DNA of 64,000 nucleotides from Bacteroidota bacterium. Lineage in GTDB: Bacteria; Bacteroidota; Bacteroidia; Bacteroidales; SKPS01. The stretch covers positions 62,001 through 126,000 of the forward strand of contig JAKLII010000006.1 in assembly GCA_022709695.1 (NCBI GenBank), read 5' to 3'. Both the position numbers and the translations under genes were made by a program. Every line of letters begins with the position of its first letter. The first letter of the stretch is position 1. Positions 1 to 64,000 of the stretch are shown here, one piece after another. Under the pieces are notes generated by a model. The model ran no database searches, was not told the origin of the DNA, and was given only the letters and a program-made list of their open reading frames with translations.

Positions 1-1
1 C

Positions 2-1048
2 GATACCCTCACAATTCCAATCCTGGATTATGTGCCGGTTACCCTCAACATGATGAATGACACCACGGTGTGTGAGACGGCTGCACCCTTATGGGTACAG
101 GCTACGCAGGGCGCCCCTCCCTATACCTATGCGTGGACGCCGGCCGCAACCCTTAGCAGCGCTTCCATCGCCAACCCCGTTGCAAATACCCCGGTTACCA
201 CCACCTATACAGTTACCGTGAAAGATACCACCGCATGCCCGGCTGTCAAAGACTCCATGGTGGTTACCATAGTACCCAAACCCTCCGTGAGTTTTATGCC
301 TGATAAATTCTCGGGGTGTGAACCTGTAACCGTGAACTTCACCGACTTTTCCGCACCTGCCATTACCGCCTGGAACTGGGATTTCGGCGACGGAGGTACC
401 TCAACGATAAAGAATCCAACCCATACCTACATAGCCGGAACCTACTCCATCGTACTCAGCGTTACCACGGCCGATGGCTGCACCGGATCCTTTGCCGCAA
501 ATAACCTCATCAAGGTATTCCCTATGCCCAAACCCTACTTTGATCCGGTACCTGCGGTAGCCCCCATCGACAATCCGGTAATCAACTTCAACAATATGAC
601 CGTCAATGGATCCATCTGGGCATGGAACTTTGGCGATCCGGGTTCAGGTGCAAACAACACCTCATCCCAGCAGCACCCATCCCATACCTACAATGGCGAC
701 GGCACCTATACCGTGTGGCTGGTAGCCAGCACCCCCGACGGATGCATCGATTCGATCTCCCGGCAGGTGATGATTATCATCGATAAAATCGAAATCCCCA
801 ATGTGATTACTCCCAACAGCGACGGTTTCAACGATGTGTTCTTTATCAAGAATATCGACAAGCTTAAATCTTCACGGCTGATCATTTACAACCGCTGGGG
901 CAAAAAGGTGTTTGAGATGGAAAACTATGACAACACCTGGGATGCCCGCAACCACTCCGATGGGGTGTATTACTGGACCCTCGAATACAGCACCTTTTTC
1001 CGCGATTCAAAGGAACACGGCACCGTAACGGTGTTGCGAGACATGTAG
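2..1048 (+). CDS. Secreted PKD-repeat protein with T9SS sorting domain (5' end outside window)
   Basis: The reading frame is open from the first bases of the window, so only the C-terminal part of a larger protein is seen. Two PKD-like domains are recognisable from their WDFGDG and WNFGDP motifs followed by HTY...GTYxVxL strands. The last 85 or so residues (PNVITPNSDGFND, then RLIIYNRWGKKVF and GVYYW) match the gliding-motility-associated C-terminal domain, a type B sorting signal of the type IX secretion system. The protein is therefore expected to be exported across the outer membrane and held on the surface or released. PKD domains usually act as spacers or binding modules, and the catalytic or adhesive part, if any, lies upstream. 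The stop codon TAG is the first three bases of a palindromic repeat. Function beyond secretion is unknown. Confidence 0.9.
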   Translation, partial: DTLTIPILDYVPVTLNMMNDTTVCETAAPLWVQATQGAPPYTYAWTPAATLSSASIANPVANTPVTTTYTVTVKDTTACPAVKDSMVVTIVPKPSVSFMPDKFSGCEPVTVNFTDFSAPAITAWNWDFGDGGTSTIKNPTHTYIAGTYSIVLSVTTADGCTGSFAANNLIKVFPMPKPYFDPVPAVAPIDNPVINFNNMTVNGSIWAWNFGDPGSGANNTSSQQHPSHTYNGDGTYTVWLVASTPDGCIDSISRQVMIIIDKIEIPNVITPNSDGFNDVFFIKNIDKLKSSRLIIYNRWGKKVFEMENYDNTWDARNHSDGVYYWTLEYSTFFRDSKEHGTVTVLRDM

Positions 1049-1090
1049 GGTCAAGGCATGATAATAGGGTCAAGGCATGCCTTGACCCTA
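1046..1090. repeat. Half copy plus perfect 26-bp palindrome between convergent genes
   Basis: Positions 1046-1060 read TAGGGTCAAGGCATG. After four bases the same sequence restarts at 1065 and continues into its own reverse complement, ending at 1090. The 26-bp element has arms TAGGGTCAAGGCA and a GCATGC centre. It lies exactly between a plus-strand gene and minus-strand parE, and the stop codons of both genes are made by the repeat arms (TAG at 1046-1048, and TAG on the minus strand at 1088-1090). The likely role is a bidirectional terminator or a REP-like element. A second element with the same architecture but different arms lies at 36038-36087. Confidence 0.8.
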
Positions 1091-2926
1091 CTCTTCGATG
1101 CGGAGGTTCTCGATGATGAAACCCTGCCGGTCGGGTGTGTTTTTCCCCATGTAAAATTCGAGTAATTCTTTTGTGGAAGAGTCCCGCTGATAAATCACCG
1201 GGTCGAGCCGCATATTAGGCCCGATGAAATGCTTGAATTCATCAGGCGAAATCTCACCGAGGCCCTTGAATCGCGTGATTTCCGGTTTGGGGCCCAGGTC
1301 ATTGATTGCCTGGATACGTTCCTCCTCTGAATAGCAATAACGAGTCTCCTTTCTGTTCCTGACCCTGAACAACGGGGTTTGCAGGATGTACATATGCCCC
1401 CCTTTGATCAGGTCGGGGAAGAACTGCAGGAAAAAGGTGAGCAGCAACAGCCGGATATGCATGCCGTCCACATCGGCATCCGTGGCAATTACGATGTTGT
1501 TATAGCGGAGGTTCTCAATGTCGTCCTCGATGTTAAGGGCTGTTTGCAGAAGGTTGAACTCCTCGTTTTCGTAAACGATTTTTTTGGTAAGGCCAAAGCT
1601 GTTGAGGGGCTTCCCCTTGAGGCTGAACACTGCCTGGGTATTCACATCCCTCGATTTGGTGATGCTGCCGCTGGCAGAGTCCCCCTCGGTGATAAACAGG
1701 GTAGAGTCGAGCCGGAGCTCGTGGGTTGAGTTGTAATGCACCCGGCAGTCGCGCAGCTTTTTGTTGTGCAGGCTTGCCTTTTTCGCACTTTCGCGGGCCA
1801 TCTTTTTGATGCCGGCCATCTCCTTCCGCTCCCGTTCCGACTGCAGGATCTTCCGCAACATCGCTTCCGCCACGTCCTGATGAATATGGAGGAAGTTGTC
1901 GAGATTCCGTTTGATCACATCGTTGATGTAGTTACGTATCGACTGCCCTCCCGGCTCCATGTGGCTGCTGCCCAGCTTGGTCTTCGTCTGCGATTCAAAC
2001 ACCGGCTCCGTAACTTTGATGCTGATGGCGGCAATCATCCCGGCTCTGATATCCCCCGGGTCAAAATCCTTCTTGTAAAACTCACGCACCGTCTTGACCA
2101 CCGCTTCGCGGAAAGCCGCCAGGTGGGTGCCCCCCTGGGTGGTGTTCTGGCCATTTACAAAACTGTAATATTCCTCACCGTAATTCTTCTCACTGTGGGT
2201 CATGGCAAGCTCGAAGTCCTGTTCCTCCAGATAAATAATCGGATACAGGGTTCCGCTGCCGTTGATGTTCGACTCCAGAAGGTCACGCAAGCCATTCTGG
2301 CTGATGAGTCGCTGCCCGTTGAACCAGATGCTGAGCCCCTTGTTGAGGTAGGCATAGTTCCACAGCATCTTTTCGATGTACTCGAATATATAATGGTAAT
2401 TCCCGAACAAGGCTGCATCCGGGCGAAAAGAAATCAGAGTACCACGCTGATCTTCAGATGGTTGCTCTGTATCTTCCCGGGTTAGAATACCCTGTTCATA
2501 CTCAACGATTTTAGTCTTCCCGTCGCGGATACTCTGCACCTTAAACCAACCCGACAGGGCATTCACCGCTTTGGTCCCTACCCCGTTGAGTCCCACTGAT
2601 TTCTTGAAAACGGCTGAATCGTATTTGGCGCCGGTATTGATCTTTGATACACAGTCAATCACTTTGCCCAGCGGAATCCCACGGCCATAGTCGCGGATGT
2701 TTACCGTACGTTCCTTAATGGTCACTTCGATCTTTTTCCCAAACCCCATCACATATTCGTCGATAGAGTTGTCTATCACCTCCTTGATCAGCACGTAGAT
2801 GCCATCGTCGCGGCTCGATCCGTCACCGAGCTTGCCAATGTACATCCCCGGCCGCAACCGGATGTGATCCTTCCAGTCCAGCGATTTTATGCTGTCTTCA
2901 TCATAGGCTAAAATACCGTCGCTCAT
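1088..2926 (-). CDS. parE: DNA topoisomerase IV subunit B (GyrB/ParE family)
   Basis: This 612-residue type IIA topoisomerase B subunit hydrolyses ATP to drive strand passage and decatenates chromosomes together with ParC. The GHKL ATPase site is visible near the N-terminus (EVIDNSIDE, then DYGRGIP and [14 protein letters not shown]), with the QTKTKLG loop further on. The TOPRIM domain shows TEGDSASG and DADVDGMHI, and the C-terminal part has RFKGLGE. The N-terminal form ([22 protein letters not shown]) and the shorter transducer distinguish it from the gyrB gene at 34077. No parC follows, because the gene converges on an unrelated secreted-protein gene, so the partner must be elsewhere. The stop codon lies within the palindrome at 1065-1090. 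The start at 2926 is supported by a -7 element just upstream. Confidence 0.93.
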
Positions 2927-2948
2927 AACTGACCCTTGGTTGCAGCTG

Positions 2949-2956
2949 CAAAAGTA
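2949..2956 (-). promoter_or_regulatory. -7 element of parE promoter
   Basis: The minus strand reads TACTTTTG, matching the Bacteroidota -7 consensus TAnnTTTG, 23 bp upstream of the parE start. No clear -33 TTG is seen at the usual spacing. Confidence 0.5.
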
Positions 2957-3075
2957 ACGGAGTTTGCTTTACCTGTAAGCCTTTCAGAGTTTTTTTACCA
3001 ACAATCGGCAGTTTAAAGCATCACGGTCTTATCGACAATTCTACATTTCAACTACAGATTTGTCAAAAAAAAGCC

Positions 3076-3822
3076 TCAGTAAGGATACATGATTTTCACC
3101 AGCGAAAGTCCTTTGGCCGGTACGGAAGAGCCCGCTTCGCTGCGGTTTTTGCTTTGGATAATGCGCTCAATATCTGCAACCTGCAGCTTTCCCCGCCCGA
3201 TATCGAACAGGGTACCCACCACTGCCCGCACCATGTTGCGCAAAAACCGGTTGGCTGTGATGGTAAACACCAGCTCCCCGTCATACTCGCGCCAGTAAGC
3301 CTCCTGCACGTCGCACACGAAGTTGCTTACATCGGTATGCACCTTCGAGAAACACTGGAAATCGTGCACGCCAAACAGATGCACAGCTGCCCGGTTCATC
3401 GAAATCACATCCAGCCTCCCCTGCCAGTACCAGGCAAAACGCTCCTTAAACGGATCTTTCCTCGTAAGAATGTGGTACTCGTAAGTTCTTGAAACCGCAT
3501 CGAACCGGGCATGGGCATCAAGTGACACCGGAAACAGATCGTGGATGGCGATATCAGTCGGCAACAGGTTGTTGAGTTTGTAGATGGCCTGCAGAATCTC
3601 ATCCGGGGTTAAAGCAAGCGGAAGATCGAAATGGGCAAACATCTCCCGGGCATGCACACCTGTATCGGTGCGCCCTGCACCGGTAATCTGAAGCGGTTGT
3701 CCGAATACAACCGACATATCTTTCTCCAGCTCAGCCTGGATGGTGTTGCCATTGGGCTGCACCTGCCAGCCACAGTAGGCCGTGCCATCGTAAGAAAGTC
3801 TCAGAAAATAGCGGTGGTTCAT
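3076..3822 (-). CDS. truA: tRNA pseudouridine(38-40) synthase TruA
   Basis: This 248-residue protein is of normal length for TruA, which converts uridines 38-40 of the tRNA anticodon arm to pseudouridine in the cytoplasm. The catalytic aspartate sits in the motif GAGRTDTGVHA (residues about 49-59). Further family features are the N-terminal LRLSYDGTAYCGWQ, the RTYEYHI segment and FLRNMVRAVVGTLFDIGRGK near the C-terminus, all in the expected order. The start at 3822 begins the conserved beta strand and has a -7 element 17 bp upstream. Spacing to the next minus-strand gene (start 4659, end 3871) is small, but the separate -7 suggests its own transcript. Confidence 0.95.
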   Translation of the reverse strand: MNHRYFLRLSYDGTAYCGWQVQPNGNTIQAELEKDMSVVFGQPLQITGAGRTDTGVHAREMFAHFDLPLALTPDEILQAIYKLNNLLPTDIAIHDLFPVSLDAHARFDAVSRTYEYHILTRKDPFKERFAWYWQGRLDVISMNRAAVHLFGVHDFQCFSKVHTDVSNFVCDVQEAYWREYDGELVFTITANRFLRNMVRAVVGTLFDIGRGKLQVADIERIIQSKNRSEAGSSVPAKGLSLVKIMYPY

Positions 3823-3838
3823 TGCATCCTTTCCGTTG

Positions 3839-3846
3839 CAAAGCTA
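3839..3846 (-). promoter_or_regulatory. -7 element of truA promoter
   Basis: The minus strand reads TAGCTTTG (TAnnTTTG), 17 bp upstream of the truA ATG. No matching -33 TTG was found. Confidence 0.5.
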
Positions 3847-3870
3847 TGAAAAAAGCACACCCTCCGGTAA

Positions 3871-4659
3871 TTATCCCTTTGTCTGCATCCTGCGGATCAC
3901 GGATGCAGCCTGCCGGCCCGACAGCAACCTGGAAAACCGGATCATCAGGCGGTTTTTCCACCCATGCACCACGGTGGTACGCCCCAGCATCATTGCACGG
4001 TACCCAAAGGCTGCCACCTCTGCCCCCGAAGGCATCCTGTCTCCCTTGCCCGGCTTATCCTCCCTGACCTCTGCCGCGGCCTGAAAACCACTGCGGGTGG
4101 CGCCCGGGCATAAGTTGGTTACGGTAACCCCTGTACCCTGTAACTCAGCGGCCAGGGCCTCCGAAAAACTGGTAACAAAGGCCTTGGTGGCAAAATATAC
4201 CGACATATAGGGACCCGGGATAAACGAAGCCACTGAGGATACATTCAGAATCCGTCCGTAGCCCCCGGAAATCATTCCCGGCAGGTAGAGCTTGGTGAGA
4301 TGGGTCAGCGCTGCGATATTCAGCTGTATCATCCGGTCTTCCTTTTCCCAGGGACTGTCGGTAAACAGGTCAAAATGGCCGAATCCGGCGTTGTTTACCA
4401 GAATATCGATGGCCAGATTGGCCTTTTGAGTGGCTTCAAATACCTCTTGTGGCGAGTTGGCAAGAGACAGGTTCTTTGCTATTACCATCACCTGGATACC
4501 AAACTGCTCCTCCAGTTCCTTTTTCAGCGCTTCCAGCCGGTCTCCCCTGCGGGCAACCAGCACCAGATGATCCCCTTTTGAGGCATGAATTCTTGCCAGC
4601 TCCATTCCGATCCCCTCCGAGGCTCCTGTGATCAGAGCTGTATGTTTTCTATTGTTCAT
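3871..4659 (-). CDS. Short-chain dehydrogenase/reductase (SDR family)
   Basis: This is a classical SDR oxidoreductase that uses NAD(P)H on an unknown carbonyl or alcohol substrate. The dinucleotide motif is TALITGASEGIG at the N-terminus, followed by NNAGFGHFD, the catalytic serine in LNVSSVASF and the YFATK (YxxxK) active site. The C-terminal part CPGATRSGF is also typical, and the overall form resembles YqjQ/DltE-like dehydrogenases. I chose the ATG at 4659 (MNNRKHTALITG, 262 residues). The frame stays open to 4710, but the extra 17 residues (MLLMDDICIHL...) do not resemble an SDR start. The gene is divergent from the MATE transporter gene, with a dispersed palindromic repeat between them. 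The substrate cannot be predicted. Confidence 0.88.
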   Translation of the reverse strand: MNNRKHTALITGASEGIGMELARIHASKGDHLVLVARRGDRLEALKKELEEQFGIQVMVIAKNLSLANSPQEVFEATQKANLAIDILVNNAGFGHFDLFTDSPWEKEDRMIQLNIAALTHLTKLYLPGMISGGYGRILNVSSVASFIPGPYMSVYFATKAFVTSFSEALAAELQGTGVTVTNLCPGATRSGFQAAAEVREDKPGKGDRMPSGAEVAAFGYRAMMLGRTTVVHGWKNRLMIRFSRLLSGRQAASVIRRMQTKG

Positions 4660-4770
4660 TGATAATTGTTCTTTGATTAAATGAATGCATATATCATCCA
4701 TCAATAACATCCGAGGTAGAATAATGTTAAAAGATAGTTTTTTAATGATGTGCTGATGTACTCATTTATA

Positions 4771-4862
4771 AACATATAAGATCATTTAAGATCGCATATA
4801 AGACTTATAAGCTTATATGAAACCTTATATTTTCTTCTATGCCTTAAATGTTTATAAAATCT
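4771..4862 (+). repeat. Dispersed A+T-rich palindromic repeat, copy A
   Basis: Starting AACATATAAGATCATTTAAG and running through TTATAAGCTTATATGA to CCTTATATTTTCTTCTATG, this stretch matches three other intergenic copies in the window (14389, 33712 and 47001), all in the same orientation. The core TATAAGCTTATA is self-complementary. Copy A is the most diverged and lacks the downstream module (GAACxxxGAT...) seen in the others. It lies between the divergent SDR and MATE genes. Confidence 0.75.
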
Positions 4863-4917
4863 GTGTTGATTTGCGGAATCAGCGGGCAAAAGAAAAGTGA
4901 AATCCGGCGTTAATCCA

Positions 4918-4925
4918 TACCTTTG
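4918..4925 (+). promoter_or_regulatory. -7 element upstream of MATE gene
   Basis: TACCTTTG matches TAnnTTTG and lies 22 bp before the TTG at 4948 and 61 bp before the ATG at 4987. It is compatible with either start. Confidence 0.45.
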
Positions 4926-4947
4926 CAACCCTTAACCCCGCGCTGTT

Positions 4948-6360
4948 TTGAATACCCAAAGACTCCTGCAAAAATCGAAACGCTTCATGCAGCTTGTCGG
5001 GGAGTCGATCCGGGGAACGGAGTATGATTTCACCAAAATCAGGCTTGGCAAAGCAATCCTGATCCTCTCGGTCCCCATGATCCTGGAGATGCTGATGGAG
5101 TCGGTGTTTGCCATTGCCGACATCTGGTTCGTATCGTCGCTGGGGGATGAAGCCATCGCCACCGTGGGGGTTACCGAATCGCTGAACACCATTATATATG
5201 CCATTGGGTTTGGGTTGAGCACCGCCATCACGGCACTGGTTTCGAGGCGGATCGGTGAAAAACAGCCGGAGAAGGCTGCACGTTCTGCCGGGCAGGCTAT
5301 GAGCCTTGCGGTGATCATTTCGGCTGTGATTGCGGTGCCCACCGCTTTGCATGCCAGGGAGATCCTGCAGCTGATGGGCCTATCGGCACGCATGGCTGCA
5401 GAATACAGCAGTTACACAGCCATCATCCTGGGCAGCAATACCATTGTGATGCTCCTGTTCGTAAACAATGCCATTTTCCGGAGTGCCGGAGATGCTGCCA
5501 TTTCGATGAAGGTGTTGTGGCTTGCCAACCTGCTGAACATTATCCTGGATCCCTGCCTGATCTTCGGATTGGGCCCTTTTCCGGAACTCGGCATCAAAGG
5601 TGCCGCTATCGCCACCTCCACGGGCAGGGGTGTGGCGGTTCTTTGGCAATTGATTCTTCTGTTCAGGGGAAACGGACGGATTAAAATCAGAACTTCATAC
5701 CTTGTGCCCTCTTCAGGAAAAATCCTCACACTCCTCAATCTGGCATGGAGCGCTGTGCTCCAAAACCTGATTGGTACGGCAAGCTGGCTGGCACTCATGC
5801 GGATCATGTCGCAGTTTGGCAGCGAAGTGCTGGCCGGCTATACCATTGCGATACGTGTAATCATGTTCTGCCTGCTCCCCTCCTGGGGCATCAGCAACGC
5901 CGCATCCACCCTCACAGGCCAGAATCTGGGCGCAGGCCGACCCGACAGGGCAGAAAAAGCTGTCTGGACCACCGGCCTGGTGAATGTGATAATGCTCGGA
6001 GTAATAAGTCTTCTGTTGATACTGGTTCCAGAGTTCTTCATAAGGCTTTTTACCGACCAGCCCGGCATTTTGCAGCCTGGTGCCGGAGGATTGCGCATCG
6101 TTGGGTATGGAATGGTCGCCTATGGCCTCGGTATGGTGATGCACCAGGCATTTAATGGTGCCGGTGATACCCGAACCCCACTGGTGCTGAACCTCATCAG
6201 CTTCTGGGTCATCGAAATCCCCCTGGCCTGGTGGTTAGCCATCCATCTGGATATGAAAGAGATGGGCGTATTCTATGCCATACTGATCGCTGAGTCCACC
6301 CTCACCCTGCTGGGGGTTTGGATGTTCAGACGGGGGCGATGGAAGGGTAAGTTAATTTAG
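4948..6360 (+). CDS. MATE family efflux transporter (NorM/DinF-type)
   Basis: This is an integral inner-membrane antiporter of up to 470 residues with two bundles of six hydrophobic segments. Members of the family export cationic drugs or other organic compounds against a Na+ or H+ gradient. Family hallmarks include the N-terminal AILILSVPMILEMLMESVFAI segment, the repeated halves (TAVITALVSRRIGEKQP-like and NLGAGRPDRAEKAVWTTG), and GAGDTRTPLVLNLISFWVIEIPLAW near the end. The ATG-free start at 4948 is TTG. An ATG at 4987 (MQLVGESIRGTEYDF) would give 457 residues and cannot be excluded. The gene is followed by the hydrogenase cluster I promoter and shows no functional link to it. The substrate is unknown. 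Confidence 0.9.
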   Translation: MNTQRLLQKSKRFMQLVGESIRGTEYDFTKIRLGKAILILSVPMILEMLMESVFAIADIWFVSSLGDEAIATVGVTESLNTIIYAIGFGLSTAITALVSRRIGEKQPEKAARSAGQAMSLAVIISAVIAVPTALHAREILQLMGLSARMAAEYSSYTAIILGSNTIVMLLFVNNAIFRSAGDAAISMKVLWLANLLNIILDPCLIFGLGPFPELGIKGAAIATSTGRGVAVLWQLILLFRGNGRIKIRTSYLVPSSGKILTLLNLAWSAVLQNLIGTASWLALMRIMSQFGSEVLAGYTIAIRVIMFCLLPSWGISNAASTLTGQNLGAGRPDRAEKAVWTTGLVNVIMLGVISLLLILVPEFFIRLFTDQPGILQPGAGGLRIVGYGMVAYGLGMVMHQAFNGAGDTRTPLVLNLISFWVIEIPLAWWLAIHLDMKEMGVFYAILIAESTLTLLGVWMFRRGRWKGKLI

Positions 6361-6429
6361 ATTGGTTATAAATTTCCCTCTCCATAGGAAAAAAGGCGCA
6401 AAAACCCCTGATAAAACCGGGGCAATTCC

Positions 6430-6437
6430 TAAATTTG
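6430..6437 (+). promoter_or_regulatory. -7 element of hydrogenase cluster I promoter
   Basis: TAAATTTG matches TAnnTTTG, 63 bp upstream of the first gene of cluster I. The transcription start should fall about 7 bp downstream, within the adjacent Rex-type palindrome. A clear -33 TTG is not seen. Confidence 0.55.
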
Positions 6438-6441
6438 CCAC

Positions 6442-6457
6442 TGTTAATTTTTTAACA
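6442..6457. promoter_or_regulatory. Rex-type operator (cluster I)
   Basis: TGTTAATTTTTTAACA has perfectly complementary halves TGTTAA and TTAACA around four T's. It matches the known clostridial form of the Rex operator (TTGTTAA-N4-TTAACAA) in all core positions. It begins 4 bp after the -7 element, so a bound repressor would cover the transcription start. A rex gene lies in the same locus (26033-26665). Confidence 0.7.
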
Positions 6458-6500
6458 ATAACAGGAAATCATTATCTAAATCAACCTATTAGGAGGAAAA

Positions 6501-6965
6501 ATGACAGAAACAATTGCACTGATTAAAAGTCTGGCTGACCGTTACGGCAGGACCCGTGATGCGTTGATGCCGATTTTACAGGGAGTGGTGGAAGAAGAAC
6601 GCTACCTGTCGGATGTGGCAATGACGGAAATTGCCCGGGAACTTGATATTGCTGCTGCTGAGGTGTATGGCACAGCCACTTTTTACTCATTTCTGGACAC
6701 GGTGCCACGCGGCAAGTATGTGATCAGGGTGTGTAAAACCATTACCTGCGATATGCACGGCAAGAAAAGGGTGATTGAAAAGATCGAGGACCTGCTGAAA
6801 ATCAAACTGGGTGAAACCACCCAGGACAAAAAGTTCACGCTGCTCACCACGAACTGTCTGGGCTGGTGCCACAAGGGACCTGTGATGCTCATCAACAACA
6901 CCCCTTATCCTGACCTGAACGAGGACAAGGTAACGGAAATCATTATGGAATACATCCGCAAATAA
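6501..6965 (+). CDS. NuoE/HydC-type [2Fe-2S] subunit of bifurcating hydrogenase (cluster I)
   Basis: This 154-residue thioredoxin-like ferredoxin subunit is homologous to the 24-kDa subunit of complex I (NuoE) and to HydC/HndA of multimeric [FeFe]-hydrogenases. The [2Fe-2S] ligands are visible as C-x4-C in VCKTITCDMHG and C-x3-C in NCLGWCHKGP. The N-terminal helical part includes the AAEVYGTATFYSF motif that docks on NuoF. In HydABC enzymes this subunit works with the flavin subunit in passing electrons between NADH, ferredoxin and H2. A strong Shine-Dalgarno AGGAGG at 6491 precedes the ATG, which is unusual in this window. It is the first gene of the three-gene operon 6501-9965, under a Rex-type operator. 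Confidence 0.92.
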   Translation: MTETIALIKSLADRYGRTRDALMPILQGVVEEERYLSDVAMTEIARELDIAAAEVYGTATFYSFLDTVPRGKYVIRVCKTITCDMHGKKRVIEKIEDLLKIKLGETTQDKKFTLLTTNCLGWCHKGPVMLINNTPYPDLNEDKVTEIIMEYIRK

Positions 6966-6982
6966 CACAGGAGGAAACATAT

Positions 6983-8143
6983 ATGGAAAATCTGAAACGA
7001 GTTGACCTGATTTTCGGGGCCTATACCAACGAAAAATATAAAGTTCTGGAGAGTTCAATGTCCAAATCTTCAGAGGAGATCATCAATGAGATGATTGCCT
7101 CGGGGCTGAAAGGACGCGGCGGTGCCGGTTTTCTCACCGGTATGAAATGGAAATTCACCGCTGCAGAAAAAGATCCGGTGAAATATGTAGTCTGCAACGC
7201 TGACGAAGGAGAACCCGGCACATTCAAGGATCGCGAGATCCTCACTGTGGTGCCGAGGAAAGTGTTCAGCGGAATGGCTATCTGTGGTAAAGCCATCGGA
7301 GCGAAAAAAGGATATATGTACCTCAGGGGCGAATACCGTTATATGCTTCCCGACCTGATGAAGGAACTTGAAATCTATCACGAACACGCCAGAAGGTTTG
7401 GCCATGACTTCACCATCGAGATCAGAATGGGAAGCGGTGCCTACATCTGCGGTGAAGAATCCGCATTGTTCGAATCGATCGAAGGGAAAAGGGGCGAACC
7501 CAGGAACAAACCTCCCTATCCCACGGTAGCAGGGTTGTTCAGTAAACCCACTGTGATCAACAACGTGGAAACCTTTGTGAACGCCGTAATGATCATGAAA
7601 TACGGTGCCAATGAATTCAAAAAACTGGGTACCAGCGATTCCAGGGGATCGAAAATGTTCAGCGTTTCGGGCGACACCCCGAAAGCCGGCATCCATGAAC
7701 TGGAACTGGGAATGTCCCTGGCCGATTTTGTGAATGAATTTGGCGACGGTGACACCAAAGCAGTTCAGGTAGGAGGCGCCTCCGGGTTCTGCGTGCCCCG
7801 CAAACGTTTCAACGACACGATCATCGGTTTCGAAGGGGTACCAACCGGTGGTTCCATGATGCTCTTCAACAGCTCCCGCTCCATGTACAATGTGCTGCAC
7901 AACTACCTTGACTTCTTTGAAGAAGAATCATGCGGACAGTGTACACCCTGCCGGATCGGTTGCCAGCAGCTGCTGAAAGGGATCGTGGCAGTAAAGAAAG
8001 GGGAAAAGCCCTCAAGTTACCTCGATCAGCTCCTCAAGCTCTCCGATACCATGAAAATCACGGCAAAATGTGGTCTGGGACAATCGGTGGCCAATTCCTT
8101 TGCATCCATTGTAGAGAATTTCAAAGAAGAGATGATCTACTAA
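6983..8143 (+). CDS. NuoF/HydB-type flavin subunit, minimal form (cluster I)
   Basis: This 386-residue FMN- and NAD(H)-binding subunit of a HydABC-type hydrogenase is expected to be the site of NADH oxidation and flavin-based bifurcation. GRGGAGFLTGMKW and CNADEGEPGTFKDR form the FMN/NADH site, with GAYICGEESALFESIEGKRG following. ESCGQCTPCRIG plus the later KCGLGQS cysteine bind the N3-type [4Fe-4S] cluster. It lacks both the N-terminal thioredoxin-like ferredoxin domain and the C-terminal 2x[4Fe-4S] domain that most HydB/HndC proteins carry; the cluster II homologue has the latter. AGGAGG at 6969 gives a good ribosome site. There is a 17-bp gap to the upstream gene. Confidence 0.92.
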   Translation: MENLKRVDLIFGAYTNEKYKVLESSMSKSSEEIINEMIASGLKGRGGAGFLTGMKWKFTAAEKDPVKYVVCNADEGEPGTFKDREILTVVPRKVFSGMAICGKAIGAKKGYMYLRGEYRYMLPDLMKELEIYHEHARRFGHDFTIEIRMGSGAYICGEESALFESIEGKRGEPRNKPPYPTVAGLFSKPTVINNVETFVNAVMIMKYGANEFKKLGTSDSRGSKMFSVSGDTPKAGIHELELGMSLADFVNEFGDGDTKAVQVGGASGFCVPRKRFNDTIIGFEGVPTGGSMMLFNSSRSMYNVLHNYLDFFEEESCGQCTPCRIGCQQLLKGIVAVKKGEKPSSYLDQLLKLSDTMKITAKCGLGQSVANSFASIVENFKEEMIY

Positions 8144-8180
8144 TCCGGTTCCAATCATAAACTATTAAACTAGAAATAAA

Positions 8181-9965
8181 ATGGCAGATACAGTTAAAAT
8201 ACATATTGATGGCATCCCCGTTGAGGTCATAAAAGGAACCTCCATTCTTGATGCCGCCAAAACGGTAAATGTAAAGATACCGACCTTATGTCATCATGAA
8301 GACCTTTGTGTAGCCGGAAATTGCCGTGTATGCGTGGTTGAAGTGGAGGGCAGAAAAAATCTGGTGGCCTCCTGTGCCGCCCCGGTAGAGGAAGGGATGA
8401 TGATTAAAACCACCACCGCTAAAGTGCGCCGTGCCCGTACCGATCTGATTTCGCTGCTGGTTTCCGAGCATAACACCCAGTGTACCACCTGCTACCGCAG
8501 TACCAACTGCGAGCTGCAGGCGCTGGCTTCCGAGTACAATGTGGATTCGGAAAGGTACCTCAGTGTGCTTAAACCCAACCTTCAGATTGACAAGTCATCC
8601 TACTCCATTGAAAAGGACGACAGCAAGTGCGTAAGGTGTCAGCGTTGTGTGAGGACCTGCGCCGAACTGCAGCATGTGAACGCCATCGACGTCGCCCACA
8701 AGGGTCGGGATATGAAAATCTCTACCTTTATGGACCTCCCGATGAACGATGTGGTTTGCGTGAACTGCGGACAGTGTGTTACCCACTGCCCCACAGGCGC
8801 ACTGACCGAAAGAAGGTACTATCACGAAATCTGGGAAGCCATCGGCGACCCCGACAAGCATGTGGTGATCAATACCGCGCCTTCGGTACGTGTGGCCCTG
8901 GGTGAAATGCTGGGCTACCCTGTCGGAACCAGGGTCACCGGAAAAATGGTGAACGCGCTGAAAAAGATCGGATTCGACTCCGTACTGGATACCGACTTCA
9001 CCGCCGACCTTACCATCATGGAAGAGGGGCACGAATTCCTGCAAAGGGTGACCAAAGCGCTGAAATACGGCGAAAAGGTTGCGCTGCCGATGATCACCTC
9101 CTGCTCACCGGGCTGGGTGAAATTTATTGAACATATGTACCCCGAACACCTCGACCATCTCTCTACCTGCAAATCGCCCCAGCAGATGTTCGGATCACTG
9201 GTAAAAACCTTCTACGCAGAAAAGATCGGCGTGGATCCTTCAAAAATCGTGAGCGTGGCTGCCATGCCTTGTGCCGCCAAGAAGTTTGAAGCCAACCGCC
9301 CCGAAATGAAATCGAGCGGATACCAGGATGTGGATGCAGGTCTCACCACCCGGGAAATCGGCCACATGATCAAACAATCGGGTCTCGACTTCGTAAACCT
9401 GCCCGACATGGATTACGACAGCTACATGGGCGAATCCTCAGGGGCCGCTGTGATCTTCGGTGCTACCGGAGGTGTGATGGAAGCCGCCCTGCGTACCGTG
9501 TATGAAGTGGTAACCGGAAGGGAAGTTCCCTTTAAGAACCTCGCCATCACCCCGGTGCGTGGCCTCGAAGGGATCAAGGAAGCTGCTGTGAAACTGGAGA
9601 ATGTGCTGCCTGCCTTCGACTTCCTCGAAGGGGTTGAAGTGAAGGTTGCCATTGCCCACGGCTTGCGCAATGCCCGTACCATCATGGATCAGATCAAGGC
9701 CGGAACATCACCCTACCACTTCATCGAAGTGATGGCCTGCCCGGGTGGTTGTATCGGCGGCGGCGGACAACCCATCCCCACTACCGACGAGATCCGCAAG
9801 AAACGTATCGCAGCCATCTATGCCGAAGATGAAGGGATGCCCGTGAGGAAATCGCATGAAGTGCCAGAAATCAAGATGATATATGAGCAATTCCTGCATG
9901 AACCCCTCGGACACAAGTCGCACGAACTGCTGCATACCCATTACATCAAACGCAAAAGGTACTAA
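8181..9965 (+). CDS. [FeFe]-hydrogenase catalytic subunit HydA, cluster I (TSCSPGW variant)
   Basis: This 594-residue multidomain subunit reduces protons or oxidises H2. It opens with a [2Fe-2S] ferredoxin fold (C37, C48, C51, C65). A His-ligated [4Fe-4S] motif (HNTQCTTCYRSTNC) and two [4Fe-4S] clusters (CVRCQRCVRTC and CVNCGQCVTHC) follow, ahead of the H-cluster domain. H-cluster motifs are T306-S-C-S-P-G-W (L1), M362-P-C-A-A-K (L2) and EVMACPGGCIGGGG with C520 and C524 (L3). In L1 the second cysteine of the usual TSCCPGW is serine (codon tca at 9105). By position this is the cluster-ligand cysteine, while the proton-transfer cysteine C308 is kept. The proton-path DLTIMEEG motif is present. 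The gene ends the operon and is followed by a terminator. Confidence 0.93.
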   Translation: MADTVKIHIDGIPVEVIKGTSILDAAKTVNVKIPTLCHHEDLCVAGNCRVCVVEVEGRKNLVASCAAPVEEGMMIKTTTAKVRRARTDLISLLVSEHNTQCTTCYRSTNCELQALASEYNVDSERYLSVLKPNLQIDKSSYSIEKDDSKCVRCQRCVRTCAELQHVNAIDVAHKGRDMKISTFMDLPMNDVVCVNCGQCVTHCPTGALTERRYYHEIWEAIGDPDKHVVINTAPSVRVALGEMLGYPVGTRVTGKMVNALKKIGFDSVLDTDFTADLTIMEEGHEFLQRVTKALKYGEKVALPMITSCSPGWVKFIEHMYPEHLDHLSTCKSPQQMFGSLVKTFYAEKIGVDPSKIVSVAAMPCAAKKFEANRPEMKSSGYQDVDAGLTTREIGHMIKQSGLDFVNLPDMDYDSYMGESSGAAVIFGATGGVMEAALRTVYEVVTGREVPFKNLAITPVRGLEGIKEAAVKLENVLPAFDFLEGVEVKVAIAHGLRNARTIMDQIKAGTSPYHFIEVMACPGGCIGGGGQPIPTTDEIRKKRIAAIYAEDEGMPVRKSHEVPEIKMIYEQFLHEPLGHKSHELLHTHYIKRKRY

Positions 9966-9989
9966 AATACCTTAAGTTCTTTGCATAGT

Positions 9990-10022
9990 CCCGGTGAATT
10001 TACCCTTCACCGGGGCTTTTTT
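9990..10022 (+). terminator. Intrinsic terminator after cluster I
   Basis: A 9-bp stem CCCGGTGAA / TTCACCGGG encloses the 7-base loop TTTACCC and is followed by GC and six T's. It lies 25 bp after the hydA stop codon and separates cluster I from cluster II. Confidence 0.85.
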
Positions 10023-10055
10023 ATCTTTAGAAATCAATAAGATATAATAATATTC

Positions 10056-10088
10056 TGTTATTTTATTAACAATGTTATTATTTTAACA
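10056..10088. promoter_or_regulatory. Tandem Rex-type operators (cluster II)
   Basis: Two 16-bp sites lie side by side: TGTTATTTTATTAACA (10056-10071) and TGTTATTATTTTAACA (10073-10088). Each has the form TGTTAT-N4-TTAACA, close to the Rex consensus, and their centres are 17 bp apart. They end 7 bp before the -33 TTG of the cluster II promoter, so they lie upstream of the core promoter rather than over it. Confidence 0.65.
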
Positions 10089-10095
10089 ATTTTTC

Positions 10096-10126
10096 TTGAC
10101 ATGTATAATAAATGTCTGTAATTTTG
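10096..10126 (+). promoter_or_regulatory. Promoter of hydrogenase cluster II
   Basis: TTG at 10096-10098 and TAATTTTG at 10119-10126 are separated by 20 bp, matching the Bacteroidota -33/-7 arrangement. The first gene starts 22 bp downstream of the -7 element. Confidence 0.65.
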
Positions 10127-10148
10127 CCGCACCATTGTTACGAGGAAA

Positions 10149-10574
10149 ATGATTCATAAACCAGATAAAGAACAGGCTATGACAAAAATCAATTCACCGG
10201 AAGATCTCCTCAGGATGAAGGAGGAATTTGCTGGCAGGCTTAATCCTGTTTACAGTCCGGATGACCTTACGGCACCGGTACGGATCAGGGTAGCCATGGC
10301 CACATGTGGCATTGCTTCAGGGGCCCGTGAGGTAATGGACTACCTGACCGAAGAACTTGAAAAGCGGAGTATACAGGCCACCGTAACCCGTGTGGGCTGC
10401 ATGGGGTATTGCTATGCAGAACCCACCATTGAGGTTACCTTACCGGGCAAAGAGCCGGTAGTGTTTGGCGAAGTGGATATCCGAAAAGCCGATCAGATCA
10501 TCGAGAAATTCATCAGGCTTGGTGAACCGGTGGATGGAATCATACCACTGAATTATGAATCCATTGACAAATAA
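10149..10574 (+). CDS. HndB-like thioredoxin-fold [2Fe-2S] protein (cluster II)
   Basis: This 141-residue protein matches the stand-alone form of the ferredoxin domain found at the N-terminus of many HydB/HndC flavin subunits, as in HndB of NADP-reducing hydrogenases. Visible ligand positions are C53 in TCGIASGA and C84/C88 in GCMGYCYAEP; a second cysteine in the first motif is absent, as is usual for this subgroup. It probably adds an electron-transfer branch to the NuoF-like partner encoded 17 bp downstream, which lacks this domain. The ATG at 10149 is preceded by GAGGAAA. A later ATG at 10179 (MTKINSPED) is possible. It is the first gene of the four-gene operon 10149-14363. Confidence 0.85.
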   Translation: MIHKPDKEQAMTKINSPEDLLRMKEEFAGRLNPVYSPDDLTAPVRIRVAMATCGIASGAREVMDYLTEELEKRSIQATVTRVGCMGYCYAEPTIEVTLPGKEPVVFGEVDIRKADQIIEKFIRLGEPVDGIIPLNYESIDK

Positions 10575-10591
10575 CGGAAGGGAACCCACAT

Positions 10592-12058
10592 ATGACAAAG
10601 CACAAACAAATCAGAATTGCCCTGCGTAACTGTGGCGTCATTGACCCGCAGGCGATCGGGGAGTATATTGCGAGGGATGGTTATCAGGCACTTGCAACCT
10701 GCCTTACCAAAATGACTCCGGAGGAGGTGATTGATCAGATTAAAAAATCGGGGCTGCGCGGCCGTGGTGGCGGAGGCTTCCCCACCGGTCTGAAGTTTGA
10801 AATTACCCGCAAATCAGTCAGTGACCAGAAGTATGTGGTTTGCAATGCCGATGAGGGTGACCCCGGTGCATTTATGGACCGGTCTATCCTTGAGGGAGAT
10901 CCCCACTCGGTGATCGAGGCTATGGCGATCTGCGGCTACTGCATCGGCGCTGACAAAGGGCTGGTGTACATCCGTGCAGAATACCCGCTTGCCATCGAAC
11001 GCCTCAAAATCGCCCTGGAACAGGCAAGGGAGATGGGACTCCTGGGAAAGAACATTTTCAATACCGGATTCAGCTTCGACATTGAACTCCGATATGGTGC
11101 GGGTGCCTTTGTGTGCGGCGAAGAAACTGCCCTCATACACTCAATGGAAGGATTGCGCGGGGAACCTACCTTTAAACCGCCGTTCCCTTCTGTTTCAGGT
11201 TACCTGGGGAAACCCACCAACGTGAACAACGTGGAGACCTTCGCCAACATCCCTGTCATCATCAACAAGGGAGCCGGCTGGTTTTCCGCAATCGGTACAG
11301 AAAAATCAAAAGGGACCAAGGTATTTGCATTAGCCGGCAAGATCAATAATGTAGGGCTGATTGAGGTACCCATGGGAACTACCCTCCGCGAGGTTATTTA
11401 CGAAATCGGAGGTGGCATCCGGAACGGGAAAAAATTCAAAGCTGTTCAAACCGGTGGCCCATCAGGCGGGTGTCTGACCGAAAAGCACCTCGATACCCCC
11501 ATCGACTACGACAACCTCATTGCAGCCGGCTCGATGATGGGATCGGGCGGTATGATTGTGATGGATGAAGACAATTGCATGGTGGCTGTTGCCAAATTTT
11601 ACCTCGACTTCACCGTGGATGAGAGCTGCGGAAAATGTGCTCCATGCCGCATTGGGAACAAAAGGCTGTATGAGCTTCTTGATAAGATTACCCAGGGTAA
11701 AGCTACTATGGAAGATATCTCGAACCTGAAGAACCTTTGCACAGTTATCAGGGATGCTTCCCTGTGCGGGCTGGGCCAAACCTCTTCAAACCCCGTGCTT
11801 TCAACCCTTGACAATTTCTATGATGAATATATCGGGCATGTGGTGGATCATAAGTGTGCCGCCGGTCAGTGCAAGGCCCTGATGAAATATGTGGTAATCG
11901 ACGAAAACTGCGTGGGATGTACGGCATGTGCCCGCAACTGTCCGGTAAATGCGATCAGCGGTGAGAAAAAACAGGTGCATTTCATCCATCAGGACATCTG
12001 TATCAAATGTGGTGCATGCTACGACCGTTGTAAATTCAATGCCATTGAAATTCAGTAA
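10592..12058 (+). CDS. NuoF/HndC-type flavin subunit with C-terminal ferredoxin domain (cluster II)
   Basis: This 488-residue FMN/NAD(P)H-binding subunit belongs to a multimeric [FeFe]-hydrogenase. Motifs in order are GLRGRGGGGFPTGLKFE, CNADEGDPGAFMDR, GAGAFVCGEETALIHSMEG and ESCGKCAPCRIG for the N3-type cluster. The C-terminal 2x[4Fe-4S] ferredoxin domain contains CVGCTACARNC and CIKCGACYDRC. The N-terminal thioredoxin-like domain is supplied separately by the preceding gene. By homology with HydABC/Hnd enzymes it exchanges electrons with NAD(P)H and ferredoxin during confurcation or bifurcation. All flavin-site motifs look intact. It lies between the HndB-like and HydA genes with short spacers. 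Confidence 0.93.
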   Translation: MTKHKQIRIALRNCGVIDPQAIGEYIARDGYQALATCLTKMTPEEVIDQIKKSGLRGRGGGGFPTGLKFEITRKSVSDQKYVVCNADEGDPGAFMDRSILEGDPHSVIEAMAICGYCIGADKGLVYIRAEYPLAIERLKIALEQAREMGLLGKNIFNTGFSFDIELRYGAGAFVCGEETALIHSMEGLRGEPTFKPPFPSVSGYLGKPTNVNNVETFANIPVIINKGAGWFSAIGTEKSKGTKVFALAGKINNVGLIEVPMGTTLREVIYEIGGGIRNGKKFKAVQTGGPSGGCLTEKHLDTPIDYDNLIAAGSMMGSGGMIVMDEDNCMVAVAKFYLDFTVDESCGKCAPCRIGNKRLYELLDKITQGKATMEDISNLKNLCTVIRDASLCGLGQTSSNPVLSTLDNFYDEYIGHVVDHKCAAGQCKALMKYVVIDENCVGCTACARNCPVNAISGEKKQVHFIHQDICIKCGACYDRCKFNAIEIQ

Positions 12059-12088
12059 CCGGCTATCAGCCTGAAAATCAATAAAGAT

Positions 12089-13858
12089 ATGGAAATGTTG
12101 AAAGTAACCATAGATAACAAAACCGTTGAAGTGGCTCCGGGAACCTCCATTCTGGATGCAGCAGCCAAAGTGGGTATTCAGATACCTACCCTTTGCTACC
12201 TGAACCTTCACGACCTGAATATTGAAAACAAACCAGCCGGCTGCCGTATTTGTGTAGTAGAGGTGGAAGGGCGCAGGAATCTGGCCCCTGCCTGTGCCAC
12301 TGATTGTGCCGACGGGATGAAAATCAACACCCACTCCATCAGGGTGCTGAATACCCGCAAAACGGTGATGGAACTGATTTTATCAGACCATCCGTTCGAT
12401 TGTCTGGTGTGTGCCAAATCGGGCAAGTGCGACCTGCAGAAAATGGCTCAGGACCTCGGCATCCGGGAAATCCGGTACCAGGGCGAACAAAGTCATTACC
12501 GTGAGGACACCTCGCCTGCCATCATCCGCGACGTGGACAAGTGCATCATGTGCCGCAGGTGTGAGATGATGTGCAACGAGGTGCAGACGGTAGGCGTTCT
12601 CTCCGGCGTCAACCGTGGCTTTGAAGCCGTGGTAGCTCCTGCCTTTGAGATGAACCTCGACCACTCAGAATGCACCTATTGCGGCCAGTGCGTGGCAGTA
12701 TGCCCCACGGCAGCACTTACCGAGGTGGACCATACCTACAAGGTGATTGAAGCACTGGCAGATCCCACAAAGGTAGTGGTAGTGCAAACGGCCCCGGCCG
12801 TCAGGGCTGCTTTGGGTGAAGAATTCGGACTGGAGCCAGGTACTTTGGTGACCGGAAAGATGGTGGCTGCACTGCGCCAGCTCGGTTTCAACTATGTGTT
12901 TGACACCGACTTCGCTGCTGACCTCACCATCATGGAAGAGGGTACCGAACTGCTTACCAGACTGAACAAATACCTGGCAGGCGATACGAATGCAAACCTG
13001 CCGATCCTTACTTCATGCTGCCCCGGCTGGGTGAACTTCTTCGAGCACCATTTCCCCGAACTGAAGGATATCCCCTCCACAGCCCGTTCTCCCCAGCAGA
13101 TGTTCGGCCCCATCGCCAAGAACTACTTCGCCGATAAAATCGGTATCAAAAGGGAGGATATGATCGTGGTTTCCATCATGCCCTGCCTGGCAAAGAAATA
13201 TGAATGCTCACGCGAGGAATTCAAAGTAAACGGCGACCCCGATGTGAATTACTCTGTTTCTACCCGCGAACTGGCCAATCTCATCAAACTGGCCAACATC
13301 GACTTCCACAACCTTGATGAAGATGATTTCGACCAGCCGCTTGGTGAATCTACCGGAGCAGGTGTAATTTTCGGCACCACCGGTGGTGTGATCGAAGCAG
13401 CTGTCCGTACCGCCTATGAAGTGCACACCGGAAAAACCCTGGAAAAAGTGGACTTTGAACAGCTTCGCGGGATGGAAGGGGTGAGGAGTGCCAGTGTGGA
13501 TTTCAACGGGCTGGAGCTGAAAATCGGTATCGCTCACGGACTGGGCAATGCCCGCAAACTGCTCGAGGAAATCAAGGCCGGTACCAGCCAGTACCACGCC
13601 ATCGAAATCATGGCCTGCCCCGGCGGATGCATCGGGGGTGGCGGACAGCCGCTGCACCACGGCGACTCCTCAATCCTGAAAGCACGTGCCCAGGCGCTCT
13701 ACCGCGAAGATGCAGGCAAGGCAATCCGGAAATCGCACGAAAATCCATTCATTAAAGAGCTGTACGAGAAATTCCTGGGTAAACCCAACAGCCATAAAGC
13801 ACATGAATTGCTGCATACCCACTATTTCGACAAGAGCAACCAGATCACCATTGAATAA
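12089..13858 (+). CDS. [FeFe]-hydrogenase catalytic subunit HydA/HndD, cluster II (canonical active site)
   Basis: This 589-residue catalytic subunit has the same domain order as the cluster I enzyme. A [2Fe-2S] fold (CYLNL...AGCRICVVEVEG) is followed by the His/Cys [4Fe-4S] motif HPFDCLVCAKSGKC, two [4Fe-4S] clusters (CIMCRRCEMMC, CTYCGQC) and the H-cluster domain. All three H-cluster motifs are canonical: TSCCPGW with C310/C311, MPCLAKKYE (M364, C366, K369) and EIMACPGGCIGGGG (C510, C514). The proton-path DLTIMEEGTE is intact. Of the three catalytic-type subunits in this window it is the only one with a fully standard pocket. The C-terminal tail KAHELLHTHY resembles KSHELLHTHY of cluster I, indicating common ancestry. 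Confidence 0.95.
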   Translation: MEMLKVTIDNKTVEVAPGTSILDAAAKVGIQIPTLCYLNLHDLNIENKPAGCRICVVEVEGRRNLAPACATDCADGMKINTHSIRVLNTRKTVMELILSDHPFDCLVCAKSGKCDLQKMAQDLGIREIRYQGEQSHYREDTSPAIIRDVDKCIMCRRCEMMCNEVQTVGVLSGVNRGFEAVVAPAFEMNLDHSECTYCGQCVAVCPTAALTEVDHTYKVIEALADPTKVVVVQTAPAVRAALGEEFGLEPGTLVTGKMVAALRQLGFNYVFDTDFAADLTIMEEGTELLTRLNKYLAGDTNANLPILTSCCPGWVNFFEHHFPELKDIPSTARSPQQMFGPIAKNYFADKIGIKREDMIVVSIMPCLAKKYECSREEFKVNGDPDVNYSVSTRELANLIKLANIDFHNLDEDDFDQPLGESTGAGVIFGTTGGVIEAAVRTAYEVHTGKTLEKVDFEQLRGMEGVRSASVDFNGLELKIGIAHGLGNARKLLEEIKAGTSQYHAIEIMACPGGCIGGGGQPLHHGDSSILKARAQALYREDAGKAIRKSHENPFIKELYEKFLGKPNSHKAHELLHTHYFDKSNQITIE

Positions 13859-13877
13859 CCTTAATACCGGAAATACC

Positions 13878-14363
13878 ATGTCAAGCATCAAAATCAAACT
13901 GCACCAGCAGGATATCGACAAGCTGAAGGAGGTTTGCGCTTCCTTTAACAACGATGCCGGAGAACTCATCAACGTGCTGCACAAGGCACAGGGAATTTTT
14001 GGATACCTTCCGGCTGAGGTTCAGGAAATTATCTCAAAAGAGCTTAACGTTCCACTGGCTAAAGTATATGGGGTAGTTACCTTTTACAGCTTCTTCACCA
14101 TGATCCCGAAAGGGAAGCACCCCATCTCCATCTGTACCGGTACCGCCTGTTACGTTAGAGGCGCCGAGAAAGTACTCGACGAGTTCAAAAAGAACCTCAA
14201 CATCAAAGTGGGTGAGACTACGGCCGATGGTAAATTCTCCCTCAGCTGCCTGCGCTGTGTGGGCGCCTGCGGACTGGCACCTGTGGTGCTGGTGGGCGAA
14301 AAGACCTACGGTCGGGTGGCACCGGATATGGTGAAGGAGATCCTTGCGGAATACAAGGACTAA
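13878..14363 (+). CDS. NuoE/HndA-type [2Fe-2S] subunit (cluster II)
   Basis: This 161-residue NuoE-like subunit begins at the ATG at 13878 (MSSIKIKLHQQDIDKL); the same frame is open upstream but overlaps hydA and has no family sequence there. The [2Fe-2S] ligands are C-x4-C in ICTGTACYVRG and C-x3-C in RCVGACGLAP. The docking motif AKVYGVVTFYSFF is present. It lies 19 bp after the cluster II hydA stop, so the operon order is HndB-HndC-HndD-HndA, with HndA last instead of first. It is the last gene before a 572-bp non-coding stretch that separates it from a convergent operon. Confidence 0.92.
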   Translation: MSSIKIKLHQQDIDKLKEVCASFNNDAGELINVLHKAQGIFGYLPAEVQEIISKELNVPLAKVYGVVTFYSFFTMIPKGKHPISICTGTACYVRGAEKVLDEFKKNLNIKVGETTADGKFSLSCLRCVGACGLAPVVLVGEKTYGRVAPDMVKEILAEYKD

Positions 14364-14935
14364 TGAGCCAATTAGCCAATTGATCTTTAACATATAAGAT
14401 CATTTAAGAAGCCCTATAAGGCATATAAGCTTATATGAAGCCTTATATTTTCTTCTATGTCTTATATGGTTTAAAATCTGAATGTTAAAATAGAACGCGG
14501 ATGACGCGGATTTATTAAGATTTACACTGATTTTCCTTTACCACATAGGATCATAGGTGACATAAGAAAAGTTGAGGATGTTGAGGATGTTGAGAATGTT
14601 GAGTTGTTTATTCGTTTAGGTGTTTAGCTGATCAGAAAAGATCATAAAAAATCAGCGTTATCCGTGTTCTATTTCAAATAGCCACAAATGCACGAATGAA
14701 GGTATCCCTGAAGCATTCATTCGTGCATTCATGGCAATATAAAACACTGATTATCAATAATATAATAAAATCAAATGGTAGCGGTGTGATTCAATGTCCT
14801 ACTAAACTCATAAAATTGAGTATGGAACTGCGCTAATGATCCCCAAACCTCACAGACCCTACAATCCTTACGAATCCCGTATCGCTTCGCTCACGGGACT
14901 TCGCTTCGCTCAGCTTTATAAACTTTACAAACTTC
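14364..14935. repeat. Non-coding repeat-rich stretch between convergent operons (contains palindromic repeat copy B)
   Basis: No gene is seen here. Positions 14389-14499 hold copy B of the dispersed repeat; 14391-14468 fold into a nearly complete imperfect palindrome with outer arms CATATAAGA / TCTTATATG, middle TATAAGGC / GCCTTATA and centre CATATAAGCTTATATG. About four 9-bp units of GTTGAGGAT type follow at 14573-14608. An inverted repeat then has 20-bp arms at 14681-14700 and 14716-14735 (18 of 20 matching, 15-base loop). Near 14880-14915 there are CTTCGCTTCGCTCAG-type repeats. The stretch separates the convergent cluster II and phosphatase operons and may hold terminators. Confidence 0.7.
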
Positions 14936-16120
14936 TCAGATATACCTGATAATCACCCGCTTCAGGTACTCTTTTTCGAGGATGGAGGCGATCCGTTTGA
15001 CGACGGTGCGCCGGATTTCGAGCTCCACCGGAAGGTTGGGATCCTGATGTGCCACATTTACGCGGGTGCCGATGATGAAGGTGATTTCGTCACTGTCAAG
15101 CAGCATCCTGATTACCTGATCTGCAGGCCCTTTCCCCTTGCGTACCTTATTGAGGTATCCCGGAAGCAGTGAGGCCACCTTTCCAAGGGTGAGGATGCCT
15201 TCGGTATAGAGGTCAATCCCCTCCATATAGCTCACCGGAGGGAGGTCGTCATCTGTAAATTCAAAACCATCCTGAATTTCCACCCCCAGTTCGCGGGCAA
15301 TGATGTCGCCGGTGGTGGCTCCTGATACAATTTTTCTTCCATGGAAATTCTTCACCGCTTCCCCAAGCTCATGATCTTTTGACTCTTCATAAGGGGGGCC
15401 GGTGCAATAGAGCAGCTTGCGGGGTTCCCGGAAATAGACCGATACGCAGCTGATATCGTCGTGCGGCATGTATTCATCGTGCTTGTTGGCAGCATTCACC
15501 ACCCGGATGGCAAGCTTGTCGGCATCGATATCGGGCTCACTCTGAACCGTTTTCAGCACAAAATCACGCAGTCCCTCTTCGCCCCACCCAAACGGATAGG
15601 CATCCGTACCCATCCCCGATTGGGTCACGCCATCGGAGCAAAAAATAATCCGGTCGCCCTTTTCAGGTGTAATGTTGCACGTGCGCAGTTTTTTTCCTGC
15701 ATGCGGACCATCGATCAGCTCTATTTCATCCCATTCAGGTTCCAGGATCTCCACGCTGCGGAGGTACACCATGCCTGGGTTATCAAACTCAAGCACTTTG
15801 ATGAACCCCTGCTTTTCGATGTCAATGATGGTGAAGGTTGCATAACTGGTATGGCGTATCGAACACACCGGCAGTGTATTCATGATGATCTCGGCAATGC
15901 GGCGGCTCTCCTTGTGTTCGGCAGTGAAATTGAGTGCCATGGTGGCTGTGAGGGTAGCCAGCACGTTGGCTTTTACGCCATGCCCCATACCATCAGAGAG
16001 CACAACGATTACACGGTTCTCCTCCAGCTGGTGGCGCGAGAAGAACACATCCCCGCAGATGCGTGCATCGTGATGCTGCTTCTGGCTGTATTTGACCTCT
16101 ATGTAGAAATCTTCGCTCAT
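14936..16120 (-). CDS. SpoIIE/PP2C-type serine phosphatase linked to sensory hydrogenase
   Basis: This 394-residue protein has a SpoIIE-like PP2C phosphatase domain in roughly the first 230 residues. The metal-binding motif is VVLSDGMGHGVKA, with later IIFCSDGVTQSG and HDDISCVSVYF segments. Such phosphatases usually dephosphorylate serine on anti-sigma-factor antagonists. The remaining 160 or so residues (from about HGRKIVSGATTGDIIAREL) form a domain I do not recognise. The gene overlaps the upstream sensory hydrogenase gene by 4 bp (ATGA), so the two are almost certainly co-translated. This matches the known phosphatase-linked sensory [FeFe]-hydrogenase type (group C3 in HydDB terms). No STAS-domain substrate or anti-sigma gene is visible nearby, so its target is unknown. 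Confidence 0.88.
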   Translation of the reverse strand: MSEDFYIEVKYSQKQHHDARICGDVFFSRHQLEENRVIVVLSDGMGHGVKANVLATLTATMALNFTAEHKESRRIAEIIMNTLPVCSIRHTSYATFTIIDIEKQGFIKVLEFDNPGMVYLRSVEILEPEWDEIELIDGPHAGKKLRTCNITPEKGDRIIFCSDGVTQSGMGTDAYPFGWGEEGLRDFVLKTVQSEPDIDADKLAIRVVNAANKHDEYMPHDDISCVSVYFREPRKLLYCTGPPYEESKDHELGEAVKNFHGRKIVSGATTGDIIARELGVEIQDGFEFTDDDLPPVSYMEGIDLYTEGILTLGKVASLLPGYLNKVRKGKGPADQVIRMLLDSDEITFIIGTRVNVAHQDPNLPVELEIRRTVVKRIASILEKEYLKRVIIRYI

Positions 16121-18009
16121 TTTGAACCTTTCTCGGCCGCTTTAAAGGATTCGATCAGGGAGTTGAGAACCTTCTCTGTATTAGCAGCACCCTCCCCGAG
16201 GAGGAAGCCGATCTGCTGCACCATCCTGAGATTTTCGTCAATGGCTTCAGACAAGCGGTTCACCACCTCCTCGCCCCGTACCTCAGGCGACTGCAGGTCG
16301 CGTATCACGGCGCCCACAATCCGGTGTTTCCGGATGCTGAAAACCGAAAGGTTGTAGATCCTTTCCCCGTAATGCACATCCTTGTTCACCACACTCTCGT
16401 CATGATCGAGCACATAGGTGAAATAGCTGTAAAAATTATAGGGCACCAGGGTCTTCAGGTCGGCACCTTCGAGTCCCGGTATGATCTCATTGATTTCAGC
16501 CACCTCATCACCGAGGAGCCTGACAAAGGTTTGATTCGCCTGGATGATTTTCAGGTTTTCGTTCACCAGCAAAATACCCGACGGGATTTTCTGGAGCATG
16601 GAACGTGTGATCTCCATGGCTTCCAGGGCGGTTTCCTTCTCCTTCCGGGCCTCTTTTTCAGAATCTTCCAGTGCCTGGCGGGTCTGGGCCAGCTTTTCGT
16701 TGGTGATGCGGAGTGAACGGATGTATTCCTGCTGATTCCGGAGGTTATGGCTGTGGCACATCTCGGTTTTGGCAAGCCCTTTGGCCACGGCCACAGCAAA
16801 CTCCCTGCACGACGGGTAGCCACAGGCAGAACAGCCTTTCATTCCCACCTCATCACCCTTGCCGATGATGCGCATGATTTCGGAGATCTTTTCCTCCGAG
16901 GGTTCTTCCATCCGCTGATCGTCGTTGCGGAAAACTGCCTCAGTATTGAGCCTGGCATATTCGGTGAACTGATCCTGCCAGGCCTGCTTGTCGAAAATAC
17001 TGTCGCGCTTCCTGGCATAATTGATTACCAATGACCTGCGTAAAAACTTATTACGGTTGGGAGAGGTACCGGGACCCATCAGGCAGCCTTCGCAATAAAA
17101 CAGGTTGAAATGCTTCTGCAAATCATCAATGTGGGTGCTGAACTCACCGATCGCAGTGGCAATGTTGCCTGACCCTTCGGAAGTAATGATGCTTCCGTCA
17201 AGCAGGTCTTCGCTCAGGCGGGCAGCCTGGATGATCCCTTCGCTCACCGGGTAAAGTGCCCCGGCAGCGCCAAGCGGCTGGTCGAAATCGCTGAATTCCA
17301 GCTTACTCTCTTCTATCTGCTTCTCTGCAAACATCTCCCGAAGCTCCCTGAAAGTAATCAGCTCATCCACTTTCCCTGAATCCTCATAACGGAGCGCTTC
17401 GCGCTTGGCTGCTATGCACGGTGAAATGGCCACCACCTTCAGTTCCTGCCCGTACTTCTCCCTGACCACGCAGGCAGAGACGGTCATGGCAGTGGTGATC
17501 GGGGCAAGATTGCCGATCAGTTCGGGGTTGTATTTTTCGATATGCATCACCACCGCAGGACAATTGCTGAACATGTAGTATTTTCCCCTGAAGTCCCCGA
17601 CCAGGTGCCGGTAGTTAGCGGCAATAATGTCCACCCCGAAGGATACCTCGGTCACATAGTCAAAACCAAGTTCACGGATCATTTTGACGAACTTCCGGTA
17701 ATCGGTAATGTCATCAAACTCGCCCGAGATGGAAGGGTCAACGATGGCAGCCACTTTGTGTTCAGAGTCGAGCAGCTGATACACCTGCTGCACAGAGCTC
17801 CGGAATGAAATGGCCTCTTCAGGGCAAATATCCAGACAGTTGCCGCATCCGATGCAACGCTGGTCATCGATTTCAGCAAAAGGCTGGTTGTGTTTTACCT
17901 GAATGGCTTTCACAGGGCAGATGCGAATGCAGGTATAGCACAGGGTACACTTGCGGCTGTCGATTGAAAGCAGGGGAAGATTCATTCCCGTAGGCACCGT
18001 GCTGGTCAT
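16117..18009 (-). CDS. Sensory [FeFe]-hydrogenase with Fes and PAS domains (HydS, phosphatase-linked)
   Basis: This 630-residue putative H2 sensor starts with two [4Fe-4S] clusters (C21-C31 and C52-C62 regions), followed by an H-cluster domain with FSNCPAV (N149, C150), ISPCIAAK (S196, C198, K202) and CEGCLMGPG (C306, C309). A Fes-type [4Fe-4S] motif (C393, C396, C401, C418), a coiled coil (about 425-470) and a PAS domain (about 475-590) complete it. Asparagine replaces the proton-transfer cysteine and serine the usual methionine of MPC. These changes are typical of sensory group C hydrogenases, which turn over slowly. The signal probably passes through PAS to the phosphatase encoded next (4-bp overlap). 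It lies in a three-gene operon. Confidence 0.9.
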   Translation of the reverse strand: MTSTVPTGMNLPLLSIDSRKCTLCYTCIRICPVKAIQVKHNQPFAEIDDQRCIGCGNCLDICPEEAISFRSSVQQVYQLLDSEHKVAAIVDPSISGEFDDITDYRKFVKMIRELGFDYVTEVSFGVDIIAANYRHLVGDFRGKYYMFSNCPAVVMHIEKYNPELIGNLAPITTAMTVSACVVREKYGQELKVVAISPCIAAKREALRYEDSGKVDELITFRELREMFAEKQIEESKLEFSDFDQPLGAAGALYPVSEGIIQAARLSEDLLDGSIITSEGSGNIATAIGEFSTHIDDLQKHFNLFYCEGCLMGPGTSPNRNKFLRRSLVINYARKRDSIFDKQAWQDQFTEYARLNTEAVFRNDDQRMEEPSEEKISEIMRIIGKGDEVGMKGCSACGYPSCREFAVAVAKGLAKTEMCHSHNLRNQQEYIRSLRITNEKLAQTRQALEDSEKEARKEKETALEAMEITRSMLQKIPSGILLVNENLKIIQANQTFVRLLGDEVAEINEIIPGLEGADLKTLVPYNFYSYFTYVLDHDESVVNKDVHYGERIYNLSVFSIRKHRIVGAVIRDLQSPEVRGEEVVNRLSEAIDENLRMVQQIGFLLGEGAANTEKVLNSLIESFKAAEKGSK

Positions 18010-18254
18010 AATGGTTTTCTGTTGGTAATTTCGTCCAGTAAACTGATCAGTTTCTCCTCCGTCAGTTTTTCATAGATCACCCCGTTGATTTCAATGATCG
18101 GTCCCTGATGGCAGTTCCCGAAACAGTGCCCACCCCGGAAATCAACCCTCGATTCCAGGCTGCGCGATTGCAGATACTCCTTCACGATTTTTACCATACT
18201 CTTGTTTCCCCTTGAGAAACAAGAACTTCCCAAACAAATTCTAATCTGTATCAA
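18006..18254 (-). CDS. Small [2Fe-2S] thioredoxin-like ferredoxin
   Basis: This 82-residue protein is a NuoE C-domain-like [2Fe-2S] ferredoxin with C-x4-C in CLGSSCFSRG and C-x3-C in GGHCFGNCHQGP. The only available start is a TTG at 18254, because an in-frame stop lies five codons upstream; the family sequence begins at once (IQIRICLGSSC). It overlaps the sensory hydrogenase gene by 4 bp (ATGA). It is the first gene of the operon 18254-14936 and may pass electrons to or from the sensor. A -7 element lies 30 bp upstream, and two Rex-type palindromes lie in the shared divergent promoter region. Confidence 0.8.
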   Translation of the reverse strand: MIQIRICLGSSCFSRGNKSMVKIVKEYLQSRSLESRVDFRGGHCFGNCHQGPIIEINGVIYEKLTEEKLISLLDEITNRKPL

Positions 18255-18284
18255 AACGGATTCTCTTTATATCAAACTGAGGTG

Positions 18285-18292
18285 CAAAGATA
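18285..18292 (-). promoter_or_regulatory. -7 element for the sensory hydrogenase/phosphatase operon
   Basis: The minus strand reads TATCTTTG (TAnnTTTG), 30 bp upstream of the TTG start at 18254. The Rex-type sites at 18319-18351 cover the region where the -33 element would lie. Confidence 0.55.
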
Positions 18293-18318
18293 CAACAACA
18301 AATATCCGAATAAATATT

Positions 18319-18351
18319 TGTTATTTTAATAACATTGTTATTTTTGTAACA
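18319..18351. promoter_or_regulatory. Tandem Rex-type operators in divergent promoter region
   Basis: TGTTATTTTAATAACA (18319-18334) is a palindrome with perfectly matching arms. TGTTATTTTTGTAACA (18336-18351) differs by one position between its arms. The centres are 17 bp apart, exactly as at cluster II. The second site overlaps the -33 TTG of the plus-strand promoter, and the pair occupies the -33 region of the minus-strand promoter, so one repressor could control both operons. Confidence 0.7.
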
Positions 18352-18367
18352 AAAAGAATTATTTTTG
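18335..18367 (+). promoter_or_regulatory. Promoter of hydrogenase cluster III
   Basis: TTG at 18335-18337 and TATTTTTG at 18360-18367 are 22 bp apart, within the Bacteroidota range. The first gene starts at 18394. Confidence 0.6.
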
Positions 18368-18393
18368 TGGCAAACAATGAAAACAGCAGAAGG

Positions 18394-18852
18394 ATGAACG
18401 ACATCTTGAAGCAATTCAGGCCAGACCACCGGGAGGATCTGATTCCCTGCATGCAGGCTGTACAGGACAGGGAGGGATATATCAGCGACGACTCGATGGC
18501 AGCCATTGGGGCCCATTTTGGCATTCCGGCCATTAAGGTGTATGGTCTGGCAACTTTTTACGACTATTTTACTTTTGCGCCGGTTTCGGGCGATGTGGTG
18601 AGGATCTGCAACGGGACTTCCTGTCATATGATGGGTGCCGGAAAGTTGATTTCGGAGGCAGAGAAAATAAAACAGACGGGTGCGGGCAAGGGAAGAAGCC
18701 GTTTTACACTGAAAATTTGTGAATGTCAGGGTGCCTGCAGTGCCGGACCTGTGATGGATGTCAACGGAAAAAGCTACATCAGGGTAAAACCGGAGGAGGT
18801 AAGAAGCATTACAGAGAAGAGCCTGGGCCGTGAGAAAGGGGGTGAAGGATGA
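18394..18852 (+). CDS. NuoE/HydC-type [2Fe-2S] subunit (cluster III)
   Basis: This 152-residue NuoE-like subunit starts at the ATG at 18394 (MNDILKQFRPDHRED). The frame is open further upstream, but that part lies across the promoter and encodes no family sequence. [2Fe-2S] ligands are C-x4-C in ICNGTSCHMMG and C-x3-C in CQGACSAGP. The docking motif IKVYGLATFYDYF is present. Its stop overlaps the next start (ATGA), showing tight coupling with the NuoF-like gene. It opens the operon that runs through the HydA-like gene, sensor kinase, phosphorelay and rex. Confidence 0.9.
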   Translation: MNDILKQFRPDHREDLIPCMQAVQDREGYISDDSMAAIGAHFGIPAIKVYGLATFYDYFTFAPVSGDVVRICNGTSCHMMGAGKLISEAEKIKQTGAGKGRSRFTLKICECQGACSAGPVMDVNGKSYIRVKPEEVRSITEKSLGREKGGEG

Positions 18853-20789
18853 GTTTACAGGCCATGAACAGGGAAACAGCCCGGCGGATTATCGCCCTGC
18901 CACCTTCGAAAATCACCAGGGAAGAGCAGGATCTGTTACTGCTGCTCAGAAGAGACCGCTGTACGATTCCGGTTATACTGGTTTCGGAAAGCCGGCCGGC
19001 AAGGGTTAGCGGATCGAATGCAACCTACTCTGCCATTGCAGATTATATCTCAGAGAATAATCTTAGTGTTGAACTGGGTCGTTGCAGTGGCAAGGGATTT
19101 CAGCAAAACGAACCCTTTGTGGATGTACAGTTACCGGGAAAATCGAGGGTAACATTCGGACCTGTATCCCCTGAAATTGTACCGCTGATCCTGGATGGTA
19201 TGATCAATAAGGCTATTCCGATGGAATACGCCCTGTGGCAATACAGGAACCCGATGCATGAACCGTGGGACGGGGTACCTTTTTTTGACGAAATTCCTTA
19301 TTTTTCAGGACAGGTACGCAAGCTTACACGCAACTTCGGTTTAAGCGATCCCGCCTCCGTTGCCGAGTACATTGCCCGCGACGGATATAAAGCTTTTGTA
19401 AAGGCGATCTCCAATTATACGGCAGCTGACATTACCGAGCTCGTGGAACAGAGTGGGCTGCGGGGCAGAGGTGGCGCCGGGTATCCCACCGCACAGAAAT
19501 GGCAGGTTGCAAGAAATACCCTCTCGGATCAGAAATATCTGATCTGTAATGCCGATGAAAGTGATCCGGGAGCATTTACCGACAAAGCGCTGCTGGAGCG
19601 TGAACCCCATAAGGTGATCGAAGGAGTCGCCATCGCAGCATATGCCATTGGAGCCTCCATGGTGTTCATCTACGTTAATGCATCCGACAGCTATTCAACC
19701 GATTGCATCGAACATGCTCTTTCGGAAGCTGCTGCCCTTGGTCTGACAGGCGAAAATATTTTCGACAGTGGTTTCAACCTGAAGGTTCAGCTGGTACGCA
19801 GTGCAGGGGCGTATATCTGCGGCGAGGAGACAGCCCTGATCAACAACCTTCAGGGAAAACGGGCCATTCCCCGCCAGAAGCCCCCCTACCCTTCTGAGAA
19901 AGGATTATTTGGCAAGCCTACAGTGGTAAATAATGTCGAAACCCTGTTCAATCTGCCGGATATTCTGAATTATGGTCCCCAGTGGTATCGAAATACCGGC
20001 ACACCTGATAGTCCCGGCACCAAGATTCTTTCCCTTACGGGCAAACTGAAGTACCAGGGGTTAGTGGAGGTGCCTTTCGGGATTACCCTAAACGATCTCG
20101 TAACAAAAATCGGGGGCGGGATCCGCAACGGAAAGCAATTCAAAGCCTTGCAGATTGGCGGGCCGGCTGGTCGCTGCATTGGTCATGAAGGGCTTCAACT
20201 GAAGCTCGATTACAAAACCTTCGCGGAAGCAGGTATTTTTCTCGGATCGGGTGGCGTCGTGGTGCTGGATGAGGAGAATTGCATGGTGGATGTAGCCCGT
20301 TATTTTCTCCGGTTCATCAGCCGCGAGAGTTGTGGTAAATGCATCCCCTGCAGGGAGGGTTCCCGCAGGATGCTCGACATCCTCAATGCCATCAGTCATC
20401 GTCCTGAACAGGGCGCTTCACACGAACCTCTGGAACGGTTTAAGGGTGTTATGACCCTTGAAAGCCTGGCAGAAGTTATCAAGGACACCTCCCTGTGCGG
20501 CCTTGGCAAAACAGCACCGGACACGGTTTTAAGTACGCTGCGCCTTTTCAGGGAGGAATATGAGGAGCACATCTTTGAACGAAAATGCAGGGCTGGCGTT
20601 TGCACCGACCTGCAAACCTACTACATTGATATGGAAGCCTGTACAGGATGCACAGCCTGTGCAAAAAAATGCCCGGTCAACGCCATCATCGGCACTCCGA
20701 GACAACCATTTTTCATTATCGAACAGAAATGTACCGGTTGTGGTATCTGTATGGAAACCTGTAAGTTCAGCGCCGTAAAAACACGATAA
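18849..20789 (+). CDS. NuoF/HydB-type flavin subunit with degenerate N-terminal ferredoxin domain (cluster III)
   Basis: This 646-residue protein has the full HydB/HndC architecture: an N-terminal thioredoxin-like domain (about 35-125), an FMN/NADH domain, the N3-type cluster (ESCGKCIPCREG) and a C-terminal 2x[4Fe-4S] domain (CTGCTACAKKC and CTGCGICMETC). In the N-terminal domain the cluster cysteines are mostly lost. The first motif is ILVSESRPARV and the second C79-S-G-K-G, so a [2Fe-2S] cluster is unlikely there. The flavin site is mostly kept (GLRGRGGAGYPTAQKW), but CNADESDPGAF has Ser for the usual Gly, and ALINNLQGKRA differs from the ALIxSxEGxRG of both sister subunits. It overlaps the upstream gene by 4 bp and lies 3 bp from the HydA-like gene. 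Confidence 0.92.
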   Translation: MSLQAMNRETARRIIALPPSKITREEQDLLLLLRRDRCTIPVILVSESRPARVSGSNATYSAIADYISENNLSVELGRCSGKGFQQNEPFVDVQLPGKSRVTFGPVSPEIVPLILDGMINKAIPMEYALWQYRNPMHEPWDGVPFFDEIPYFSGQVRKLTRNFGLSDPASVAEYIARDGYKAFVKAISNYTAADITELVEQSGLRGRGGAGYPTAQKWQVARNTLSDQKYLICNADESDPGAFTDKALLEREPHKVIEGVAIAAYAIGASMVFIYVNASDSYSTDCIEHALSEAAALGLTGENIFDSGFNLKVQLVRSAGAYICGEETALINNLQGKRAIPRQKPPYPSEKGLFGKPTVVNNVETLFNLPDILNYGPQWYRNTGTPDSPGTKILSLTGKLKYQGLVEVPFGITLNDLVTKIGGGIRNGKQFKALQIGGPAGRCIGHEGLQLKLDYKTFAEAGIFLGSGGVVVLDEENCMVDVARYFLRFISRESCGKCIPCREGSRRMLDILNAISHRPEQGASHEPLERFKGVMTLESLAEVIKDTSLCGLGKTAPDTVLSTLRLFREEYEEHIFERKCRAGVCTDLQTYYIDMEACTGCTACAKKCPVNAIIGTPRQPFFIIEQKCTGCGICMETCKFSAVKTR

Positions 20790-20792
20790 ACT

Positions 20793-22484
20793 ATGAATTT
20801 TTTCATAACCGTTAACAACAGGGAGATTGAAGCCGTTAAGGGTGAAACCATCCTTCAGGCGTTGAAACGTGCAGGTATCAGCATTCCTACCCTTTGCAAC
20901 ATGGAAGGGTTTACCCCAACAGGGGCGTGCCGTCTCTGCATGGTTGAGGTGAAAGGGCGCGAAGGGCTGGTTCCTTCATGTTCCCAGCCTGTCGAAGAAT
21001 GGATGGAGGTGAAGACCCACACCCCCAGGGTGATCAAAGCACGCAGGATGATTGTTGAATTGCTGCTTGCAAGCCATCCTGACGACTGCCTGTATTGTGA
21101 ACGCAACTGCCACTGTGAGCTGCAAAACCTTGCTTTTGAACTGAATGTCAGAGAACGGAAACAAAGCTCCCGAAGACCAGCCATGGTAAAGGACCTCAGC
21201 AGTCCGGCCATCACCAGGGATCCCTCCAAATGTATCCTCTGCGGACGCTGTGTAAGGATATGTGAAGAGGTGATGGGTTGCTCCTCGCTGGAATTCTCCG
21301 GAAAAGGGGATGCTTCACGGATCGACACACTGGGCGGGCGCGGGCTGAATGCCACCAGTTGTATCGCCTGCGGCCAATGCGTTATGGTGTGCCCAACAGG
21401 TGCCCTCTATGAAAAGAAAAAACTGGCCGAACTCCAGATCGCCCTCGGAAATCCCGGACTGCATCCCGTTGCCGTGGTGGATCCCGTGGTAAGCCTCTCA
21501 CTTGCGGATGTGTATGGCAACCGTAATCTCAGGCAGTCGGCAAGGCAACTCAATAATCTGCTGAAAAGGTGCGGTTTCAGGGAGGTGTATGATTATGCTG
21601 CACTGCAGGATCTTTATGTGCGGAAAACCGCTGAAGAGCTGACCCGCGCTGAAGGCAGCACAATTTACTCTTCAAACTGTCCGGCATGGATCAAATACGC
21701 TGAACAATACCTGCCGGAACTATTGCCCTGTATTTCAAAACTGAAGAGCCCGTCGCAACTGGCCGGCACGCTTCTGAAGAAACTTCTGCCGGAAAAAGAT
21801 GGCACAAAGCCGTTTGTAGTGAGCTTCAGCCCCTGTACGGCACGAAAGTACGAATCACGCCGCAGGGAATTCAACCCTGTGGGAGAACCGGAGATTGATC
21901 TGGTAATCACCGCAAGGGCTCTGGAACAGTATGTGGTTCTCAACGGAATGGATCCTGCCACAGCCGAAGCTGAAGAATTCAACAAGCCCTTCCAGACCTC
22001 TTCGATGTACGGAGAGCTGGGAGGTGTAAGCGGAGGGACCATGGAGGCGGTTGCTGCTGAAACCTATTTCAGGCTAACCGGAGGCAAAGACCTTCCTTCA
22101 GGCAGACTGAAAAAAGTAAAACCGGGGAAAATCAGGGAGCTGGTTTTTGATCATGCGGGAGAAACCTGGCGGTTCGCTTCGGTGAGCGGTATGGCTGAAG
22201 CAGCCGGATTTATTGAAGAATTATCGGGTAAACCGGGTTACTACCGGTACATTGAAGTAATGGCTTGCCCCAACGGCTGTATCAACGGGGGAGGGTTGCC
22301 GATTCTGAATGATGACAATATCTTGAAAAACAGGCAAAAGCAACTAACGGAGCTTGCAGAAAAGAATGCACTTGCATGTTCCAACCGTAACAGGACCATC
22401 GACGAGCTTCTGTCGGAACTGGCAAAAATGGATGGTGGTGAACAGCTGCTTTATACTGCATACGAACCAGGAAAAACTGTATAA
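20793..22484 (+). CDS. HydA-like [FeFe]-hydrogenase subunit with non-canonical H-cluster pocket (cluster III)
   Basis: This 563-residue protein has the domain order of a catalytic HydA: [2Fe-2S] fold, His/Cys [4Fe-4S] (HPDDCLYCERNCHC), two [4Fe-4S] clusters (CILCGRCVRIC, CIACGQC) and an H-domain. The four cluster cysteines are kept (C296, C348, C492, C496) and L3 is MACPNGCINGGG. Around them the pocket has changed. L1 is SSNCPAW with N295 for the proton-transfer cysteine, L2 is SPCTARKYE with S346 for Met and R351 for the conserved Lys, and the MEEG of the proton path is replaced by RKTA. The first two changes also occur in the neighbouring HydS at 16117. It may be a slow, sensory or otherwise specialised enzyme fed by the NuoF-like partner. 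Confidence 0.9.
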   Translation: MNFFITVNNREIEAVKGETILQALKRAGISIPTLCNMEGFTPTGACRLCMVEVKGREGLVPSCSQPVEEWMEVKTHTPRVIKARRMIVELLLASHPDDCLYCERNCHCELQNLAFELNVRERKQSSRRPAMVKDLSSPAITRDPSKCILCGRCVRICEEVMGCSSLEFSGKGDASRIDTLGGRGLNATSCIACGQCVMVCPTGALYEKKKLAELQIALGNPGLHPVAVVDPVVSLSLADVYGNRNLRQSARQLNNLLKRCGFREVYDYAALQDLYVRKTAEELTRAEGSTIYSSNCPAWIKYAEQYLPELLPCISKLKSPSQLAGTLLKKLLPEKDGTKPFVVSFSPCTARKYESRRREFNPVGEPEIDLVITARALEQYVVLNGMDPATAEAEEFNKPFQTSSMYGELGGVSGGTMEAVAAETYFRLTGGKDLPSGRLKKVKPGKIRELVFDHAGETWRFASVSGMAEAAGFIEELSGKPGYYRYIEVMACPNGCINGGGLPILNDDNILKNRQKQLTELAEKNALACSNRNRTIDELLSELAKMDGGEQLLYTAYEPGKTV

Positions 22485-22495
22485 AACCTAAAAAG

Positions 22496-24487
22496 ATGGC
22501 CCCTAAGAAGCCCATAACCCAACTGGTATTCACCGCGAAAGATCTGTGCAGGGTTTGCTATTCATGCGTTCGGTCGTGCCCTGCCAAGGCCATACGGATT
22601 TACGCCGGGCAGGCTGAGGTGATCAACGAACGCTGTATCGGATGCGGCAACTGCACCCGCGTATGCAGCCAGGGCGCCAAGACCTTTCTTAACTCTGTGA
22701 AGGAAGTTGAAGCCCTTTTACAGGAAGAAGGGATTAAAACCGCCATCATTGCGCCGAGTTTTGCTGCAGAGTTCACTGATTTTGAGGATCATGAAAAGCT
22801 GGTAGGAATGATTCGCGCCCTGGGATTTGACCATGTGATGGAGGTTGCCTTTGGTGCCGATCTGGTGACTGCGGCCTATGCAAACCTTTTCGGACATGAA
22901 ACCGATTACAGTTACATCGCTGCCAACTGCCCTGCCATTGTGCACTATATCAGGCAATACCATCCTGAACTGGTAGACCATATTGCCAGGATTGCATCGC
23001 CGGCAGTGGTTACCGCAAGGGTTGCACGGAAGATCACAGGGGAAGATACACGGATCGTATTTATCGGGCCGTGCATTGCCAAAAAAACCGAATCGGCCGA
23101 GCTTGATGAGGTGATCACCTTTGCAGAACTCAGGCAGATGTTTGCTGAACATCAGCTGAACCAGGAAGATATCGCTACCTCCCGGTTCGACCCTCCGTTA
23201 GGCGGCAGAGGTGCCATTTTTGCGATCAGCCGAGGGATGATCCAGAGCGGGGATCTGCCCGATGATGCCATTCAGGGGAATATTGTGGTGGCAGAAGGGA
23301 AGAACAACTATCCGGAAGCACTGGCGGAATTTGAAAAAGGGCTGCTGCACGGGCAGCACCTCGAGCTGCTTGCCTGTGAAGGGTGCATCATGGGCCCCGG
23401 CAACACCGTTACCGGAAAACCTTACTCCCGGAGGAACAGCATCCGAAAATACCTCCACCATAAGATGGCTGCATTTGATGAGGCAACATGGCAGCGTGCC
23501 ATGCAGGATTTTTCCGGTATTGATCTTTCGCAGAGTTATTCTCCCAATGACCAGCGTTTACCATTGCCCTCACCCGAAGAAGTGGACAGGGTGCTTGGAA
23601 GGCTTGGGAAGCAGGACCCGAAAGACCATCTGAATTGCGGCGCGTGTGGTTATGAAACCTGCCTTGCCCATGCCATTGCCATCATAGAAGGGCTGGCAGA
23701 AGGAGAAATGTGCTTACCCTATACCATCGAACAGCTTCATAAATCGATCACTGAACTCGATATCTCCAATTCCAAGCTGGCTTCGGCCCAACAGGCGCTG
23801 AAACAAAGTGAGAAACTGGCATCCATGGGACAGCTTTCAGCCGGGATTGCCCATGAACTCAACAATCCACTGGGTGTGGTGATGATGTACAGCAATATCC
23901 TGCTGGATGAATGCGCGCCCGATGACCCGGTGAGAGCAGACCTGCAATTGATTGTTGAACAGGCAGAAAGGTGTAAAAGAATTGTGGGGGGACTGTTGAA
24001 TTTCGCCCGTAAAAATCAGGTTAACTGGGATGACGTGGATGTCAGACAACTGATCGACAGCTCGTTGAATGCAGTGGTAGTGCCCCCTGGTGTGAGTATT
24101 GAATTCAATCCGCCAGACAGGAAAATATCTTTCCAGGTAGATGCGGAACAACTTACCCAGGTACTCAGCAACCTGTACAAGAATGCCTTCGAAGCCATGA
24201 ACGGCAGCGGGACCATCAGGATAACATTGTCGGAGATAGACGAGTCCGTGCACATTTCGGTTCAGGATACCGGTACCGGAATATCCAGGGAGAACATGGA
24301 GAAGATCTTCGAGCCCTTTTTTACCACCAAGGAGATCGGAAAAGGAACCGGTCTGGGGCTGGCTACTGCCTACGGTATTATCAAGATGCATAAAGGAAAG
24401 ATCACTGTGGATTCCAATGATAATCCGGCGAAAGGACCTACCGGCACAACCTTCCATATTGAAATTCCCAAAACAAGAACCCTTTAA
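22496..24487 (+). CDS. Sensory [FeFe]-hydrogenase fused to histidine kinase
   Basis: This 663-residue single-chain H2-sensor kinase begins with two [4Fe-4S] clusters (C18-C28 and C47-C57 regions), followed by an H-domain with AANCPAI (N144, C145), IGPCIAKK (G191, C193, K196) and CEGCIMGPG (C294, C297). A Fes-type [4Fe-4S] motif follows (C381, C384, C389, C406). The C-terminal kinase has phosphoacceptor H453 in [11 protein letters not shown] and ATPase motifs [16 protein letters not shown] and [13 protein letters not shown]. This is the histidine-kinase-linked sensory type (group C1 in HydDB terms). No membrane segment is seen, so it is probably cytoplasmic. It lies 11 bp after the HydA-like gene and 11 bp before a receiver protein, its likely partner. 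Confidence 0.93.
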
Positions 24488-24498
24488 ATATCAATGAT

Positions 24499-24894
24499 AT
24501 GAACAGGAAAGAAATAAAAATTCTGATAGCCGATGATGATCCAGATTATCTCTTTCAGATGAAAATTATGCTGCAAAATGCAGGCTTTCAGGTAATTGCC
24601 GCTGACAGCCAGGCACAGGCAGAAGAGATCATAGCCTCGGTGAAACCCGATCTGGCGATCCTGGATCTGATGATGGAGAAAGATGACAGTGGTTTTATCC
24701 TTTCTTATAAAATCAAGAAACTGTATCCCAGGGTACCGGTAATCCTTGCCACGGCAGTATCTCAGGAAACCGGTATTTCCTTCGGATTTGATACCGAAGA
24801 GGACCGTTCCTGGATTAAAGCCGACCTGTATCTTGAAAAAGGGATAAGGCAGGATCAACTGCTGATGGAAATCGAAAAACTTCTTAAGAAATGA
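24499..24894 (+). CDS. Single-domain response regulator (CheY-like)
   Basis: This 131-residue protein consists of a receiver domain only. The acidic pocket is IADDDPDY, the phosphoacceptor aspartate lies in LAILDLMM, and the conserved Thr and Lys are in LATAV and YLEKGI. It has no output domain, so it must act by protein contact or pass phosphate on. It lies between the sensor kinase (22496) and the receiver-kinase hybrid (24891), with its stop overlapping the next start (ATGA). That position fits an intermediate in a H2-responsive phosphorelay. The loop before the lysine (GFDTEEDRSWIK) is longer than usual. Confidence 0.9.
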   Translation: MNRKEIKILIADDDPDYLFQMKIMLQNAGFQVIAADSQAQAEEIIASVKPDLAILDLMMEKDDSGFILSYKIKKLYPRVPVILATAVSQETGISFGFDTEEDRSWIKADLYLEKGIRQDQLLMEIEKLLKK

Positions 24895-26027
24895 ACATCC
24901 TGAAAATTCTTGTGGTGGATGATGAACCCGGCATCCGTTCGGGAGTGAGCCGGATACTGACCCGGTTTACGGTGGATTATCCGTTTATGGATGAGCAGAT
25001 TGGCTTTGAGGTGCTCGAAGCTGATTCCGGAGAGGCCGGGCTCGCGATCATCGAAAGAGAACCTGTTGATGTGGTGCTCCTTGACAACAAACTCCCAGGT
25101 ATCCAGGGAATTGACCTGCTAAAACTGATCAAGGAAAAGCAACCCGACACCCTGGTTACCATGATCACTTCGCACGCATCGCTGGATGTGGCCATCAAAG
25201 CCACCTCGATCGGGGCGCATGATTTCGTACCAAAACCCTTCACTCCGCAGGAGCTGAAATCCTCTATCGAAAACATCACCAAACACCTCTTTCTCAAGAG
25301 GATGACAAGCAAGCTGCAAAAAGAGGGGAAGCAGATCCGCTTTCAGTTTCTTCAGGTATTGTCGCATGAGCTCAAAGCTCCGCTCAATGCCGTTGAAGGG
25401 TACCTGCAGATGATCACAAACCGCCAGTTTGGCAGCAGTATCGAAGACTATCAGGAGATCACACAACGGGCCGCAGAGCGGCTTAAAGGGATGCGGAACC
25501 TGATTATGGATCTGCTTGACCTCACACGGTTTGAAACCGGAAAAACCCCATCCGTACCCCAGCAGGTGGATATCAGAGCACTGGCCACTGCTGCTGTGGA
25601 CCTGCATAAACCCTATGCCATCCAGAAGGATGTGGATATACATCTCCACACCGATTGTGAGGTGTGCCTGTATGGCGTTCCGGATGAACTGGAGATTATA
25701 TTCAATAATTTGATTTCCAATGCAGTAAAGTACAATAAAAAGGGTGGCAGGGTAGATATTACCATCTGTTGCGACGGAAGGGCTGTGACGATGGAGTTCA
25801 AGGATACGGGGATAGGAATTCCTGAAGATGCCCGGAAAAACCTCTTCACAGAATTCTTTCGCATCAAGACTGCCGAAACCAAAGGGATACAGGGTTCAGG
25901 CCTTGGACTTTCGATTGTGAAAAAAATTGTCGATATTTATAAAGGTTCCATCGAAGTAGAGAGCACACCCGGCGAGGGTTCCACCTTTACCTTAACCTTA
26001 CCGTTGCCTGCAGCGGTCAAAGATTGA
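24891..26027 (+). CDS. Receiver-histidine kinase hybrid
   Basis: This 378-residue protein has an N-terminal receiver (VVDDEPGIR, phosphoacceptor in VVLLDNKLPG, Lys in FVPKPF), a short coiled linker and a histidine kinase. The kinase shows LSHELKAPLNAVEGYL for the phosphoacceptor, NLISNAVKYN, DTGIGIPEDA and GSGLGLSIVKKIV. It has no membrane segment. The receiver-first order suggests that phosphorylation of the receiver controls kinase output. With the sensor kinase and the single receiver it forms a three-protein relay in one operon. No DNA-binding regulator is present besides Rex, which starts 5 bp downstream, so the relay's final target is unknown. Confidence 0.9.
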   Translation: MNILKILVVDDEPGIRSGVSRILTRFTVDYPFMDEQIGFEVLEADSGEAGLAIIEREPVDVVLLDNKLPGIQGIDLLKLIKEKQPDTLVTMITSHASLDVAIKATSIGAHDFVPKPFTPQELKSSIENITKHLFLKRMTSKLQKEGKQIRFQFLQVLSHELKAPLNAVEGYLQMITNRQFGSSIEDYQEITQRAAERLKGMRNLIMDLLDLTRFETGKTPSVPQQVDIRALATAAVDLHKPYAIQKDVDIHLHTDCEVCLYGVPDELEIIFNNLISNAVKYNKKGGRVDITICCDGRAVTMEFKDTGIGIPEDARKNLFTEFFRIKTAETKGIQGSGLGLSIVKKIVDIYKGSIEVESTPGEGSTFTLTLPLPAAVKD

Positions 26028-26032
26028 TACGC

Positions 26033-26665
26033 ATGAACAGTGTTAAGAATCTTCCGGAGAAAACCATTGAGCGTCTGAGCCAGTACCGCAGGGTGTTACT
26101 GGATTGCCTTCGCCAGGGCAAATACAACATATATTCCCATGAGCTTGCAAGTTTGCTGCATATTAACCCTGTGCAGGTAAGGCGTGATATCATGCTTATC
26201 GGGCACAATGGCACCCTCAGAAAGGGGTATGATGTAAAAAGGCTGAGCGACATGATCGGCACCATTATCGACAGTAAGGAAGGGCAGAAAGTAGCAGTGG
26301 TAGGGGTTGGCAATCTGGGCCGTGCCATCATGACCTATTTTCAGGGAAAGCGGACGAAGCTGGTGATTGCGGCTGCATTCGACACCGATCCCGCCAAGGT
26401 AAACCGCGTAATTGCCGGGATTCGGTGCTACGCTGCCTCAGAGATGGAGGAAGTAATCCGTAAAGAGGGTATTACCATCGGGGTGATTACCGTGCCCCCG
26501 GACAAAGCGGCTGAGAGCGCCGAAAAACTGGTGATGGCGGGCATACGGGGTATCCTGAATTATACTCCGGTGGCACTCAACGTTGAGCCTCATGCCTATC
26601 TTGAAGAATATGATATGGTTACATCGCTGGAAAAAGTGGCATTTTTTGTTAAAAACCGAAGCTGA
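26033..26665 (+). CDS. rex: Redox-sensing transcriptional repressor Rex
   Basis: This 210-residue Rex protein binds operator DNA when NADH/NAD+ is low and leaves it when NADH rises. The N-terminal winged helix has the RRVLLDCLRQGK, ELASLLHINPVQVRRDI and YDVKRL segments. The Rossmann domain has VAVVGVGNLGRAI, followed by AAFDTDPAKV and GITIGVITVP. The ATG at 26033 (MNSVKNLPEK) is preferred over the TTG at 26024. The gene sits at the end of the hydrogenase/sensor operon, whose promoter carries Rex-type palindromes, so autoregulation is likely. Similar palindromes precede clusters I and II. The stop overlaps the next start by one base (TGATG). Confidence 0.95.
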   Translation: MNSVKNLPEKTIERLSQYRRVLLDCLRQGKYNIYSHELASLLHINPVQVRRDIMLIGHNGTLRKGYDVKRLSDMIGTIIDSKEGQKVAVVGVGNLGRAIMTYFQGKRTKLVIAAAFDTDPAKVNRVIAGIRCYAASEMEEVIRKEGITIGVITVPPDKAAESAEKLVMAGIRGILNYTPVALNVEPHAYLEEYDMVTSLEKVAFFVKNRS

Positions 26666-27579
26666 TGAAAGTACACTACGGATTGGAGGAGGATCTTGGT
26701 ATCGCCCGCAGCGTGGTCACAACCGGTACTTTTGACGGAGTGCATATCGGGCACCAGGTGATTATCCGGAGAATCAATGAGCTGGCCCGCGAGGTCGGAG
26801 GGGAAAGCGTGCTGATCACCTTTCATCCCCACCCCAGAAAAGTGCTTTATCCGGATACACTGGGTAAGGATATCCGTATGATCAATACCCAGCGTGAGAA
26901 GATTGCCATGCTGGAAACCACCGGTTTAAACCATTTGGTGATCATGCCTTTTACACGCGAATTTGCCCACACCTCCAGCGATACCTTTATCCGGGAAATT
27001 CTGGTAAGAAAGCTGAAAATCAGAAAGAGTGTGGTGGGCTTCAACCACTTCTTCGGATTCAACAAGGAGGGTAACTACGAGCAACTGCATACCCTCGGGC
27101 TGGAGCTTGGTTTTGATGTAGAGGAGATTCCGGAGCAGGATATTCAGAATGAAACCGTTAGCAGCACGAAAATCCGAAAGGCCATCGAGGGAGGGAATAT
27201 ACAGCGGGCAAATGCCTACCTGAACCATATCCTGATGATGATGGGGAAATTGCGGAAGGAGGATACCGGATTCAGCCGGAGTGCCGGCAAAGAGACCTTC
27301 ATCCTGCCTGCCGAAGAGGAGGAGAAACTTCTGCCTCCGGCCGGTACCTATGCCCTGAGAATCAGGCAGGAGGGTGTTAATGCAAAATGCCTGGGGATAA
27401 GGCGCTCCTCGTCGCATGATGACAAAAACCTGGTGGTAATCCCCGTTGAACCGGTCGGGGTTATGCAGGGACCAGCCACCCTGCAATTTTATAAACAACT
27501 CTCCCAGATAGAGGAAGGACAGGATCTTTCCGCAGAAATTGCCGGTGCCCTTGCCCTGGCCGATGAACTAATCTATTAG
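26665..27579 (+). CDS. RibF-like FAD synthetase with degenerate riboflavin kinase domain
   Basis: This 304-residue RibF homologue has an N-terminal nucleotidyltransferase domain that looks complete: GTFDGVHIGHQ, TFHPHPRKVL, FTREFAHTSSDTFI and ETVSSTKIRKAIEGG. This domain converts FMN to FAD. The C-terminal half should hold the riboflavin kinase, but the hallmark GFPTAN is missing; only GFSRSAGK and PAGTYALRI stand in similar positions. Kinase activity is therefore doubtful. The gene starts inside the rex stop codon, so it is translated with the hydrogenase-regulatory operon. A role in flavin supply to NuoF-type subunits is possible but inferred only from position. It could also be the organism's main RibF in an unusual form. 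Confidence 0.85.
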   Translation: MKVHYGLEEDLGIARSVVTTGTFDGVHIGHQVIIRRINELAREVGGESVLITFHPHPRKVLYPDTLGKDIRMINTQREKIAMLETTGLNHLVIMPFTREFAHTSSDTFIREILVRKLKIRKSVVGFNHFFGFNKEGNYEQLHTLGLELGFDVEEIPEQDIQNETVSSTKIRKAIEGGNIQRANAYLNHILMMMGKLRKEDTGFSRSAGKETFILPAEEEEKLLPPAGTYALRIRQEGVNAKCLGIRRSSSHDDKNLVVIPVEPVGVMQGPATLQFYKQLSQIEEGQDLSAEIAGALALADELIY

Positions 27580-27584
27580 CCCAC

Positions 27585-28418
27585 ATGCCTGAACACCACC
27601 TCCCGGAACCCATCGACCTGGAACTGATCCTGCTGGGAACAGGCACCTCCACCGGAGTCCCTGTGCTGGCCTGCGACTGCGCCATCTGCCGCTCTGAAGA
27701 TCCCCGTGATAAAAGACTTCGCACTTCTGCACTGATCAGGGTGAACGGGCATACCTATGTTTTCGACTCAGGACCCGATTTTCGTACCCAGCTGATCAGG
27801 GAGCAGGTGAACGACCTCGATGCCATCCTGTTTACCCATGCCCACCGCGACCATATCGCCGGGCTGGATGATGTGCGTGCATTTAACTATGTGCTGAACA
27901 AGACCATTCACATCTATGCATCACAGGAGGTTGAGCAGTCCATCCGCAATGAATTTCCCTATATCTTCAGAGACGACGGTTATTTTGGCCGGCCCCGGAT
28001 CGACATCCATACTCTGCACAACGAACCCTTTGACCTTGATGGCATTACGGTGTTTCCCATCCTGGTAAAGCATCATCTGCTGGATGTGTTCGGGTACCGG
28101 ATCGGAGAGTTGGGCTATATTACCGATGCATCGTCTATTGAGGAGGAAGAGATTGAAAAGCTGAAAGGATGTAAAGTACTGGTGATTAACGCTCTGCGGA
28201 AATCAAGACATATTTCCCATTTCTCTACCGAAGAGGCGTTTGCCCTGATTGCACAGATTAACCCTGAGGTAGCCATTATTACCCACATGAGCCATTTCAT
28301 CGGAAAACATGAGGATCTGTTCCATGAATTTCCCCCCAGGGTACTTCCGGGATACGACGGAATGCGGTTACAGATCAGCGGGAGTAAGGTGAAATTATTA
28401 CCACCGACCTGGTATTGA
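27585..28418 (+). CDS. Metallo-beta-lactamase-fold hydrolase (PhnP-like)
   Basis: This 277-residue hydrolase has the metal motif THAHRDHIAGLDD (HxHxDH) and further metal ligands in TDASSI and THMSHFIGKHED. The N-terminus (LILLGTGTSTGVP) and the short Cys-rich CDCAICRSED segment are typical of PhnP-like phosphodiesterase-type proteins that are common in Bacteroidota. The substrate is unknown. It begins 5 bp after the RibF-like gene and is followed by a new -7 element before hydG. The relation to hydrogenase is positional only. Confidence 0.85.
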   Translation: MPEHHLPEPIDLELILLGTGTSTGVPVLACDCAICRSEDPRDKRLRTSALIRVNGHTYVFDSGPDFRTQLIREQVNDLDAILFTHAHRDHIAGLDDVRAFNYVLNKTIHIYASQEVEQSIRNEFPYIFRDDGYFGRPRIDIHTLHNEPFDLDGITVFPILVKHHLLDVFGYRIGELGYITDASSIEEEEIEKLKGCKVLVINALRKSRHISHFSTEEAFALIAQINPEVAIITHMSHFIGKHEDLFHEFPPRVLPGYDGMRLQISGSKVKLLPPTWY

Positions 28419-28420
28419 TG

Positions 28421-28428
28421 TATCTTTG
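28421..28428 (+). promoter_or_regulatory. -7 element upstream of hydG
   Basis: TATCTTTG (TAnnTTTG) lies 59 bp before the hydG ATG, just after the preceding stop codon. It suggests that hydG has its own transcript in addition to any readthrough. No well-spaced -33 TTG is visible. Confidence 0.5.
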
Positions 28429-28487
28429 TACGCAAACAAGAAGGGTTGCGGATTGTTATTTCATCAACCCATTCAATTTTTAAGATC

Positions 28488-29915
28488 ATGATTTTTAATC
28501 CTGAACAATGTGCCATCCCCGACGAACGGATGAAGCCGTTTATCGATCCTGAAGAGATCTGGAGGCACCTGCAAGAAAACAAGGCAACCCCGGAACGGGT
28601 GCGCGAAATCATTGCAAAGGCCATCGGTAAAAATCGCCTTACGCTGGCTGAGACCGCTGTGCTGATCAATGCGGATGACCCTGCACTGATCGAGGAGATC
28701 AAACAAGGTGCACGGACGTTAAAAGAGAAGGTCTACGGAAACCGAATTGTGCTGTTTGCACCCCTCTACATCGGCAATAAATGCACCAACAACTGCACCT
28801 ACTGCGGTTTCAGGGCCAGCAACAAAGATGCTAAGCGGATGACCCTTAGTGACGAGGAGATCGTGAAAGAGGTGGAAGCGCTGGAGGACAACGGTCAGAA
28901 ACGACTGATCCTGGTGTATGGGGAGCATCCCCATTATAGCCCTGAATACATTGCCCATACCGTAAACCTGGTGTACAGCATAAAGAGGGGGCCCGGCGAG
29001 ATCAGAAGGGTAAATATCAACGCGGCACCGCTGGACATCGAAGGATTCCGCACCGTGAAGGAGGCCGGGATCGGCACCTACCAGGTGTTCCAGGAGACCT
29101 ACCATCCCGAAGCCTATGCCTGGTACCATCTGGGAGGAAAGAAAAAGGACTATGAATTTCGCCTCACTTCCCTCGACCGTGCACAGGAAGCCGGCATCGA
29201 CGATGTGGGCATCGGTGCATTGTTTGGACTGTACGACTGGCGGTTTGAGGTGCTGGGGCTTGTGCGTCATGCCAACCATTTTGAGGCATGTTACGGCGTT
29301 GGTCCGCATACCATTTCGTTCCCGCGCATCCAGGCGGCAAGTATGCTGAATATGGATGGCAGGTACCTGGTAAATGATGATGAATTTGTGCGGCTGATCG
29401 CCATCCTGCGACTGGCAGTCCCTTATACCGGATTGATTCTGACGGCCCGCGAAACCGCCCGGGTTCGCAAGGAGGTGATGCGTTTCGGTGTATCTCAGAT
29501 CGACGGAGGCACCAAACTGGAGCTGGGAAGTTATTCCGACAGTAAAAACCAGGATCAGGACCTCAACAAGGAGCAGTTCAAAGTGAACGACGATCGTTCG
29601 CTGAATGAGATCATCGACGAGCTCATCGGGGAAAAGTACCTCCCTTCCTTCTGCACGGCATGTTACCGCCTGAACCGAACCGGTGAACACTTTATGGAGT
29701 TCTCGGTTCCCGGATTCATCAAACGGTTCTGTACCCCCAACGCCATTCTGACGCTTGCAGAATATCTGGAGGATTATGCCCCGGAAGAGACGGCAAAGAA
29801 AGGTTGGGAAGCCATTGAGGAGAATCTGCAGGAGCTCGGAAATTCGGCACAGGTGCAGGATATCCGGAACCGGCTTGAGAAAATTAAACAAGGCACCAGA
29901 GACCTTTATTATTAA
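28488..29915 (+). CDS. hydG: [FeFe]-hydrogenase H-cluster maturase HydG
   Basis: This 475-residue radical-SAM tyrosine lyase makes the CO and CN- ligands of the H-cluster by cleaving tyrosine. The radical-SAM cluster motif is CTNNCTYCGF (CX3CX2C), and the second, auxiliary cluster is CTACYRLNRTGEHFM...RFC (CX2CX22C) near the C-terminus. Both are expected for HydG and absent from its relative ThiH. The ATG at 28488 (MIFNPEQCA) is chosen over upstream in-frame codons because it starts family-like sequence and gives the usual length. HydE and HydF, the other two maturases, are not in the window. The gene follows three hydrogenase clusters and precedes two TM1266-like regulators. Confidence 0.96.
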   Translation: MIFNPEQCAIPDERMKPFIDPEEIWRHLQENKATPERVREIIAKAIGKNRLTLAETAVLINADDPALIEEIKQGARTLKEKVYGNRIVLFAPLYIGNKCTNNCTYCGFRASNKDAKRMTLSDEEIVKEVEALEDNGQKRLILVYGEHPHYSPEYIAHTVNLVYSIKRGPGEIRRVNINAAPLDIEGFRTVKEAGIGTYQVFQETYHPEAYAWYHLGGKKKDYEFRLTSLDRAQEAGIDDVGIGALFGLYDWRFEVLGLVRHANHFEACYGVGPHTISFPRIQAASMLNMDGRYLVNDDEFVRLIAILRLAVPYTGLILTARETARVRKEVMRFGVSQIDGGTKLELGSYSDSKNQDQDLNKEQFKVNDDRSLNEIIDELIGEKYLPSFCTACYRLNRTGEHFMEFSVPGFIKRFCTPNAILTLAEYLEDYAPEETAKKGWEAIEENLQELGNSAQVQDIRNRLEKIKQGTRDLYY

Positions 29916-29934
29916 TCCCATACCCCAATCCGAT

Positions 29935-30192
29935 ATGAAAAATCTGAAGATCCTGGGAATATTCATCTTTGACCGCATCAAGGAGGCTCAGTCTACCCAG
30001 AAGGTGCTTACCAAATACAACCACCTGATCAAGGCCAGGCTCGGTTTTCACGAGCTGCACCAGGGGGCCTGCAGCCGGCAAGCCTTCATAATCCTGCATT
30101 TGCACGGAGCACCTGCCGAATGGGAACAATTTGAAAAAGAACTCCTTGAAATCGGCGGCATTGAGGTTCAACAGATGTCGTTTCAATACTAA
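29935..30192 (+). CDS. TM1266-like iron-only hydrogenase system regulator (copy 1)
   Basis: This 85-residue protein resembles the small ACT-fold family named putative iron-only hydrogenase system regulator (TM1266 family). It shows a ferredoxin-like beta-alpha-beta pattern (LKILGIFIFDR, then VLTKYNHLIKARLGFHEL and AFIILHLHG) and the family-like ending GIEVQQMSF. Its biochemical role is not established. The ATG at 29935 follows hydG by 19 bp. It lies 10 bp before a second, clearly related gene, making a tandem pair. Members of this family are typically encoded near HydE, HydF or HydG, which fits here. Confidence 0.85.
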   Translation: MKNLKILGIFIFDRIKEAQSTQKVLTKYNHLIKARLGFHELHQGACSRQAFIILHLHGAPAEWEQFEKELLEIGGIEVQQMSFQY

Positions 30193-30202
30193 AACCAACC
30201 TT

Positions 30203-30454
30203 ATGGAAAAGATCCGCATCATCGGCATCAGGGTTACCCCGGAAGTACAGGATGCCGTTCAGATACAGAATATCCTCACCATGTACGGAAATATCATCAG
30301 AACCCGGCTCGGGCTGAATGAAGAGACCGATGACCGTGGAAACCGTTATGGGATCATCCTGCTTGAGCTTTCAGGTGACCCGGAACAGTTCGACGCCCTT
30401 CAGGAACGGTTGCTGAAAATACATGGATTGTCTGTGCAAAGCATGGAGTTTTGA
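30203..30454 (+). CDS. TM1266-like iron-only hydrogenase system regulator (copy 2)
   Basis: This 83-residue paralogue of the preceding gene has RIIGIRVTPEVQDAVQIQN, ILTMYGNIIRTRLGL and YGIILLELSG followed by the ending GLSVQSMEF. The ATG at 30203 is used because the longer frame runs through the preceding gene. The two copies share the ACT-like layout and the QxMxF ending but differ at most other positions, so the duplication is old or they form a heteromer. The stop overlaps the TTG start of the next gene (TTGA at 30451-30454). Confidence 0.83.
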   Translation: MEKIRIIGIRVTPEVQDAVQIQNILTMYGNIIRTRLGLNEETDDRGNRYGIILLELSGDPEQFDALQERLLKIHGLSVQSMEF

Positions 30455-31236
30455 AAATTCTGATCATCGGGATTGTCACGCTGCTGGCATGCAGCAATTT
30501 AGCTATCGGCCAGTCGGAAGAGGTTGAATCCGACGTTTCAGAACAATACGAACTTGAGATTCCGGATACCTTTTTTCGCTACACACCTGAATTGATTGTT
30601 ACCACCGGACTGAATGAGGTAATCGAAGGCGAAATCCTCGATTCCTTTGCCGATCCCAAAGGATATCTGGTGCAAAGCTATGATGAAAGTGAAGGCCTGA
30701 AATGGTGGATTCTGATTCGGAAAGACAGTGTTTATATAGCCTTTAACCCGATGGAGGGTAGTCAGATCTGGAGCTTTTCATCGGTACAGATTGACCGGGC
30801 CGACCTGAACGGAAGCGGAAACGAGGAGCTTGTATTGCTCTGGCAAAACACCCTCGGGCATTCTGGTTGGCAAGGCGGGATTTCTGAGGACTGGGAAGGT
30901 ATACTGATATGGGATCCCGATGCACTGGTCAGGTTGATGGACTTTGTGGATTATTACCGGTTGGATACCTGGTGGACCAATTACAGGGAATGGGACCCGG
31001 AGGAAGATACTGCAGACAATCAACAGGGACATTTTGCAGAGGAGGATATCATCGGCAGCGGGGAAGAAACAGAATGTGACAGCTATGCTGTTACCTTCAG
31101 CAGGGGATTTGTTGAAATGAAGCGAAACCTGTGTGATGATGACAGGGAAAGGGCAGAGGAGGAATTGCCTGAAATACCGGTTTTACTTTACAAACTCACT
31201 GATGCCGGATTGGTGCGGGTTGTTTCTGAAAAATAA
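30451..31236 (+). CDS. Exported protein of unknown function
   Basis: This 261-residue protein starts with a probable signal peptide (MKILIIGIVTLLACSNLAIGQ). The start codon is TTG and overlaps the stop of the TM1266-like gene. The mature part is acidic, and residues roughly 105-140 contain a DLNGSGNEELVLLW segment like the calcium-binding repeats of secreted proteins. I do not recognise the family. Its transcriptional link to the hydrogenase regulators suggests co-expression, but no functional connection can be drawn from sequence. A second promoter for tRNA-Val starts inside its 3' end. Confidence 0.7.
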   Translation: MKILIIGIVTLLACSNLAIGQSEEVESDVSEQYELEIPDTFFRYTPELIVTTGLNEVIEGEILDSFADPKGYLVQSYDESEGLKWWILIRKDSVYIAFNPMEGSQIWSFSSVQIDRADLNGSGNEELVLLWQNTLGHSGWQGGISEDWEGILIWDPDALVRLMDFVDYYRLDTWWTNYREWDPEEDTADNQQGHFAEEDIIGSGEETECDSYAVTFSRGFVEMKRNLCDDDRERAEEELPEIPVLLYKLTDAGLVRVVSEK

Positions 31237-31248
31237 TTGCTATTTTTG
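31220..31248 (+). promoter_or_regulatory. Promoter of tRNA-Val
   Basis: TTG at 31220-31222 and TATTTTTG at 31241-31248 have an 18-bp spacer. Transcription should start near 31255, about 48 bp before the tRNA. Confidence 0.6.
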
Positions 31249-31302
31249 CACGGCGGTTGGATTGTGGCGCAGGCCTGAAACCGGAAGTTCCTGTTATCAC
31301 AT

Positions 31303-31377
31303 GTGCCTTTAGCTCAGTTGGTTTAGAGCATTACCTTGACAGGGTAGGGGTCACTGGTTCGAATCCAGTAAGGCACA
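31303..31377 (+). tRNA. tRNA-Val (anticodon GAC)
   Basis: A cloverleaf can be folded: acceptor GTGCCTT / AAGGCAC, D stem GCTC / GAGC, anticodon stem TTACC / GGTAG with loop TTGACAG (anticodon GAC at 31338-31340), and T arm ACTGG / CCAGT with TTCGAAT. The discriminator base is A at 31377. The CCA end is not encoded. Confidence 0.95.
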
Positions 31378-31521
31378 CACCATCCATCATCCATTCCTTC
31401 CAAAGGCATACACTCCTGTCATTCTGACAGCGAGAATCTAACTTAACTGCCATACTTTCAGTTTATTGGATTATTTTATGAGATGGCTGCTGTTTTGCCG
31501 GTTCCATAAAAAAACTGAGAC

Positions 31522-33675
31522 ATGGAAAACGGAAACCACAAATGGCAGTCGCTGAACCTGTATGCACGCAATCTGAATGAGCTGGCATCATCAGGAAAGC
31601 TCGATCCCGTAATCGGCAGGGACGAAGAGATCAGGAGAATTTTACAGATCCTTTCGCGCCGGACCAAGAACAATCCAATCCTGATCGGTGAGCCGGGGGT
31701 TGGAAAAACGGCTATTGCCGAAGGAATTGCGCACAGGATTATCAGCGGGGATGTACCCGAGAACCTGAAAACCCGAAAGGTATTTTCGCTGGATATGGGT
31801 GCCCTCATCGCAGGAGCCAAATACAAAGGGGAATTTGAGGAGCGGCTGAAAGCGGTGATCAAAGAGGTGATTGACTCTGATGGAGAGGTGATTCTTTTCA
31901 TCGACGAGATACACACCCTGGTGGGTGCAGGAGGGGGTGAAGGGGCCATGGATGCGGCCAACATTCTGAAACCGGCGCTGGCGCGGGGCGAATTGCGGGC
32001 CATTGGCGCCACTACCCTGAAGGAATACCAGAAATACTTCGAACAGGACAAGGCGCTTGAGCGCAGGTTCCAGCTGGTGATGGTGGAGGAACCCTCCCCT
32101 GAGGATGCCATTTCTATCCTGCGCGGGTTGAAGGAGCGGTACGAGAGCCACCACCGGGTGCGGATCCGTGACGAGGCTGTAATTGCCGCCGTTGAGCTCT
32201 CGCACCGTTACATCAGCGAACGGTTTCTGCCCGACAAGGCCATTGACCTTCTGGACGAGGCAGCGGCCAAACTCCGGCTGGAAATCAACTCGATGCCCGA
32301 GGAACTTGATGAAGCCGAACGGAGGATCAAACAGCTTGAAATTGAGCGGGAGGCCATTAAGCGGGAGAAAGATGAGAAGAAGCTGTCAGCCCTGCAGGAG
32401 GAGCTTTCGAAACTCAAGCAGGAGCGCGACCAGCTCCGGACCAAATGGCAGAAAGAGCGGGAGATTGTGGATCAGATCCAGCAGCGCAAGCGGAACATTG
32501 AGCAGCTGAAGCTGGATGCAGAGCGGGCTGAACGCAGCGGGGACTACGGAAAGGTTGCCGAGATCAGGTATGGCCGCATCGGAGAGAACGAAACTGCCCT
32601 GGAGGCACTGAAGGCGAAGCTTGCCACGGTGCAGCAGGATCATCCGATGATCAACGAAGAGGTAGGACGGGAGGAGATTGCCGAAGTGGTTTCGCGCTGG
32701 ACCGGTATTCCGGTGCGCAAGATGCTGGAAGGGGAACGCCACAAGCTGCTCCATCTGGAGGAGGAGCTGCACAGACGGGTGATCGGGCAGGAGGAGGCGA
32801 TTGCGGCGCTGGCCGATGCGATTCGCAGGAGTCGTGCCGGCCTGCAGGAGAAAAGCAAGCCGGTGGGGTCGTTTATTTTCCTGGGGACTACAGGCGTGGG
32901 TAAAACCGAGCTGGCACGTGCCCTGGCCGAATATCTGTTCAACGATGAGCGGGCGATGGTGCGGATCGATATGTCGGAATACCAGGAAAAACATACCGTT
33001 TCGAGGCTTATCGGCGCCCCTCCGGGCTACATAGGATACGATGAGGGGGGACAACTCACCGAAGCGGTAAGGAGGCGGCCGTACTCCGTTATCCTGCTCG
33101 ATGAAATCGAAAAAGCCCACAGCGATGTGTTCAACATCTTGCTGCAGGTGCTTGATGACGGGAGACTCACTGACAACAAGGGGCGCACAGCCGACTTCCG
33201 CAACACCATCATTGTGATGACCAGCAACCTCGGTTCAGGACTGATCCAATCGCGGCTCGATCACCTCCGCAGCGAAAACCGTGAGAAGGTGCTCGAAGAG
33301 TCGAGGCTTGAGGTGATGGCGCTCCTGCGCCAGACCCTGCGGCCCGAGTTCCTGAACCGTATCGACGAGGTGATCGTGTTCACCCCCCTCACCGAAACGG
33401 AGATCAGGCAGATCGTGGTGTTGCAGATCGAGCGGGTGAACGGATTGCTGCAAGACAGCGGCATCAGCCTCCACCCTACCCCGGCAGCGATTGACCTGAT
33501 TTCAAAACTTGGCTACGATCCACAATACGGCGCACGTCCGGTGAAAAGGCTTATCCAGCGGAATATCCTGAATGAACTCTCGAAAAAGATCCTCTCGGGT
33601 GAAATTCCCGAAGGAGTAGCGGTATCAGTGGATGTGGTGGATGGTGGGTTTGCATTTTCCCGGAAGCAAAACTAA
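31522..33675 (+). CDS. clpB: ClpB-type AAA+ disaggregase lacking the N-terminal domain
   Basis: This 717-residue Hsp100 disaggregase rescues aggregated proteins together with DnaK. Both AAA+ modules are complete: Walker A GEPGVGKT (residues 56-63) with Walker [10 protein letters not shown], and GTTGVGKT with [11 protein letters not shown]. The coiled-coil M domain lies between them (about 265-385) and the C-terminal domain is present. Full-length ClpB has about 860 residues. The missing 145 or so are the Clp_N substrate-binding domain, because family sequence here starts directly at [13 protein letters not shown]. The ATG at 31522 is the first in frame, and no remnant of the N-domain is visible between it and the tRNA. 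It may be a natural short form. Confidence 0.93.
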
Positions 33676-34034
33676 TGTGGAAATGTGGAAATGTGGAAAT
33701 GTGCTGATTTTTAACATATAAGATCATTTAAGAAGTCATATAAGTCACATAAGCCTATAAGAAACCTTATATTTTCTTCTATGCCTTATATGGTTTAAAA
33801 CTGAATGTTAAAATAGAACACCGATACTTCGACTGCGCTCAGTACAAGTGACGCTGATTTTTTATGATCTACACTGATTTTCTTTACTAAATTGGATCAC
33901 AGGTGAAATAGGATTATAGGATTCCTGAAATCTTCTCCGTGTTCCTCTGTGCCCTCAGTGCCTCGGTGGTAAAAAAACATCGTATCTCAGGAAATATTTC
34001 GACAAAAAAACCCTTCCCGTAACCTAAAAAACAC
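33676..34034. repeat. Non-coding stretch with 8-bp tandem repeats and palindromic repeat copy C
   Basis: No gene is seen. Just after the clpB stop codon, GTGGAAAT is repeated about three times (33677-33703). It is followed by GTGCTGATTTTTAACATATAAG and copy C of the dispersed palindromic repeat (33712-33820). Next come modules shared with copies B and D: ACACTGATTTTCTTTAC near 33876 and CCTCTGTGCCCTCAGTGCC near 33942. A CTTCGACTGCGCTCAGTAC phrase at 33828-33846 is inserted within the repeat tail. The stretch ends just before the gyrB -7 element. Confidence 0.7.
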
Positions 34035-36037
<2,003 letters not shown>

Positions 36038-36038
<1 letters not shown>

Positions 36039-36087
36039 GTAAGGGCAACGCATGCGCTAGTAAGGGCAACGCATGCGTTGCCCTTAC
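36038..36087. repeat. Half copy plus perfect 28-bp palindrome between gyrB and trxB
   Basis: AGTAAGGGCAACGCATGCG occurs at 36038-36056 and is repeated at 36059. The second copy continues into its reverse complement to make a perfect 28-bp palindrome at 36060-36087 with arms GTAAGGGCAACGCA. The layout (half copy, short spacer, full palindrome with GCATGC centre, convergent genes) is the same as at 1046-1090 although the arms differ. It may be a bidirectional terminator or REP-like element. Confidence 0.8.
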
Positions 36088-36089
36088 AG

Positions 36090-37016
36090 CTAGATCTCTC
36101 CCAGGAACCGCTCGGCTTCGATAGCTGCCATGCAGCCGGTACCGGCGGCGGTGATGGCCTGGCGGAAGGTTTTATCCTGTACATCGCCGGCAGCAAACAC
36201 CCCATGGATGTTGGTGGCGGTGGAATCGGGTTTGGTGATGAGGTATCCCATTTCGTCCATGTCGAGGACACCCTGAAACAGTTCTGTATTGGGTTTGTGC
36301 CCGATGGCGATAAAGACCCCTTCCACATCCAGTCTGCGCTCTTCGCCGGTTTTGGCATCCTTTACGATAAATCCGTCAACGGTCTGTCCGCCCACGATCT
36401 CTTTGGGGATACCGTTCCATACCATTTCGATGTTGGGGGTACGAAAGACCCTTTGCTGCATCGCCTTGGAGGCACGCAGCTCGTCGCGGCGGTGCACCAG
36501 ATATACCTTTTTGCAGAGGTTTGCCAGGTAAGTTGCCTCTTCGCACGCGGTGTCGCCACCACCCACCACAGCCACCTCTTTGCCGCGGTAGAAGAAACCA
36601 TCGCAGGTGGCGCAGGCAGAAACGCCGTAGCCGTTGAACTTCTTCTCACTGTCGAGCCCCAGCCATTTGGCGGTGGCACCGGTGGCGATAATCAGGGTAT
36701 CGGCAAGGATTTCTTTGCCATCGTCGGCGGTCACCCTGAAAGGCCTTTGTGATAAATCAACTGCAGTGATGATACCCCAGCGCACGTCGGTGCCGAAACG
36801 CTCGCACTGCTTCCTGAGGTCTTCCATCATATCAGGGCCGGTGATCCCCTCGGGATAGCCCGGGAAATTCTCCACTTCGGTGGTAATAGTGAGCTGTCCA
36901 CCCGGCTGAAGTCCCTGGTAAAGAATGGGTTTCAGGTCGGCACGTGCGGCATAGATCCCTGCGGTGTATCCGGCAGGTCCCGATCCGATGATAAGGCATT
37001 TGGTCTTTTCTGTCAT
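36090..37016 (-). CDS. trxB: Thioredoxin-disulfide reductase
   Basis: This 308-residue flavoprotein transfers electrons from NADPH to thioredoxin. FAD is bound by LIIGSGPAGYTAGIYAARA at the N-terminus, and the redox-active disulfide lies in SACATCDGFF. The NADPH site is VAVVGGGDTACEEATYLA, and the C-terminal GVFAAGDVQDKTFRQAITAAG completes FAD binding. Length and motif order are normal for the low-molecular-weight type. It has its own -7 element and converges on gyrB. Confidence 0.96.
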   Translation of the reverse strand: MTEKTKCLIIGSGPAGYTAGIYAARADLKPILYQGLQPGGQLTITTEVENFPGYPEGITGPDMMEDLRKQCERFGTDVRWGIITAVDLSQRPFRVTADDGKEILADTLIIATGATAKWLGLDSEKKFNGYGVSACATCDGFFYRGKEVAVVGGGDTACEEATYLANLCKKVYLVHRRDELRASKAMQQRVFRTPNIEMVWNGIPKEIVGGQTVDGFIVKDAKTGEERRLDVEGVFIAIGHKPNTELFQGVLDMDEMGYLITKPDSTATNIHGVFAAGDVQDKTFRQAITAAGTGCMAAIEAERFLGEI

Positions 37017-37052
37017 AAGTTAGTATGATTTTGGTTTCTTGATTTGCCGGCG

Positions 37053-37060
37053 CAAAGATA
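37053..37060 (-). promoter_or_regulatory. -7 element of trxB promoter
   Basis: The minus strand reads TATCTTTG (TAnnTTTG), 37 bp upstream of the trxB ATG. Confidence 0.55.
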
Positions 37061-37116
37061 CTAAAATGGATGACTGTGGTTTTTCCCTATCTTTATCGGC
37101 TACTAAGGTTTATACT

Positions 37117-38469
37117 ATGATAAGGTTTGGAATTGTTTTCATTCTCGGGTTATACTGCTTACTTTCAGGTAATTTAACAGCTCAGCCCGTGCAGAAGTTC
37201 ACCGGGAAGCTAGCCAATGGGTTCACTGATCCGGGTGAGATGACTTACAGTTATCGTCCCGATCCCAAAACCGGAGAACACATCCGGCAGGGGGCATTCA
37301 GGTACAGTGTCAAATCGAAAGACGAACTGCAGCGTTTCAGTCATAACATCACCGGCAACTATGCCGGCAACCTGAAGGACGGGCTGTGGAGTTACAAGAT
37401 CAACCAGAAGGATTTTGTACTCCAGGAGCCGGGAAGGTACACCTCAGGAATGGTTTCGCTGGATGCCATATATAAGATGGGGCTCCCCGACGGAAGATGG
37501 CGGTATGAATCCGTGCTGAAAAGCCGTGATGGAGCGAAAGAAAACGACAAATGGGTTTGGGGGAAACAGGACTCGGCACAAACAGTGATTCTGGAGATGA
37601 ATTTCAGGGCTGGGGTGCTTGCCGGAGACCTCTTCGTGAAGGATGGTAATTTCGTTGAAGTGAAGGGGAGATTCGATGATAATGGATTTTTCGACGGCGA
37701 ATGGGAGTGGAAGTATGCAGATAGTATAATTACCTGCCATTGGGAAAAGGGGATTCTGCTTAAAAGGGAGGTAAAAAGCATGGAAGGGAACACCCTTCAT
37801 CTGGATATATACACTGATTTCTCGGAACAATTGAAGGAGTTGTCGGAAGCCATTGAAGCAAAAGGGGCACAGGTGATGCGTGAATTTCCCTTCAGAGCCG
37901 ACACTGCAAGCTATTTAACGGACACCGGTTTTTATCTAACCAGGCTATTGATGCACACCCTGTACCATCCGCAGTATTTCCTGTACATGCAGATTCCCGG
38001 TGACAAGGGGATTGCCTACGACAAGCAGACCTACCGGATAAAATACCATCTGAAAGGGATGTACCACATCAACACAAAAAGCAGTCTGACCCCCATTGAG
38101 ATAAGGCAATACCGGCAGATGGAGGATATCCTCAGCCGGATGGATTCACAGATAGGATATCTGTACCTGATGAACCGCGAGGGTAAGTTAAAGAAAGAAG
38201 CCACTGAAGCTTTCAAACTGATGGAGGCGAACATCAGTCTTGCCCGGAAATACAGCTGCACCGCTGATTTCTTAAAGTTCAGCACAGATTTTTCCACTGC
38301 CCTGTCCAAGGCCGAAACAGGTTGCAGCGCCATAGCCATCAAAATGGAGAAACTGCCGGGGTTTAAAACGCGGGAAGAAGCATTGCTGTATATGGCCGGA
38401 CAAGTTTCGCACCTCGAGCAGGAAAATCAGAAACTGTACACGAATATCCGGAAGAATCTGGCGAAGTGA
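37117..38469 (+). CDS. Exported protein with MORN/YwqK-like repeats
   Basis: This 450-residue protein begins with a signal peptide (MIRFGIVFILGLYCLLSGNLTAQ) when started at the ATG at 37117; the longer frame from 37039 has no signal-like start. The N-terminal half contains repeated G-x-L-K-D-G-x-W-x-Y patterns (NLKDGLWSYK, GLPDGRWRYE, GFFDGEWEWKY), like MORN or YwqK-type beta-hairpin repeats. The C-terminal half is helical, with SEQLKELSEAIEAKGAQVM, and lacks motifs I know. The function is unknown. The location is periplasmic or outer-surface by the signal peptide. It is a single gene upstream of a long non-coding region. Confidence 0.75.
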   Translation: MIRFGIVFILGLYCLLSGNLTAQPVQKFTGKLANGFTDPGEMTYSYRPDPKTGEHIRQGAFRYSVKSKDELQRFSHNITGNYAGNLKDGLWSYKINQKDFVLQEPGRYTSGMVSLDAIYKMGLPDGRWRYESVLKSRDGAKENDKWVWGKQDSAQTVILEMNFRAGVLAGDLFVKDGNFVEVKGRFDDNGFFDGEWEWKYADSIITCHWEKGILLKREVKSMEGNTLHLDIYTDFSEQLKELSEAIEAKGAQVMREFPFRADTASYLTDTGFYLTRLLMHTLYHPQYFLYMQIPGDKGIAYDKQTYRIKYHLKGMYHINTKSSLTPIEIRQYRQMEDILSRMDSQIGYLYLMNREGKLKKEATEAFKLMEANISLARKYSCTADFLKFSTDFSTALSKAETGCSAIAIKMEKLPGFKTREEALLYMAGQVSHLEQENQKLYTNIRKNLAK

Positions 38470-39095
38470 GAAAGGTGTTCTATTGTTTGAGTGTTTGAGC
38501 GTTCAAGCTTTTAAGTGTTCGATTTTTAAAATGTTCAAACTTTACTTCAACGCCTTTAGCGTAGTCTCCGATTAGGTCTCTGGTTTCATGTTCCGGGTTT
38601 CAGGAACCAACAGGTAGAAGGTTTTAATCCTTCCGAAATCCATTTTCTATTTCCCGCAGAATCCAGAAACATTAGTGTAGTGTTTAAACTACATAGCTAA
38701 CAAATCCCAAATAAGTAAGATGGAAGAAGAAGAAGCTCCCACAGATAAGCACAGAAACCGCACAGAATTTCACAGAACTTTTTCTGTGCTTTCAGTGAAA
38801 TTTCAGTGGATTTCTGTGGGAAAAGAAAAAGTCCCCTCAGAATTCAGGGACTTAAGTGCTTAGGATAAAATCATTTAGTGAACTAATCTCAAATTGGTTA
38901 GATAGAATATCGCAGATATTCGCAGATTGTAAGTCGTGGTATTTCAGCATATCACTTTCAGTGAAAATCTGCCGGATCTGCGGGCATTTATTTCGGAGTG
39001 GGTTCAACGTTGATCTTTGAACGTTGATCGTTGAACACTTAAGCAATTAAACGTTTGAACAATTGAACATTTGAACCTTTTGAACCCCCGAACAC
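38470..39095. repeat. Non-coding repeat mosaic, 626 bp
   Basis: No supported gene lies here. Both ends carry GTTTGAA / GTTCAA-type tracts (38485-38530 and 39003-39093) in opposite sense, so the flanks are loosely inverted. In the middle, 38738-38820 is an imperfect inverted repeat beginning CCCACAGATAAGCACAGAAA and ending ATTTCTGTGGG. Such phrases are intergenic filler without coding periodicity. The short minus-strand frame at 38852-39046 is built from these repeats and is not called. Confidence 0.6.
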
Positions 39096-40448
39096 TTATA
39101 CCACCTCCATCATCATCCTGTCGATTTCAGAGCGCAGGCGAAGGATGTTACGGTATTGCGAGGGGTAGGTATATCTGAGAAAACGGAACCGCAGGCGTGC
39201 CAGGTATCGTCGGAAAAGGAGGCGGTACCGCGCGGCAATCCATCCGGTTACGGGCAATGAAATGGCGTACAGCAGCGTCCAGATTCCGGGCCATGGGGCA
39301 AGGACATGAAACAGGATGGTTTGCAGGGCATAAAAAACGGGAAAGGTAAGGATGGAGAGTCCGAATTTGAAAGAAGAACGGAACTGCACATCTTTGATTC
39401 TTACCACGATGGATTTGGGCAGCCCCACCGGAAGCAGGTTGTTGATGAATCCGGCCAGAAACAGGGGGAAACAGAGGATGAACAACAGTCCCTGTCCGAT
39501 GATCTTCCACCACGGCCACTTCCCCTCTTCAGGATTTCTGAACTGCAGCTTGTTGTATCCCAGCAGGATACGGTATTCTCTTGCCGTTTCACTCAGTTCC
39601 GGCAGAATTACACTCTCCGGATTTTGCGCAATGAACTCTTCCAGCAGCCGGATGGTTTCGATCTCAGCCGCATGCCGGTTCCAGGGTGTTACTTTGAAAT
39701 GCCGGTCTTTCAGTATAGTATATGCATAGCAACGCCTCAGGATGTCGATCATCTCGTAATGCTCCTCATTACGGATATCGATCATCAACTCACCGATTCT
39801 TTTGCGGAGCTCAGCAATCAGCTCATTCACGCCCCTGGCCGGGTTTTCGTGGTAGCTTTCGAAGTAATCCGACACTGTGATGGGTTCTCCGTACTGCACG
39901 AGCAGTTCGGCACCCGATTTCTCGTACCGTGAATAGTCGAGTCCCACGGGAACAATATTCAGTCCCAGCTTATAGTCACATGCCTCTTCCGCCTGGAAGG
40001 CTATGCGGGCAATTCCTTTTTTAAACGGGCGCAGCCTGCGGGTACCCTCGTGGTTCCCTTCGGGCAGGATCACCAGGGGGCGTCCGGCTTTAAGGATGTC
40101 GATGGTTTTGTCAAAGATCTCGGTATTCTGCTGAAGGGCGGAGTAGCCATCGCGTATGCGGAATACCGGCATGATCTTCAGAAAGGTAAGGATGGCCGAG
40201 AAGAATTTCCGCTTGAAGATATCGGCCCTTGCCAGGAACACCATCTGGCGCTGGTTGGTAAACAGCACTGCCAGCGCATCCATGAGGGCATTCTGGTGGT
40301 TGGGTGCAAAGATAATAGGTTCTTTATCAGGGATATTCACCTTACCCCTTACCCGTAACCTGCCGTAATAGAGGTAATGCATCATCCTGCCGTACATTTT
40401 CAGCAGGTGATAGCTCCACGAGAATTTTTCGATGTTTTTACGGCTCAT
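39096..40448 (-). CDS. PlsC-like 1-acyl-glycerol-3-phosphate acyltransferase
   Basis: This 450-residue protein has an N-terminal acyltransferase domain with FAPNHQNALMD (HX4D catalytic motif) and ILPEGNHEGTRRL as the substrate-binding motif. Two or more hydrophobic segments follow near the C-terminus (LLFILCFPLFLAGFI and the SILTFPVFYALQTILF region). It probably acylates lysophosphatidate or a related glycerolipid at the inner membrane. The ATG at 40448 overlaps the stop of the upstream symporter gene (ATGA), which fixes the start; the longer frame is rejected. The C-terminal membrane part is longer than in the basic PlsC type. Confidence 0.85.
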   Translation of the reverse strand: MSRKNIEKFSWSYHLLKMYGRMMHYLYYGRLRVRGKVNIPDKEPIIFAPNHQNALMDALAVLFTNQRQMVFLARADIFKRKFFSAILTFLKIMPVFRIRDGYSALQQNTEIFDKTIDILKAGRPLVILPEGNHEGTRRLRPFKKGIARIAFQAEEACDYKLGLNIVPVGLDYSRYEKSGAELLVQYGEPITVSDYFESYHENPARGVNELIAELRKRIGELMIDIRNEEHYEMIDILRRCYAYTILKDRHFKVTPWNRHAAEIETIRLLEEFIAQNPESVILPELSETAREYRILLGYNKLQFRNPEEGKWPWWKIIGQGLLFILCFPLFLAGFINNLLPVGLPKSIVVRIKDVQFRSSFKFGLSILTFPVFYALQTILFHVLAPWPGIWTLLYAISLPVTGWIAARYRLLFRRYLARLRFRFLRYTYPSQYRNILRLRSEIDRMMMEVV

Positions 40449-41386
40449 GCTGATTTTTTTATCGGGATCCTTGCCAGTATATTCGCCAGTCCGAGGCCGG
40501 AGATGATATGCCAGATGCCCCACCAGGCAGCGATGAAGGCCATACCGCCCACTGCCAGGTCGGGCGGGAAAATCTTTGGATTGAACAGGAGCACCAGGCC
40601 GAGACCTGAATTCTGGATTCCTACTTCGATGGTAGTGGTTCTGATATCAGCCTTCGGAAGCCTGAAGACCCTGCCAAACACATATCCGGTTCCCAGGGCG
40701 GCGCTGTTGTGCACAAGCACAATAAAGAAAATGAGCCCGATATACCGGATAAAATATTCATAGTTATTAGTAAAAGCGAGCACTACCATTCCGATAAAAA
40801 TCACCATGGAGATGTTTTTCAGGGGCTTGACGATTTTTGCGGTGATTTTGGGCAGATAGTGGGCAAACAGCATTCCGAGGGTAAGGGGAACCCCCAGCAG
40901 AATAAACACCGTTTTGAACATCTCGACAGGGTCGATGGTAATGGGCTGGAGGAGGTCGGAGGTGGAGCTGTAGAGGCCACCCCAGATGGCAAAATTGAGG
41001 GGGGTAAGGACGATAGCACTGAGGGTGGCAATGGCGGTAAGGGTTACCGAAAGTGCCACGTTGGCTTTGGCTACCGAGGAGATGAAGTTGGAGATATTTC
41101 CTCCCGGACAGGCTGCCACCAGGATCATTCCCATGGCCACGGCAGGTGAAATATAATTTCGGAAAATCATCACCAGGATAAAAGTAACCACCGGAAGGCC
41201 AATAAACTGGCCGGTAAAACCCACCAGAACAGGCTTTGGATTCCTGAGCAGCTGCCTGAAGTGTTCCACTTTTATCTCCAGAGCAACTCCAAACATGATG
41301 AATGCAAGGGTGATGTTGATGATCATAAGCCCCTGCGGACTGAAATTCAGCCGTATGGAATCGAGTGCCAATAGTTTTTCGTACAT
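40445..41386 (-). CDS. Bile acid:sodium symporter family (BASS) transporter
   Basis: This 313-residue, strongly hydrophobic protein has about nine to ten membrane segments. Family features include NITLAFIMFGVALEIKVEHF near the start, MILVAACPGGNISNFISSVAKANVALSV in the middle and EVGIQNSGLGLVLL in the second half. Members import organic anions with sodium; despite the family name the substrate here is unknown. It forms a two-gene unit with the PlsC-like acyltransferase (4-bp overlap). Confidence 0.88.
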   Translation of the reverse strand: MYEKLLALDSIRLNFSPQGLMIINITLAFIMFGVALEIKVEHFRQLLRNPKPVLVGFTGQFIGLPVVTFILVMIFRNYISPAVAMGMILVAACPGGNISNFISSVAKANVALSVTLTAIATLSAIVLTPLNFAIWGGLYSSTSDLLQPITIDPVEMFKTVFILLGVPLTLGMLFAHYLPKITAKIVKPLKNISMVIFIGMVVLAFTNNYEYFIRYIGLIFFIVLVHNSAALGTGYVFGRVFRLPKADIRTTTIEVGIQNSGLGLVLLFNPKIFPPDLAVGGMAFIAAWWGIWHIISGLGLANILARIPIKKSA

Positions 41387-41565
41387 ACAAAAGGTTTTTG
41401 GTTATGGTGCAAGCCAAATTAGGCGCTCCGGAGGATCACCATCCGGAACCCATCGGCAGGACAAAGATATATTTTTTCCGGATTTGCCATTGTCCGGATA
41501 TTCCCGGGGTAATTTTTCTGTGAGAACCTGCCCGGGCAGCCTCCGCTTACAATAAAGCTTCATTT

Positions 41566-44397
41566 CTATATCGAAAAACTCACTCCGAAAAGCGGATACT
41601 GCCAGAGGGTTTTATCCTTGCGGATTGCGAAGCCCCACCCGAGCTGAAATGGGACAAAATGGCGCACCAGGTGCACATCGGCAAGCAGCTCCACCCCATA
41701 GCTGTAGAAAGTTTGGGCGCTTTGGTCCACAGGAGCCAGCAGGTCGAAGAAGGCGGTGGCTGAGATGCGTTTGACATAGAATACCGGAGGAACACTCAGG
41801 TCGGGATACAGCAGGGGCAACCGGTAATTGCAGGAAGCAGCAAAGGCATTGTTCACCGAGTCGAGGTAGGCATACCCCCGGGGCAGGGTAATCACCCGGT
41901 TGAACCGCAGGTCGTTCCCATCAATACGGCGCTGGATGCCCAGATCCATTCTGATCCCATGGTTTGCGAAAGGTCCGGGCAGGTACCAGAAGGTGCGTGC
42001 CCCCATTACGGTGCCGGCATCCAGATCACCGGCAAAGGTGCTTACCGAACGAAGCGAGAAGCCCCACCCGTATTTGGGGTACAGGTCTTTTGCGGCCATG
42101 CGGCGCAAAGCATACCACGACAGGGAGGAATGGTTATACAGCAATCCGCCCCGGATGAAGTTTTCGGGGGTGCTGCTCAAGTGCCGGAATGCCAGGTAGG
42201 TGAAACCGGTTTCAAGGTTCAGGGAGCGGTTTCGGTGCCTTTTCAGGAAGTTGAGCGGCAGCCGGAAGGTAACATCGGCATAGGGGCTGCGGTAACCGAA
42301 CCGGCCGATAGAGGTATCGGGATGCTGAACTGTAAGCCACAGATTCCCGGCTTTCACTGAAATCCAGGGCCAGAATCCCTTGTAGGTGAACGACATATTG
42401 AGATCGGCCGACCGGTCGGCAGGCTCCATATCCAGTGCCCCCCTGAAAAATGCCGTACTGAGGGTGTTCTGCGAAAAGATGCTGAAACCGGGCTTCACCG
42501 TTTCAGCTTCCGGGTCTATCGAAACAGGAAACGACCAGGAGTGGAAGCGGAACAGTTCGCGCCCCGGTTTGTACCTTTCGGCCGGGTAATCCTGAGGCTT
42601 GTTGGAAAAGGGTTCATTCCTGCTGATTATCTGAGTTTTATCCATCCCATCTGCCATTACGAAACCAACGGCCATGGGGGGCCATTCCACCGGTTTCATC
42701 AGAAAATGTTCGGGCGTCAGGGTGCACAACTCTACCCCAAAAGGGTGCACACGGCTATACAAAAGTTCATTATTGAGATCAACCGAAGGGTACATGGCTC
42801 CGAACCGGCTGTCGGTAATCTGGCGGACCGTTCCGGAATCGGGTGAAAACAGAAAGATCTGCGAAATTCCACTAAAGGCAGCCTGGAAGATAATCCCTTC
42901 CTTAAACCCCTGTGGATGGGCAATATTGGCCCTGGTAAAAGGGGTCATCCGGATCAGCTCATCTTCCCCGTTCCAGGAGTAGAGTGCTTTTCCTTCAGGT
43001 CCGGTCACTACCAGTACCAGTTTGTCACCCCCGGCCCACCAGGCGGCGTGGGATGCCTCCCAGCCTGCGGGGAGAAATTTCCGGCAGAGAATTTCGGCCG
43101 AGAAGCTCATCCGTACCAGAGAGAAGCGGTGGTCGGGGTGGTATTGAAGGGCATATAATTCACCATTCACCGGATCCTCCACCGGGGAGAAGAAGCGTTG
43201 GTTGCGGGTAATTCTGGCCAGTGTGTCGTATTCGGCATCGTACACCCAGATATCGGAATATTCCACATTGGGCCACCGGGGATGACGTGAAAGTGCGGAG
43301 AAATACACCCTGCGGTCGCACCGTGAGATGCCATCGCCAAAGGAGTACCCCGGATAACACAGCACTTTTTCTGAACCGTCGCGGGAGATTTGCACCAGCG
43401 CAGGGATTTCGTCCTGAGAGACTTTCAATGCAGCCAGTTCCCCGAACCTGAAGGGGATGGGATACAGGTAGCGGCTCCACCGGTTACCGGTTTGCATTAC
43501 CACCGGGAGGGTATCGGGGGGGATGGCGGTATCGGCTGCTCCCCATGTTTTGCTCAGATCGCGCATGGCGGCACGGTAGAATTTCGCCTTCCCCATGCCC
43601 GTGATCCGCTTCATGGCAGTGGTAAAAGCCCACGGATTGTATGGATTGCGTGCCACATACCGGTACACGGAATCCCACATCAAAGGTCCAAACTGATGGA
43701 TTCCGTAGGCCACAAGCTGGTAACCGAGCTCATAATGACCGGGGGTGAGGGTACGGAACGAACCCAGGTAAGCTTTGTCGTAGCTGTAGCGTTTGCCTGA
43801 GACCAGGCGGGTGCGCATCAGTTGTTCGAAGGAGGCTTCCCTGCCGCGGCCGGCACCGGAGAGGAGGGTTTCGTAGTACACCGCCTCCCCTTCGATGGCC
43901 CAGAATGGGATATAGAGCCCCATGACCAGGGCCGGAAAATGTTCGCCATAGAGTTTCGCACCAAAACCGGTGACTCCCCTGTACATCCTGCTGTACTGGT
44001 ACCAGTGGGTAGATTCGTGGATGCAGAGCTGGTCGGGCCAGAGGTGTGCATACCCGTCCGGGGGCGGGATGGTGTAAAACTCCATCCGTGAAGGAGCCCA
44101 GCCGGCAAAGGCATTGGAGATGCTCTTTTGGTTATGGAGCACCACCGGCAGCGGTTTCAGAGGGAGGGAAAAGAAGGTATCAAGCTGAAGAATCGCACGG
44201 TCGAGGGTTTCCACTGTGGAACGACCCGTTTCTTCCAGGGTATCGGGGAAGATCATCCGGAAGGAGGGTGTTCGCACGATTTTCCAGGGGGTGCTTCCCG
44301 GCTCATGGCCGGCGTCGTAATATTGTGCGTTTGCAATCCAGGGCAAAATAATCAAGGCGCCCAATAACTTTCTATTTGCAAAAAAACTTTGGATCAT
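41566..44397 (-). CDS. Large secreted HExxH metallopeptidase-like protein with propeller and barrel-like C-terminus
   Basis: This 943-residue exported protein has signal peptide MIQSFFANRKLLGALIILPWIANAQ (cleavage near residue 25). Residues 127-131 are HESTH, with a downstream WAIEGEA (E169) that fits the third zinc ligand of gluzincin peptidases. Residues about 310-620 look like a TolB/WD-type beta-propeller, with repeated DxxVYFSALSR- and GELYALQY-like strands. The last 300 or so residues alternate hydrophobic and polar positions and end in VSFSI, like an outer-membrane barrel. Its start overlaps the stop of the YhcG-type gene (ATGA). It is probably a surface metallopeptidase; the substrate is unknown. 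Confidence 0.75.
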   Translation of the reverse strand: MIQSFFANRKLLGALIILPWIANAQYYDAGHEPGSTPWKIVRTPSFRMIFPDTLEETGRSTVETLDRAILQLDTFFSLPLKPLPVVLHNQKSISNAFAGWAPSRMEFYTIPPPDGYAHLWPDQLCIHESTHWYQYSRMYRGVTGFGAKLYGEHFPALVMGLYIPFWAIEGEAVYYETLLSGAGRGREASFEQLMRTRLVSGKRYSYDKAYLGSFRTLTPGHYELGYQLVAYGIHQFGPLMWDSVYRYVARNPYNPWAFTTAMKRITGMGKAKFYRAAMRDLSKTWGAADTAIPPDTLPVVMQTGNRWSRYLYPIPFRFGELAALKVSQDEIPALVQISRDGSEKVLCYPGYSFGDGISRCDRRVYFSALSRHPRWPNVEYSDIWVYDAEYDTLARITRNQRFFSPVEDPVNGELYALQYHPDHRFSLVRMSFSAEILCRKFLPAGWEASHAAWWAGGDKLVLVVTGPEGKALYSWNGEDELIRMTPFTRANIAHPQGFKEGIIFQAAFSGISQIFLFSPDSGTVRQITDSRFGAMYPSVDLNNELLYSRVHPFGVELCTLTPEHFLMKPVEWPPMAVGFVMADGMDKTQIISRNEPFSNKPQDYPAERYKPGRELFRFHSWSFPVSIDPEAETVKPGFSIFSQNTLSTAFFRGALDMEPADRSADLNMSFTYKGFWPWISVKAGNLWLTVQHPDTSIGRFGYRSPYADVTFRLPLNFLKRHRNRSLNLETGFTYLAFRHLSSTPENFIRGGLLYNHSSLSWYALRRMAAKDLYPKYGWGFSLRSVSTFAGDLDAGTVMGARTFWYLPGPFANHGIRMDLGIQRRIDGNDLRFNRVITLPRGYAYLDSVNNAFAASCNYRLPLLYPDLSVPPVFYVKRISATAFFDLLAPVDQSAQTFYSYGVELLADVHLVRHFVPFQLGWGFAIRKDKTLWQYPLFGVSFSI

Positions 44398-45413
44398 TTC
44401 AATTGCCTGTTCGTTGAGAGGTGGTCACTCGCCTCCCTAAAGGCCTGCTGAATTCTTATTTCCAATTCCTTTCGGGGAAGCAGCTCAGTCCAATATTCAG
44501 CAACTAAAATCCCATCTTTATGCATTTCCAGCAACTCAATTTGCTCACGGCTTTTCTCTGCGCACAAAATCAGACCTAAAGGTGATTCCTCTTCTGGCCT
44601 TTTTTCAAATTTATTCAACCATTTAAGGTACAATTCCATCTGCCCTTTATACTTAGCCTTGAATTTGCCAATTTTTAGTTCTATCGCAACCAACCTCCTT
44701 AAATTCCGGTTGTAAAAAAGCAGATCGAGATAATAATCCTCACCATCAATAATCATCCGCTTCTGCCTTTCCACAAAAGCAAATCCTTTTCCCAATTCAA
44801 GAATAAAATGCTCAAGTTTACCAAGTACAGCATTTTCAAGGTCCGATTCCAGAAAACCTTGATCCACCTTGAGAAAATCAAGCAGATAGGGGTCCTTGAA
44901 ATGTCCGTGAATATTTGGTTCGCTTTTCGGTAATTGCATATCGGCAATAGCAGCCCGGTGAAAAGTTTTCTTCTCGATCATCTTCCGAAGGCTTCTAACG
45001 CTTAAATGTTCAGTACTGGTAAGATTGGCATAAAAAGACCTTTCCTGATCAGATTTTATTGGGAGTAAAACCACAAAATGTGACCAGCTTAATTGTCGTG
45101 ACAGTGTAACGACATTTTCAAAATCAGGATAGATTTCCGAAAACTGAATCATTCTGCGGAGATTTTTTTCTTCAAAACTCCTTCCATAGCTTTCGGTCAA
45201 TTGGATTGACAAATTTACCACTACCTTTTTCCCATAGCCCAAGTTGCCAGACTCATTGATAAATGCCCTGATTCTTTTGCCAATCGACCAGAATATGCAG
45301 GTAAGGGTGCTGTTTGCGTAACTGATTGTTTCAAGCTTCCCTTTTTCAATTAAGGATTTTAGCTCTATCAGCAAACTTTCCTCATTGGTGTACCTCGGCT
45401 TGTCCGGTATCAT
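44394..45413 (-). CDS. YhcG/DUF1016-type PD-(D/E)XK nuclease
   Basis: This 339-residue protein has the two parts of the YhcG family: an N-terminal helical domain (IFWSIGKRIRAF, GYGKKVVVNLS, LSWSHFVVLLPI) and a C-terminal nuclease domain with YYLDLLFYNRNLRRLVAIELKIGKF, where D and ExK are the PD-(D/E)XK residues. Such proteins are often found near restriction or defence genes, but no such gene is present here. The ATG at 45413 is preferred to the upstream TTG at 45422. The gene is visibly richer in A+T than its neighbours, which suggests acquisition. It overlaps the metallopeptidase gene by 4 bp. Confidence 0.88.
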   Translation of the reverse strand: MIPDKPRYTNEESLLIELKSLIEKGKLETISYANSTLTCIFWSIGKRIRAFINESGNLGYGKKVVVNLSIQLTESYGRSFEEKNLRRMIQFSEIYPDFENVVTLSRQLSWSHFVVLLPIKSDQERSFYANLTSTEHLSVRSLRKMIEKKTFHRAAIADMQLPKSEPNIHGHFKDPYLLDFLKVDQGFLESDLENAVLGKLEHFILELGKGFAFVERQKRMIIDGEDYYLDLLFYNRNLRRLVAIELKIGKFKAKYKGQMELYLKWLNKFEKRPEEESPLGLILCAEKSREQIELLEMHKDGILVAEYWTELLPRKELEIRIQQAFREASDHLSTNRQLK

Positions 45414-45498
45414 GATTACCAAAAAATATTGGTTGAAACAAAACTAACATTTAAACAAACGCAATGATGTATTTTTGGTGCTACCCTGAAAAACCGTC

Positions 45499-46962
45499 AT
45501 GAAAAAGCCAACCATTGTCATCATTGTCCTTTTCATCACGCGTTCATGCCTGTATGCCAATACATTACAGGACACTACTCCCTGGAACCTGGCCTGTGGG
45601 ATCTTTCACCGGGAATACGGATTTCTGTGCGGGCATGCTGCCAAAGACCAGCTTACCGCCATCTACGACATCCAGACGTTTCTGAACCCTTTGCTTGTGC
45701 GGGCGGAGCGGGAGCAGGCATGGGGGCTGGTGGACTCGATGGCGGGGGTAGTGCTGGCGGGCACCGGTACTTTGCGTGAGGTCCGGTGGTATCCGCTCAA
45801 CAATTTCCGGGGAACCGACTCGGTGGATCTGGGGAGATTTTACCGCATGTGGTTGTATCCTAAAACCTTGAATCTGAAGGACACCACCCTGCAAGTACGG
45901 GAGGAGTACCATTTATCCAGCAGCCAATTCCTGTTTCTGGCGGCACAGGTGCTGCGCATCGGGGCTTCACTGCCGGCGGGGCGGTATCCGAAGCTTGATT
46001 CGCTGATGGAGGTGTTCCCCTCCATTCTGCTGGAGCATCACTATAAACGATGGATCATGGAGACCCGTTCGTTCAGGCTTTCAGGGTGGGGTTGTGCCAA
46101 AGGAACCTATAACCACCGGGAGTTTTTAAGGTTGAAGCAGGATCGGGGATTCCGGTTTAAGCCTGTGGTGTGCAAAACCATCTTCGACTCCGACCTGATG
46201 ATCATGGCCGGACTGGCGCAGGTGCTGACAGCCCATGCCATCGACCCTGCGAGGGTGCCGGTTTCAGCCGGGGACCTGGCAGCTTACCGGGAATATCTGC
46301 GGGAGGCGGAGGCCATAGTGCAGAGCCGAATTGAACTGCGCCCTATTGCACTGGCTGGCAACACCTTGCAGGGTTTCGCCTTCGATAACGAACTGTACCG
46401 CGATTACGCCGATCACAGGTATGCCCTCTATACCGACACACTCTATCCTCCTGAAGGAATGAAAGAGATGAGATCCCCCGATGCCGCCTGGGATATCAGC
46501 CATGCCCGCAGATTCTTCTTCGTGTTTAACGCCATGCATCAGGCATCCGGTACCGTTCCTTTAACACTCCCCTACCCGCAATACCTTGAAGCATTGGGAC
46601 ATCAGTTCTATCATGTGGTATATACAGACACGGTAAGAATGCTTTTTTCCAACTACCTCAACGGCGAAAATGGCTGGTACCGGGTTGGGTATCATGGCAA
46701 AGGATCGGGATCTCCGCCTTATAGCCTGTCGCAATCGGCACTGGAGGGCGGGTGGTTCTTCCTGTCGGAGTATTACCCACCTGTTGGTGAATTGGGACAA
46801 AAGCTCTGGAAGCAATTCAGGGAAGATCCGGAGGTTTACAACCGTTATTACGGGGTGATTTACCGCAATTATCAGCCAGTTTATCGAAACTTCAGCACCT
46901 CCCCTTCGGGCAGCGAGCGGTTTGTGCTGCTGCAGTGGCTGCCGGGGATTTTAGAAATGTGA
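45499..46962 (+). CDS. Exported protein of unknown function
   Basis: This 487-residue protein has a signal peptide (MKKPTIVIIVLFITRSCLYAN). I do not recognise the family. The body is rich in aromatic residues (FFFVFNAMHQ, WYRVGYHGKGSGSPPYS, YNRYYGVIYRNYQP), with no metal or nucleotide motif, and reads as a globular periplasmic or surface protein. It is divergent from the YhcG gene. The stop codon lies inside a GTGAAAAT tandem repeat that leads into the dispersed palindromic repeat, copy D. Confidence 0.7.
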   Translation: MKKPTIVIIVLFITRSCLYANTLQDTTPWNLACGIFHREYGFLCGHAAKDQLTAIYDIQTFLNPLLVRAEREQAWGLVDSMAGVVLAGTGTLREVRWYPLNNFRGTDSVDLGRFYRMWLYPKTLNLKDTTLQVREEYHLSSSQFLFLAAQVLRIGASLPAGRYPKLDSLMEVFPSILLEHHYKRWIMETRSFRLSGWGCAKGTYNHREFLRLKQDRGFRFKPVVCKTIFDSDLMIMAGLAQVLTAHAIDPARVPVSAGDLAAYREYLREAEAIVQSRIELRPIALAGNTLQGFAFDNELYRDYADHRYALYTDTLYPPEGMKEMRSPDAAWDISHARRFFFVFNAMHQASGTVPLTLPYPQYLEALGHQFYHVVYTDTVRMLFSNYLNGENGWYRVGYHGKGSGSPPYSLSQSALEGGWFFLSEYYPPVGELGQKLWKQFREDPEVYNRYYGVIYRNYQPVYRNFSTSPSGSERFVLLQWLPGILEM

Positions 46963-47249
46963 AAATGTGAAAATGTGTAAATGTGTAAATGTGCTGATTT
47001 TTAAATATATAAGATCATTTAAGAAGGCATAAAAGGCATAGAAGCTTATATGAAACCTTATATATTCTTATATGTCTTATATGGTTTAAAATCTGAATAC
47101 CAGAATAGAACACAGATAACACTGATTTATTAAGATTTGCACTGATTTTATAAACCAAGTCGGAACTCCCTAAGTGTTTCTTAGTGCCTTCAGTGCCTGA
47201 GTGGTAAATAAAACCCTGACTATCAACAAACAACAAACACTGAACCACC
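46963..47249. repeat. 8-bp tandem repeats and palindromic repeat copy D
   Basis: The 3' end of the preceding gene runs into GTGAAAAT / GTGTAAAT units (about four, 46959-46989). GTGCTGATTTTTAA and copy D of the dispersed repeat follow (47001-47100), with tail modules CACTGATTTATTAAGATTTGC (47118-47138) and CCTTCAGTGCCTGAGTGG (47190-47207), both shared with copies B or C. No gene is seen. Confidence 0.7.
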
Positions 47250-47939
47250 TTACCCTGCCAGGTTCTCGAAGTATTTCCAGAGGGTTTCGTCGGGTACCGG
47301 TGCGGTAACTGAAACGGGTTGTTTGCTTACAGGGTGAATGAACTCCAGCCGGCGGGCGTGGAGGTGAATCGATTTATCGGGGTTGGCACGGTCGTAACCA
47401 TATTTCACATCCCCTCTGATGGGGGATCCGATTTTGGAGAGCTGTGACCTGATCTGGTGGTGCCGGCCGGTGTGCAGGGTAATCTCCAGCAGGCTGTAAT
47501 TATCGCTCTGGTTTAGCAGCAGGTAATCGAGTTCAGCCCTTTTCCCCTCGCGGGTGGGGTTGTCGTTGGCATAGGTGCGGTTCTTCTCTTCATCCTTGCG
47601 CAGGTAATGCACCAGTTTCCCCTCCTCCATAGCCGGCCGCTGTTTTACAACTGCCCAGTATATTTTCGTGATCGAGTGCTCTTTCAGCATCTCATTGATC
47701 CGTGCAAGTGCCTTGCTGGTGCGTGCAAAGATCACTGCACCGCTCACCGGCCGGTCGAGGCGATGTGTTACCCCCAGAAAAACATCCCCCGGCTTTTTAT
47801 ATTTCTGCTTTATATAGGCCTTTACCATATCCCCCAGCGTCTCATCACCGGTTTCATCCCCCTGCACAATTTGCGAAGGCTTCTTGTTCACAATGATCAG
47901 ATGATTGTCTTCGTATAAAATGTCTTTGAGGGTAAGCAT
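47250..47939 (-). CDS. RluA-family pseudouridine synthase
   Basis: This 229-residue synthase isomerises uridine in RNA. The catalytic aspartate is in THRLDRPVSG, and other family segments are ILYEDNHLIIVNKKPSQIVQ at the start and TGRHHQIRSQLSKIGSPIRGD. It lacks the N-terminal S4 domain that RluC and RluD carry, and so resembles the short RluA/TruC-like forms. The RNA target (rRNA or tRNA) cannot be fixed from sequence. Confidence 0.9.
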   Translation of the reverse strand: MLTLKDILYEDNHLIIVNKKPSQIVQGDETGDETLGDMVKAYIKQKYKKPGDVFLGVTHRLDRPVSGAVIFARTSKALARINEMLKEHSITKIYWAVVKQRPAMEEGKLVHYLRKDEEKNRTYANDNPTREGKRAELDYLLLNQSDNYSLLEITLHTGRHHQIRSQLSKIGSPIRGDVKYGYDRANPDKSIHLHARRLEFIHPVSKQPVSVTAPVPDETLWKYFENLAG

Positions 47940-47985
47940 AGCTGTTAATTAGAAATTAGGAGTTAGGAATTAGGAGTTAGATTTT

Positions 47986-48030
47986 CACATTTCCACATTT
48001 TCACATTTCCACATTTTCACATTTCCACAT
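47986..48030 (-). repeat. 8-bp tandem repeat (CACATTTC/CACATTTT)
   Basis: Six units of CACATTTY lie between the RluA-family gene and panB, ending at the panB stop codon. This is the reverse complement of the GTGGAAAT / GTGAAAAT tracts after clpB and at 46959. A TAGGAGTTAGGAAT-type direct repeat precedes it at 47957-47980. Confidence 0.75.
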
Positions 48031-48851
48031 TAATATTGTTCGCGTTCATTGGGAAAATCGAGGTTTTTAATGTCGTTGATATAGGATTGCACGGAGCCGG
48101 TGATTTCGGCGTATAGGTTATGGTACCTTCGGAGGAACCGTGGCGAGAACTCCTGGTTGATGCCCAGCATATCGTGGATTACCAACACCTGACCATCCAC
48201 TCCGGCGCCTGCGCCGATGCCAATGAGGGGGATTTTGAGTTCCGAGGCTACCTGTCCGGCGAGTTTGGCCGGAATTTTTTCCAGCACTATGGCAAAGCAT
48301 CCTGCGGTTTCGAGGGTATGGGCATCGGTGATCAGCCGTTCGGCTTCATCTTTACGGGTGGCGCGCACCACGTAGGTGCCAAACTTGTGGATCGACTGCG
48401 GGGTAAGCCCGAGGTGACCCATCACCGGAATTCCGGCCGAGAGGATTCTTTCCACCGAATCTGCGATTTCGCGCCCCCCCTCAAGCTTCACGGCATCGGC
48501 ACCCGATTCCTTCATAATCCGGATGGCTGACTGCAGCGCCTTTTTGGAGTTGCCCTGGTAGGTCCCGAAAGGGAGATCGACTACCACAAGTGCGCGGGAA
48601 ACACCCCGCACTACTGAGGAGGCATGGTAGATCATCTGGTCGAGGGTGATCGGAAGGGTGGTGGCGTGGCCAGCCATCACATTGGAGGCAGAATCCCCCA
48701 CCAGGATGATATCGATTCCGGCCTTGTCGATGATACGGGCCATGGAATAATCGTACGATGTAAGCATCGCGATCTTCTCCCCTTTCAGTTTCATCTCCTG
48801 CAGGACATGGGTGGTAACCTTGGTCACCGAGCGGCTTAATGATGCGGACAT
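48030..48851 (-). CDS. panB: 3-methyl-2-oxobutanoate hydroxymethyltransferase
   Basis: This 273-residue PanB adds the hydroxymethyl group of methylenetetrahydrofolate to alpha-ketoisovalerate, the first step of pantothenate synthesis. Motifs include [33 protein letters not shown] at the N-terminus (MLTSYDYS, then VGDSASN for metal binding), [15 protein letters not shown] and GHLGLTPQS, with [16 protein letters not shown] for the C-terminal part. Length and order are normal. The stop codon touches the tandem repeat at 47986-48030. No other pantothenate gene is adjacent. Confidence 0.96.
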
Positions 48852-48876
48852 GGCTGTTGGATTTTATTTGAGGCGA

Positions 48877-48884
48877 CAAACGTA
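48877..48884 (-). promoter_or_regulatory. -7 element of panB promoter
   Basis: The minus strand reads TACGTTTG (TAnnTTTG), 26 bp upstream of the panB ATG. Confidence 0.5.
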
Positions 48885-48941
48885 CACCAATTTTTTGATA
48901 CCGTTAACTGATTAACCGATACATGCTTCTGCAAAATTAGC

Positions 48942-48949
48942 TACATTTG
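48942..48949 (+). promoter_or_regulatory. -7 element upstream of the gene at 48983
   Basis: TACATTTG (TAnnTTTG) lies 34 bp before the ATG at 48983. It is divergent from the panB promoter. Confidence 0.5.
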
Positions 48950-48982
48950 CCCCCCAGATCAACAGACAATGTACCTGAATTC

Positions 48983-49987
48983 ATGAAAAAAACGCTCCTG
49001 ATAACCACTGTACTCTTCCTTCTGATCACCGCATTCTGGCGTTGCAACAACGAACTGGATGTTACCTCCGACTGGAAGGAAGTACCGGTACTATACGGAT
49101 TGCTCAATCCGGGAGATTCCATCCATATCATCAAGGTTTCCAAGGCTTTTCTGGGGGATGGCGATGCTACCCTAATGGCTCTGAACCCCGATTCGAGCCA
49201 GTATGGCGATGAACTGAAGGTGAGCCTGACCGAGATTGATCCGCAGGGATGGTACAATGCGACCTGGGTGTTCGACACCATGTGGATTCACGACAAACAA
49301 CCCGGCACTTTTTACAGTGGCGACCAGAAATTGTACAGGGTAAAGGCACCGCTGAACCCTGTGTGCAAATACCTGGTGCGGATTGAAAACACCAAGACCG
49401 GCATGTCAGCCTATGCTGAAACTGCCCTGGTAGGTCCCATTAGCATCCTGAAGCCAAGGGGCGGATTGAAGTACTTCTCGTTTACGAGCAATGCAGATAT
49501 CCAGACGGAAGTTGCAGAAGCCGCAAATGGCAAGGTTTACCAGATGGTGATACGTTTCAATTTTGCCGAAGTGAACCTGACTTCCGGTGATACAACCTAC
49601 CGGTATGTCGACTGGGTATTCCCAAATAAAAAGATTACCAGTATCACAGGTAATGGCAGCGAAAAGATCTCCTGGTCGTTTACGGGGACGAGCTTTTACA
49701 CGAACATCAAGGCTAAAGTAAAAGTGGATCCGGATGTCAAACGTATACCCGGAATGGTTGACTTTATGGCGTATGCCGGCGGAGATGAGCTGAATACCTA
49801 CATTGACATCACCACACCCATTAACACCATCGTAACCGACCGGCCCGACTTCACCAACGTTACCAACGGCCGGGGGCTTCTCTCAAGCCGTACTTCAAAG
49901 GTGCACTCCGTCGAACTCAATGTACCTTCGATGGATTCACTGGTGAACGGCAGCAAGACCTACAACCTGGGATTTGTGTTCCCCTGA
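48983..49987 (+). CDS. Probable exported lipoprotein, DUF4249-like
   Basis: This 334-residue protein begins with a hydrophobic signal segment (MKKTLLITTVLFLLITAFWRC) followed by a cysteine. The lipobox (FWRC) is not standard, so lipid attachment is uncertain. The N-terminal region (VPVLYGLLNPGDSIHIIKVSKAFLGDGD) resembles DUF4249-like proteins that often accompany outer-membrane transport systems in Bacteroidota, but none is encoded here. The start at 48983 is preferred over the longer frame from 48947, which lacks a signal-like start and overlaps the -7 element. The mature protein is beta-rich. The function is unknown. Confidence 0.7.
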   Translation: MKKTLLITTVLFLLITAFWRCNNELDVTSDWKEVPVLYGLLNPGDSIHIIKVSKAFLGDGDATLMALNPDSSQYGDELKVSLTEIDPQGWYNATWVFDTMWIHDKQPGTFYSGDQKLYRVKAPLNPVCKYLVRIENTKTGMSAYAETALVGPISILKPRGGLKYFSFTSNADIQTEVAEAANGKVYQMVIRFNFAEVNLTSGDTTYRYVDWVFPNKKITSITGNGSEKISWSFTGTSFYTNIKAKVKVDPDVKRIPGMVDFMAYAGGDELNTYIDITTPINTIVTDRPDFTNVTNGRGLLSSRTSKVHSVELNVPSMDSLVNGSKTYNLGFVFP

Positions 49988-50134
49988 TTTTCCTGATCCT
50001 GCAGATTTCTGACACCCGTTGATGCTGAATTCCCGGCAAGTCTGACTTTTTGTCATTTATTTTCTGATGGCATAATGGTTGACTGCACCTGCGCCGGACA
50101 AAAATGATTTATCAAACCAAATATTTAACAGACC

Positions 50135-52057
50135 ATGGGAAAGATTATAGGCATTGACCTGGGAACCACCAACTCATGCGTATCCGTGATGGAAGGCAAT
50201 GAGCCGGTAGTAATCCCCAATAGTGAAGGAAAAAGAACCACCCCATCGATAGTGGCTTTCACCGACAACGGTGAACGGAAGGTGGGAGACCCTGCCAAGC
50301 GGCAGGCTATCACCAATCCTACCAGAACCGTGTATTCGATCAAACGGTTTATGGGGGAAACATTCGACCGCGTCCAGAAGGAGATCAGCCGTGTACCCTA
50401 CAAGGTGGAGCGTGGCGATAACAATACACCCCGTGTAAAGATTGAAGACCGTTTGTACACCCCGCAGGAGATATCTGCGATGGTGCTGCAGAAAATGAAA
50501 AAAACCGCCGAAGATTATCTGGGGCAGGAAGTTACCGAAGCCGTTATCACGGTACCGGCCTATTTCAGCGACTCCCAGCGCCAGGCCACCAAGGAGGCCG
50601 GAGAAATTGCCGGACTCAAGGTGCGGCGTATCATCAATGAGCCTACGGCTGCCTCTCTTGCATACGGCCTCGACAAGAAGAACAAGGATATGAAGATTGC
50701 GGTGTACGACCTGGGGGGTGGCACTTTCGATATTTCGATCCTTGAACTGGGCGACGGGGTATTTGAAGTGAAATCGACCAACGGAGATACCCATCTTGGC
50801 GGTGATGACTTTGACGAGCGGATCATCAACTGGCTGGCCGACGAGTTTAAAACCGATGAAGGAATTGACCTGCGGAAAGATCCGATGGCGCTGCAACGGT
50901 TGAAAGAAGCTGCCGAAAAGGCAAAGATCGAGCTTTCAAGCTCCTCCTCCACAGAGATCAACCTGCCCTATATCATGCCGGTGGATGGCATTCCGAAGCA
51001 CCTGGTACGCACCCTCAGCAAAGCAAAGTTTGAGCAGTTGGTGGATGATCTTGTAAAGGCAACGATTGAACCCTGCCGCAAGGCCCTGGCTGATGCAAAC
51101 CTGAACGCATCCCAGATTGATGAAGTGATCCTGGTGGGTGGATCCACCCGCATTCCAGCCATCCAGGATGTGGTGGAGCAGTTCTTTGGCAAAAAACCTT
51201 CAAAGGGTGTAAATCCTGACGAAGTGGTTGCCGTAGGCGCTGCCATCCAGGGAGGTGTACTTACCGGTGAGGTGAAGGATGTATTGCTGCTTGATGTAAC
51301 GCCCCTTTCTCTGGGCATTGAGACGCTGGGTGGTGTAATGACCCGCCTCATCGAATCTAACACTACCATCCCCACCAAGAAGAACGAAACCTTTACTACC
51401 GCCGCTGACAGTCAATCTTCGGTGGAAATCCACATCCTGCAGGGTGAAAGGCCGATGGCCAACCAGAACAAGAGCATCGGCAGATTCCATCTCGATGGTA
51501 TCCCGCCTGCCCCGCGTGGCATTCCGCAGATTGAAGTGACCTTCGATATTGACTCCAACGGTATTCTTCATGTTTCAGCCAAAGACAAAGGAACCGGCAA
51601 GACCCAGAGTATCCGCATCGAAGCTTCTTCAGGACTCAGTGATGACGAAATCAAGCGTATGAAAGCTGAAGCGGAGGCCAACGCTGAAGCAGACCGTAAG
51701 CAGCGCGAAGAGGTCGACAAGCTCAACACAGCCGACTCCCTCATTTTCAACACGGAAAAGCAACTGAAGGAGTATGGAGATAAAGTTCCGGCCGACAAGC
51801 GGAGTGTGATAGAATCGTCGCTGGAGAAGCTCCGTGAAGCCCACAAATCGAAAAACCTTGCCGGCATTGATCAGGCCATGCAGGAACTGAACAACGCATG
51901 GCAGGCCGCAAGCCAGGATATGTACAATGCATCGCAGCAGGAACAACCCGGAGCACAGCCAGGCGGAGAGCAGCCAGGCGGGCAGCAACAGCAGGGTCCT
52001 TCAGGTGGCAGCGATGATGTAACCGATGTGGACTTCGAAGAGGTAAAGGACAAATAG
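50135..52057 (+). CDS. dnaK: Molecular chaperone DnaK (Hsp70)
   Basis: This 640-residue Hsp70 folds and protects proteins in cycles of ATP hydrolysis. ATPase signatures are [34 protein letters not shown] and [17 protein letters not shown]. The linker and substrate-binding domain follow ([19 protein letters not shown]). The tail is rich in Gly, Gln and Pro and ends [10 protein letters not shown], as in bacterial DnaK. No dnaJ or grpE is adjacent. ClpB at 31522 would be its working partner. A tRNA-Pro gene lies directly downstream. Confidence 0.98.
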
Positions 52058-52075
52058 AACCTTTTCTGATAAAAA

Positions 52076-52107
52076 TTGCGGATCTACGGAAAAAGGTTGT
52101 ATCTTTG
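52076..52107 (+). promoter_or_regulatory. Promoter of tRNA-Pro
   Basis: TTG at 52076-52078 and TATCTTTG at 52100-52107, 21 bp apart, match the Bacteroidota consensus closely. The tRNA starts 25 bp downstream of the -7 element. Confidence 0.7.
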
Positions 52108-52131
52108 CAACCGGATTCCAGCAATCCGGAT

Positions 52132-52207
52132 CGGGGTGTAGCGCAGTTGGTAGCGTACTTGCATGGGGTGCAAGGGGTCGCAGGTTCAAGTCCTGCCACT
52201 CCGACCA
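52132..52207 (+). tRNA. tRNA-Pro (anticodon GGG)
   Basis: The cloverleaf has acceptor CGGGGTG / CACTCCG, D stem GCGC / GCGT and anticodon stem CTTGC / GCAAG with loop ATGGGGT, giving anticodon GGG at 52165-52167. The T arm is GCAGG / CCTGC with TTCAAGT. Discriminator A and an encoded CCA end the gene at 52207, unlike the tRNA-Val gene. Confidence 0.95.
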
Positions 52208-52212
52208 AAACA

Positions 52213-52237
52213 GAAGACCGGCACAATGCCGGTCTTC
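52213..52237. terminator. Bidirectional terminator between tRNA-Pro and DUF1573 gene
   Basis: A perfect 10-bp stem GAAGACCGGC / GCCGGTCTTC encloses loop ACAAT. Downstream on the plus strand is CTATTTT, and on the minus strand TGTTTTGG, so it can terminate both the tRNA and the convergent gene ending at 52238. Confidence 0.85.
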
Positions 52238-52633
52238 CTATTTTACTACAGTTCCTTTGATGGTCAGGGTAACCGTCGGAGATTTCGGGTCGTTACAGGT
52301 AACAACAACCGTTTTATTGAACAAGCCTGTTTTCTTTGTATTGTACACTACCCTGATCTTTCCCTGCTGGCCGGGAAGCACAGGCGCTTTGGGATAATCG
52401 GGCACTGTACATCCGCAGGATGCCTTTACCCCGGTGATCACCAGTGGAGCATCACCGGTGTTGGAAAATACAAACCAGCAGGTACCGTCGCTGTTCTTTT
52501 TGACGGTTCCATAATCATACAGCTGGCTTTCGAACACAATCCGGGGATCTGAGAGATTTTTGGTTTGTCCTTCCGGTGACATGCACATCAACAACCCCAG
52601 CAACACCTTTGGCAGAAAAGAGATCAGTTTCAT
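52238..52633 (-). CDS. DUF1573 domain protein, exported
   Basis: This 131-residue protein has a signal peptide (about 20 residues, MKLISFLPKVLLGLLMCMSPEG) and one DUF1573 Ig-like domain. Hallmarks are YDYGTVKKNSDGTCWFVFSNTGDAPLVI and the CGCTVPDYP motif. Such domains occur in many exported Bacteroidota proteins; their function is not known. It ends at the terminator hairpin and follows an outer-membrane-type protein gene (start at 53603) on the same strand. Confidence 0.85.
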   Translation of the reverse strand: MKLISFLPKVLLGLLMCMSPEGQTKNLSDPRIVFESQLYDYGTVKKNSDGTCWFVFSNTGDAPLVITGVKASCGCTVPDYPKAPVLPGQQGKIRVVYNTKKTGLFNKTVVVTCNDPKSPTVTLTIKGTVVK

Positions 52634-52640
52634 GTCCGTG

Positions 52641-53603
52641 TTATTTTTTTTGAAGAGAAAGGTCTCTCGACAGGTTCACCACCACTGCATAATCAGCACC
52701 CAGCTGCACCCCGTGGTAATACTGGTACAGCGGCTTTTCGTACATCAGCGATATATTCCAGGTTTCATTGATACTCAGGTTTATCTGGGGAGAAACCACG
52801 AACATACGGCCACCGGATGCGTCTACAATATTATCGTTTCGGATATTCTGATTCTTCGACTGATACCTTGCCTGCAGGATCAGTGTCCAGTCTTTCAGTG
52901 CACCCTGTCCGAAAACAAAATGGCGGGTGATAAAGGCGGCAGAATTAAAAATACTTCCAAACACATAGCCCTGAGGGTTTTCGAAATTTCTTTCGTAGCG
53001 GTTCACCCAGAAAAACCGTAAGGCCCTGAAGGAGTTCTCTTTGATCAGATAGGTCTGCAGGGTGATCCCGAAGGAGGATGTTGAGGGCTGGAGATCCACC
53101 GGCAGGGTTACGCCGTCAACACTCATCAGGGTTCTTGAAAACGGAATATTAACCCCGGCAGCGCCGGTGAACTCAAATCGCTGATCCTTATTCTGATAGA
53201 GAGCATATTTTATGCTCACCAAAGCCGTGGAAAGTCCATAACCCCTGAGTGATAGTTGAGACAGTCGGTACCGTTGGGTTTTGTTGTAATAATATCCCCC
53301 CTCGGCTTCAAGGCTCAGCCGTTTCGTAAGGCCATACCCAAGAAGCAGTCCCTGAAAATTGTAGTTGGCGCTGCTGAGGGTTCTGTTGTCCTCATGGTAA
53401 AGCTCGTCGCCCGAAAAATAGCGGGAGGCGAGATGGTAACGGTAGGTGGTCATCACTCTGAGGCCTTTTTTCTCCATAACCCCCAGGTTGCCGGAACCTC
53501 CTACAGGGTTGCCGGAGGAGGCAAAGCACTGGGCTTCTGCGTTTCCTGTGGCAAACAGAAAAGTTACAGGCAACAGGATTGATATCAGTAATCTATTCGA
53601 CAT
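52641..53603 (-). CDS. Outer-membrane beta-barrel protein, transporter-like
   Basis: This 320-residue protein starts with a signal peptide (MSNRLLISILLPVTFLFATGNAEAQ) and continues with alternating hydrophobic/polar strands rich in aromatic residues, such as YRLSQLSLRGYGLSTALVSI, WTLILQARYQ and YAVVVNLSRDLSL. This fits an outer-membrane barrel. The transported substrate, if any, is unknown. The start overlaps the end of the small lipoprotein gene at 53593 by 11 bp, so the two are probably co-translated, with the DUF1573 gene 7 bp downstream. Confidence 0.75.
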   Translation of the reverse strand: MSNRLLISILLPVTFLFATGNAEAQCFASSGNPVGGSGNLGVMEKKGLRVMTTYRYHLASRYFSGDELYHEDNRTLSSANYNFQGLLLGYGLTKRLSLEAEGGYYYNKTQRYRLSQLSLRGYGLSTALVSIKYALYQNKDQRFEFTGAAGVNIPFSRTLMSVDGVTLPVDLQPSTSSFGITLQTYLIKENSFRALRFFWVNRYERNFENPQGYVFGSIFNSAAFITRHFVFGQGALKDWTLILQARYQSKNQNIRNDNIVDASGGRMFVVSPQINLSINETWNISLMYEKPLYQYYHGVQLGADYAVVVNLSRDLSLQKK

Positions 53604-53946
53604 GTATCAGAATTGAACGGGTGATGGATACATTCTCTGCAGAGGCTGTGCAGGTGATGGTATTCTGGCCAATGGTGCAAAATGAAGCAAGGTATTGCAC
53701 CGAATCCCCTTTGCCGAGGATATCTCCCGCAGAGGCATCCCAGGCAAAGGTAACCCCTTTCCCCTCGTATACTGCCTTGATTCGGGCAATCTGCCCGATA
53801 TACAGGGAGTCGTTGTCGGCAGTGAGGCCCGAAAATGAAATCAGTTCAGAATCCTTCACCGGCTCAGGTTCATCCTTCCTGCAGCCCCAGAAAGCGGCTA
53901 CCGATATTCCGGTAAAGATGACCATGATTCCTATAAGTTGCTTCAT
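53593..53946 (-). CDS. Small putative lipoprotein with Ig-like domain
   Basis: This 117-residue protein starts at the ATG at 53946, because MKQLIGIMVIFTGISVAAFWGC forms a signal with a lipobox-like FWGC. Upstream in-frame ATGs (53982, 53967) would spoil the signal. The mature part (DNDSLYIGQIARIKAVYEG...FAWDASAGDILGKGD, then NTITCTASAENVSI) reads as one Ig/PKD-like domain. It overlaps the outer-membrane protein gene by 11 bp. A periplasmic or surface accessory role is inferred from position only. Confidence 0.7.
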   Translation of the reverse strand: MKQLIGIMVIFTGISVAAFWGCRKDEPEPVKDSELISFSGLTADNDSLYIGQIARIKAVYEGKGVTFAWDASAGDILGKGDSVQYLASFCTIGQNTITCTASAENVSITRSILIHVE

Positions 53947-53985
53947 GTATAGTGTGTTTGTTTTCATCACAAAATTAGTCAAATA

Positions 53986-55059
53986 CTATATCCTACAGTT
54001 CCTATAGTACTCCCATTCGTACATTTCCATCCATGGACGATACTTGAGCTTATACTTCTTTTTAAGGAGTTCATTTCGTTCTCCGGGGAAATTCTCCAAT
54101 GCAATAGTAATTGCCAATCTATGCCGTTTTCGTTTATCCCTCGATACCCCGGGACGTTTATTAAGGTATTTTTCCATGACCAGAAAAGATTCCTCAGACC
54201 CTAACTTTGTAAGATATGCATATATTTTTAAAAAATAGGATAAGTCAGTATCATCGCCAATATTCCATGCATCAATGATCTCTAAACTTTTACAAACGTT
54301 CTCAAAGTAATCAGGATTCGGGCACATCATTGCCATCCATAAACCGTCGGCCTGGTGGTTGTTACTTATTATCCAATCATTAATAAGTTGAATATCTGTA
54401 CCTATATTGAGTCTTGTAAGAGCCAGCATTGCATTTGAAGCAATAAAGCCCTCATTTTTAACAATTTCCAATAATCGGTTCCGGTCTGATAGTTGGGGCA
54501 CATAGCATCTGAGCATAACATCACGTACCGTATCTGATAAACTATTATCATTTAAGATCACACTATCTATGTATGTTTTCCGGACAAATTCCTTATTAAA
54601 AACAATAGTGCAGTGCTCATAGGTAGTGTAGTACAATAAAACTAAAAAGCTATTGAACGGTCTTGACATGGGGTAGAAATGCTGAGCAAAAACCGGCTCA
54701 TTATTATGGATATTAAGGATTAATAATCTTTCCAATTCCTGGACATCCAGATTATTGGCCATGATTGAGGCATAATAAATCGTAAAAAAGGTTGGATATT
54801 TGTCCAGATCAATCTTCTTTAAACAAGCATTATACTCCTCAGATAGCTGTTGATAACGTATGTGCTGACTGCGATAATCTTTGTCCATCCAAACTACATG
54901 TGTATCGAAAACTCTGCCTTCAAGTTCAAACTGTATGATACTGTCAATAAGTTCATTTGTTCTTACCATATAAGTGGAATCGCATTCCTGAGATAATCCA
55001 CTCCCTGAAAACATCAGAATTGTAAGGATGAATATCAATAATCTCAAATGCATTGCCAT
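53986..55059 (-). CDS. Exported protein of unknown function, A+T-rich gene
   Basis: This 357-residue protein has a signal peptide (MHLRLLIFILTILMFSGSGLSQ, from the first or third codon). The mature part is mainly helical, with repeated leucine-rich segments (NNLDVQELERLLILNIHNNEP, EIVKNEGFIASNAMLALTRLN). It has no known motif. The gene is clearly richer in A+T than its neighbours, suggesting recent acquisition. It is followed on the same strand by the small lipoprotein gene (starting 40 bp downstream). The function is unknown. Confidence 0.65.
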   Translation of the reverse strand: MAMHLRLLIFILTILMFSGSGLSQECDSTYMVRTNELIDSIIQFELEGRVFDTHVVWMDKDYRSQHIRYQQLSEEYNACLKKIDLDKYPTFFTIYYASIMANNLDVQELERLLILNIHNNEPVFAQHFYPMSRPFNSFLVLLYYTTYEHCTIVFNKEFVRKTYIDSVILNDNSLSDTVRDVMLRCYVPQLSDRNRLLEIVKNEGFIASNAMLALTRLNIGTDIQLINDWIISNNHQADGLWMAMMCPNPDYFENVCKSLEIIDAWNIGDDTDLSYFLKIYAYLTKLGSEESFLVMEKYLNKRPGVSRDKRKRHRLAITIALENFPGERNELLKKKYKLKYRPWMEMYEWEYYRNCRI

Positions 55060-55440
55060 CAGGTTTATCTGTAAAAGGTCTTTTAGATTCTCTTTATCAT
55101 CTAGGATTTCGGAAAAACTCCATCAGATCTTGCTCAAACTCTAACTGTCCCCTGTTGCATCACCTCACCCCCCAACCCCCTCTCCTGAAGGAGAGGGGGA
55201 GTATAAACATCCAACCTCCTGTGCTATAATAATATCACCCCGCAAGCGGGGTTTAAACTCAACTTCCTAAACTCCCTCAACCTCCTCAGCTATAATAATA
55301 TCACCCCGCAAGCGGGGTTTAAGCTATAATTATATCACCCCGCAAGCGGGGTTTATACGCAACCTATAATTTCTATCTCCAGACTTCCAACTCATAACTC
55401 CTAACTCATAATTAATAATTAACAACTAACCATTAACAAT
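55060..55440. repeat. Non-coding stretch with hairpins and three 33-bp repeats
   Basis: No gene is seen. Positions 55176-55199 form a palindrome with 11-bp arms CCCCCTCTCCT / AGGAGAGGGGG around GA. Three 33-bp direct repeats follow at 55223-55255, 55289-55321 and 55323-55355. Each starts GCTATAAT and contains the hairpin ACCCCGCAAGCGGGGT. The first gap is 33 bp and the second only 1 bp, so it does not have the regular structure of a CRISPR array. The stretch lies between same-strand genes. Confidence 0.8.
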
Positions 55441-56346
55441 TTAAGGTGCGTTTTTCAAACACCTCAGCGATCCCCCGTTGGTTTTGGTGGTATTGTTGTA
55501 GCGCCCCACTTTCGGGTCGGGGTCGCTGAGGCAGCGGCGAAGGGCCAGCAGCGTGTTGAAACTGTAGGTATTTGAGGTATACAGGTATTCAAAGGTACCG
55601 TTGTTGTAGAAATATCCGCCATCGTACCGAACACCGGTAAGGTTGGCATTGAACCCTGAGGTTCCCCCCTGCTTCAGTTTTGTCCCTTCGTCTGTTCCGC
55701 GCCAGGTATTCATCAGATTGGCAACTCCCGGATCCATGCCCAAAAATATCTCGAGGCTCAACAACGACTGGTCGGTGGGAACGTGCCATCCTTTGGGACA
55801 GATTCCCTGGGATGCGGGCGCATTGCTGTAGTCCATGAGCTCATCCCATTGATAGAGCGCACCATGGATATTGCAGTTGTTTGTATCGTTGTCGAAGCAA
55901 TATTTCTCGATGACGGAATCGTTGGTCATGGTTTGTGCGCCCGGGACCATCACGCCCACATTCATATTCTTCCCCATCCAGCACTGGCTGCCAATGAGTA
56001 CGGTTGGATACTGCCGGCCGTCGCGGTAATCGGTGATGGTATCGCCGCACACAAATTTCCTGACGGCCTGTGCCGGCGAATAGACGGGCTGACAGGTGCC
56101 TGACAGGATTTTTGCGCGGTACCAGGTCAGGGAGTCAGGGGGTGGAAAGCTTACTGAGTCAAAGGTCCATCCGGGCTCATCCGCCCAGTTGATCTGATCG
56201 CCTGATGACTGCCACTGCACGGAACCATGTGTTACCCCTGCGGTGACGAGCACTACTGAATCGCCTGTATATACAATGTGCACCTGGGCTGACACCAGCA
56301 CCGGCACCATAGCCAGAAAGGCCAGAATGACTGCTGCCTTTTTCAT
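55441..56346 (-). CDS. FISUMP-domain exported protein
   Basis: This 301-residue protein has a signal peptide (MKKAAVILAFLAMVPVLVSAQ) and a C-terminal domain of the Fibrobacter succinogenes major paralogous (FISUMP) type. The signature is DYRDGRQYPTVLIGSQCWMG followed by NIHGALYQWDELM and CPKGWHVPTDQ, ending with a GGSLRCLK strand. The ATG at 56346 overlaps the stop of the upstream T9SS gene (ATGA); the frame to 56607 is not used. The residues between signal and domain (VQWQSSGDQINWADE) look Ig-like. It is secreted or surface-exposed; the function is unknown. Confidence 0.85.
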   Translation of the reverse strand: MKKAAVILAFLAMVPVLVSAQVHIVYTGDSVVLVTAGVTHGSVQWQSSGDQINWADEPGWTFDSVSFPPPDSLTWYRAKILSGTCQPVYSPAQAVRKFVCGDTITDYRDGRQYPTVLIGSQCWMGKNMNVGVMVPGAQTMTNDSVIEKYCFDNDTNNCNIHGALYQWDELMDYSNAPASQGICPKGWHVPTDQSLLSLEIFLGMDPGVANLMNTWRGTDEGTKLKQGGTSGFNANLTGVRYDGGYFYNNGTFEYLYTSNTYSFNTLLALRRCLSDPDPKVGRYNNTTKTNGGSLRCLKNAP

Positions 56347-56969
56347 AGTACCAGCAGTTTTGTCCTGTAGACCGGGGAGGTATCTGCCACCAGCATGTAT
56401 AAACCCGGTGTGATGCCATGCCCGTTTAGGTCGATGGTGGTTTCGGATGCATTGAGGGCAGCTTGCAACATAAGCCTGCCATCGGTGCTGTACAGATGGA
56501 TGCCGGTGTTTCCTGCAAGACCCGGCCAGCGGATGACCAGCCGGCCATGAGACACAGGATTTGGTGAGATGACCCAGGGAACAGCATTGGAACCATCCTC
56601 CTGACAACCTGTGCCAACCGTTACATACGCTGTATCGACGGCAGTACAGAGGTTCTGATCAGTAACCGTAAGAGAAAAGATACGTGACGAATCGGCCACG
56701 AAGACAGGATTTGCTGCAAGGGGATCGTTCAATCCGGATGCAGGGACCCACAGGTAGGTGTACGGGGAGGTTCCTCCGTTGGCAGACTGGGGACCACCGA
56801 GTGTAACCTGCGTTCCTGGGTTGATACCGTGGTCGGGCCCCGCATCGGCTTGTAAAACAGCTGGCTGGGTTACCGCAAAGTTGATAAAATACTGTGCATT
56901 CAGTCCCACTGGCCGGAAAAGCACAAGGATGAACAGCAATACAAGGATGCACCTGAAGTGTTTCGTCAT
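56343..56969 (-). CDS. T9SS type A sorting-domain protein
   Basis: This 208-residue protein has a signal peptide (MTKHFRCILVLLFILVLFRPVG), a PKD-like segment (ADAGPDHGINPGTQVTLGG, then TYLWVPASG) and a C-terminal type IX secretion sorting domain (VISPNPVSHGRLVIRWPG, IHLYSTDGR, GLYMLVADT). It should be exported by the type IX system. The ATG at 56969 or 56972 fits the signal peptide and lies about 40 bp from a -7 element, while the frame to 57080 does not begin like a signal. It overlaps the FISUMP gene by 4 bp, so the two proteins may act together. Confidence 0.85.
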   Translation of the reverse strand: MTKHFRCILVLLFILVLFRPVGLNAQYFINFAVTQPAVLQADAGPDHGINPGTQVTLGGPQSANGGTSPYTYLWVPASGLNDPLAANPVFVADSSRIFSLTVTDQNLCTAVDTAYVTVGTGCQEDGSNAVPWVISPNPVSHGRLVIRWPGLAGNTGIHLYSTDGRLMLQAALNASETTIDLNGHGITPGLYMLVADTSPVYRTKLLVL

Positions 56970-57009
56970 CATGGACACCATTCTGTTTAACCTCACAGAA
57001 TCTCCCCTA

Positions 57010-57017
57010 CAAATATA
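57010..57017 (-). promoter_or_regulatory. -7 element of the T9SS/FISUMP operon
   Basis: The minus strand reads TATATTTG (TAnnTTTG), about 40 bp upstream of the start at 56969. Confidence 0.5.
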
Positions 57018-57095
57018 GAGGATTCCATAATGCGAAAATGTACAATACCGAATTGCGGTTACCGGTACCCGGCACCGCAATTCAGGAAAACAGGA

Positions 57096-57641
57096 TCATG
57101 CACCGAAAGTTTTCTGGTACAGGATGATGCTTTCGGTGATGATGTTGTAGGCATCTTCCCTGCCAAGGAAATGTTCAACCCGTACCTCCTTCTGTTCCAG
57201 CTTTGTATAGTCTTCGAAGAAGCGCTGGATCTCCCGGGTGGTATGGGGTGGCAGTTGTTCGATATCGGTCATGTGGTTCACCGACACATCGTCTTTTGCC
57301 ACTGCAATGATTTTATCGTCAGCCTCCCCGTTATCGATCATCCGCATCACCCCAATCACGGTGGCTTCAACAATACAAAGCGGCGGAAAATCAATCTGGG
57401 ACAGAATCAAAATATCCAGCGGATCTCCGTCATCGCAGAACGTTCTGGGAATGAACCCGTAGTTACCCGGATACCGGACAGAGGAGAACAGCACCCGGTC
57501 GAGCCGCAGCAACCCGCTTTCCTTGTCGAGTTCATACTTGCCTTTGGCGCCTGTAGGAATTTCCACAATGCCCGTAACGACGCGGGGGGCATTTTTGCCG
57601 CTTGAAATGGTGTGCCAGGGATTGAACATACTTTTTTTCAT
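57096..57641 (-). CDS. ppa: Inorganic pyrophosphatase (soluble, family I)
   Basis: This 181-residue cytoplasmic enzyme hydrolyses pyrophosphate to phosphate, pulling biosynthetic reactions forward. The metal-binding signature is DDGDPLDILIL, with further motifs VVTGIVEIPTGAKGKYELD, YPGNYGFIP and DDKIIAVAKDD. Length and order are normal for family I. It begins 15 bp after the membrane pyrophosphatase gene on the same strand, so both enzymes for the same substrate are probably in one transcript. Confidence 0.95.
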   Translation of the reverse strand: MKKSMFNPWHTISSGKNAPRVVTGIVEIPTGAKGKYELDKESGLLRLDRVLFSSVRYPGNYGFIPRTFCDDGDPLDILILSQIDFPPLCIVEATVIGVMRMIDNGEADDKIIAVAKDDVSVNHMTDIEQLPPHTTREIQRFFEDYTKLEQKEVRVEHFLGREDAYNIITESIILYQKTFGA

Positions 57642-57656
57642 TGATATGGTAAAGGA

Positions 57657-59846
57657 TTAGAATGCAGTAGCGGCGAGAACGAGGGCAACAATCGACACCA
57701 GTTTGAGCAGGATATTGAGCGAGGGGCCGGAGGTGTCCTTGAGGGGATCTCCCACCGTATCACCCACCACAGCTGCCTTATGGGCCTCTGAACCCTTTTT
57801 ATAGGTCACACCCTTGTGTGTAAATCCACTTTCGATCAGTTTTTTGGCGTTGTCCCATGACCCACCGGCGTTTGACTGGAAAATGGCCAGCAAAACCCCT
57901 GAAACCGTAACACCCACCAGGAGGCCTCCCAGCGCTTCTGCCCCAAGCCACAGACCCGTAATCACGGGGAAGGCGACAGCCAGCACCCCGGGCAGAATCA
58001 TCCGTTTCAGGGCGGCCTGGGTGGAGATCGTAACACATTTACCGTATTCGGGTGAGCCATCGGCCTCATTCATCACCTGCAGGTCTTCAGGAGACCAGTC
58101 CTTCATAGGCTTCTGATCATTCTTCTTCATCACGGCAAGGGCCTTTTTCAGGGGCTCAATCGTATTAAACTGGCGGCGAACTTCTTCGATCATCCTGAGG
58201 GCTGCATCGCTTACGGCCTTGATGGTGAGGGCAGAAAACACATACGGAAGCAATGCCCCGACAAACAGGGTTGAGATCACCACCGCCTGTGAAACATCAA
58301 TTTCTGTGATCTTGGCGGCGGTCATGTAAGCGCCAAACAGGGCCAGGGCAGTCAGGGCGGCAGAGCCAATGGCAAAGCCTTTTCCGATGGCAGCCGTAGT
58401 ATTGCCGACCGCGTCGAGTTTATCGGTTTTTTCACGGACTTCAGAGGGGAGTTCCGACATTTCGGCAATTCCGCCGGCATTGTCAGAGATCGGGCCATAC
58501 GCATCAACAGACAACTGGATGCCAAGATTCGACAGCATCCCCACAGCCGCAAGGGCAATTCCGTAGAGGCCGCTGAGGTCGAAAACGATCATGATGGAGG
58601 CGGCGATGGTAACAATGGGAATAATGGTGGAAAGCATGCCAATACCAAGGCCTGAGATGATGTTGGTAGCACTGCCGGAGGTGGACTGTTTGGCAATGAT
58701 ACGGACCGGCAGAAAATTGAGGCCGGTAAAATATTCGGTGGAGTAGCCTATAATGAGTCCGGCTACCAGGCCGATAATGGTAGAGAGGAAAACGTTGAAG
58801 GAGGTGATGGTTCTTTCAATCCCTCCGTACAGAAGGTCATTGAACACTATTTCGGAAGGAAGCATCCAGGTAATCAGAAACCAGGAGAGCACCACCATAA
58901 CCACGGCAGAGATAAGCTGACCAATATTGAGCGCAGCAGCGGGATTGCCACCCTCTTTCACCCGTACGAAGAAAGTACCAATAATTGAAGAGAGGATACC
59001 GGCAGCAGCCAGAAACATGGGCAGAATCACCGGGGAAAGGCCACCGAAGGCATCGTTGCCTGCGGCAAGCATCATAGAGACCCCCAGGACCATGGCAGCC
59101 ACGATGGAACTTACATACGATTCAAAAAGGTCGGCTCCCATCCCGGCAACATCCCCCACATTATCTCCCACATTATCGGCAACGGTGGCCGGATTGAGCG
59201 GATGATCCTCAGGGATTCCCGATTCGACTTTACCTACCAGGTCGGCTCCCACATCGGCAGCTTTGGTGAAGATTCCTCCACCCACCCTGGAGAAAAGGGC
59301 GATGGTGCTGGCTCCGAAGGAAAATCCTGTGATCACGGAAAGAATCCGGCCTACCAGGTCGGGTGTGTCTGTTCCAAAAATCTCTGCATAGAGGATAAAC
59401 AGTGCCCCAAGGCCCAGCATTCCCAAACCTACTACGGCCATTCCCATTACACTGCCTCCGGTGAAGGCAACCTTGAGGGCACGGTTGAGGCTGAAGCGGG
59501 CAGCATTGGCAGTTCGCACATTGGCTCTGGTTGCAATGCGCAATCCTATAAAACCGGCGAGTGCTGAGCTGGCGGACCCTAGCACAAAGGAGAGGGCCAC
59601 CAGTGGAGATGAGGTCTCAGGATCAGCCACAAATACCAGCACCAGGGTGATAAAAACCACAAATATGGCCAGAATCCTGTACTCGGCCTTGATAAAAGCC
59701 ATGGCTCCATCGGATATGAATCCGGCAATTTTGCGCATTTTTTCGTTCCCTGCATCCTGTTTGCTGATCCAGGAAGACCGGGCCGCCGTAAATACCAGTG
59801 CAAATACACCTATCAGCGGAACAAGGTAAATCATCCATCCGTTCAT
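57657..59846 (-). CDS. hppA: Membrane-bound ion-translocating pyrophosphatase (K+-dependent type)
   Basis: This 729-residue protein has about 16 membrane segments and couples pyrophosphate hydrolysis to Na+ and/or H+ export. The substrate site includes DVGADLVGKVE (198-208) and DNVGDNVGDVAG. In GNTTAAIGKG (481-490) alanine stands where K+-independent enzymes have lysine, which places it among the K+-dependent enzymes that include Na+ pumps. The end AAVVGDTVGDPLKDTSGPSLNILLKL is typical. It conserves energy from pyrophosphate in anaerobes. Linkage to ppa, which would waste that energy, is noteworthy. Confidence 0.95.
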   Translation of the reverse strand: MNGWMIYLVPLIGVFALVFTAARSSWISKQDAGNEKMRKIAGFISDGAMAFIKAEYRILAIFVVFITLVLVFVADPETSSPLVALSFVLGSASSALAGFIGLRIATRANVRTANAARFSLNRALKVAFTGGSVMGMAVVGLGMLGLGALFILYAEIFGTDTPDLVGRILSVITGFSFGASTIALFSRVGGGIFTKAADVGADLVGKVESGIPEDHPLNPATVADNVGDNVGDVAGMGADLFESYVSSIVAAMVLGVSMMLAAGNDAFGGLSPVILPMFLAAAGILSSIIGTFFVRVKEGGNPAAALNIGQLISAVVMVVLSWFLITWMLPSEIVFNDLLYGGIERTITSFNVFLSTIIGLVAGLIIGYSTEYFTGLNFLPVRIIAKQSTSGSATNIISGLGIGMLSTIIPIVTIAASIMIVFDLSGLYGIALAAVGMLSNLGIQLSVDAYGPISDNAGGIAEMSELPSEVREKTDKLDAVGNTTAAIGKGFAIGSAALTALALFGAYMTAAKITEIDVSQAVVISTLFVGALLPYVFSALTIKAVSDAALRMIEEVRRQFNTIEPLKKALAVMKKNDQKPMKDWSPEDLQVMNEADGSPEYGKCVTISTQAALKRMILPGVLAVAFPVITGLWLGAEALGGLLVGVTVSGVLLAIFQSNAGGSWDNAKKLIESGFTHKGVTYKKGSEAHKAAVVGDTVGDPLKDTSGPSLNILLKLVSIVALVLAATAF

Positions 59847-59869
59847 AAGCTTTTTGGTTTAGTTTGGTT

Positions 59870-59877
59870 TATATTTG
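59870..59877 (+). promoter_or_regulatory. -7 element upstream of DUF3078 gene
   Basis: TATATTTG (TAnnTTTG) lies 26 bp before the ATG at 59903. Confidence 0.5.
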
Positions 59878-59902
59878 CACTATAACATCAAACTATAACA
59901 AT

Positions 59903-60820
59903 ATGTTTACAAATAAACACATTTTTCGGCAATCAGTGCTTGTAGCACTGTTCATTGCGTTCAGTGGCATCTCCTTCTCCCAGGAAACGGCAAATCCCGA
60001 TACGGTCCCCGGGCCCTGGAAATATGGGGGCAGATCAGCTATAAACTTCAGCCAGGTGAGCTTTTCGAACTGGGCTGCAGGGGGCGAAAACTCCTATTCA
60101 CTGGCAGGTCTTGTACAATTATTCGGGACCTACAATAAAGGAAAGGCAAACTGGGCCAACACCCTCGATCTGGGGTACGGGGTCATCAAACAGGGTGAAC
60201 TGGGCATCAGAAAATCGGATGACAAGATTGATTTTATGAGCAAATTCGGATACGTGGCTATCAACCGCTGGTATTACAGCGGGATGCTCAATTTCAAAAC
60301 CCAGATGGACGTCGGTTACCAGTACGAAAAAGATGGCAGTAAAATCCGTATCTCCGACTTCATGGCCCCGGGGTACCTGCTCGGATCCCTGGGGATGGAA
60401 TACAAGTCGAAGGATGATAATTTCTATTGTCTTATCTCCCCTTTTACCGGTAAGTCAACGTTTGTGATGGACGACACCCTGTCAGATGCCGGTGCCTTCG
60501 GGGTGGATCCCGGAAAAACCTTCAGAATGGAATTCGGAGGGTTCGCAAAAATTGCCTGGAAGCGGGAGATTTTTACCAACGTGAACCTTGGAACCAAGCT
60601 CGATTTGTTCTCCAACTACCTCGAGAAACCCCAGAACATTGACGTGAGCCTGGAGATGATCCTGATGATGAAGGTGAATAAATTCCTGGTTACCAGCCTT
60701 ACCATGAATCTGTTGTATGATGACGATATCAACATCACCGGTAAAGACGGAACCATCGGGCCGAAGACCCAGTTCAAGGAAGTGCTGGCAATAGGATTGT
60801 CCTACAGTTTCGGGAATTAG
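59903..60820 (+). CDS. DUF3078 exported protein
   Basis: This 305-residue protein has a signal peptide (MFTNKHIFRQSVLVALFIAFSG) and a body typical of DUF3078, with NFSQVSFSNWAAGGENSYSLAGLV and many amphipathic strands ending LAIGLSYSFGN. It is probably an outer-membrane or periplasmic beta-rich protein. Its function is not known. The start at 59903 is set by the signal peptide; the longer frame (59864) would lie within the promoter. It converges on the acidic protein gene with only 23 bp between. Confidence 0.85.
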   Translation: MFTNKHIFRQSVLVALFIAFSGISFSQETANPDTVPGPWKYGGRSAINFSQVSFSNWAAGGENSYSLAGLVQLFGTYNKGKANWANTLDLGYGVIKQGELGIRKSDDKIDFMSKFGYVAINRWYYSGMLNFKTQMDVGYQYEKDGSKIRISDFMAPGYLLGSLGMEYKSKDDNFYCLISPFTGKSTFVMDDTLSDAGAFGVDPGKTFRMEFGGFAKIAWKREIFTNVNLGTKLDLFSNYLEKPQNIDVSLEMILMMKVNKFLVTSLTMNLLYDDDINITGKDGTIGPKTQFKEVLAIGLSYSFGN

Positions 60821-60843
60821 CTGACCACACGATTCAACCGGGA

Positions 60844-61338
60844 CTATAACTCCTCTTCCTCTTCGTCGTCGAAGCTGAAGTCGTCTTCCATTTCATCTTC
60901 ACTGAACAGCGAATCATCGTCGAAGTCCTCCATATCCTCGTCGATATCGAAACCTTCCGAGAGGTCCTTGTCATCATACCGAAGGTCTTCCTCATCGAAA
61001 TCGTCATCATCATCATCATCATCGAAATCGATTTCAAGATCTTCATCCAGATCTGCTCCAAAGTCCTCATCCAGTCCGAGATCGTCATCTTCGAAATCGT
61101 CATAATCCATATCATCCTCATCATCAGACATCAGGCTGAGCGCATTGTGCATATCACCATTTCTGACAAGCAGCTTGATACCGGCCGTTTTCTCTGAAAA
61201 AAACGCGGTCGGGAAGTTAAACCCCAAATCCCGGATCATACAGGGAATTCCGTTTTCTTCCAGCAGCGATTTGTGGAACTGGGCCAACAATGGATTGGTG
61301 TAGTTGCCGAAAACAACCAGTTCTTGATCTCTTTCCAT
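60844..61338 (-). CDS. DUF2007-like protein with extremely acidic tail
   Basis: This 164-residue protein has an N-terminal domain of about 70 residues (LVVFGNYTNPLLAQFHKSLLEENGIPCMIRD, then AGIKLLVRNGDMHNALSLM) that resembles DUF2007 putative signal-transducing domains. The remaining 95 or so residues are almost wholly Asp and Glu with scattered Leu, Phe and Tyr. The run is encoded partly by a TCA/TCG trinucleotide tract (about 61004-61023). No signal peptide is seen, so it is cytoplasmic. The tail may bind metal ions or basic proteins; this is inference from composition. Confidence 0.75.
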   Translation of the reverse strand: MERDQELVVFGNYTNPLLAQFHKSLLEENGIPCMIRDLGFNFPTAFFSEKTAGIKLLVRNGDMHNALSLMSDDEDDMDYDDFEDDDLGLDEDFGADLDEDLEIDFDDDDDDDDFDEEDLRYDDKDLSEGFDIDEDMEDFDDDSLFSEDEMEDDFSFDDEEEEEL

Positions 61339-61513
61339 TCCGTTAAGTCGTTTTAATCCGTTTGGTTTTATTGTCTGTTCTTGATCTCCGCTTTTCTATA
61401 TCCTTTTTCAGGGTGCCAAATTACAGGTAAAATCAAATCAACAAGCAAATCAAAAAAAAAAATTCATCTCCCCGGGGGCTCTCTGTTACTGATGCCTTTT
61501 CAGGCAGTATTCC

Positions 61514-61521
61514 TATCTTTG
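61514..61521 (+). promoter_or_regulatory. -7 element of purL promoter
   Basis: TATCTTTG (TAnnTTTG) lies 22 bp before the purL ATG. Confidence 0.55.
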
Positions 61522-61542
61522 CCCAATAAAACTCTGCACCCC

Positions 61543-64000
61543 ATGATAAGTTACTTCGGATACAAAGAGGATTGGATCTATGTGGTTGGCCATCATCATC
61601 CCCTGGAAGATACCGCTGTTGAGCGGCTTACCTGGCTGCTGGGGTGCGGAGAAATCCCGGAAGAACCACAGGGCAGTTTCATCGGACCGAGAAAGGAGAT
61701 GGTTACACCCTGGAGCACCAATGCCGTGGAGATTACCCAGAACATGGGCATTGCAGGGATCTTCCGGATCGAGGAGTTCCGGAAGGAGAAGCCGGGTGTA
61801 CCCTTCGACAAGATGCTTCAGCAACGGTATCAGGGGATTGACCGGAATGTATTCACGGTGGATCATATCCCTGAGCCTGTGCGGTATATCGATGACATCG
61901 CCGGATACAACCGGCAGGAGGGGCTGGCACTGAGTACAGAGGAGGTGGAATATCTTACCGGCCTCAGCCACAGGATCGGTCGGAAACTTACCGACAGTGA
62001 GGTATTCGGATTTTCGCAGGTAAATTCCGAGCACTGCAGGCATAAGATCTTCAACGGCACTTTTGTGATCGACGGAGAGGAGAAACCATGGTCTTTGTTT
62101 GATCATATAAAACGCACCACACGGGAGAACCGCAACAGGGTGGTTTCAGCCTACAAAGACAATGTGGCCTTTATTGCCGGACCTTCCATCCGCGAATTTG
62201 CTCCTGAGCGTCAGGATGTACCTGCATTTTTCCGGCTGTCCGACCGTGAATCGGTGATTTCCCTCAAGGCAGAAACGCACAATTTCCCGACTACGGTGGA
62301 ACCTTTTAACGGAGCCGCCACAGGAACGGGAGGAGAGATCCGCGACCGCCTCGCCGGCGGCAAAGGGAGCCTTCCTATCGCCGGAACAGCGGTGTATATG
62401 ACCTCCTATCCCCGTTCCGAAGAGGGACGGAACTGGGAGTCAGACAAACTCACTGCCAGGCCCTGGCTCTATCAGACCCCGCAGGAGATCCTTATCAAGG
62501 CCTCCAACGGTGCCAGTGATTTTGGCAATAAATTCGGTCAACCCCTGATTTGTGGCAGTCTGCTGACCTTTGAATACCAGGATGATACGGAATTATACGG
62601 ATACGACAAGGTGATCATGCTGGCCGGCGGTGTCGGCTACGGATACCTGAAAGATGCCGAAAAGGATGTTCCTGTTCCCGGGGACCTGATTGTGGTGCTC
62701 GGAGGCGATAACTACCGGATCGGGATGGGGGGCGGAGCGGTATCCTCGGTGGCTACCGGAGAGTTCAGCAACAGCATTGAACTGAATGCCGTACAGAGGA
62801 GCAACCCCGAGATGCAGAAACGGGTGGCCAACGCCATCCGTGCCATGGTGGAGGCCGGAGTGAATCCTGTGGTGGCCATCCACGACCACGGCGCCGGAGG
62901 GCACCTCAACTCCCTTTCGGAGCTGGTGGAAGCCACCGGCGGCGAAATTGACATCACGAAACTGCCGGTGGGCGACCCTACCCTCTCCGCCCGGGAGATC
63001 ATCGGAAACGAATCGCAGGAGCGGATGGGACTGATCATACACCCCGGTGACCTCCGGCTGCTGCAGCAGGTGGCAGAAAGGGAAAGGGCACCCATGTACG
63101 TGGTTGGACGCGTTACGGGGAACCATCGTCTCCTTTTCTCCGGCCCCGGCACAGAAACTACCCCTATTGACCTGGAGCTGGCCGACCTGTTCGGAAAACC
63201 TCCCCGCACCGTGCTTGAAGACACTACCCTGCCCCGTGACAGAGAGTCTGTGCCGGTAATGCCTGAGTTACAGCAGGCACTTGAGGCAGTGCTGCAGCTT
63301 GAGTCGGTGGCCTGCAAGGACTGGCTTACCAACAAGGTCGACCGTTCGGTAACCGGGCGTGTTGCCCTGCAACAATGTACCGGGGAACTGCAGCTCCCAC
63401 TGAACAACCTGGCGGTGGTGGCGCTGGATTACACGGGAAAGGCAGGAATTGCCACCTCTATCGGGCATGCACCGGCTGCGGCCCTGATTGACCCGGCAGC
63501 CGGATCGCGGCTGGCTGTGGCGGAGGCCCTCACCAACCTGGTATGGGCACCCCTGACCCACGGATTGGCCGGTGTTTCGCTGAGCGCCAACTGGATGTGG
63601 CCATGCCGCAACCCAGGTGAAGATGCACGGTTGTACGAGGCCGTGGAAGCCGTCAGCGATTTCTGCGTGGCCCTGGGTATCAATATTCCTACGGGCAAAG
63701 ACTCCCTTTCGATGACCCAGAAATACCCCGATGGCAGCAAGGTAATCGGACCCGGAACGGTGATCATAAGCAGCGTAGCGGAAGTGGACGATATCACACA
63801 TTGTATTACCCCCGACCTGAAACCTGTACCGGAGAGCCTTCTGATCCATATCGATTTCTCGGTGAATAACCTGGCACTGGGTGGCAGCGCTTACAGCCAG
63901 GTGATGCAGGAACTGGGTTCTGACACTCCGGATGTGACACCGGAAACACTGAAAAAAGGGTTCGGTCTTGTGCAGGCCATGATCCGGGAGGGACTCATCC
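61543..64000 (+). CDS. purL: Phosphoribosylformylglycinamidine synthase, large single-chain type (3' end outside window)
   Basis: The gene starts at the ATG at 61543 (MISYFGYKEDWIYVV) and stays open for 819 codons to the window edge. PurL converts FGAR to FGAM in purine synthesis, using ATP and glutamine. The synthase domain is visible from FGFSQVNSEHCRHKIFNG, then KAETHNFPTTVEPFNGAATGTGGEIRD, a metal- and substrate-binding region, and later AIHDHGAGGHLNSLSELVEA. The length already seen exceeds that of the small split PurL type, so this is the large form whose C-terminal glutaminase should follow outside the window. Confidence 0.95.
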   Translation, partial: MISYFGYKEDWIYVVGHHHPLEDTAVERLTWLLGCGEIPEEPQGSFIGPRKEMVTPWSTNAVEITQNMGIAGIFRIEEFRKEKPGVPFDKMLQQRYQGIDRNVFTVDHIPEPVRYIDDIAGYNRQEGLALSTEEVEYLTGLSHRIGRKLTDSEVFGFSQVNSEHCRHKIFNGTFVIDGEEKPWSLFDHIKRTTRENRNRVVSAYKDNVAFIAGPSIREFAPERQDVPAFFRLSDRESVISLKAETHNFPTTVEPFNGAATGTGGEIRDRLAGGKGSLPIAGTAVYMTSYPRSEEGRNWESDKLTARPWLYQTPQEILIKASNGASDFGNKFGQPLICGSLLTFEYQDDTELYGYDKVIMLAGGVGYGYLKDAEKDVPVPGDLIVVLGGDNYRIGMGGGAVSSVATGEFSNSIELNAVQRSNPEMQKRVANAIRAMVEAGVNPVVAIHDHGAGGHLNSLSELVEATGGEIDITKLPVGDPTLSAREIIGNESQERMGLIIHPGDLRLLQQVAERERAPMYVVGRVTGNHRLLFSGPGTETTPIDLELADLFGKPPRTVLEDTTLPRDRESVPVMPELQQALEAVLQLESVACKDWLTNKVDRSVTGRVALQQCTGELQLPLNNLAVVALDYTGKAGIATSIGHAPAAALIDPAAGSRLAVAEALTNLVWAPLTHGLAGVSLSANWMWPCRNPGEDARLYEAVEAVSDFCVALGINIPTGKDSLSMTQKYPDGSKVIGPGTVIISSVAEVDDITHCITPDLKPVPESLLIHIDFSVNNLALGGSAYSQVMQELGSDTPDVTPETLKKGFGLVQAMIREGLI

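Follow-up and report, generated by a model that had tools for sequence, protein, structure and literature searches.

Among the closest described systems is BfuTABC of Hydrogenedentota, in which a group A3 HydABC hydrogenase is accompanied by a group C3 hydrogenase-kinase, the product of the 'T' gene (PMC11406978). A second point of comparison is provided by the sensory hydrogenases, HydS. Slow HydS of group D have two hallmarks, the change of M353 to Ser or Thr and the loss of C299 (PMC8163306; CpI numbering is used for these positions throughout), and TamHydS and TmHydS, which have no C299, are slow yet active (PMC8163306, PMC10055695, PMC10407848). The proton path has also been altered in the laboratory. 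In CpI, E279A/Q and C299A/S variants have less than 1% activity, while C299D has 30–80%, and proton-path variants accumulate hydride under H2 (PMC6226526). Saturation mutagenesis of CaHydA at Cys298 gave efficient turnover with Asp only, and Asn at this position had no detectable activity in the screen (PMC3485046).

No report of a natural group A HydA without C299 was found in the open-access literature. The protein described here is encoded in a stretch of 64,000 nucleotides (the window) from the genome of a Bacteroidales bacterium.

The gene cluster

The gene for the window HydA (20793–22484, forward strand) has an ATG start and is a stop-free ORF of 563 residues. It lies in a tight run of genes, in the order NuoE, NuoF, HydA, HydS/histidine kinase, response regulator, receiver/kinase, Rex and RibF, with gaps of only −4 to +11 bp. 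The NuoE/HydC-like [2Fe-2S] subunit (18394–18852, +; PF01257, 6.9e-34) has a likely ATG start, the ORF caller having placed a TTG start at 18202. It is followed by the NuoF/HydB-like FMN/NADH subunit (18849–20789, +), in which the core and C-terminal Fe-S cysteines are present and the N-terminal 2Fe-2S cysteines are lost. A HydS-type hydrogenase fused to a HisKA/HATPase histidine kinase (22496–24487, +; PF02906, PF04060, PF00512, PF02518) is encoded in the same direction, 11 bp downstream of HydA, and carries NCPA together with GPC. The run continues with a single-domain response regulator (24499–24894, +; PF00072), a receiver and histidine kinase hybrid (24891–26027, +; PF00072, PF00512, PF02518) and the redox repressor Rex (26024–26665, +; 203.6 bits against the NCBIfam Rex model, cut-off 126).

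Diverging from this run are a HydS with a PAS domain (16117–18009, −), which has NCPA, SPC and CEGC motifs, and the SpoIIE-type PP2C phosphatase paired with it (14936–16120, −; PF07228). An additional ORF of 63 residues (18006–18197, −) overlaps the start of the PAS-HydS gene; its HCFGNCHQGP motif looks like that in the latter half of thioredoxin-type [2Fe-2S] ferredoxins. In all three of the proteins at 20793, 22496 and 16117 the L1 cysteine is preceded by Asn (NCPA); in kinase-type HydS elsewhere it is mostly preceded by Asp (SSDCPA).

Immediately upstream of the cluster are two HydB/HydA operons of catalytic type. HydA1 (8181–9965, +) scores 869.7 bits and HydA2 (12089–13858, +; TSCCPGW, MPCLAK) 906.8 bits against the NCBIfam A6 model, whose cut-off is 765. 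HydA1 has Cys at 299 and Ser at C300, an H-cluster ligand position (Cys-Ser-Pro), as do 24 of 51 relatives; Ser at this position is reported to be common in BfuA of Hydrogenedentota (PMC11406978). The maturase HydG is also in the window (28446–29915, +; TIGR03955, 503 bits), and HydE and HydF are found outside it in the same genome. The same cluster is found in many Bacteroidales; Planctomycetota, Acidobacteriota and others have it too, but with no divergent part.

Rex-like palindromes TTGTKAAWNNNTTMACAA (at most two mismatches) are found upstream of all three hydrogenase operons of the window, at 6441–6458, 10055–10089 and 18335–18352. The last of these, TTGTTATTTTTGTAACAA, lies 41 bp before the NuoE ATG and is a predicted operator. 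There are 10 strand matches in the window against 1.1 expected, a number reached by none of 100 shuffles. A fifth place, 10553–10570, falls within a gene.

The H-cluster pocket of the window HydA

The window HydA has the Pfam domains Fer2_4, NADH-G_4Fe-4S_3, Fer4 and Fe_hyd_lg_C. Alignment to CpI shows that it is a full M3-type protein, with all 16 accessory Fe-S ligands, so that the sets for a 2Fe-2S, a His/3Cys 4Fe-4S and two 4Fe-4S clusters are complete, and with all four H-cluster cysteines (C296, C348, C492 and C496). Neither a PAS domain nor the PF04060 domain, with its C-terminal Cx2Cx4Cx16C cluster, is present; the PF04060 cluster occurs in both neighbouring HydS.

The residues around the H-cluster are altered. 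In L1, IYSSNCPAW (residues 291–299; 21663–21689, +), Asn295 takes the place of C299, next to the retained ligand C296. The segment corresponding to TIMEEATEL of CpI is YVRKTAEEL (21615–21641, +), where E279 has become Thr and E282 is kept. In L2, VVSFSPCTAR (residues 342–351; 21816–21845, +), M353 is replaced by Ser and K358 by Arg, on either side of the ligand C348, and the P2 motif MPCxAKK is therefore absent, the sequence being SPCTARK. L3, EVMACPNGCINGGGLP (residues 488–503; 22254–22301, +), keeps M497 and the ligands C492 and C496. Further changes are A230 to Asp, F417 to Gly, Q325 to Ser and T297 to Ser, while E282, S319, P231 and M497 are retained. The proton path C299-E279-S319-E282 is thus incomplete, with Asn at 299 and Thr at 279 and only S319 and E282 present.

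The protein scores below the cut-offs of both the NCBIfam A6 model (472 bits, cut-off 765) and the group A model (265 bits, cut-off 405.95), which both other HydAs of the same genome pass. An AlphaFold2 model built on the clade alignment has a mean pLDDT of 88, and its predicted fold superimposes on HydA1 of T. kivui (8a6t) with a TM score of 0.92. On this model the window HydA has a normal HydA fold.

Much of this had been claimed in an earlier note on this DNA. The alignment, the Pfam domains and the adjoining NuoE and NuoF genes confirm its description of a catalytic-type modular HydA, linked to NuoE/NuoF and with four H-cluster cysteines. The motifs that it reported are all present: SSNCPAW in L1 (Asn for Cys), SPCTAR in L2 (Ser for Met, Arg for Lys), and the first two of these changes again in the HydS at 16117 (SNCPA, SPC). 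The sensor kinase and Rex that it placed in the operon were both found there, together with response regulators. It had also stated that the acid pair of the MEEG motif is replaced by RKTA. The RKTA sequence is indeed present and E279 is Thr, but the outer glutamate E282 is kept, so that one of the two acids is lost.

Only one other genome of the genus is available, and it has a HydA of 60% identity with SSNCPAW and TPCTAR, the same pocket. A sequence or frame artefact was rejected on the basis of the clean ORF, the same pocket in this sister genome, and the pattern across the clade described below.

Two clades in the Bacteroidales

The set of 231 HydAs came from named genomes together with 393 genomes of Bacteroidales, and a maximum-likelihood tree of 171 rows was calculated after removal of the pocket columns. 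The Bacteroidales sequences fall into two groups, B1 (48 rows, SH-aLRT 98) and its sister clade B2 (72 dereplicated rows, SH-aLRT 92), which includes the window HydA. The latter is nested in the lineage of NuoE-NuoF-HydA-HydS kinase clusters, that is, it descends from the catalytic trimeric lineage. These two clean clades were not recovered on the tree of the HydS kinase, an independent gene that is weakly resolved.

A230, E279, E282, C299, M353, K358, F417 and M497 are invariant in B1 (48/48) and in the other relatives (51/51). In B2 the same residues are retained in 9 (A230), 6 (E279), 44 (E282), 36 (C299), 43 (M353), 44 (K358), 19 (F417) and 67 (M497) of 72 sequences, whereas the H-cluster cysteines C300, C355, C499 and C503 are kept in all 72, and the accessory ligands are complete in every sequence listed with an altered C299 or M353. 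Residue 299 in B2 is Cys in 36, Asp in 10, Ser in 8, Ala in 6, Asn in 4, Arg in 3, His in 2, Phe in 2 and Leu in 1. Substitutions of the type seen in the window are thus absent from the 99 related rows and recurrent within one clade, and their recurrence is more than chance.

The phylogeny changes how the earlier note is to be read. Its view of the protein as unusual holds for the altered pocket, but the protein is one member of a Bacteroidales clade of 72 sequences, and the idea of a one-genome curiosity was rejected. The pocket is sensory in style, as had been proposed, in that it resembles that of HydS; the resemblance is not one of descent, because the protein groups with the catalytic trimeric group A and the changes arose repeatedly within the clade. 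No group A relative that is predicted to be active shares the altered residues: such relatives have C299, E279, M353 and K358 throughout. Of the relatives without C299, most have neither M353 nor K358, the exception being those with Asp at 299.

The two clades differ in their surroundings as well, although these contrasts in neighbours and paralogues represent one evolutionary split and are associations rather than independent replicates. The SpoIIE and PAS-HydS pair is found in 57/72 clusters of B2 and in 0/48 of B1. Other HydA matches of at least 300 bits, mostly two, are present in 53/54 B2 genomes against 7/21 B1 genomes, the remaining 14 of which hold no second strong HydA. A Rex-like palindrome precedes NuoE at 43/67 loci of B2 (shuffles 2.2) and at 4/46 of B1 (shuffles 1.4).

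Some variants within B2 are worth adding. Some of its PAS-HydS have lost their own H-cluster cysteines (L1 MSNDP, L2 SPLIA, L3 FYKE-F), unlike the adjoining HydA. Three HydAs (L241, L250 and L261) are extreme, with Arg at 299, TNC at L2 (PC to NC) and K358 changed to Ala, but their set of four H-cluster cysteines is complete; beside them no HydS kinase was detected. Eight others (L123, L125, L142, L143, L145, L146, L148 and L191) are natural HydAs with Asp at 299 that retain M353.

Repeated loss and constraint

C299 has changed at least 11–13 times; the full HydA tree requires no fewer than 13 changes, and that of the neighbouring HydS kinase 12. A single origin of the loss was rejected (AU p 1e-4, on a subset of 48 rows with the C299-lost rows forced into one clade).

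The residue at 299 is associated with the rest of the pocket. In counts uncorrected for kinship, the share of rows that keep M353 is 33/36 where residue 299 is Cys, 8/10 where it is Asp and 2/26 for all other residues; for K358 it is 33/36, 6/10 and 5/26 respectively. Fisher's test for 299 and M353 gives p 8e-12, which ignores kinship and is descriptive only; in a tree-aware comparison the pairs divide 3 to 1, with 7 usable pairs, too few for power. The natural variants at 299 mirror the laboratory mutants: Cys and Asp behave alike, and the other residues accompany the loss of M353 and K358. With E279 missing from 66/72 sequences, nearly all of B2 is expected to turn over slowly, and this prediction applies to the window HydA more than to most. 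The mutants strongly suggest that the window HydA would turn over H2 much more slowly than a normal enzyme does.

The relaxation in B2 is concentrated in the H-domain, where 44 of 110 columns invariant in B1 fall below 70%, compared with 9 of the 72 such columns in the Fe-S domain at the N-terminus. None of 122 constrained columns of the HydS kinase does so, and 113 of these are counted as kept. In NuoE the four cysteine ligands are kept throughout, and in NuoF the N3 and C-terminal cysteines are kept in all of B2, while the N-terminal 2Fe-2S cysteines are lost in about half, including the window, and NADES replaces NADEG in 68/69. Constraint on NuoE and NuoF is likewise lower in B2, and a general relaxation of the complex may therefore apply. 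Between close pairs of C299-lost sequences dN/dS is 0.029–0.064, from only three pairs, some of them near synonymous saturation. A pseudogene was rejected on the low dN/dS and the retention of ligands.

Interpretation

The repeated loss of the proton path, with all metal ligands kept, suggests that a fast catalyst has become a slow H2 or redox sensor wired to NADH. The explanation that we favour, with a probability of about 0.58, is that paralogues relieved a trimeric NADH-linked hydrogenase of its catalytic role, and that it was turned into an H-cluster complex that is slow, probably regulatory, and placed next to an H2-sensing histidine kinase. The ancestor of the window HydA, NuoE and NuoF would have been an active trimeric NADH-linked hydrogenase, which kept its NADH-FMN-Fe-S wire and H-cluster and gave up fast proton transfer. 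Given that CpI proton-path variants accumulate hydride, the H-cluster may be held in long-lived reduced or hydride states, and its state could be set by H2 and, through NuoF, by NADH/NAD+. The complex would then be a slow redox or H2 reporter, or a modulator, for the adjacent HydS-histidine kinase and response regulators, with a presumed NADH-dependent expression through Rex. Of the options in the earlier note, a probably slow and regulatory enzyme is supported, and an H2/NADH sensor may be proposed from the sequence and neighbours of the window complex. We put forward more tentatively, as a possibility of somewhat less than even odds, that de-catalysed HydABC complexes form a new class of sensory hydrogenase, which would combine H2 with NADH/NAD+ poise, tell the ratio to the co-encoded kinase, and have undergone parallel refinement on many occasions in Bacteroidales, once catalysis had passed to other HydAs.

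The complex could instead be a slow but real hydrogenase, which slowly interconverts NADH and H2 with protons taking a different route, is tuned to a high H2 affinity or a particular redox poise, and has no part in signalling. TamHydS and TmHydS are active without C299, turning over slowly by another proton path (PMC8163306, PMC10055695, PMC10407848), so residual catalysis may remain in the window HydA; moreover the NADH/FMN site and every core Fe-S ligand are retained, M497 and P231 are largely retained in B2, and the Asp-299 subclades, which retain M353 (8/10) and K358 (6/10), may be quite active. We nevertheless consider this reading unlikely, though a serious competitor. B2 genomes already have at least one catalytic HydA; in the absence of Cys or Asp at 299, M353 is lost in 24/26 and K358 in 21/26, which exceeds what a tuned catalyst would need; and no conserved acid replaces 299, where Asn, Ser, Ala, His, Arg, Phe and Leu all occur.

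Much less probable is that HydA serves as an electron conduit, with its Fe-S chain leading electrons from NADH to a partner such as the HydS kinase, or that its H-cluster carries out a new chemistry that does not involve H2. The electron-transfer ligands are the most strictly retained feature of the clade, and the three extreme members with Arg at 299 may hardly turn over H2, but if HydA were a wire alone, its H-cluster cysteines would be expected to vary, which is what is seen in several PAS-HydS of the same clusters, and they are intact in 72/72. Simple decay, in which a redundant module is heading for loss and owes its survival solely to its linkage with the sensor operon, would fit the accelerated evolution of B2 (median root-to-tip distance 1.17 against 0.52) and the loss of the N-terminal 2Fe-2S cysteines of NuoF in about half of it. 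It is the least likely of the rivals, and very improbable, because the Fe-S and H-cluster ligands of HydA are complete in 72 diverged sequences and because of the low dN/dS noted above; the ORFs are also free of stops and frameshifts, the operon is tightly spaced, and the predicted Rex-like operator is retained.

B2 amounts to an experiment repeated by nature, which separates the residues that make an [FeFe]-hydrogenase fast from those required only to hold its cofactor: in some 70 diverged sequences every metal ligand is constant and the proton path drifts. It suggests that sensory hydrogenases could derive from group A, beyond groups C and D. It also points to a module for H2/NADH regulation that anaerobic Bacteroidales, whose hydrogen metabolism is little studied, commonly carry.

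Comparison with known systems

The window complex resembles the trimeric NADH-linked or bifurcating HydABC of groups A3/'A6' (T. kivui, A. woodii, T. maritima, and BfuABC of Hydrogenedentota) in its subunit set, the five accessory clusters of HydA, the fold (TM 0.92 to 8a6t), the C-terminal Fe-S domain of NuoF and its phylogenetic placement. It differs from them in the replacement of C299, E279, M353, K358 and A230 and in A6 and group A scores below the cut-offs, and its NuoF has no N-terminal 2Fe-2S site and has NADES rather than NADEG. Electron-bifurcating HydB are recognised by Ala or Glu at position 232 of TmHydB and Met at 234 (Losey criteria, PMC7311640); by our own mapping of positions, the window sequence NADESDPGAFTDK has Ala at 232 and Thr at 234, and its change of Gly to Ser is as in non-bifurcating NADES motifs.

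With group C (TmHydS, M2f) and group D (TamHydS, M2e) HydS it shares the absence of C299, an altered M353 (a hydroxyl residue in group D), a broken proton path and a proposed role in H2 sensing. Unlike them it is a full M3 protein with NuoE/NuoF, has no PAS domain or Cx2Cx4Cx16C cluster, keeps M497 and has an independent origin from group A. Membership of group C or D was rejected on domain make-up and phylogeny. On the evidence of the sequences the likeness to HydS is convergence, since the protein groups with the catalytic trimeric group A and the pocket changes have many origins inside the clade. The CpI C299D and CaHydA C298D variants have natural counterparts in B2, where Asp-299 homologues (10/72) mostly retain M353; the window HydA differs from these variants in having Asn.

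As in BfuTABC, a HydABC operon adjoins a hydrogenase-histidine kinase. However, the P1 motif of BfuA keeps TSC, with C299 intact, and no de-catalysed HydA was reported there (PMC11406978). A HydABC beside a hydrogenase-kinase is therefore known; what appears new, against the open-access literature searched, is a group A complex that has acquired a sensory-type pocket by convergence.
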